Virus record (IMG/VR): IMGVR_UViG_3300013125_000043
Location: 1 to 26,314 of that record
Reading direction: 5' to 3' (one strand)
Origin: a virus
DNA length: 26,314 nucleotides
Of the stretch, positions 1 to 26,314 are shown piece by piece. The notes beneath the pieces are model-generated. The model searched no databases. It saw only the letters and a list, made by a program, of their open reading frames with translations, and had not been told where the DNA came from. A program made the translations under genes and the position numbers. Numbering within the stretch: position 1 is the first letter of the stretch; the number at the start of each line of letters is the position of its first letter.

Positions 1-2
1 AG

Positions 3-425
3 CGCCTGTACAACAAGGCGAATGGCGTCTGGTTTGCAAACCATGACACCTTTGCTCAGTTGGCTTCAATGGTTCTCCAGGTCGGCACCGGTGGCGTTCC
101 TGTGTGGATGCCGGCAGGCGGGATAAGCGGAAAGCCTTACGATACACTGATGGGCAAGCCGCTGATTTTCTCTGAGCATTGTGGAGCTCTTGGCGATGCA
201 GGAGATGTGATTCTGGCAGACTTCAGCCAGTATCTGGTTGGACAGAAGAACGGAGCTGGTGCCGGAATGCAGTTTGCATCAAGCATCCATCTCAAGTTCG
301 ACTATGACCAGACGGCGTTCCGGTTCACCTTCCGGATTGATGGACAGCCCTGGTGGGCATCTGCTCTCACTCCCCGGTATTCCACTGTGACAGTGAGTCC
401 ATTCATCGCTCTGGCAGCTATCTAA
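3..425 (+). CDS. Major capsid protein, HK97 fold (C-terminal part, 5' truncated)
   Basis: The reading frame is open from the left window edge (first complete codon at 3) to the TAA at 423-425, giving about 140 residues, so the gene begins outside the window. The beginning (RLYNKANGVWFANHDTFAQL) and the later stretches IFSEHCGALGDAGDVILADF, YLVGQK and FRFTFRIDGQPWW are characteristic of the C-terminal P-domain and A-domain end of HK97-type phage major capsid proteins. It forms the icosahedral shell. A TTG at 60 could serve as a start but lies inside the conserved domain, so I reject it as the true start. The gene is followed by a stable hairpin (441-474) and then capsid-accessory genes, the expected order for a head module. 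The family call is from pattern recognition of the sequence and its gene context. Confidence 0.88.
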   Translation, partial: RLYNKANGVWFANHDTFAQLASMVLQVGTGGVPVWMPAGGISGKPYDTLMGKPLIFSEHCGALGDAGDVILADFSQYLVGQKNGAGAGMQFASSIHLKFDYDQTAFRFTFRIDGQPWWASALTPRYSTVTVSPFIALAAI

Positions 426-440
426 GGTAAGTTGAATTCA

Positions 441-474
441 TTCCTCTGCCTCTGTAATCGAAGAGGCAGAGGAA
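441..474 (+). other. Stable 13-bp hairpin after the capsid gene (mRNA 3' stabiliser or weak terminator)
   Basis: Positions 441-453 (TTCCTCTGCCTCT) are perfectly complementary to 462-474, with an 8-nt loop (454-461). It lies 16 nt after the capsid stop codon. No uridine tract follows (the next bases are A-rich, then AATTTC), so it is not a standard intrinsic terminator. A likely role, by inference, is to protect the 3' end of the abundant capsid message or to set a transcript boundary between capsid and accessory genes. Confidence 0.6.
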
Positions 475-510
475 ATAAAAGACAATAATTTCAATGGAGG
501 ATAAGAAGAG

Positions 511-999
511 ATGAATCTTATCGATAAAGTAAAAATTATCCCTGTGAGCCCTCCCGTCAATATACAGACTGTGGCTCATGATGGGACTACCTATCTGCTC
601 GGTGACTATGTGAATGCCGGCAAGTTCGGGCATGCGACATTTATCGCAATGTGCGGTTCGATGTCTGCCTCGACGACCATGACTGTTTACAAGGCGCAGG
701 ATGCTGACGGGACGAGCGCAGATGCAGTGACGATAGATTTCTATAAGATTACTGCAACATCTGCTGCAAGCGATACTGCCGTGCAGGGGACCGCAGCAAC
801 TTCGGTTGCGGTGGCAGTGAATTATGTTACCGTAATCATCGAAGTCGATGTGGCTGCTCTCGGGGCAACTCCTGACCATTGCTGGTTGAGCCTGCAGTGT
901 ACCGCCACCGGTACCGGCTCGAGCATCTACGGAGCTGTCTGCATTCTGAGCGAACCGCGGTATGTAGAAGGCGCCGATACGCTTACGGTGATTGCGTAA
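511..999 (+). CDS. Putative capsid decoration / head accessory protein
   Basis: This 162-residue protein is rich in Ala, Thr, Val and Ser and poor in charge, with alternating beta-strand-like hydrophobic segments (for example VTVIIEVDVAALG and SIYGAVCILSEPRYV) and no signal peptide or membrane segment. A good Shine-Dalgarno sequence (GGAGG at 496-500) sits before the ATG at 511. Proteins of this size and style, with a C-terminal SEPRYV-like segment, commonly sit directly after the major capsid gene in siphophages and are thought to bind the outside of the shell. The position after the capsid gene supports a virion role, but there is no catalytic or diagnostic motif, so decoration is an inference. 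A head-fibre or stabilising protein is equally possible. Confidence 0.5.
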   Translation: MNLIDKVKIIPVSPPVNIQTVAHDGTTYLLGDYVNAGKFGHATFIAMCGSMSASTTMTVYKAQDADGTSADAVTIDFYKITATSAASDTAVQGTAATSVAVAVNYVTVIIEVDVAALGATPDHCWLSLQCTATGTGSSIYGAVCILSEPRYVEGADTLTVIA

Positions 1000-1020
1000 C
1001 AAGAAAGAAAGGAGCGCATA

Positions 1021-1305
1021 GTGAAAGTAAAGCTCAAATGCGCATGGCTCGGACATCCGGAAGATTCAATTCTTGATTTGAAAGAGGAGCCTGCGATAAT
1101 CCTCATTGAAAGAGGAGTGGCTGTTCAAGTAGAAGAAAAGAAAAAAGAGGAAAGGGAACAGGGACCGAAAAAACCTGCTCAGATTCTCAAAATGACAAAG
1201 AATCCACCGGTAGATAAACAAGTCAAGGAACCGCCTCAGAATAAATCTTCTCAAGAGCCCGAAAAGGCGAAAGAAGAAGATGAGGATGAACCTCCTGCTA
1301 ATTGA
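1021..1305 (+). CDS. Small head-module protein with disordered acidic/basic tail
   Basis: This is a 94-residue protein starting at GTG 1021 behind AAGGAG (1010-1015). The first 38 residues (MKVKLKCAWLGHPEDSILDL, then an Ile/Leu-rich helix ending ERGVAVQVEE) match the layout of a small domain often encoded beside phage capsid genes: a short strand, a Gly, a segment like DxLDL, then a helix ending in RGVA. The remaining 56 residues are almost all Lys, Glu, Pro, Gln and Asp and are surely disordered. It has no cysteines or catalytic motifs. Its role is unknown. It does not look like a gp6-type head-tail adaptor, although one would be expected in this part of the genome. Confidence 0.55.
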   Translation: MKVKLKCAWLGHPEDSILDLKEEPAIILIERGVAVQVEEKKKEEREQGPKKPAQILKMTKNPPVDKQVKEPPQNKSSQEPEKAKEEDEDEPPAN

Positions 1306-1370
1306 GCCGAACCACGGCTTGAGTCGAGGAGTGCTCGACATGGTAATAGCATGCATGGAGGATAAATCTT

Positions 1371-1862
1371 ATGCCTGTTACTAAAGTAAAAACCAGATGG
1401 ACAAGTGGCGGACTTCAGTTTTATAGCTCCTCTGTCGACCCGATTATGACAATCTCGTCTACAGGGGCAACGCATAAAGCTGTTACTCCTACTATCGGTC
1501 AGTTCGTAATCAATAGATTTATGAATGCGACGACTGATATGCCGGTTGCATTTTTCATCGCTCCTGCTCCTTGCAAGGTAGTCTCTGTCAGTGAGAGTCA
1601 TGGTGCGGTGGATGCAACGACAAAGGCAGGGCTAAACATTTTGAAAGTTGCCTCAGGCGCAGCTCCTTCGACGGGCTCAAAAGTTCTCGATACGACTTTC
1701 AATATGACGTCGACGATTAACACTCCGGTGAAAATCAATGCGACAAGCAATACAAACTATTCCCAGTTGACGACAGGGGATAGAATTTCTGGATGGCTGG
1801 ATACGAGCGGGGTAACATCGACTCCGGCATCAATGATTACGCTTGTAATGGAATGGGTGTAG
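1371..1862 (+). CDS. Putative capsid-associated / head-fibre-like structural protein
   Basis: This 163-residue protein has ATG at 1371 behind GGAGG (1355-1359). It is a Thr/Ser/Ala-rich, beta-type sequence with the segments CKVVSVSESHGAVDAT, LNILKVASG and GDRISGWLDTSGV. This series (a beta strand with VxSVSExH, a GT/GS-rich turn, LxxGDRIxxxLD) is a pattern I associate with small phage virion surface proteins encoded near the capsid gene. It may have a jelly-roll-like fold, but that is inference. It is the last gene before the intrinsic terminator at 1891-1930, so it belongs to the high-expression capsid transcript. It shares general style with the protein at 511-999 but no obvious alignment. 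Confidence 0.5.
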   Translation: MPVTKVKTRWTSGGLQFYSSSVDPIMTISSTGATHKAVTPTIGQFVINRFMNATTDMPVAFFIAPAPCKVVSVSESHGAVDATTKAGLNILKVASGAAPSTGSKVLDTTFNMTSTINTPVKINATSNTNYSQLTTGDRISGWLDTSGVTSTPASMITLVMEWV

Positions 1863-1890
1863 GACCCAAAGATTTCTGAATATAGAAATA

Positions 1891-1930
1891 AAGCAGGTAG
1901 AATGGGTCCCTACTGTTCTACCTGCTTTTT
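1891..1930 (+). terminator. Intrinsic (rho-independent) terminator between head and neck genes
   Basis: AAGCAGGTAGAA (1891-1902) pairs perfectly with TTCTACCTGCTT (1916-1927) around a 13-nt loop, and the 3' arm runs into a T tract (1926-1930, then CTTTG). It lies 28 nt after the stop of the preceding gene and only 16 nt before the next ATG (1946). Head genes upstream would be expressed more strongly than neck, tail and cargo genes, which would depend on read-through or antitermination. The loop can also pair with 1859-1868, the stop-codon region of the upstream gene (see findings). Confidence 0.8.
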
Positions 1931-1945
1931 CTTTGAGGAAGAAAG

Positions 1946-3538
1946 ATGGCTGGAGAAGTTAAATGGGATGAATCCGTCGGAAAGAAGCCGATGAATGAGG
2001 CTCAGAAATCCCTTATCGCCTACGGATACACAATAGAGGCAAGCATAAAGACATCTTTCAAGAAAGGGACAGGAGCTATCTATGCTCGTCCTCGCCAAAC
2101 ATCTACTTTCGGAAAAACAAGAGCAGTCACAATCTGGAAGAGATGGGGCGGAAAGAATGTAACAGAGAAAGATTACATCAAGCACCAGGCATCTGCTCCT
2201 GGAGAGCCGCCTGCTGTTGACACTGGAAGATTGAGAGCTTCAATCAGTACAAACTGGTCAGGGAGCGGGATGGACAAAGGAAGAGTCGATGCTCAAGCGC
2301 TCCCAGATGATGGAATTGGCGAGCCGAAAGGGGACAAGTTTACAGTTGTTGTCGGAACTAATGTAGATTATGCCTGTTTGGATGCAGAGAGCAATATCTT
2401 AACAAAGAAAGGGTTAAAAAGAATATCGAAGATAGAGGTCGGGGATTTAGTTCTTACTCAAACAGGAGAATATCATCCTGTCTTAAAAGTCTTCTCAAGG
2501 CCAATGAGCGAAGTCACTGGCATGGTGACGCTGAAAGTTAAATACAGAAAGGGACGAATTCATATTTTAAATTGCACAGAAGAGCATAAAATTCTTGTGC
2601 ATAGAGACGGAAGAAACAAGTGGGTAAGGGCCGGAGATTTGCTTCTTTCCGATAAACTTTTCACGAGAATCAAGATTTCTCATCATGCTGGAATAAGTAT
2701 TCATAGGCCTCTACTTTTGAAGAAGTGCTTATATTGCAAGAACATTATCGAGTTCACTACTGATTTCGGAGCAGGATATAAGAATCGAAAATTTTGTTCT
2801 GTCTCTTGTAGAGCGAAATACTGGAGAGAATATGGAAATCCTCATATAGGATTCAAGTATACAGAAGAGTCAAGAAAAAAAATGTCTGAAAAAGCAAGGT
2901 TTCGATTTGAGAATTACCCTGAGTCACATCCTAATAGAATTATGGCAAAAAAGGGATTCTGCTCTTCCACAGAAAAGAAAGTAAAAAAATGGCTCGACGA
3001 AAGAAATATTTTCTATCTCCCTCAATATAAAATTGGAAAGCGATTTGTTGATTTCTATATTCCTGATGAGAATATGATTATTGAATCCAATGGAGATTGC
3101 TGGCACCAGAAGCAAGTCGATGATATTGAGAGAGATAAGGAGCTGCTAAAATGCTTTCCAGGCGGAAAGATTTTACATATTCATTTTTGTGAAAGAGAGG
3201 TTATTCCTCGATTAAATCCGAATCCTCTTCCTGGAGTCTATTATGTTTCGTGCAATCCAGATACCGGAAGCTTTGCTAATCCAGAAATATTCAAGAACGT
3301 CGAAATTCTCGAAATTAAAAAATGGAAATACGAAAGAGGAAAAAATCGCGGAGAGAAAGATGCAAAGCTAAGAAAGGTATTTGATATATGCGTAGATACT
3401 ATACACTCTTACTATGCAAATGGAATTTTGGTTTCTAATTCTGCATTGGAATTCGGAACCGTAAAGATGAAGCCTCGTCCCTTTATGAGGCCTGCTCTTC
3501 TAAAGGCAAGAAAATTTTCTCCGGTATTGAAGTCATAA
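1946..3538 (+). CDS. HK97 gp10-like neck/tail-completion protein interrupted by an in-frame intein
   Basis: One continuous 530-residue frame encodes a 175-residue extein split by a 355-residue intein. The N-extein (residues 1-143) contains APGEPPAVDTGRLRASIS and VVVGTNVDYA. The C-extein (499-530) continues SALEFGTVKMKPRPFMRPAL. Joined, these give the classic HK97 gp10 pattern: TGxLRxSI, VGTNxxYA, xxEFGT, PRPFxRPA. Proteins of this family sit at the head-tail neck or complete the tail. The extein length of 175 residues is close to the usual family size. The start ATG 1946 has GAGGAAG just upstream. The next gene starts 1 nt after the stop and encodes a tail terminator-like protein, the usual neighbour. 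The neck protein should only be functional after protein splicing. Confidence 0.87.
   Translation: MAGEVKWDESVGKKPMNEAQKSLIAYGYTIEASIKTSFKKGTGAIYARPRQTSTFGKTRAVTIWKRWGGKNVTEKDYIKHQASAPGEPPAVDTGRLRASISTNWSGSGMDKGRVDAQALPDDGIGEPKGDKFTVVVGTNVDYACLDAESNILTKKGLKRISKIEVGDLVLTQTGEYHPVLKVFSRPMSEVTGMVTLKVKYRKGRIHILNCTEEHKILVHRDGRNKWVRAGDLLLSDKLFTRIKISHHAGISIHRPLLLKKCLYCKNIIEFTTDFGAGYKNRKFCSVSCRAKYWREYGNPHIGFKYTEESRKKMSEKARFRFENYPESHPNRIMAKKGFCSSTEKKVKKWLDERNIFYLPQYKIGKRFVDFYIPDENMIIESNGDCWHQKQVDDIERDKELLKCFPGGKILHIHFCEREVIPRLNPNPLPGVYYVSCNPDTGSFANPEIFKNVEILEIKKWKYERGKNRGEKDAKLRKVFDICVDTIHSYYANGILVSNSALEFGTVKMKPRPFMRPALLKARKFSPVLKS
2375..3439 (+). mobile_element. Intein with zinc finger, NUMOD3-like and Vsr/EDxHD-type homing endonuclease
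   Basis: The intein covers residues 144-498 of the host frame. It begins with Cys144 (block A CLDAESNILT...GDLVL) and has block B TEEH (211-214). It ends with block F/G (VFDICVDTIHSYYANGILVS, then Asn498) followed by Ser499 as the +1 nucleophile. Between the splicing blocks lie a CxxC...CxxxC zinc finger (Cys261, 264, 284, 288), a NUMOD3-like segment (about 300-318, YTEESRKKMSEKAR), and a nuclease domain with Glu343, Asp369, Glu380, Trp386-His387 and a following Asp pair. That last set matches the PD-(D/E)xK/Vsr-like EDxHD homing endonucleases. The penultimate residue is Ser rather than the usual His. No stop or frameshift is present, so both splicing and homing look intact. The intein boundary call is strong; the nuclease class is recognised by motif. 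Confidence 0.9.
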
Positions 3539-3539
3539 C

Positions 3540-3953
3540 ATGAAAGATTTATTTACAGGTATCTATTCTCTCTTCATAGAAACTTCGAGCGGAAATCATA
3601 ATGCTCTCTATACCGCTCTTGGAGGCAGACTCTTTAATGGGAGAGCTCTCCAGGGGACAACATTTCCTTACGGAGTTTTCTTTCTTGCCGCGGGCGAAGC
3701 AGATTGGGATTTTTCAAATAAATATGAAAATTCAATCGTTCAATTCAGCTTATTTACAAACGAATCCTCTTCATCGAATCTGGAGACGTATTTTGGTTAT
3801 CTTTGCGATTTGTATGACGGCTGTTCTCTTACTTTTACAAATGATACTTTAGTTTTCATGAATAAAAAAAGCTATCGTCTAACTGCTCCCTCAGACGACA
3901 ATAATATCTGGCAATGCGACGTCGATTTCGATGTCATGGTAAAGAAAAAATAG
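3540..3953 (+). CDS. Tail terminator / tail completion protein (DUF3168-like)
   Basis: A 137-residue protein. The N-terminal helix (IYSLFIETS), the LGGRLFNGRALQGTTFPYGV segment, the central beta strand SIVQFSLFT and the late WQCDVDFDV strand resemble the gp17/DUF3168-type tail terminator fold, which forms the ring that ends tail tube growth and joins the head. It starts 1 nt after the neck gene stop, with AGGCAAG-type weak ribosome binding upstream, so translational coupling is likely. In most siphophages the tail tube gene follows directly. Here about 7.1 kb of cargo genes separates the two. The family call rests on pattern and synteny. Confidence 0.72.
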   Translation: MKDLFTGIYSLFIETSSGNHNALYTALGGRLFNGRALQGTTFPYGVFFLAAGEADWDFSNKYENSIVQFSLFTNESSSSNLETYFGYLCDLYDGCSLTFTNDTLVFMNKKSYRLTAPSDDNNIWQCDVDFDVMVKKK

Positions 3954-3973
3954 ACTCTGAAAGAGAGTAAATC

Positions 3974-4816
3974 ATGCAACCTATATATTATGCATGGGCA
4001 GGATTAATTGACATTACAAATCTCTGTGGTGGAGATTGCGCCTATTGTACAAGATTCAGAAGGCATATTAGAAAAGACCAGTTCTTTTCTATGACTCTGA
4101 ATGAAATCGATAGAGCTCTTGAATCATATCATAATTGGCCATCTCTTGTAGGAATTATTGGAGGAGAACCTCTCCTTCATCCTCAATTCGAAGAAGTTTG
4201 TCGTCTTTGCTCAAAACATTTCCCTCGTCAAAAACTTCATCTCTTTACTTCTGAAAAGAAAAAATTTATTCAATACAAGCTTCTGATTTCTGAGACTTTC
4301 GGACATATCGCATTCAACGAGCACAACGATTTTCAGAAAACAATCTGTCTCCATCAACCGAATTTGATTTCTTGTGCAGATGTTTGCCCAACAGAAGAGT
4401 ATAAGAAAAAATTGATAGATGAATGTTGGGTTCAATCGAAATGGTGTCCTACGATTTCGAAAAAAGGAGCGTTTTTCTGCGAGATTGCATACGGATGGGA
4501 TTTGATTTTGGATGGTCCTGGAGGGTGGCCAGTAGAATATCAGTGGTGGAAAAAAAATCCGGAAGATTTCCAGGACCAAGTAAAGAAATATTGCGAGAGA
4601 TGCGGGATGATAATCCCGATGAAAAGAGATATAATGAGCATCGAGAAAGAAAAAATCTCTCGAGGAAATTACGAACTATTCAAACAACATAATCTTCCGA
4701 GAATAGAAGAGGAAGATATTGAAATAATAGATGGCAAATTCACAATAGAGGAAATCGAAAGCAACAGGGACGCTTGGCTTCCTAATCAGTATCGCCAAGA
4801 TGTCGGAATGAAATAG
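3974..4816 (+). CDS. Radical SAM protein with C-terminal extra cysteine cluster (SPASM-like)
   Basis: A 280-residue protein. It carries the canonical radical SAM 4Fe-4S motif CxxxCxxC (Cys18, Cys22, Cys25, in LCGGDCAYCTR) and the SAM-binding GGEP motif (63-66, followed by LLHP). A second set of cysteines (151, 158, 169, 207, 210, ending YCERCG) suggests an auxiliary iron-sulfur site of SPASM or twitch type. Enzymes of this family reductively cleave S-adenosylmethionine to a 5'-deoxyadenosyl radical; those with auxiliary clusters often modify peptides or sugars. It is the first cargo gene after the tail terminator and is followed 10 nt later by a GT17 glycosyltransferase, consistent with co-expression. 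The substrate is unknown. It is not an obvious QueE, since no other deazaguanine genes are in view. Confidence 0.85.
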   Translation: MQPIYYAWAGLIDITNLCGGDCAYCTRFRRHIRKDQFFSMTLNEIDRALESYHNWPSLVGIIGGEPLLHPQFEEVCRLCSKHFPRQKLHLFTSEKKKFIQYKLLISETFGHIAFNEHNDFQKTICLHQPNLISCADVCPTEEYKKKLIDECWVQSKWCPTISKKGAFFCEIAYGWDLILDGPGGWPVEYQWWKKNPEDFQDQVKKYCERCGMIIPMKRDIMSIEKEKISRGNYELFKQHNLPRIEEEDIEIIDGKFTIEEIESNRDAWLPNQYRQDVGMK

Positions 4817-4826
4817 GAGAAAAAAG

Positions 4827-5684
4827 ATGAAAGTATACGACTGTTTTCAATTCAATAATGAACTTGAGCTATTAGAGATTAGATTGAATCACCACGATTC
4901 TTTTGTTGATAAATTTGTTCTCTCTGAGTGTCTCTATACTTATAGCGGAGAAGAGAAGAGGCTCTTTTACGATGAGGTAAAGGAAAAATCTCAATTCAAA
5001 AAATTCAAAGATAAAATAATTCATTTCGTTATAGAAGACCCTCCTGACAAAGGAAGAGAGGGCTGGGAATATGAGCATTTCCAGAGAAATATGCTCTATC
5101 AGAATATGATAGATATTTTTTCAGACGACGATTTGATTCTTTATCTTGATTGCGATGAGATGATAAGAGATAAATCAGTCATCGAAAAGGCGTCTGCGAC
5201 TCGAGAAATGGTTAATCTCGATATGAAGCTTTGCTGGTATTACTTCAACTGTATAATTGCTCCAGGAAGTCCATATCAAGGAGATTATAGCATGGAGCCG
5301 TGCTTTGAAGGAAGATGGCACATGGGGAAAATATGTAGAAAGGAACACATTGAGAGATTCAAATCAAGACTCTATTCAATTAGAGAATTCAATCTCTGGT
5401 CTCCTAAAAACATGTATACAATTTTCGATTCCGGATGGCACTTTTCAAATCTCGGAACTTCGAAGAGAATCCTCGAGAAGCTGAATTCATTTTCTCATAA
5501 AGATGAACTGAATTCAAGATATTCTCTCACTGATGAGTTGATAAAGGAGAGAAGAGATAATCTCAGGGACCCTCTCGGAAGAAATGTTTCTTTTGTCGCT
5601 ACAGAACTCGATGTCCCTGGGTTTATATTGAAAAACATAGATAAATACAAGGATTATATTCTCGATGTACCAGATAGTGAATGA
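4827..5684 (+). CDS. Glycosyltransferase family 17-like protein
   Basis: A 285-residue protein. The start MKVYDCFQFNNELELLEIRL is the signature opening of GT17 proteins (related to the beta-1,4-mannosyl-glycoprotein GlcNAc transferase). It is followed by VDKFVLSE, WEYEHFQRN and the metal/nucleotide-sugar site DCDE (108-111). The conserved late GWHFS segment (203-207) is also present. It is cytosolic with no membrane segment. Such enzymes transfer a sugar from a nucleotide-sugar donor; acceptor and donor are not predictable here. AGGAG at 4816-4820 precedes the ATG. Its end overlaps the next gene by 20 nt, so the pair is translationally coupled. Bacterial and phage GT17 members usually sit in surface-glycan or virion-modification clusters, which agrees with the neighbours. 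Confidence 0.85.
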   Translation: MKVYDCFQFNNELELLEIRLNHHDSFVDKFVLSECLYTYSGEEKRLFYDEVKEKSQFKKFKDKIIHFVIEDPPDKGREGWEYEHFQRNMLYQNMIDIFSDDDLILYLDCDEMIRDKSVIEKASATREMVNLDMKLCWYYFNCIIAPGSPYQGDYSMEPCFEGRWHMGKICRKEHIERFKSRLYSIREFNLWSPKNMYTIFDSGWHFSNLGTSKRILEKLNSFSHKDELNSRYSLTDELIKERRDNLRDPLGRNVSFVATELDVPGFILKNIDKYKDYILDVPDSE

Positions 5685-6480
5685 CTTATCATGGCAAGCA
5701 GAAAATATTCAATGGATTGAATTTGAACTCTCGAATAATTGTCAATATGCAGATTATCATTCTTGGTGCCCTCGACACTACGATAAAAGAGAATTGACTT
5801 TTCTTCCTGCATCTATTGTCGTGAAGACGATTCATTTCTTCAAGAAATTTTCGTTTTCGGGAATGATTTATCTGAGTGGATATTCGGAACCATTGATAGA
5901 CCCGAGATTCTTGCTTCTTGTTCAATTCATAAAAGAAAATCTTCCGAAATGTTGCATTAGTATGTTTTCTAATGGACTCGCAGCAGATGAAAATTTATTG
6001 TCTGACGCTCTTAATTGCGGAGTCGATATTATTAGGCTTTCAATATATAGCAAGGAAGAAGGAGAGCGGCTCTCGAGAATTTCTCAAAAAATTAATTCTC
6101 CGAGAATTATCCTTCATCCGAGATATGATAAGTCGATATCGAATGAAGGAAGCGGAGAAGGAATCGATTGTAGATTGAATGTATATGATGAGCCTCAGAA
6201 AGGAATAGAGGAGCCCTGTTTCATCCCCTCTATGTATTACTTTGTCAGAAATAATGGCGATGTAAATATGTGCTTCTGGGATTGGAAATATACGCAAGTT
6301 TTTGGGAATCTTTTTCACGATTCGGTTGAAAAGACTCTTATGAATTCTCGAAGGCTTGAAATAAATGATTTTCTTGTAAATAATCGAAGGAATCTCGTCG
6401 ATGTTTGCTCTCGGTGCTCGCTTCCTGCTCAGAGATGCATCTCTGAATATCAGAGTCGATTAAAACTAAAGAAAGGATAG
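5665..6480 (+). CDS. Radical SAM/SPASM-like protein with non-canonical cluster motif
   Basis: A 271-residue protein organised like a radical SAM/SPASM enzyme. Residues 17-36 hold WIEFELSNNC..., where the canonical CxxxCxxC is replaced by Cys26-x8-Cys35-Pro. The GGEP-equivalent is GYSEP (72-76, then LIDPRF). The C-terminal SPASM domain looks complete: Cys185, GDVNMC (Cys203), FGN, then CSRC (248, 251) and Cys258. So the auxiliary-cluster domain is kept while the SAM-cluster site is altered. It may be a divergent active family or a carrier/partner subunit for the neighbouring canonical enzyme. The start at 5665 lies 20 nt inside the GT17 gene with only a weak GGAT-type ribosome site; a GTG at 5677 is an alternative. 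Confidence 0.75.
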   Translation: MYQIVNDLSWQAENIQWIEFELSNNCQYADYHSWCPRHYDKRELTFLPASIVVKTIHFFKKFSFSGMIYLSGYSEPLIDPRFLLLVQFIKENLPKCCISMFSNGLAADENLLSDALNCGVDIIRLSIYSKEEGERLSRISQKINSPRIILHPRYDKSISNEGSGEGIDCRLNVYDEPQKGIEEPCFIPSMYYFVRNNGDVNMCFWDWKYTQVFGNLFHDSVEKTLMNSRRLEINDFLVNNRRNLVDVCSRCSLPAQRCISEYQSRLKLKKG

Positions 6481-6482
6481 TT

Positions 6483-6938
6483 ATGAGCGTTAAACTCAAT
6501 CTCGGATGCGGATACAGAAAGATTGAAGGATATATCAATATTGATATAAGGCCTGAAGTCGGACCTGATATGGTTCTCGATATCTCTGAAGGATTGCCAT
6601 ACGACAATGAGATTGACGAAATAAGGGCGGTTGATTTCTTAGAGCATGTTCCCATAGGGAGGACCATATCAACCATTGAATCTATATGGAAAGCGCTTAA
6701 GCATCATGGTAAATTTTATAGTGTCACTCCTTCTACAGATGGAAGAGGAGCTTTCCAGGACCCGACTCATGTCTCATTCTGGAATAAGAATTCATTCTGG
6801 TATTATATGGATGATGAGCACAGAAATCTCTACGGAATAAAAGCGAAGTTTATTGGAGAATTGAGAGATGTTATAACGGACCCGGCAAATAAAATTCATC
6901 ACGTCGAGGCAATTCTTTACGCAGTGAAAGGAAAGTAA
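6483..6938 (+). CDS. Small class I SAM-dependent methyltransferase
   Basis: A 151-residue protein. It opens with LNLGCG (5-10), the glycine-rich motif I of Rossmann-type methyltransferases, then a strand ending in Asp21 (motif II, binding the ribose of SAM), AVDFLEH (49-55, motif IV region), and a helix and strand ending KFYSVTPS. At 151 residues it is shorter than most members (200 or more) and has little room for a substrate-recognition domain, as is common for methyltransferases in phage and capsule glycosylation clusters. AAAGGA precedes the ATG. It lies between a radical SAM gene and a glycosyltransferase gene with gaps of 1-2 nt. A sugar, glycan or protein methylation role is inferred from context only. 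Confidence 0.82.
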   Translation: MSVKLNLGCGYRKIEGYINIDIRPEVGPDMVLDISEGLPYDNEIDEIRAVDFLEHVPIGRTISTIESIWKALKHHGKFYSVTPSTDGRGAFQDPTHVSFWNKNSFWYYMDDEHRNLYGIKAKFIGELRDVITDPANKIHHVEAILYAVKGK

Positions 6939-6939
6939 A

Positions 6940-7668
6940 ATGAAAACAGTTGTTCTTAGTATGTGGTATAATGAGGAAGAGCTTGCTCCCTTCTTTCTAA
7001 ATCATTACAAGTGGGCAGATGAGATTCACATTATCATCGATACTGATTCGAATGATAGGTGTGAGGAGATTGCCTGTAAAGCAGAAAATGTGCAAATCTC
7101 TCACTTCTCTCCACCCGACGGAATGGATGACGAGAAGAAGCAGAAGATAATAAACGGAATTGCTTCAATCCGAAGTGAAGATTGGATAATCTTGGCGGAT
7201 GCAGATGAATTCATTCTTTTCGATAATAAATTTCTCGAAAATGTATCGCAAGATATTATCGTTTCGAAATACTGTCAGCCGTATCGTCATTTTCTTGATT
7301 CTGATTTGGACCCGGAAAATCCTTCTGTCGAGCAAAGGAGACATGGAAATGAGATTGTGGACCTTGTGTGGTATAAACCTTCAGTTGTCAGGTCTCGAAT
7401 CAATCCTCAGTGGCTTCCAGGATTTCATTCTCTTACATTTGCCACAAGTGAAATGAAGCAGGCAAGATACTATCCTGAGATACAGAAGGCGATGCACTGG
7501 ATTATGGCCGATAAAGACCTTGCAATTGAAAGAAGAATAAATGGAAGAAAAAACCGTCAGAGCAAAAACAATCTCGAGAAAGGCTTCTCACTTCATAACC
7601 ACTACATCACAGAAGAAGAAATTCGGGTAGAGTGCGAATTTCATAAACATGACCCAATTCTTTTTTGA
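6940..7668 (+). CDS. GT-A fold glycosyltransferase (family 2/92-like)
   Basis: A 242-residue protein. The beginning MKTVVLSMWYNEEELAPFFL is a typical opening of glycosyltransferase 2/92-like proteins, where NE binds near the nucleotide. DWIILADADEF (81-91) supplies the DxD metal-binding site (DADE, 87-90). Further matches are a tryptophan-containing acceptor region (QWLPGFHSL) and a C-terminal SLHNHYI. It has no membrane segment. It sits 1 nt after the methyltransferase stop. It is likely to add a sugar to the same acceptor as its cluster neighbours, but acceptor identity is not visible in the sequence. Confidence 0.75.
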   Translation: MKTVVLSMWYNEEELAPFFLNHYKWADEIHIIIDTDSNDRCEEIACKAENVQISHFSPPDGMDDEKKQKIINGIASIRSEDWIILADADEFILFDNKFLENVSQDIIVSKYCQPYRHFLDSDLDPENPSVEQRRHGNEIVDLVWYKPSVVRSRINPQWLPGFHSLTFATSEMKQARYYPEIQKAMHWIMADKDLAIERRINGRKNRQSKNNLEKGFSLHNHYITEEEIRVECEFHKHDPILF

Positions 7669-7679
7669 AAGGAAGTATA

Positions 7680-8453
7680 ATGAAAGTCTCGATAATAATC
7701 CCGTTCATTAATGCCTTTGAGTATACAAAAAATTGTCTCTTTTCAATAAAGGAATGCACTCCTGAAATCGATTACGAGATAATTCTTGTCGATAATGGCT
7801 CGAACGAATCGAATGATGATTTCTATTCATATGCAAAAGGATGTGCAACTCTTATCAGAAATGAAGAGAACGAAGGATTTCCAAAAGCAATAAATCAAGG
7901 AATCTTTGCATCGAAAGGGGACTTTATCTGCATTCTCAATAATGATACAGTCGTTTCTCCTGGATGGATGGAGCATCTTCTTTTTCATCTTGAAAAAGAT
8001 TATATCGACATTGTCGGACCTTGCACAAATTCAATAAGCGGAACTCAACAGGTCTATTTCAAGGCTTATTACAACAAAGAGGATTTTTATTCGAAGGCGA
8101 ATCTTTTCTACGAAGAAAGAAAAGGAAAATATGAGCCACTCCATCGACTTGTCGGGTTCTGTCTTGTCATGAAGAGAAAAGTTATTGATGCAGTTGGGTG
8201 CTTTGATGAAATTTTTACTCCTGGAAATTTCGAAGACGATGACTTCTGCATGAGAGCGATAGATAGAGGATTTCACTGTGTAGTTGCGCAGGATGTTTTC
8301 ATTCATCACTTTGGCTCAGTTACCCATCAGCAACTCTCTCTCGATTATGCAAATCTTCTTGATATGAATAAAAAATTATTCGACAGGAATTGGCCCCAAG
8401 GAAGATATCTTGACATGATTGTAAAAAACAGAATGATTCCGAAATGGGAATAG
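7680..8453 (+). CDS. Glycosyltransferase family 2 protein
   Basis: A 257-residue protein if started at ATG 7680, which has GAAAGGAAG directly upstream (7667-7675). A TTG start at 7665 would be in frame but would place the ribosome site inside the gene. Classic GT2 features in order: VSIIIPFINAFEYTKNCLFS at the N-terminus, EIILVDNGS, NEGFPKAINQGI, then the metal site NNDT (87-90) and LVGFCLVMKRKV. The acceptor-side base region follows in FEDDDFCMRA, then VAQDVFIHHFGSVT. This resembles rhamnosyl- or other GT2 enzymes of surface polysaccharide clusters. It is soluble. The following DHH gene begins 9 nt after the stop behind AGGAG. Confidence 0.9.
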   Translation: MKVSIIIPFINAFEYTKNCLFSIKECTPEIDYEIILVDNGSNESNDDFYSYAKGCATLIRNEENEGFPKAINQGIFASKGDFICILNNDTVVSPGWMEHLLFHLEKDYIDIVGPCTNSISGTQQVYFKAYYNKEDFYSKANLFYEERKGKYEPLHRLVGFCLVMKRKVIDAVGCFDEIFTPGNFEDDDFCMRAIDRGFHCVVAQDVFIHHFGSVTHQQLSLDYANLLDMNKKLFDRNWPQGRYLDMIVKNRMIPKWE

Positions 8454-8462
8454 GAGAAAAAG

Positions 8463-9323
8463 ATGAGAGTCTTAGTTATTCACCACAATGACCTCGACGG
8501 GAGATGCTCCGCTGCAATAGTCAGATATGCAAAGAAAGATGAAGGAGCAGAAATCGATTTTCTTGAAATGGATTACAAAGATAACTTCGATGTCGATGCG
8601 ATAAAAAAGCAGTATTATGATGAGGCATTCGTTGTCGATTTCTCTCTTCACTTTGAAAAGATGAGGAAGTTGAAAGAAAAAGTAGGGAAACTTGTCTGGA
8701 TTGACCATCATGCGGCAGCGAAGGATTTCATCTATCAAGACCTTCCAGGAATGAGAGATTTCTCAGAAAAAGGAATGGCAGCATGCGAATTGACATGGAA
8801 ATATCTCTTCAATATAGGAATGCCATTCTCAGTTGAACTGATAGGGGATTACGATAAATGGGCTCTCAGACATGAACCACAATGCTTCAGATTTTATGAA
8901 GGAATGAAGCTCAAAGATAATTCGCCGCAATCAAGAATCTGGATTGAATTGTTCGAGAGAGATGGAGCAGCTCTCGATATTGCACTCGAAGGAAAGATTG
9001 CGATGATTTATAGAGATTCATATTGCGAAGAAATGTGTAAGGCTTTCGGATACGAGACTGAGATTTCAGGCCATTCTGCTTTCGCATGCAATATTTCGAA
9101 ATTTGGTTCAAAGGGATTCGGAAAAAGAATGAGAGAATACGATATCTGCATTTCATATTCCCACGATGGAGCAAAATACACAGTCTCTTTGTATACTGAA
9201 AATGACAAGATTGATGTCTCTCAAATTTGTAAGAAGCTCGGAGGAGGGGGGCACAAGGGAGCTGCAGGATTCGTATCCTTCAAGCTTCCTTTTCAGAAGA
9301 AGGAGAAAAAGAATGATTCCTGA
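8463..9323 (+). CDS. DHH/DHHA1 family phosphoesterase (NrnB/oligoribonuclease-like)
   Basis: A 286-residue protein with all family motifs. These are motif I HHNDLDG (7-13), motif II with Asp59 in VVDFS, motif III DHH (81-83), motif IV Asp129 in GDYDKW, and the C-terminal DHHA1 substrate motif GGGGHKGAAGF (259-269). The length suits the single-substrate NrnB-type group. Members use two metal ions to cleave short RNA, pAp or cyclic (di)nucleotides. All metal ligands are present, so it should be active. It lies in the cargo block between a GT2 gene and two tiny genes. Possible roles are recycling of nanoRNA during infection or destruction of a nucleotide signal used by host defence; the sequence does not decide. 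AGGAG precedes the ATG. Confidence 0.88.
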   Translation: MRVLVIHHNDLDGRCSAAIVRYAKKDEGAEIDFLEMDYKDNFDVDAIKKQYYDEAFVVDFSLHFEKMRKLKEKVGKLVWIDHHAAAKDFIYQDLPGMRDFSEKGMAACELTWKYLFNIGMPFSVELIGDYDKWALRHEPQCFRFYEGMKLKDNSPQSRIWIELFERDGAALDIALEGKIAMIYRDSYCEEMCKAFGYETEISGHSAFACNISKFGSKGFGKRMREYDICISYSHDGAKYTVSLYTENDKIDVSQICKKLGGGGHKGAAGFVSFKLPFQKKEKKNDS

Positions 9324-9492
9324 GAGATTAAAAAAAATACTCGAATTCTGGATTGAAAAGAAAAAGGTAGGAAGCATCACAGTGAATTTCTTTCGAGGAG
9401 GAATTTCATCTGTGATGCTGAAGGAGACGCAGAAAATATCTCCTGATTTTCCCTATGAAAGGAAAGGTCGCGATGAAGCTGAAGGTAATTAG
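9313..9492 (+). CDS. Small DUF2292/YezD-like protein
   Basis: A 59-residue protein starting at ATG 9313, with AGGAG at 9301-9305. It overlaps the end of the DHH gene by 11 nt. The amphipathic helix (RLKKILEFWIEKKK) is followed by GSITVNFFRGGISSVMLKET. That matches the layout of the small DUF2292 (YezD) family: helix, then GSVTI, a G-x-I/V turn, then V-x-x-x-E-T/K. In cellular bacteria such proteins are of unknown function and often sit near sulfur-assimilation genes. The C-terminal 20 residues are polar. It overlaps the next small gene by 20 nt. The family match is by eye and tentative. Confidence 0.5.
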   Translation: MIPERLKKILEFWIEKKKVGSITVNFFRGGISSVMLKETQKISPDFPYERKGRDEAEGN

Positions 9493-9673
9493 TGACGGAA
9501 CTCTCAACGGAACAAAAGTTGTAGACCTTGAGACGAATGAAAATCTCAATGGAGTGTATGAGGTCACCTGGCAGCACGGAGTTGGCGAACTTCCAAAGGC
9601 GACTATTCGGTTATATAATATTCCTGTTGAAATAGAATGTGGAGATGTGAAAAAGTATGAGCTTAGAGGTTAG
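9473..9673 (+). CDS. Small conserved phage-type protein of unknown function
   Basis: A 66-residue protein from ATG 9473, behind GGAAAGG (9461-9467). The in-frame ATG at 9455 is less well placed. The pattern is a strand (KLKVISDGTLNGTKVVD), then NLNGVYEVTWQHGVGELPKA, then TIRLYNIPVEIECGD. This all-beta layout, with a VTW...A(T/E)(I/L)xLxNVPVE-type core, recurs in small proteins from phage structural regions, but I know no function for it. It overlaps the preceding gene by 20 nt and the following glycosyltransferase-like gene by 17 nt, so all are probably one translational unit. Confidence 0.55.
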   Translation: MKLKVISDGTLNGTKVVDLETNENLNGVYEVTWQHGVGELPKATIRLYNIPVEIECGDVKKYELRG

Positions 9674-10361
9674 CAACTACAGAATCGGAATCGGTATCCC
9701 ACTCTCATTCCCATTCATTCCTTCATCTTTTTTCGATAGTTTTGTGAAAATGGAGAAGGGAGAATTCATCTATCTGAGGTCAGCTAATGGGCCTCTTGAG
9801 GGATTGAGGAATAGCATAGTTGAGATGGCAATGGAGGCAAATTGCTCTCATCTGTTGATGTGTGACACTGATATGACATATCATATCAACACAATTCCTT
9901 CTCTTCTCTCAAGAAGAATTCCTGTCGTAGGGGCTCTCTGCTATAGAAGATATCCTCCCTTCGACCCTTTGATGTATAGAGGAGAGGTGAATAATTACTT
10001 CTCGATAACTGAATGGACTCAAGGAGATTTAGTTGAGGTCGATGCTACAGGAACAGGATGTCTTCTTTGCGACATGGAAGTTTACTATAAAATGAAAAGC
10101 CCTTGGTTTGAATTTCCTCCGAATCCTGATAAGAGAGCCAAAGGAGTTGTCGGAGAAGATATCTGGTTCTGCACAAAACTCAAGAAAATGGGATATAAGA
10201 TATATGTTGATACATCTGTTCCTTCAGGCCATCTCTCAACTCTTGAGGTGGGCCATGGGACATATCTTCTCTACAAGGCGATGAAAGAAAAACAGGAAAT
10301 AAAATCTGCACTGAAAGAGATGGATGAAAATAAATGTTTAACTTCGGAGTATATTGAGTAA
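9657..10361 (+). CDS. Phage glycosyltransferase-like protein, GT-A fold (tandem paralogue 1)
   Basis: A 234-residue protein. The order of features is RIGIGIPLSFPFIPSSFF at the N-terminus, LEGLRNSIVEMAMEANCSHL, then the metal site DTD (70-72, MCDTDMTY). After that come GALCYRRYPPFDPLMYRG, VEVDATGTGCLLCDMEV, GEDIWFC (166-172) and a C-terminal VDTSVPSGHLS. The DTD, GED and final His192 match the GT-A active-site layout. It aligns throughout with the next gene product (shared GIG(I/L)PLS, DTD, RR(Y/W)xPFDPxxYRG, VDATGTGC, GEDI, VDTS, GTYLLYK), so the two arose by duplication. Start ATG 9657 with GGAG at 9641-9644. Confidence 0.75.
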   Translation: MSLEVSNYRIGIGIPLSFPFIPSSFFDSFVKMEKGEFIYLRSANGPLEGLRNSIVEMAMEANCSHLLMCDTDMTYHINTIPSLLSRRIPVVGALCYRRYPPFDPLMYRGEVNNYFSITEWTQGDLVEVDATGTGCLLCDMEVYYKMKSPWFEFPPNPDKRAKGVVGEDIWFCTKLKKMGYKIYVDTSVPSGHLSTLEVGHGTYLLYKAMKEKQEIKSALKEMDENKCLTSEYIE

Positions 10362-11035
10362 TGGAGACGATAAAAATATCAAATTTCAAGCTCGGGATTG
10401 GGCTTCCTCTTAGTGATACGAATGTTCCTATGCAATTCTTTACAACATTTCTTGTGATGGAAAAACCTCATCCTTCGAATATGTATCTTCCTACATTTCC
10501 TGTTACAAATCGAAGCATTGATGCTGTGAGAAATGACCTGGTTCAGCAGGCAATAAATGAAAATTGTACTCATCTTGCAATGCTCGATACAGACCAGATT
10601 TATCCTATGGATACTTTGACGAAGCTTCTGAGTCATAATGTCGATGTCTGCGGGTCCGTTGTTCATCGAAGATGGTCTCCTTTCGACCCTGTTCTTTATA
10701 GAGGAGTTCCTGGATACTATACACATGTAAGTGACGAAGAGATGTTTAGTGGAAAATTGATAGAAGTTGATGCTACAGGAACAGGGTGCATTTTGTTCTC
10801 GATGGAATGCTTCAAAAAAGTCGAGCCTCCTTGGTTCAAGATTGATTTAACATCGACAGGAAAAATTGTAGGAGAAGATATCCATTTCTGTTATGAGCTT
10901 AGAAAAAGGGGGGTTAGAATCTTTGTTGATACATCGATTGAAATAGAACATATGACGACATATATCGTAAATCGAGGGACATATCTTCTCTATAAAAATC
11001 TTCATCCTTACGAGTGGAGACCCGGAAAAGATTAA
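10361..11035 (+). CDS. Phage glycosyltransferase-like protein, GT-A fold (tandem paralogue 2)
   Basis: A 224-residue protein whose ATG overlaps the stop of paralogue 1 (TAATG), indicating translational coupling. It holds the same landmarks: KLGIGLPLSDTNVPMQFF, IDAVRNDLVQQAINENCTHL, the metal site DTD (76-78, LDTDQIY), VVHRRWSPFDPVLYRG, VEVDATGTGCILFSMEC, GEDIHFC (171-177), VDTSIEIEH (His197). It is the last gene of the cargo block; 85 nt of AT-rich spacer separate it from the tail tube gene. The two paralogues could form a heterodimer or act in sequence on one acceptor; this is inference. Confidence 0.75.
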   Translation: METIKISNFKLGIGLPLSDTNVPMQFFTTFLVMEKPHPSNMYLPTFPVTNRSIDAVRNDLVQQAINENCTHLAMLDTDQIYPMDTLTKLLSHNVDVCGSVVHRRWSPFDPVLYRGVPGYYTHVSDEEMFSGKLIEVDATGTGCILFSMECFKKVEPPWFKIDLTSTGKIVGEDIHFCYELRKRGVRIFVDTSIEIEHMTTYIVNRGTYLLYKNLHPYEWRPGKD

Positions 11036-11120
11036 TTTTTTATCAGGAAAAGAAAATATTTATATAGATGAATAATTATTTCTATCTTTCAAATAAGATA
11101 TCTTATGGAGGTATTGAAGA
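11036..11120 (+). promoter_or_regulatory. AT-rich spacer with two palindromes upstream of the tail tube gene
   Basis: This is the longest non-coding gap between the cargo block and the tail module. It contains AATAATTATT (11071-11080), a perfect palindrome flanked by ATAGA and TCTAT (11064-11068 and 11081-11085, one arm offset by 2 nt). It also contains ATAAGATATCTTAT (11093-11106), a perfect 14-bp palindrome that abuts the ribosome site GGAGG (11107-11111). No convincing -35/-10 pair is visible. The palindromes could be protein-binding sites controlling strong tail tube expression, or chance in AT-rich DNA. Confidence 0.35.
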
Positions 11121-11600
11121 ATGTCACTAAGGATAGGAAGAGATTGTAAAGTAACAATTGGGAGCCCGATAACTACTGCTGGAACGAACGCAACAGTGAG
11201 TGCGCAAGGAACATGGAAGATTTCGGGCATTACGGCTGACCAGATGGAAATCACCTCTTTCACCGACAACTGGAAGACTTATTTATTCGGAACGAAAGAT
11301 GGTGGAACCATCACATTTTCTGGATTCTTCGACCCAGAAGATACTTCCGGGCAGGTCAAGCTCATGTCTCTGAACCTCGATGCAACTTCTCTTACCACTC
11401 TGAAGTTGTTTGTTGATTCAGTCTCATACTGGATGCCGTGCCATACCACTGGATGGTTTGCCTCTCCTTCTCTGACGAGCAATCAGAACACAAAGCCTTC
11501 TTGCGTATTTATCACCTCATGGAACATCAGCGCAGACAAGGCACAGGTTGTGGCGATTGACTTCACTGCGAAGGTCAGCGGCAATATGTCATATTATTGA
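11121..11600 (+). CDS. Major tail tube protein
   Basis: A 159-residue protein. The typical siphovirus tail tube landmarks are present: an N-terminal RIGRDCKVTIGSPITT strand pair, WKISGITADQMEITSFTDNW, YLFGTKDGGTITFSGFFDPE, and a C-terminal AIDFTAKVSGNMSYY. The phrase in which a helix-preceding ITSF or DVTSF is followed by a GxKDGGxITF(S/T)G strand is a recognised mark of the tail tube family related to lambda gpV and HK97 tail tube proteins. It polymerises into the tail tube around the tape measure. A strong GGAGG ribosome site (11107-11111) suits a major virion protein. The chaperone genes follow, as in lambda. Confidence 0.85.
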   Translation: MSLRIGRDCKVTIGSPITTAGTNATVSAQGTWKISGITADQMEITSFTDNWKTYLFGTKDGGTITFSGFFDPEDTSGQVKLMSLNLDATSLTTLKLFVDSVSYWMPCHTTGWFASPSLTSNQNTKPSCVFITSWNISADKAQVVAIDFTAKVSGNMSYY

Positions 11601-11630
11601 TATTTTTTTCTAAGAAAGGAGTAAACCTTT

Positions 11631-12017
11631 ATGACAGTTCTCGACCTTGAGAATCTAAACAAGGGGACGTGGTTTCCCTACGAGAGCGGAAGTGAAATTT
11701 GTCTTCGGACATGTGCAGCTGAAGACCTCCGGGATATCGTAAAGAAGTCATCGGAGAAGAAAGCGAGATTCACCGATAGAGCTCGAATTGAATGGGAAGA
11801 GCCTGATGAGGATAAGCGGTTCGAGCTTCTTTATGATTTCTGTATTGTGGATTGGAAAGGCTTTTTCGATAAAGATGAAAAGCCTATCCCTTGCACAAAG
11901 GAAATGAAGCTCCTGCTCATGGGAAAGTCTGTTGAGTTCGCAAGGAAAGTAGGAGAACTCCTGAAACAGATGTCAGAGACAGAAGAAGTCTACAAGGCAG
12001 ACCAGGAAAAAAACTAA
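11631..12017 (+). CDS. Tail assembly chaperone, gpG-like
   Basis: A 128-residue protein ending at TAA 12015-12017. Its position between tail tube and tape measure, its acidic helical character (AAEDLRDIVKKSSEKKARFT and so on) and the frameshift signal at its very end identify it as the functional equivalent of lambda gpG. It binds the tape measure protein during tail assembly and is absent from the finished tail. AAGGAG (11616-11621) lies before the ATG at 11631. Most ribosomes should stop at the TAA. A fraction should slip back one base on A AAA AAC (12008-12014) and continue as the gpGT fusion. Confidence 0.85.
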   Translation: MTVLDLENLNKGTWFPYESGSEICLRTCAAEDLRDIVKKSSEKKARFTDRARIEWEEPDEDKRFELLYDFCIVDWKGFFDKDEKPIPCTKEMKLLLMGKSVEFARKVGELLKQMSETEEVYKADQEKN

Positions 12018-12068
12018 AAGAGTTCGCAAGAAGGCTCTCAGACCCAAATCGTCCTTCTTGTGAACTTT
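12008..12068 (+). promoter_or_regulatory. Programmed -1 ribosomal frameshift site: slippery heptamer plus stem-loop
   Basis: The heptamer A AAA AAC (12008-12014) is in the correct phase for the gpG frame and is followed at once by its stop codon TAA. The first arm of the stem-loop starts 4-6 nt downstream. Positions 12021-12034 (AGTTCGCAAGAAGG) pair with 12053-12066 (CCTTCTTGTGAACT) with a single G-U wobble. This extends to about 16 bp through 12019-12020/12067-12068, with an 18-nt loop. The -1 frame is open from the site to 12382. This meets every element of the conserved gpG/gpGT frameshift of long-tailed phages. Confidence 0.9.
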
Positions 12069-12382
12069 GTAGAAAAATGAAGTCGGCCTCAGGAAAGAGA
12101 ACTCCTTGTGATGATTGCTTCCCTGAGATTCTTCCCGACAACAAAGATGCAGTCTTCATCTATCTCAAGGGCGGAAATCAAGTAATTGTTGCCGGGATGG
12201 GTGATATTATTGGGCTAAATTATCTCGCATTTCGAGAGATGATGGATGCCTATAAAATTCAAAATCAAAATGATTGTTGGGAGAAAGTTCAAATAATCTT
12301 CAGAGAAATAAGGGAGCTGGCGGAAGAAAGGAAGGAAAGCGAAAAAGATTCTCCGTCGAGTGTGAGTACTTTCAATGGCTGA
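12014..12382 (+). CDS. gpT-like part of the tail chaperone, made as a gpG-T fusion by -1 frameshift
   Basis: After slippage, C12014 is re-read and translation continues LKEFARRLSDPNRPSCELCR to the TGA at 12382. That adds 122 residues to the 128 of gpG, for a fusion of 250 residues. The T domain starts with a CxxC...CxxC pair (CELC and CDDC, 12 residues apart), a likely zinc knuckle. It is followed by FPEILPDNKDAVFIYLK and a helix (LNYLAFREMMDAYKI), a common design of gpT-type domains. An independent start at ATG 12077 would cut off the first CxxC and has no ribosome site, so I reject it. The stop overlaps the tape measure start by 8 nt. The fusion is thought to recruit tail tube subunits to the tape measure. 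Confidence 0.85.
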   Translation, partial: LKEFARRLSDPNRPSCELCRKMKSASGKRTPCDDCFPEILPDNKDAVFIYLKGGNQVIVAGMGDIIGLNYLAFREMMDAYKIQNQNDCWEKVQIIFREIRELAEERKESEKDSPSSVSTFNG

Positions 12383-15300
12383 AGGTCAGATTGGAAAAAT
12401 ATTTGTTGAACTTTCTCTTGATGATGCGAAATATCTTACCGGTCTTAGCAAGGCGAAACAGCAAGCCGAGGAGGCAAGCCGCACTCTAAAGTCAAAACTC
12501 TCCTCTCTTGGATTCGATACAAATCAAACAGAAAGAGACCTTTCTGTTATTAGTGGTCAATTCAAATCTCTCTCTCAATCAATTTCAGAATCCTGCGCTA
12601 AAAATAAAAATATTTTCGCATCCATGTTCACAACAATTAAATCTGGATGGCTCGAAATTACTGCTGCTATTCTTGGATTCAGAGAAGCATGGTCGATGGT
12701 AGAGGATTCTGCGAAAAGAGAGAGAACAGCAAATACATTTGCCCAGCTTGCCCAAAGATTTAAAATCGATAGAGAGCAGTATATAGAGCAAGTCAAGACC
12801 CTCTCAGAGTACACAATGGACGAGTCAGATATTATGGAAATGACGACTCGTGCTATGTCGAGAGGTTTCGACCCAAAGAATGTTCCTCAGATTGCCCAGC
12901 TCGGGAAGCTCATTTCTCGGACTTATTCTTCTTCTTTTGCTGAAGGAATGGAGCAAGCAATGGAGGCAATCTCCACAGGAAGAATGCGTCCTCTGCGAGG
13001 GATAGGTCTCAGAATGTCTGAGATTTCTGACACAAAAGCATTCGAAAAATATGCTCTTGCCGCTGGATACGTGAAAGAATATGCAAAGGCACTGAATGAG
13101 ACAGAGCAACAGCAGGCGAGATTGAATGCTGTCATGGAGGAAGCTGCTCCGAAAATCGATAGAATGAAGAATGTTCAAGCGGACACTATGACTCTGATTG
13201 GGCAATGGAAAACTGGATTTCAAGAAGTTAAAGAGAGTGTGGGAGACGTCTTTTCTACTGTATTCAAGGCTGTTGCTCTGATAGGTGAATCTCTCCTTTG
13301 GATTATTGGGACCATTGTAGATAAATTGAATCAGCTTGACCGCTGGATGTCAGAAAAAATTTCGAAGTGGAAAGTTCCAGAATCAGTTCAGATGCCAGGA
13401 TTTCTCGGAGGAGGAAAAATTCCTATTCCTGGAGCTGAATCGTTAAATAAAACATTCAGCTCTGCCGGAGAAGAATTAGTCAAGAATGCCGATGAGAATT
13501 CTAAGAGCTCCACTAAGTTCGTCAATGGTATCGAGTCAATGATAAGAGCTAATATGGAGCTCTTTAGCCAGAAGACTGAAGTTTCTTCTTTCTTCGAAAA
13601 AGAAGGAGAGGACGCAAGAAGAACCGCAGGCGATATAGACGAGTTAAAAAATAGTCTTGAGAGAATGAACTCCCAGCTCCAGCTCACAATTGCTCTCGGA
13701 GCAGACCCGATGATGGGTGAGATGGAGCGCCAGATGACGCAGATAAAAGCGAAGTACGACGATATGCGTCTCGGCCTCGATAAAGATAAAGGGAAATATG
13801 AAGTCGCAGGGCTCGGGGGTGAGTGGAAATCGACATATCAAAAAACATATGCAGCGGAAGAGGCAGAAAAATCTGTTAGTTATCAGAAGCAATGGGAGTC
13901 TGTATACGATAATCTCTCTCAAATGGCAGAGAATTTTCAAAGAGAAGTTGATACAACTTCAATGAAATCTCTCGGAAAAGAAATTGAAGGAATAAACAAG
14001 CAGTATGATGACGTCCTCGGAAAATTAATAAAAATAGACGATGCTCTCATTGCAACTGACCCCTCCCTCAAACAGCTTTTCGATGATACATATGCCTGGG
14101 CGAACCAGATGAAGGAAGTCAAAACTCAATTCGCTCTTGACGAGACGAGCAAGAAATTGAGAGAGCAGCTCGAGGATGCCACCGTAAGTGCAGCTCACTA
14201 CAGCGATACAGAGAAATCAATTATTCAAATTAATCGCCAGTATAGAGATTGGCGAGAAAATATTCTCTCAGTTAAAGGAGCAAGCAAAGAGTGGAGAGAT
14301 TCTGCCATTGCTGACCTCGATGCATGGAGAGCGAAATCAATAGAGGCTGCTGATACTTTCTCAGATAGAGTGATGGGTGCTCTTTCAAATATGGAAAGAA
14401 CCTATGGAAAGAAGTCGAACTATATCGGTGAATTTATTGAACAAAGAGACATGTGGAAAGAGAATGTTAATTTGATTCAAGAAGGAATTGGGAGATTCAA
14501 GGAAAATAGAGAGCAAGGAAAAGGAATATTTGAAAGTCTGAATGCTGTTTTCGATAAGAAAAAAAGCCCAGAACAGATATTTAAAGAATCCTCAAATACG
14601 AGCCTGAAGGCATCAGATAAGTTTTCCAGGGCTGTTGATAAATTTGATGGAACAGTATCAGGAACATCTTCTCAAGGAGGGCAGGCAAGTACAGGGTTAG
14701 CATCCTTAATTAATCAATACATACCAGGAGCTGGCCAGCTCTTTAGTTCTACACCGGGGACTACACAGGCTCCGGTAACTACGCCTACTTCTGGAACTGC
14801 ACAGACTCCTGCATTTTTTAGTAAAATATTTGGGATGGGAACTGGTCCTGGTGGCACCAATACAGGTATCATGGGAATGCTTGGAAAAGTTGGCGGGGCT
14901 TTTTCCAATTTTGGAAATTTTAGTTCTACTGATATTATGGGGACATTGAAAAATGCATACGGTGCGTATGGTGCTTTAACTGCTGCCCCTTCACTTCCTG
15001 GGGCCACTACTGCTGTTGGTGGGGCTGGTGGTGTTTTAAGTGAAGGTGGTGGGTTAGCTGGAATGCAGACTTCTGCTGCACAGGGAACAGCAGGAGGAAC
15101 TGCTGCAGGGGGTTCTTCTGCCCTTGGAGTTGTTGGCGGAGCTGCCGGAGTTGCGGGAGCAGCTTACGGTGGATATGAAATGGGTAAAGCTAAAGGCACT
15201 GGGGCTGGAATGGGTATGGGTGCTGCTCAAGGTGCCATGGCAGGGACGATGATATTACCAGGAATAGGCACAGCAATCGGTGCAGTTGTCGGTGCTATTG

Positions 15301-18300
15301 GAGGTGCTATTGGAGGTTCTGCTCATAAATCAAAAGCACAACTCGAAGCAGAAGCGTACGCAAAAGAGTACGTAAAGGTTCTTAAAAAACTGCAGTCAGA
15401 AGAAGGGTTTATGGTTCCTTTCGGGTATGACAAGGAAATACCTTGGAAGGTAATGAAAGAATGGAAATCTGCATTTAAAGACTATGTTAAAGGTGCATCA
15501 GAAATGGCAAAAGAAATAAATAATGCTATGAAAAATGCTGTTTCTTCTGCATTCAAAGCTGAAAATACTGCATCAAGTGTAGAAACATTTGAACAAAATC
15601 TTGCTCAAGGTCTTATTGATACAATAGGAAATGAATTTAATAAAGCTACAACATATACTTTTAAGAAAATATTAGCCCCCATAGAACAGATATTTTATGA
15701 CCTTTTCTTTTTCCTGTGGAAAGGTTGGGAAAAAACAATTAATGATATTACTAAGGATACATCCCCACTGCGTTCTTGGATGAATAATTTATATACTGAT
15801 TTCTTAGAACTATGGATGAAAATTTTTGGGGCAATGTTTAAGTTTGCAGAAAAAAGTGGAGATAAAGTAGGTAAAACATTATCTAAAATTGTAAATACAA
15901 TTTTTGGAACTTCTTTTGATGGAAATAAAATAGGAAAACAATTAGCCCTTGGATTAGCAGCAGCAATTGCTTATATAGGTGGTTTATTAATATCTACTTT
16001 AGTTACTCCTATTGGAAATATATTAATCGGTGTTGTTTCTTTTATTGGTAAAGCCATAACTCCATTTTTGGAAAAAATAAATACATTTACGATTAAAATA
16101 CAGAAGTCTTTTAATGATGCTTCCGTTGACTGGATAAAAGACATGGAAGCTGCTGGGATAAAATTAGCAGATGATATGTCTAAAAAAATGATAGACGGAA
16201 TGAAGAATGCTTGGGGTTCATTACAGTCTACTATGAAAGAAGCCCTTTCTGCTGGATTCGGTGCATATTCTATTTCTGGTGGCTGGATGGAATTTCAACG
16301 TAAAATGAAGGAAGGTATTTATAAGTTTGTAGTAGAAGGTATGATGACGGCTTTAACTGCTGGTGGCATAATCTTCGCAGCTATTGGTCCACTTATTGGT
16401 GAATATGTAAAATTATTTGTTGATGGGATAAGAGGAAATTTTGATATAAAGGGATTCAGCAAATTAAATAGTTTATTGATTTCTAATATTGGAATTGCAT
16501 TTGATGGTTTTAAGGATGTATTTGCAGACCTTTGGACTGAAACTGATATTTTAAGAAGAAGTTTTTTCAACGATGAGTATAATCCACAAACTTTAACTAT
16601 TGGTACTGGTGGAGTTTCTACTGGTGGCACTGGTAGTGGAGATGTTGAAGAAGTCCAAGAAAAAATTTGGAAGTGGCCTTTATGGACAAAACTTACTGAT
16701 ATTTTTGGTAGGTATGATTGGCCATTTTTAAAGAAATTATCAAACTTTTTTGATTCCTGGAATTTTCCTTTATTAACAGTTATACAGAAGATTTTAGAAA
16801 AATATGATTTCCCTTTACTCACCATGTTGATGAAGTTTATGAATACCAGAAAGTTCCCTATATTAACTGAAATGACAAAATTTTTAGACAGGGATGTGTC
16901 ATTTTTAGATGATATTGGTGAAGCATTAAGTGGTTTGCGTAGTGCTGGTGAATTACTTAAAGATATTTTTAGTGGTAACTTTCCGTTTTTAAAATGGCTT
17001 GCTACACAGATGGGTGGATTTCAAGGTGGATTTATATTTAAGACTCGTGGAAAAACTGAAACTAATACTGAAGCTTGGAAACCTTTTAAATGGTTAAAAT
17101 TACTGTTTACTGGAAAAATATTGGAAGGAATTAAAATAACTATTGAAGAATGGTGGGATAACAGCAAACTGAAAAAAATATGGGATGATTTAAAAGTAGG
17201 TTGGGAAGAATTTAAAGGGAAAATAGATGCATGGTGGCAGGATTCTTGGATAAAAGCAATAGTAGACTGGTTAGGTGGTTCCCCAGATTTAATGTTAAAA
17301 AAATTAAAAGATTGGTGGGAAGGTTCTTGGATACGTAGACTAATTAACTGGTTTAAAACGGCTGGTGAGGCATTAGGATTAGCTATTGATACTTGGTGGA
17401 AAGGTTCAGTTTTTAAATTATTTTGGGATTTATTAAGTGGATTAGTAGTAGGAATTTTTACTTGGATTGATAGTTGGTGGGGGCAATCAATTTTTAAGGG
17501 ATGGTGGGATTTATTCAAAGGATTGCTTACTGGTTCTGGAACTGCATTTGATGATTGGTGGAAACAGTCGGCTATAAAAAATTGGTGGGATTTCTTCAAA
17601 GGATTGCTTACTGGTTCTGGAACTGCATTTGAGGATTGGTGGACTAATTCAAGAATAAAATTTTGGTGGGATAGTTTTTCTAATTTAATAGGAGGAGCTT
17701 GGTTAATTTTACAAACATGGTGGGAAGGTTCAAATATAAAGAAATGGTGGGATAGTTTTTCTAATTTAATAGGAGGAGCTTGGTTAATTTTACAAACATG
17801 GTGGGAAGGTTCAAATATAAAGAAATGGTGGGATGGATTTGCAGCTGGGATAAAAGGAGCTTGGTTAATTTTACAAACATGGTGGGAAGGTTCAAATATA
17901 AAGAAATGGTGGGATGGATTTGCAGCTGGGATAAAAGGAGCTTGGACTAACTTACAAACATGGTGGGAAGGTTCAAATATAAAGAAATGGTGGGATGGTT
18001 TTGGAACATTAGTTAATAAAGCATGGACTGACTTACAAACATGGTGGGAAGGTTCAAATATAAAGAAATGGTGGGATAATTTTGGGTCATTTCTTGAAAG
18101 AGTATTTGGAGAATGGTGGAATAAAAGTGCTTTGAAAAGAATATACGAGTTTTTAACTGGGGATTATAGTACAACATATGATCCTAAAAGTTATAAATCA
18201 GGAACAGATTACGTTCCGTATACTGGACTTTTTGGATTACATAAGGGCGAAGCAGTAATACCTGAATGGTTAAATAGTGCAGTTGGTGGGGCAAAAAATG

Positions 18301-18560
18301 CATTGGGAAGTTCTTATGAATTGCCGTCATATAAATCCGGGATAGATTTTGTTCCCTATAACATGATAGCAAATATTCATAGAGGAGAAGCAGTTTTAAC
18401 AGAAGAAGAGAATAGAGCAAGATTAAAAAATGATGCAAAACCAATTATTAACGTAAATATAACTATCCAAGCAGACATTAAAGAATCTGTAGATATTGAT
18501 GCTCTGGCGAAACAACTTGGATGGAAAGTTGAACAAGAATTAAGAGGAATGGCTTACTAA
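12375..18560 (+). CDS. Tape measure protein
   Basis: At 2061 residues this is by far the largest gene, directly after the chaperones. It sets tail length and is threaded through the tail tube. The N-terminus has the usual MAEGQIGKIFVELSLDDAKY start and a long helical coiled-coil part (to about 800). Next come a Gly/Ala-rich hydrophobic zone (about 870-990) and two strongly hydrophobic segments (about 1191-1226 and 1322-1346) likely to act at the host membrane during DNA entry. Five 15-residue repeats (1434-1508) and twelve 27-residue tryptophan-pair repeats (1593-1913) follow. The C-terminus holds two copies of a YKSGxDxVPY...H(K/R)GEAV motif (from 1940 and 1986). Codon use changes around 14,560-14,700. 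At the common rule of about 0.15 nm per residue the tail would be near 300 nm (inference). Confidence 0.93.
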   Translation: MAEGQIGKIFVELSLDDAKYLTGLSKAKQQAEEASRTLKSKLSSLGFDTNQTERDLSVISGQFKSLSQSISESCAKNKNIFASMFTTIKSGWLEITAAILGFREAWSMVEDSAKRERTANTFAQLAQRFKIDREQYIEQVKTLSEYTMDESDIMEMTTRAMSRGFDPKNVPQIAQLGKLISRTYSSSFAEGMEQAMEAISTGRMRPLRGIGLRMSEISDTKAFEKYALAAGYVKEYAKALNETEQQQARLNAVMEEAAPKIDRMKNVQADTMTLIGQWKTGFQEVKESVGDVFSTVFKAVALIGESLLWIIGTIVDKLNQLDRWMSEKISKWKVPESVQMPGFLGGGKIPIPGAESLNKTFSSAGEELVKNADENSKSSTKFVNGIESMIRANMELFSQKTEVSSFFEKEGEDARRTAGDIDELKNSLERMNSQLQLTIALGADPMMGEMERQMTQIKAKYDDMRLGLDKDKGKYEVAGLGGEWKSTYQKTYAAEEAEKSVSYQKQWESVYDNLSQMAENFQREVDTTSMKSLGKEIEGINKQYDDVLGKLIKIDDALIATDPSLKQLFDDTYAWANQMKEVKTQFALDETSKKLREQLEDATVSAAHYSDTEKSIIQINRQYRDWRENILSVKGASKEWRDSAIADLDAWRAKSIEAADTFSDRVMGALSNMERTYGKKSNYIGEFIEQRDMWKENVNLIQEGIGRFKENREQGKGIFESLNAVFDKKKSPEQIFKESSNTSLKASDKFSRAVDKFDGTVSGTSSQGGQASTGLASLINQYIPGAGQLFSSTPGTTQAPVTTPTSGTAQTPAFFSKIFGMGTGPGGTNTGIMGMLGKVGGAFSNFGNFSSTDIMGTLKNAYGAYGALTAAPSLPGATTAVGGAGGVLSEGGGLAGMQTSAAQGTAGGTAAGGSSALGVVGGAAGVAGAAYGGYEMGKAKGTGAGMGMGAAQGAMAGTMILPGIGTAIGAVVGAIGGAIGGSAHKSKAQLEAEAYAKEYVKVLKKLQSEEGFMVPFGYDKEIPWKVMKEWKSAFKDYVKGASEMAKEINNAMKNAVSSAFKAENTASSVETFEQNLAQGLIDTIGNEFNKATTYTFKKILAPIEQIFYDLFFFLWKGWEKTINDITKDTSPLRSWMNNLYTDFLELWMKIFGAMFKFAEKSGDKVGKTLSKIVNTIFGTSFDGNKIGKQLALGLAAAIAYIGGLLISTLVTPIGNILIGVVSFIGKAITPFLEKINTFTIKIQKSFNDASVDWIKDMEAAGIKLADDMSKKMIDGMKNAWGSLQSTMKEALSAGFGAYSISGGWMEFQRKMKEGIYKFVVEGMMTALTAGGIIFAAIGPLIGEYVKLFVDGIRGNFDIKGFSKLNSLLISNIGIAFDGFKDVFADLWTETDILRRSFFNDEYNPQTLTIGTGGVSTGGTGSGDVEEVQEKIWKWPLWTKLTDIFGRYDWPFLKKLSNFFDSWNFPLLTVIQKILEKYDFPLLTMLMKFMNTRKFPILTEMTKFLDRDVSFLDDIGEALSGLRSAGELLKDIFSGNFPFLKWLATQMGGFQGGFIFKTRGKTETNTEAWKPFKWLKLLFTGKILEGIKITIEEWWDNSKLKKIWDDLKVGWEEFKGKIDAWWQDSWIKAIVDWLGGSPDLMLKKLKDWWEGSWIRRLINWFKTAGEALGLAIDTWWKGSVFKLFWDLLSGLVVGIFTWIDSWWGQSIFKGWWDLFKGLLTGSGTAFDDWWKQSAIKNWWDFFKGLLTGSGTAFEDWWTNSRIKFWWDSFSNLIGGAWLILQTWWEGSNIKKWWDSFSNLIGGAWLILQTWWEGSNIKKWWDGFAAGIKGAWLILQTWWEGSNIKKWWDGFAAGIKGAWTNLQTWWEGSNIKKWWDGFGTLVNKAWTDLQTWWEGSNIKKWWDNFGSFLERVFGEWWNKSALKRIYEFLTGDYSTTYDPKSYKSGTDYVPYTGLFGLHKGEAVIPEWLNSAVGGAKNALGSSYELPSYKSGIDFVPYNMIANIHRGEAVLTEEENRARLKNDAKPIINVNITIQADIKESVDIDALAKQLGWKVEQELRGMAY
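16674..16898 (+). repeat. Five 15-residue (45-bp) repeats in the tape measure gene
   Basis: Residues 1434-1508 divide into five units of exactly 15 residues: WPLWTKLTDIFGRYD, WPFLKKLSNFFDSWN, FPLLTVIQKILEKYD, FPLLTMLMKFMNTRK, FPILTEMTKFLDRDV. Each begins (W/F)P(L/F/I)(L/W) and ends in a polar turn. The units have diverged at DNA level, so this is an older repeat than the 81-bp array downstream. It would form short amphipathic helices broken by Pro. Confidence 0.85.
17151..18113 (+). repeat. Twelve 27-residue (81-bp) Trp-Trp repeats in the tape measure gene
   Basis: Residues 1593-1913 consist of eleven units of exactly 27 residues and a twelfth of 24, each starting with Trp-Trp, and a partial unit follows. 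The consensus is WWxxSxIKxWWDxFxxxxxG, then a short strand ending xxT or xxD. Units 1-4 are divergent, 5-6 are near copies of each other, and 7-12 (from 17637) are almost identical at DNA level, so the array has grown recently by unequal exchange or slippage in 81-bp steps that keep the frame. The high Trp content is unusual for a tape measure protein. Confidence 0.93.
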
Positions 18561-18561
18561 T

Positions 18562-19317
18562 ATGTCAATTGTATTAACATTCGGTGGAACAGCTATTGAA
18601 GGACTTAGTGGTTGGAGTGAAACGCTCGATTCAAGGGCTGTTGTTTCTACTATTCCAAGAAGAGATGGCGGATTGATTGATTTGCTTCCACCGCTTGAAA
18701 CTCGATTAATAAATGTTGAGGGAAAGATAGAAAAAACTTCTCACGATAGTGTCATAACGGCTTTAAATACATTGCAACATTTATTAAATTCCGGTTCGCA
18801 AGCATTAAAATTAGATAGTGATAGATACATAACCGCACAAAAAAAGAGTTTTAATTTTAAATATGTTCAGGGTTTTTCAGGAAAGTTAGTTGAATATCAC
18901 ATACAATTTGTATGTGCTGACCCGTATTGGTATTCTACAACTCCCGTTACCTCTACAACTGTTATTGATAGCACTTCTGAAACAATAACAATTGCATCTG
19001 GTGCTAATATTGGAAACTGTTTTACGTATCCAGTTATAACGATGACTGTTGACGGTGCTTCTTTAACAAGTTTTAATTTAAGAAATTCTTATACGACAAT
19101 AAATTCATCAATGGAATTTACTGGGACGGTGACTGACAATAATAGTTTAATAATAGATTGCTCACTTAAAACCGTAACGAATAATACGATTTCTTCACTA
19201 AATGATTTTTCAGGAGATTTCTGGCCTATAGATGGTGGTGTTGACAATATAATTTACTATACGGGAAATGTTAGTGCTGGTACTTTAACGATTGTATATA
19301 CTCCACGTTGGTATTAA
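18562..19317 (+). CDS. Distal tail protein (Dit-like)
   Basis: A 251-residue protein 1 nt after the tape measure stop, the standard position of Dit. The N-terminal half (SGWSETLDSRAVVSTIPRRD, LETRLINVEGKIE, then LNTLQHLLNSGSQALKL and FVCADPYWYS) follows the Dit/phage tail family core: an N-terminal beta domain that forms the hexameric ring at the tail tip, ending in the AxDPxWYS motif. The C-terminal part (about 130-251) is a Thr/Ser-rich beta domain with SLTSFNLRNSYTTINSSM and ending TLTIVYTPRWY, as in the galectin-like second Dit domain. It attaches the Tal/baseplate protein made by the next gene. The upstream AGAGGA at 18543-18548 is a possible ribosome site, though rather far. Confidence 0.8.
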   Translation: MSIVLTFGGTAIEGLSGWSETLDSRAVVSTIPRRDGGLIDLLPPLETRLINVEGKIEKTSHDSVITALNTLQHLLNSGSQALKLDSDRYITAQKKSFNFKYVQGFSGKLVEYHIQFVCADPYWYSTTPVTSTTVIDSTSETITIASGANIGNCFTYPVITMTVDGASLTSFNLRNSYTTINSSMEFTGTVTDNNSLIIDCSLKTVTNNTISSLNDFSGDFWPIDGGVDNIIYYTGNVSAGTLTIVYTPRWY

Positions 19318-19320
19318 AAA

Positions 19321-22041
19321 ATGGCTGATAATATAATACATTCTTATTATAATGACGCAACGTATCCATACGGTTTACCTGCTAATGCGGAAGACCCTGT
19401 TAGAATATATGGTTCAGGTAACGTACCTTTCTTATATAGAATAGAGTTACAGGACAATCATGGGAATAAGATTGAATATATTGAATCATATATAAATTCT
19501 GTATCTTGGTCATTTAAAAGATTTGGTGGGCTGAGTGATTGCAATATTTCAATAATTAAACCCTATAATAATTATGGAATAATAAAGCCGGATTATAGGA
19601 TATTAATTTATGTAAATGACCCAGGAGCTTATATTTATCAGTTAATATATCAGGGATATATTACAGACAAAACTATTGTATATGGCGTTACTGACAAAAT
19701 AGATTTAAAAATTGCTGGATTTTCTACACAATTATCAAGAATAGTTATTGGTCGTAAAGAGCCATATTCTCCTGCATATGGAACCCCAATACATGAAATA
19801 TTAAAGGATATGTTTGATAAATACATCACCCCGCATACGGATATTAGATTTAGAACGGGATATGTAGATGTTATTAGTGATTACACCCCTGATAAGTTTG
19901 AATTTCAGGGAAAAGCTATTGATGCAATAGATTACCTTGCAAAGTTGGCATCTTCAGATGTAAATGGACTTTTTGAATATGGGGTAGACAAGAACAGGGA
20001 TTTTTATTTTCGTAAAGAAAGTGAAGTTGAAACTCATTTCTGGTTGAATGCTAATACTACTGGTTTTACTGAGATGGAAAGTTGGGAAAACATAAAGAAC
20101 AGATATATTGTTAAAAATACCTACTACACTGATACATTTGAAAGGACTACAAATTTTGGGTCTACATTGAGCAAAACTGGTTCTGCTTCTACCATAGCTT
20201 GTGGAAAAGGGGATGGTGCAAGGATATTAAAACAAACATTCACAACTAATAATAGGAGTATTTCAAGAATTACATTAAAATTAGCTACAGATGGTGGTCA
20301 AGGTTGGGTTAATCAGATAACTGATGGTGATATGGAGGATATTACAACTGTTAATTGGAAATCTACCAGTACGGATAATGTAGAAATTGATAAATCTACT
20401 ATTGAAGTTTACCGTGGAACAAGAAGTATGCATGTACTAACGAAAATGCCAGACGAAGGGTTCCTTTATGAATATGATGTTTCTACATCTGGTGGATATT
20501 CAGTAGCTTTCTATTCCATTGTTCTTGATAGCGAATCAGATATGCGTTGTGTTATTAGTGATGCTTCTGACCCTCTTGTTGCTTTGGAAGATGAACCAAT
20601 AATAACTTATTCCGATACTGTGACAAGAAAAAGCTGTGGTGGAAAATGGGTAATGACAAGAATAGATTTTAATATTACAACACAGACAAAAATACATATT
20701 AAATTCATGTCAGATAATACGTGGACATCTGAATTTTGGGTAGATGAAGTTTATATGTATAAGCACCACGGGTTGTTGACAGCATTTATAATGGACAATG
20801 CTGACCTCAATTATTTTTACGATGATAATGCCAATATAAGGTCAACAATTCCGTTATCAAAGGTTATAACATCACATATTGTATTCCTTCTTGAAAATGG
20901 AACTGATGTGAATTTAGATTTTCATCTATTTGAAGCAGATTCAACAAAGCAATATGCATTAATACTTGCACCGTATAATTTAGTCATGGATAATAATACA
21001 TATTTTGAATTCAAATATGGTGCTACTGGAGCTGAAAGTGAGCAAACTTTATCCTATTATGATTCTGTTAATGGTTGGGTAGATGTATCTTCGACTGCTG
21101 TTTTGTGCATGGAAATCCAATATAATATATCTCAAGAATTATTTGGATTACGAGAAGAATTTGCAAATCCAGCACAAACAGACAGTTTGACTACTAAAAA
21201 GTGGTGTGATGCATCTTTAGCAGCACTTGATATGCCGCAGAAAAGAGCAACATATTCTTTAGAAGGATTAAGAACTGTTTTTGATGATAAGGTATCTACA
21301 AGAGGTATTGGTAAAGTTGCATTTAGAAAACCAGGAGGAACAGCACTTCCTTCTCAATTGACGGATAATTTTAGCCAGCAATTTCTTTATGAAGTCACTG
21401 ACCCTAAAAAAGAATTATACCAAAGTTTTGTACATAATCATGATTATGTAATACACAATATAAAACTTAAATTAAGAAAATACAGCACTCCTACTGGAAC
21501 GATTTATATCGAATTACAGGAAGATATTGGTGGGAGACCTTCTGGGTATTCATTTTTAGGTGATAATGGTGAAGGAAATGGAATATCAATGCCTATAGAT
21601 GTTGCTACTGAAATACCAAACACATATCCAAGTGATTGTACAGAAGTTGATTTTCGTTTTTATTATTATGGGATTTACTGGTGTCCTGTAATTCCAGCAT
21701 ACAGAAGGATGTGGTTAATTTTAAAATCTGATGATATGACTTTAGGAATTGCTCATGTTCAAGTTGGATTTAATACATCGGATGATTATACTGATGGGAC
21801 AAGTGCTTATATTACAGTATCTCAGCCGAACGATTTCAAAGCGTTCATTGGAGATTTCTATTTTGTAATAGAAGGTTCAGAATATAATCAAGCACTTGAT
21901 GTTGATACCATATCTTATAAGATTTCAGAAACTGGCATAGATACAACAATAAATGCTGGAACTGATTTACCAAATATTTCAAAGATTTTAAAAAGATTAG
22001 AACACGACATAGCAACAAGAACGAGTGGAACCTTGTTTTAG
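19321..22041 (+). CDS. Tail-associated (Tal-like) baseplate hub protein with inserted carbohydrate-binding-like domain
   Basis: A 906-residue protein directly after Dit. Residues 1-300 look like the gp27/Tal hub: an N-terminal beta domain (PFLYRIELQDNHGNKIEYIE, SVSWSFKRFGGLSDCNISII), IYQGYITDKTIVYGVTDKID, a helix pair (PIHEILKDMFDKYI), then DAIDYLAKLA and NRDFYFRKE. About residues 331-483 form an insert that begins ITDGDMEDITTVNWKS and ends in WVDEVYMY, the pattern of a jelly-roll carbohydrate-binding module (CBM4/9-like). The remainder includes two further beta-rich segments (490-600 and 690-850) of similar style and a helical C-terminus. The hub should close the tail tip and contact the cell surface. 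There is no obvious ribosome site before ATG 19321; coupling to Dit is likely. Confidence 0.78.
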   Translation: MADNIIHSYYNDATYPYGLPANAEDPVRIYGSGNVPFLYRIELQDNHGNKIEYIESYINSVSWSFKRFGGLSDCNISIIKPYNNYGIIKPDYRILIYVNDPGAYIYQLIYQGYITDKTIVYGVTDKIDLKIAGFSTQLSRIVIGRKEPYSPAYGTPIHEILKDMFDKYITPHTDIRFRTGYVDVISDYTPDKFEFQGKAIDAIDYLAKLASSDVNGLFEYGVDKNRDFYFRKESEVETHFWLNANTTGFTEMESWENIKNRYIVKNTYYTDTFERTTNFGSTLSKTGSASTIACGKGDGARILKQTFTTNNRSISRITLKLATDGGQGWVNQITDGDMEDITTVNWKSTSTDNVEIDKSTIEVYRGTRSMHVLTKMPDEGFLYEYDVSTSGGYSVAFYSIVLDSESDMRCVISDASDPLVALEDEPIITYSDTVTRKSCGGKWVMTRIDFNITTQTKIHIKFMSDNTWTSEFWVDEVYMYKHHGLLTAFIMDNADLNYFYDDNANIRSTIPLSKVITSHIVFLLENGTDVNLDFHLFEADSTKQYALILAPYNLVMDNNTYFEFKYGATGAESEQTLSYYDSVNGWVDVSSTAVLCMEIQYNISQELFGLREEFANPAQTDSLTTKKWCDASLAALDMPQKRATYSLEGLRTVFDDKVSTRGIGKVAFRKPGGTALPSQLTDNFSQQFLYEVTDPKKELYQSFVHNHDYVIHNIKLKLRKYSTPTGTIYIELQEDIGGRPSGYSFLGDNGEGNGISMPIDVATEIPNTYPSDCTEVDFRFYYYGIYWCPVIPAYRRMWLILKSDDMTLGIAHVQVGFNTSDDYTDGTSAYITVSQPNDFKAFIGDFYFVIEGSEYNQALDVDTISYKISETGIDTTINAGTDLPNISKILKRLEHDIATRTSGTLF

Positions 22042-22050
22042 GAGATAATT

Positions 22051-23217
22051 ATGGCTGATTTTCCAGATGGTTTAACAACTTGGACAGATGTAGTTAATGG
22101 TGTAAATTACCCACAAGCATCGCATGTAAATGATGCTTGGGCAGAAATAATTGCCATAGAAACAGAACTTGGGTACCCTACAGCACCAGATGTGGACACT
22201 ATACGGGGTTCCATGGCAAGTTTACGTGAAAGACTAAACGTAAGTTTAGCACAAGATGGAACATTGAATGCTATAACGGCAGATTTAACGCTCACTCAAA
22301 ATCTATCTATTGGAAAATCACTAACAATAACCCAGAATTTAACTGTCGATACAAATACGTTAATAGTAAATTCTACGACAAATATGGTAGGTATTTTAAA
22401 TGCCTCACCGTCTTATGCTTTAGATGTTACTGGAACTATACGAGCAACAGCTTCTCTTTTAACAGATACTGGATTGTATGTAAATGAAACGGGAACTGGA
22501 AACAGATACGCCTCAATGAATCTTGTTGGTGATGACACATATGATTATGGATTCAGGGCGTTAAGATACAATACTGGTGTAAACGCATCTTCTTACCTTG
22601 GACATAGGGGGACTGGTGGTTTTTACATTGTTGCTGAAGAAGCTGCTACTATGTATTTATGTACTACAAGTACCGCAAGACTCACCATTACAAGTGGTGG
22701 TCTTGTGGGGATTGGGACGGTTAACCCAGGAACGAACATTGAAGTTCAAAATGCAGGAACAAGTGTAAGCATGGCATTGACTGGTCCTGATAGTGGGTCT
22801 GAATATGCAATACTATATTTAGTTGATTATTCAAATTATATTAAAAAAACTTATGGTGGTGGTTTGGATATAGTGGCTACGAATGGTATATCTCTTTATT
22901 CAAGTTCAGTTAGTGTTCATAGTAGCTTGATTCTCTATACTCCTGGTACGTATTATAATAATATTGCTATAAAGTTAGATACCAGTGATGATTCTGATAC
23001 GGGTTGTTTGCAATTATGCGGAGGTGGCGGTAATGAAACAAATCGTGGAGGTAGTATATATCTTTACGGTAATGAGCATACAACATTGCCTGGGAAAATA
23101 ATTCTACAACCGGGATCAAGTGGCAGAATAAATTTATATAACCTGCCGACATCTGATTCTGGACTTGTAGCAGGAGATTTATGGCGAGATGCAGATACGG
23201 TGAAAATAAAATATTAA
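22051..23217 (+). CDS. Tail fibre / receptor-binding-type protein
   Basis: A 388-residue protein with AGGAG (22041-22045) before ATG 22051. The N-terminus (MADFPDGLTTWTDVVNGVNY then HVNDAWAEIIAIETELG) is the attachment-helix pattern found in many phage fibres. The middle is a low-charge, Ser/Thr/Gly/Asn-rich beta structure with short repeats (ALDVTGTIRATASLLTDTG, VGIGTVNPGTNIEVQNAG) typical of trimeric fibres. The C-terminus, NLPTSDSGLVAGDLWRDADT followed by VKIKY, is a well-known fibre ending. No chaperone or peptidase domain is seen. It should form the host-recognition fibre bound to the Tal hub. Confidence 0.85.
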   Translation: MADFPDGLTTWTDVVNGVNYPQASHVNDAWAEIIAIETELGYPTAPDVDTIRGSMASLRERLNVSLAQDGTLNAITADLTLTQNLSIGKSLTITQNLTVDTNTLIVNSTTNMVGILNASPSYALDVTGTIRATASLLTDTGLYVNETGTGNRYASMNLVGDDTYDYGFRALRYNTGVNASSYLGHRGTGGFYIVAEEAATMYLCTTSTARLTITSGGLVGIGTVNPGTNIEVQNAGTSVSMALTGPDSGSEYAILYLVDYSNYIKKTYGGGLDIVATNGISLYSSSVSVHSSLILYTPGTYYNNIAIKLDTSDDSDTGCLQLCGGGGNETNRGGSIYLYGNEHTTLPGKIILQPGSSGRINLYNLPTSDSGLVAGDLWRDADTVKIKY

Positions 23218-23229
23218 AAGGAGAAACAA

Positions 23230-23403
23230 ATGGAATTGATAGAATTAAAGGCAAAAGTGTTTGATATTATTATACAGCAAGAAAAGTTTTCTGCTGAAAT
23301 AAGAAATCTTGATGCTGAAAAAAATAAATTGCTTATGAAAATTGCAGACACTTTAAAGGAACAGGAATTTCTTAAAAAGATTAATGAAAAAAAGGAAAGC
23401 TAA
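23230..23403 (+). CDS. Small coiled-coil protein of unknown function
   Basis: A 57-residue frame from ATG 23230 to TAA 23403, with AAGGAG (23218-23223) at a good distance. The sequence is almost wholly helical and charged with heptad-like Leu/Ile spacing (IELKAKVFDIIIQQEKFSAE, LDAEKNKLLMKIADTLKEQE), so a coiled coil is likely. There is no membrane segment. It sits between the fibre gene and a gene for an exported protein. Small coiled-coil proteins in this place can be fibre chaperones or lysis-module accessories, but the sequence gives no proof of either. Confidence 0.65.
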   Translation: MELIELKAKVFDIIIQQEKFSAEIRNLDAEKNKLLMKIADTLKEQEFLKKINEKKES

Positions 23404-23426
23404 TTAATTTTTAAGGAGAAAGAAAA

Positions 23427-23888
23427 ATGGAAAAATTAAAACAACTTTTTGTAGTAATGTTAATCGTTCTTTGCAGTTCGTTTGCTTATGCTGCTGCACC
23501 AACAGTAACTCAGTCTTTGACTGCTGTTGGAACTTTAGGTAATATGTATAAATTAACTTTGGATATTACTATAGGTTCTGATGGTGCTGATTCCAATGTT
23601 GCAGACACAGCTGTATCTGCTGCTATTGCTGCTAAAATAAAAGGATGGTATCTGTATCAGGTAACGACAAATACTACGGACATAAATGAGGAAACCGATT
23701 TTTATCTGACTACTGAAACTAATACCTCCACAAATCTTCTTGGAACGACTTGTGATGATATGGGTGCTACAGCAGTAAAAAAATCTTTGGTATCTGAAAT
23801 CTATTCCATAGATGAAACATTACATTTTAAAACTGTTGGAAATGACGAAACAGGTTCATTAATTGTAACGATTATTTTTGTAAGGTAG
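23427..23888 (+). CDS. Exported protein with phage virion-type beta domain
   Basis: A 153-residue protein with AAGGAG (23413-23417 region) before ATG 23427. Residues 1-22 (MEKLKQLFVVMLIVLCSSFA, then YA) form a clear Sec signal peptide, with cleavage likely after AYA. The mature part (about 130 residues) runs KLTLDITIGSDG, IKGWYLYQVTTNTTD, TDFYLTTETNTSTNLLG and LHFKTVGNDETGSLIVTIIF. That is the series KGxxLYxVxT, DYxxTL, DxLG, LxxxVxGN, GxLxVxIxF which I associate with small virion-associated beta proteins of phages. A signal peptide on such a domain is odd. It may be exported to the cell envelope, or the family may be used for attachment there. Confidence 0.65.
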   Translation: MEKLKQLFVVMLIVLCSSFAYAAAPTVTQSLTAVGTLGNMYKLTLDITIGSDGADSNVADTAVSAAIAAKIKGWYLYQVTTNTTDINEETDFYLTTETNTSTNLLGTTCDDMGATAVKKSLVSEIYSIDETLHFKTVGNDETGSLIVTIIFVR

Positions 23889-23895
23889 GCCACCT

Positions 23896-25053
23896 ATGCA
23901 CACACTCAAAAAGCTCATTATTGTTCTACTTTTCCTGCTCGTGGCAACACAGACACAGGCGCTTCCCCCGCAGACTCCGATAGAGATAAATGTTGGGAGA
24001 AACAATGCAAATAGTGATTCCCACGGAGTCTATGATGCAGCGCATGACATAATATGGTTCCCCGTTCCCGATGAGAATAATGTGGAAGAAAGAAAGATAT
24101 ATGGAAATTATGTTGCAGGTTACAAGCCTGTTTCAGGCGTTTCTACGGTAACCAATCTTAATTATGCTGAAGGTTTTGCATACCAAGCGGTAATGAGTTC
24201 AGTAGACCCTCTTAAACTCTATGTTCTTATCTCGTATAGGCTCTCTTATAGTGTGGTTATTCCTGTTTCTTTCACGGTTGACGGCTCGAATGACATAACT
24301 TCCTGCACACCGGAGGCTCCTATTATATTGACGGGTTCGGGTAAGAGTTTCGGAAATAAAATGGCGGTTACATCAAGTGGTGGTAGTGATGTTTTGTGGA
24401 TAACCAACACGAGTGGGTCAGATAACGGGCTTGTAAAGTATGTAGTTAATAGTAGCCAACTCTCCTTGATTGATACCTCTGCGACTTGTAAGAATTTATA
24501 CGGCATAGCTGTCGTCGGTACAAACCTGTATTGTGGTTGTGAAGATAGCGGGATAATAGTTGAGATAGATTCGACATCTACATCAAGCCAAACTGCCATA
24601 TCAATAGGAGGAACAGGGAATACTTTTGATATGTATTACGATAGCGCAAAAAGCCCTTTTCTGTGGTTTTCTGCGTGTGATACAGCGCCAACTGATTCGG
24701 CAGCAGTAATAGGTAAAATACGACCCACAACAACATACAGCACATCGCAGAATGGGTATCAGCTATATTTTAGTCCAGTAAATACTACATCGCTTTCAGT
24801 AAATATAAAAGTCTGTGGAAATTATATATACCTGGTTAGAGAGATATTAAATCCACCCCAATTTATGCGCTTAAACATACTTACTGATGCTTTAGATGAT
24901 ATGACTGCTACAAGCTTTACTTCATATTCAGGAGCAACCGGATGCGTATGTGACAATAATAATAATGCTTACGTTTCCATATACGGTTCAGAGTCTACCG
25001 AAGATGTTACTCCACTGTCGATAATAAAAATACCTATGCAAGGAGCATTATAA
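23896..25053 (+). CDS. Exported protein, probable beta-propeller fold
   Basis: A 385-residue protein. Residues 1-22 (MHTLKKLIIVLLFLLVATQT, then QA) form a Sec signal peptide. The rest repeats blocks like AHDIIWFPVPDENN, NKMAVTSSGGSDVLWITNTS, NLYGIAVVGTNLYCGCEDSG, NTFDMYYDSAKSPFLWFSAC and ATGCVCDNNNNAYVSIYG. These suggest blades of an NHL/SMP-30-like beta-propeller: a strand, xxxGIAV, then D/N-x-x-x-(L/V)-(W/Y). No catalytic motif is certain. The ribosome site before ATG 23896 is poor. The codons used (more CTC, GCG, CCC) differ from the genes before it. Its TAA overlaps the next ATG by 1 nt. Confidence 0.6.
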   Translation: MHTLKKLIIVLLFLLVATQTQALPPQTPIEINVGRNNANSDSHGVYDAAHDIIWFPVPDENNVEERKIYGNYVAGYKPVSGVSTVTNLNYAEGFAYQAVMSSVDPLKLYVLISYRLSYSVVIPVSFTVDGSNDITSCTPEAPIILTGSGKSFGNKMAVTSSGGSDVLWITNTSGSDNGLVKYVVNSSQLSLIDTSATCKNLYGIAVVGTNLYCGCEDSGIIVEIDSTSTSSQTAISIGGTGNTFDMYYDSAKSPFLWFSACDTAPTDSAAVIGKIRPTTTYSTSQNGYQLYFSPVNTTSLSVNIKVCGNYIYLVREILNPPQFMRLNILTDALDDMTATSFTSYSGATGCVCDNNNNAYVSIYGSESTEDVTPLSIIKIPMQGAL

Positions 25054-26314
25054 TGAAAAAGTTTCTTTTCACATTACTCATTCTGTTGGCAACATCTTTT
25101 CCGTCCTACGGAGAAAGCATAAACTGCGGAAGTGGGGAGACATACACAACGCTCGCTGCTGCTGTTTCTCATATTAATTCCAGTGGGGATGCGATAAACA
25201 CCATAACAATAACATCTGATCTTACGGAAGCAGCGGCAGTTCTAACCAAGGACAGTACTACTATAAAATGTGACACTACCCTTTATACGGTAACAGCGTT
25301 AGATTCAGCGGCTGCAGCACTTACCATACAAGCATCTGGAGTGGTTATAGACAACGTAGGTTTTACTGATACAGGGCTTGATAACGGTGTTACTCAGGGT
25401 CTTGTGTATGTTGATTTAGCAAGCATGACATATAGTGGGTCAGCGATAATAAAGAATTGTGCTTTTACTGCAGCAATGAGTCCGATTATTAAATCGAACT
25501 ACAAGGCGGGACTCGCATATGACCTTGATATAGTTAATACCTCATTAAACTTTGATTTGTATATTGCGGCAATATCATATGATTCGTCAGGCATATTCAG
25601 GCTCACTAACTCCTACCTTGTCCTTACTTCAAATGTTACATTTGCTAAGGCTTTAGAATTAGACAGGTTTGCTTCTGGAAGCACTGTTGTGGGTAATTAT
25701 TTTAACGGGGCCGGGGTGAATAACATAATAGTTTCCTCGACATCTGCAATAACTGATTCATCTGTATTAATAGCAAACAACCTGTTCAGTAACGCTAACC
25801 TTAGTGCTACCAGAGTAAATAATGGGATTTGTATCGGAAACGGCACTACACAAGTAACCGTAAACATTGTGGGGAACCTGTTCTTCGATAATTCAACACA
25901 CACCGGACTTACCGCTGGCATACAGGTATACCCTAAGTGTACTGCCAACGTTTATAACAACACTTTTGTGAATAAGGCTTATGGATTAAATTTATCAGTA
26001 GCAGATGCAACAACCACTATCAGGCTGTACAACAACCTGTTTTATGGTTCCAGAGTAGATGATATATACACAAACAACACATCGTTGGTTCAATATACCT
26101 TCTATAATAATACTTTTAACACAAACTCAGCAAAACAGTGTGACAACGCAACCGTGTTGGCTGCCCTGCAAGCAAGTACGGGGTATTCAATGGCTGTGTC
26201 GGCCATGAGTGACGCAACTGCCCCCACTACCGGATTATTTCTATTACCTAATAGCGAAGACAATAAAGCAGTAATAACTGGAAGCACGACACTACTTACC
26301 AACAACACATATAA
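25053..26314 (+). CDS. Exported right-handed parallel beta-helix protein (3' truncated)
   Basis: The frame is open from ATG 25053 (overlapping the preceding TAA) to the window edge: 420 complete codons, no stop. Residues 1-20 (MKKFLFTLLILLATSFPSYG) are a Sec signal peptide. The mature protein starts SINCGSGETYTTLAAAVSHI, the usual entry of pectate-lyase-like beta-helix proteins. It then repeats strand-turn units such as GVVIDNVGFTDTG, AIIKNCAF, STVVGNYFNGAGVNNIIVS, VNIVGNLFFDNST, VYNNTFVNKAYGLNLSV and IRLYNNLFYGSRVDDIYTNN. The NN(T/L)F turn pattern marks right-handed beta helices, as in polysaccharide-degrading or adhesive proteins. The missing 3' end prevents a functional call. Confidence 0.75.
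   Translation, partial: MKKFLFTLLILLATSFPSYGESINCGSGETYTTLAAAVSHINSSGDAINTITITSDLTEAAAVLTKDSTTIKCDTTLYTVTALDSAAAALTIQASGVVIDNVGFTDTGLDNGVTQGLVYVDLASMTYSGSAIIKNCAFTAAMSPIIKSNYKAGLAYDLDIVNTSLNFDLYIAAISYDSSGIFRLTNSYLVLTSNVTFAKALELDRFASGSTVVGNYFNGAGVNNIIVSSTSAITDSSVLIANNLFSNANLSATRVNNGICIGNGTTQVTVNIVGNLFFDNSTHTGLTAGIQVYPKCTANVYNNTFVNKAYGLNLSVADATTTIRLYNNLFYGSRVDDIYTNNTSLVQYTFYNNTFNTNSAKQCDNATVLAALQASTGYSMAVSAMSDATAPTTGLFLLPNSEDNKAVITGSTTLLTNNTY

Follow-up and report, generated by a model that had tools for sequence, protein, structure and literature searches.

A glycosyltransferase gene kept beside the tail tube gene in diverse tailed phages marks a probable virion-glycosylation module

RESULTS

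Eleven genes lie between the tail terminator and tail tube genes

The window analysed here is a single 26-kb metagenomic contig (IMG/VR record IMGVR_UViG_3300013125_000043, 26,314 nucleotides) from a virus of bacteria (or archaea). Eleven + strand genes (3974-11035), with small gaps or overlaps between them, separate a probable tail terminator gene from the tail tube protein (TTP) gene. Upstream are the end of the major capsid protein (MCP) gene, a neck protein gene carrying an intein, and the probable terminator; downstream the TTP gene is followed by those of an assembly chaperone, the tape measure protein and Dit. The features are:

1946..3538, +, neck / tail-completion protein, upstream flank (phrog_5, Hint_2/Intein_splicing, DUF559)
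3540..3953, +, probable tail terminator (TT), upstream border (position between neck protein and TTP; 35 aligned homologues)
3974..4816, +, radical SAM protein, variable cargo (PF04055, 5.6e-9; CX3CX2C at C18, C22 and C25; C-terminal Cys pairs)
4827..5684, +, GT17-family glycosyltransferase, variable cargo (PF04724, 2.6e-20)
5665..6480, +, radical SAM/SPASM protein (PF13186; BtrN, 1.5e-9)
6483..6938, +, class I SAM methyltransferase (phrog_6636, 5.6e-7)
6940..7668, +, GT2_4 glycosyltransferase, GT92-like (PF13704, 1.7e-9)
7665..8453, +, GT2 glycosyltransferase, chondroitin-synthase-like (PF00535, 5.6e-27; solved chondroitin synthase, 7.9e-11)
8463..9323, +, DHH-family phosphoesterase (PF01368; phrog_4771, 5.6e-36)
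9313..9492, +, small ORF, 59 aa (conserved KVGxxxVNxFxGGIS)
9473..9673, +, small ORF, 66 aa (unmatched among the loci fetched)
9657..10361, +, GTA1, GT-A glycosyltransferase (phrog_1574; DTD and GED motifs; tree)
10361..11035, +, GTA2, core GT-A glycosyltransferase adjoining the TTP gene (phrog_1574; model pLDDT 94.1; fold matches; synteny; TTP co-variation)
11121..11600, +, tail tube protein (TTP), proposed acceptor (phrog_158; model and fold search)
11631..12017, +, tail assembly chaperone (TAC), downstream flank (phrog_313)

The initial annotation had described this cassette, and all eleven genes are indeed present and intact. Its family assignments hold for the glycosyltransferases, the methyltransferase, the DHH protein and the two radical SAM proteins. 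It had called both of the latter SPASM-type, which is not borne out for the first: this protein has both the CX3CX2C motif and the PF04055 match, and C-terminal cysteine pairs, yet no detectable SPASM profile. As to the flanks, the TTP is secure, since its AlphaFold model has lambda gpV among the tail tubes that it matches, while gene 3540..3953 is probably the terminator, judged by its position and weak matches. The intein that splits the neck protein gene contains a DUF559/Vsr-like endonuclease; the homologues in three related loci (L007-L009) have no intein. A promoter scan of the interval gave signals at chance level only, and we therefore propose no internal transcription unit. Comparison of the TTP with isolate phages gave no match, and no isolate of the lineage was found. 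Contigs of the phage group with the module have been binned with Methanoperedens, Lutibacter, Deltaproteobacteria and others.

A GT-A gene is the conserved element of the interval

Is the arrangement peculiar to the window? We use GTA for the phrog_1574-like GT-A gene, and count loci as TTP clusters at 90% identity (n = 47). GTA lies inside the TT-TTP interval in 44 of the 47 clusters, and directly upstream of the TTP gene in 37, in a scan that may be biased by a TTP seed alignment built from GTA-bearing loci. Another locus, L073, has a GT2_4/GT92 protein within the same interval, so that at least 45 of the 47 clusters have a glycosyltransferase there. Scanning bacterial and archaeal genomes with GTA as query gave six loci, five with the order TT-...-GTA-TTP. 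The minimal form of the interval is terminator-GTA-TTP, where GTA is kept alone; L047 and L081 are examples, and the L081 contig carries a prophage. The two GTA proteins of the window are 45% identical, and DTD and GED are intact in both and in nearly all tail-linked relatives. In the tree GTA1 groups with the clade accompanying TTPs that lack a Ser/Thr loop.

The rest of the interval is variable. In relatives the cargo comprises methyltransferases, GT2, radical SAM and GT17 proteins, a sulfotransferase and homing endonucleases, and fused MT-GTA and GT-GTA proteins occur. Methyltransferases are the commonest type, with 27 of 74 cargo ORFs of relatives matching Methyltransf_11; that of the window has a PHROG match alone. 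The GT2 protein has homologues in L006-L009 (43-50% identical) and the GT17 protein in L024, relatives of the SPASM protein occur within the same interval of other loci, and homologues of the 59-aa ORF are positioned between GTA and TTP. Among the relatives fetched there was no match to the first radical SAM protein, the GT2_4 protein, the DHH protein or the 66-aa ORF, and when the first of these was the single query against viral contigs, no relative was found. The DHH phosphoesterase, present among the loci seen in the window only, is possibly unrelated cargo. The core is the GT-A gene alone, plus the 59-aa ORF in some lineages, and the remaining genes are exchangeable.

Thus the cargo hotspot proposed in the initial annotation is evident when related phages are compared: the interval is filled with glycosyltransferases almost throughout, and its other content differs. 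The genes are not scattered, because relatives keep glycosyltransferase, methyltransferase and radical SAM genes in this same interval. The idea of a coordinated system fails for a fixed set of eleven genes, since those outside the core come and go; that of a late-expressed glycan-modification module is sustained.

The GT-A fold resembles protein glycosyltransferases

The AlphaFold model of GTA (pLDDT 94) matches GT-A folds. The nearest solved folds are STIV A197 (7.7e-10), LH3, mimivirus R699 and COLGALT1, followed by Mnn9, POMGNT1 and GalNAc-Ts; most of these enzymes glycosylate proteins. A197, the best PDB match, shares with GTA a minimal GT-A fold. In STIV the major capsid protein carries glycans, and A197 is suspected of adding them (PMC10551542). 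STIV is nevertheless an unrelated archaeal virus, the identity is 16%, and the donor and acceptor of A197 are unproven. LH3/PLOD3, COLGALT1 and mimivirus R699, the next-best folds (E about 1e-8), are likewise GT-A protein glycosyltransferases. They are 11-15% identical to GTA and differ from it in acting on hydroxylysine; a lysyl hydroxylase domain is not seen here.

Distant relatives of GTA lie directly behind the MCP gene in phage Baka, three Manatee Spring phages, Microcystis phage Mel-JY34 and L010, L012, L015 and L018. For the GTA of L013, L014, L016, L022, L023 and L084 no structural neighbour gene could be named.

A radical SAM protein of the cassette resembles BtrN

The SPASM protein (5665-6480) lacks the canonical CX3CX2C, with CQYADYHSWC (CX8C) instead, and its activity is therefore uncertain. 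The closest bacterial homologue found, in L087, also has CX8C (CNLASAHKLC). Among solved structures the sole match of the window's SPASM protein, over nearly the full length, is BtrN, the radical SAM twitch aminocyclitol dehydrogenase of butirosin biosynthesis, which differs in having CX3CX2C. The match suggests a carbohydrate or cyclitol chemistry for the SPASM protein.

GTA co-varies with the tail tube protein

Pairwise distances of GTA and TTP are correlated (r = 0.64, Mantel p = 0.001; 0.80 after noise correction), and the control pairs give 0.17 (TTP-TAC), 0.19 (TTP-TAC2) and 0.11 (TTP-TT), with the caveats that adjacent genes may recombine together and that TAC, the control near on the other side, evolves faster. 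GTA distances do not follow those of the terminator (r = -0.02).

The TTP of the window has a Ser/Thr-rich loop at residues 107-127. All 26 of the N-terminally fused GTA proteins are paired with loop-bearing TTPs, and none of the 11 loopless TTPs has one, although these pairings are not phylogenetically independent. Since GTA accompanies loopless TTPs as well, the loop cannot alone serve as acceptor. Two other acceptors were considered and rejected. A C-terminal tail of the mycobacteriophage kind does not apply, as the TTPs end shortly past the last strand with no long C-terminal tail, and the SPS-repeat terminator is not a general acceptor, as the repeats are found in a minority of loci.

DISCUSSION

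We consider it likely that this interval encodes a module for virion glycosylation, coupled to the tail tube gene, by which the phage glycosylates its own tail tube while exchangeable cargo sets the glycan. GTA is kept beside the TTP gene in dozens of distant relatives amid changeable sugar-decorating genes, which makes a variable glycan coat on the phages' own tails probable. Also in favour of this reading are the distant GTAs behind the gene of the other abundant virion protein, the MCP, the fused MT-GTA and GT-GTA proteins, and cassette proteins without a clear membrane helix. We propose from the comparative evidence that GTA2 is a tail-tube glycosyltransferase. With a host nucleotide-sugar as donor, it would attach the first sugar to a surface Ser/Thr (or other side chain) of the TTP, probably in the disordered Ser/Thr-rich loop 107-127 where this exists. 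The GT2, GT2_4, GT17 and GTA1 enzymes may then lengthen the glycan, and the methyltransferase and the BtrN-like radical SAM enzyme could cap its sugars or oxidise or epimerise them. Given that cargo is swapped between phages, the tail of each would bear a distinct glycan coat. More speculatively, the advantage is likely to lie in a varied tail surface chemistry, which might help adsorption or stability, or keep outside factors from recognising or binding the tail.

The same enzymes might instead glycosylate another virion protein (the tail terminator, a fibre or the capsid), with GTA placed before the TTP gene merely for late expression. The distant GTAs that adjoin a capsid gene would fit this, and so would the long mucin-like (SPSxSPS)n stretches, plausible O-glycan acceptors, that terminator or tail proteins carry in L008, L009, L069 and L005. 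Yet most module-bearing loci have no SPS tracts, and GTA tracks the TTP and not the terminator, so that we regard this as unlikely.

The initial annotation had left the target between tail tube, tail tip and host envelope. We find the virion of the phage itself, and first of all its tail tube, better supported as acceptor than the host envelope. Phage GT2-family enzymes of the GtrB kind are known to alter host surface polysaccharide, excluding other phages or changing receptors; GT2 and methyltransferase cargo would suit such a role, and the cargo varies in the manner of surface-antigen genes. We find this improbable here: a scan of ten cassette proteins showed no clear membrane helix, neither a flippase nor a polyprenyl-linked enzyme turned up and gtrA was not among the families found, while the cassette sits inside a late tail operon and its core glycosyltransferase co-varies with the TTP.

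Very improbable is a neutral hotspot, where insertions are tolerated, homing endonucleases keep recombination going and the genes are unrelated morons. Content is highly variable, with the DHH protein and some others found here only, and homing-type endonucleases are present in the interval of L008 and L009 (with an HNH gene elsewhere in L080). Against this, the cargo is strongly biased to glycosyltransferase, methyltransferase and radical SAM genes, and GTA is near-universal, fixed in position, intact in its DxD and GED motifs and retained alone in minimal loci. Glycosylation of hydroxymethylated bases in phage DNA is scarcely credible, for although GTA1 weakly matches phrog_842, a beta-glucosyl-HMC-alpha-glucosyltransferase (3.7e-4), the genes are located in the tail operon, the fold matches are mainly enzymes acting on proteins or glycans, and a thymidylate-synthase-type base hydroxymethylase (PF00303) was found in none of ten relatives' contigs (32-76 kb, possibly partial).

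Virion glycosylation by phage enzymes is already known. Mycobacteriophages, including Che8, Corndog and Myrna, are described as encoding the glycosyltransferases that put glycans on their capsid and tail tube, reportedly at C-termini (Freeman et al. 2023, via PMC12363180, PMC12619734 and, for the three phages, also PMC11256854). As these sources present them, those systems resemble the cassette in having several phage-encoded glycosyltransferases together and an abundant virion protein as proposed acceptor; the hosts differ, and radical SAM enzymes are not mentioned in these accounts. In Che8 the three glycosyltransferase genes are found close to the genome end and apart from the structural genes, and its gp110 was rejected as a GTA homologue, having no similarity to the GTA profile.

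Another parallel is cluster J (Omega/Baka), where 8-10 genes interrupt the capsid-connector gene pair, their role left open in 2013, and where a methyltransferase-glycosyltransferase fusion was reported (Pope et al. 2013, PMC3706429). Baka gp11 is homologous to GTA (hhalign 99%, 1.2e-18), and after it come a kinase, a methyltransferase and more glycosyltransferases, beside a major virion gene. The Baka cassette is at the capsid gene, whereas the module of the window is upstream of the TTP gene; the annotated Baka genes include no radical SAM/SPASM protein, and GHD replaces GED. By homology and gene order the two cassettes are of the same kind, with a different putative acceptor gene.

What is new is the tail-tube-locked, radical-SAM-bearing module conserved across diverse phages. 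It is possible, though we say so tentatively, that a wide group of tailed phages has a dedicated tail-tube glycosyltransferase co-evolving with the TTP and exchangeable tailoring genes that include sugar-remodelling radical SAM enzymes. The tail-glycan coat would then be combinatorial, and the first to involve radical sugar chemistry.

If the proposal is correct, GTA and TTP (about 220 and 160 aa) would be a compact enzyme-substrate pair, testable in a standard expression host, and the cargo a natural library of glycosyltransferase, methyltransferase and radical SAM combinations for producing modified glycoproteins. A glycosyltransferase gene beside that of its own acceptor (TTP or MCP) would provide a rule for predicting acceptors from genome order. 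Tail protein glycosylation would then belong to the standard make-up of a broad group of uncultured phages, beyond the mycobacteriophages, and would open a route to asking why phages sugar-coat their tails.

Organization of the cassette

The eleven closely packed plus-strand genes that the initial annotation listed between 3974 and 11035 are present, and family searches of the window (one virus record, 26,314 bases) back each identity it proposed. They include radical SAM (PF04055, 5.6e-9), GT17 (2.6e-20), SPASM (4.1e-8), GT2_4 (1.7e-9), GT2 (5.6e-27) and DHH (2.3e-8) genes, a methyltransferase matching phrog_6636, and a pair of GT-A glycosyltransferases matching phrog_1574, here called GTA. 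The elements discussed below are:

3540..3953, +, probable tail terminator (TT)
5665..6480, +, radical SAM/SPASM protein
9313..9492, +, 59-aa ORF
9657..10361, +, GTA1
10361..11035, +, GTA2
11121..11600, +, tail tube protein (TTP)
11631..12017, +, tail assembly chaperone (TAC)

On the 5′ side lie the end of a capsid gene, an intein-bearing neck protein and the TT, identified as probable from its position, with weak profile matches. The TTP, TAC, tape measure and Dit follow on the 3′ side. The AlphaFold model of the TTP (mean pLDDT 76.5) matches the tail tubes of monocin, a gene transfer agent, lambda gpV and others in a fold search. The intein of the neck/tail-completion protein (1946-3538) carries a DUF559/Vsr-like endonuclease domain and a zinc-finger-like segment; the alleles in three relatives (L007-L009) are intein-free. 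The tape measure (12375-18560, 2061 aa) has tandem Trp-rich repeats in its C-terminal part (WWEGSNIKKWWD...).

Conservation of the interval

How widespread is this gene order? Scans with both GT-A paralogues and with a TTP alignment yielded 74 viral loci, whose maps show the recurrent order TT - [cargo] - GTA - TTP - TAC - tape measure. After clustering of the TTPs at 90% identity, a GTA lies inside the TT-TTP interval in 44 of 47 clusters, and directly upstream of the TTP in 37. The two genes overlap by 44 bases at one extreme and lie a few hundred bases apart at the other, or further where an ORF intervenes. In one exception (L073) a GT2_4/GT92 protein occupies the interval in place of GTA; the other two (L074, L075) have the most distant TTPs. 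Searching 84,980 prokaryote genomes with GTA gave six loci, five with the TT-...-GTA-TTP order. Within those five genomes GTA matches only seven places, and it therefore seems to be a family of phages, not of housekeeping genes. Some loci (L008/L068, L009/L070, L066, L069, L071) have two tandem TTP genes, both downstream of GTA.

Core enzyme and cargo

In seven clusters a single gene separates TT from TTP: GTA stands alone in L047, L064 and L081, and in L027, L063, L082 and L083 it carries an additional domain, from either another GT or a methyltransferase. Thus the module has a single enzyme at its core. Among the remaining 74 ORFs of the interval are 27 Methyltransf_11 matches, nine GT2, seven radical SAM, three TOD1/MUCI70, two HNH/NUMOD3 endonucleases, one GT17 and one sulfotransferase. 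Fusions of GTA to methyltransferase (L082, L083) and to other GT domains (L005, L025, L045, L051) link these activities with it. The 59-aa ORF is conserved and lies between GTA and TTP in relatives, and is thus a module member in some lineages.

The window cassette is among the longest seen. GTA1 groups with a clade that elsewhere accompanies TTPs lacking a Ser/Thr loop (support 97/83 and 99/94), while GTA2, the copy adjoining TTP, has loop-associated sequences as its closest neighbours, a placement that is not firmly supported. These tree positions suggest that two module types have merged in the cassette. One contig (L016) clusters many GT2 genes with a methyltransferase and two GTAs, and has no recognised tail tube gene.

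Enzyme folds

The GTA2 model (mean pLDDT 94.1) has STIV A197 as its best solved fold, followed by the LH3 GT domain, mimivirus R699, COLGALT1 and Mnn9, with POMGNT1 and GalNAc-transferases ranked lower. Most of these enzymes act on proteins. The DTD and GED motifs are intact in both window GTAs. The only significant solved relative of the SPASM protein is BtrN (1.5e-9), an aminocyclitol dehydrogenase (PMC10991966), a relation that fits sugar tailoring. The SPASM protein's cluster motif is CX8C (CQYADYHSWC), not CX3CX2C. The same non-canonical pattern, CxxAxxHxxC, recurs in the nearest bacterial homologue found, a Bacteroidota protein (L087; CNLASAHKLC), and is possibly an unusual cluster-binding variant; more distant homologues are canonical. 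No clear membrane helix was found in the cassette proteins.

Linkage to the tail tube

Pairwise protein distances were compared over 30 non-redundant loci containing all five genes. GTA and TTP distances correlate at r = 0.64 (Mantel p = 0.001; 70% jackknife 0.56-0.72), against 0.17, 0.19 and 0.11 for TTP with TAC, TAC2 and TT. Measurement reliability is about equal for TAC (0.76) and GTA (0.74), so the difference goes beyond what noise by itself would give; faster TAC evolution and joint GTA-TTP recombination might contribute.

The TTPs are of two kinds, with or without a loop at residues 107-127 that is unstructured in the AlphaFold model. Ser and Thr make up 37% of the loop, compared with about 19-21% elsewhere in the protein, and position 109 is T or S in all 35 sequences having a residue there. 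N-terminally fused GTA proteins accompany loop-bearing TTPs in 26 of 26 cases and loopless TTPs in 0 of 11 (Fisher 1.6e-7, relatedness ignored). Long (SPSxSPS)n Ser/Pro repeats occur on tail-terminator and other structural proteins:

L069, 148-3717
L008, 6380-7078
L009, 812-1324
L005, 17953-20643
L039, 11574-12857

The L069 example is a 1189-aa protein in which an SPS linker connects a long N-terminal region to a terminator domain.

The genes, their conserved position, the co-variation and the fold similarity are computational observations. The acceptor of GTA would be the TTP, probably at Ser/Thr of its loop; the cargo enzymes may elaborate the same glycan, and the phage might benefit. Alternatively, the target could be another virion protein, the host envelope or DNA, or the interval could be a neutral hotspot.

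Relation to known systems

Mycobacteriophage GTs glycosylate capsid and tail tube, according to PMC12363180 and PMC12619734, which cite Freeman 2023. In cluster J phages a cassette of GT, methyltransferase and kinase genes separates the capsid from the connector genes (PMC3706429), and in phage Baka its first gene is homologous to GTA. Other distant GTA relatives likewise come straight after the major capsid protein gene or are set off from it by a few small genes (Microcystis phage Mel-JY34, three Manatee Spring phages, L010, L012, L015, L018). Thus the family tends to adjoin the gene for the capsid or tail tube protein, the two that are most abundant in the virion. The STIV coat protein is glycosylated, with A197 the suspected enzyme (PMC10551542). 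A Lutibacter-binned phage (L080) has two GTAs:

4424-5080, capsid-clade copy upstream of connector genes
9992-10660, tail-clade copy before TTP

In Synechococcus phage S-SCSM2R (L100), close to baseplate genes, a GTA relative adjoins a 2OG-Fe(II) oxygenase, a pair that recalls the hydroxylase and glycosyltransferase of LH3.

We found no published description of the tail-tube-linked arrangement in the open-licence literature searched. Given the mycobacteriophage, cluster J, capsid-linked and STIV parallels, we file the window cassette as phage virion glycosylation, novel in being tail-tube-linked, conserved across diverse phages and equipped with radical SAM cargo.
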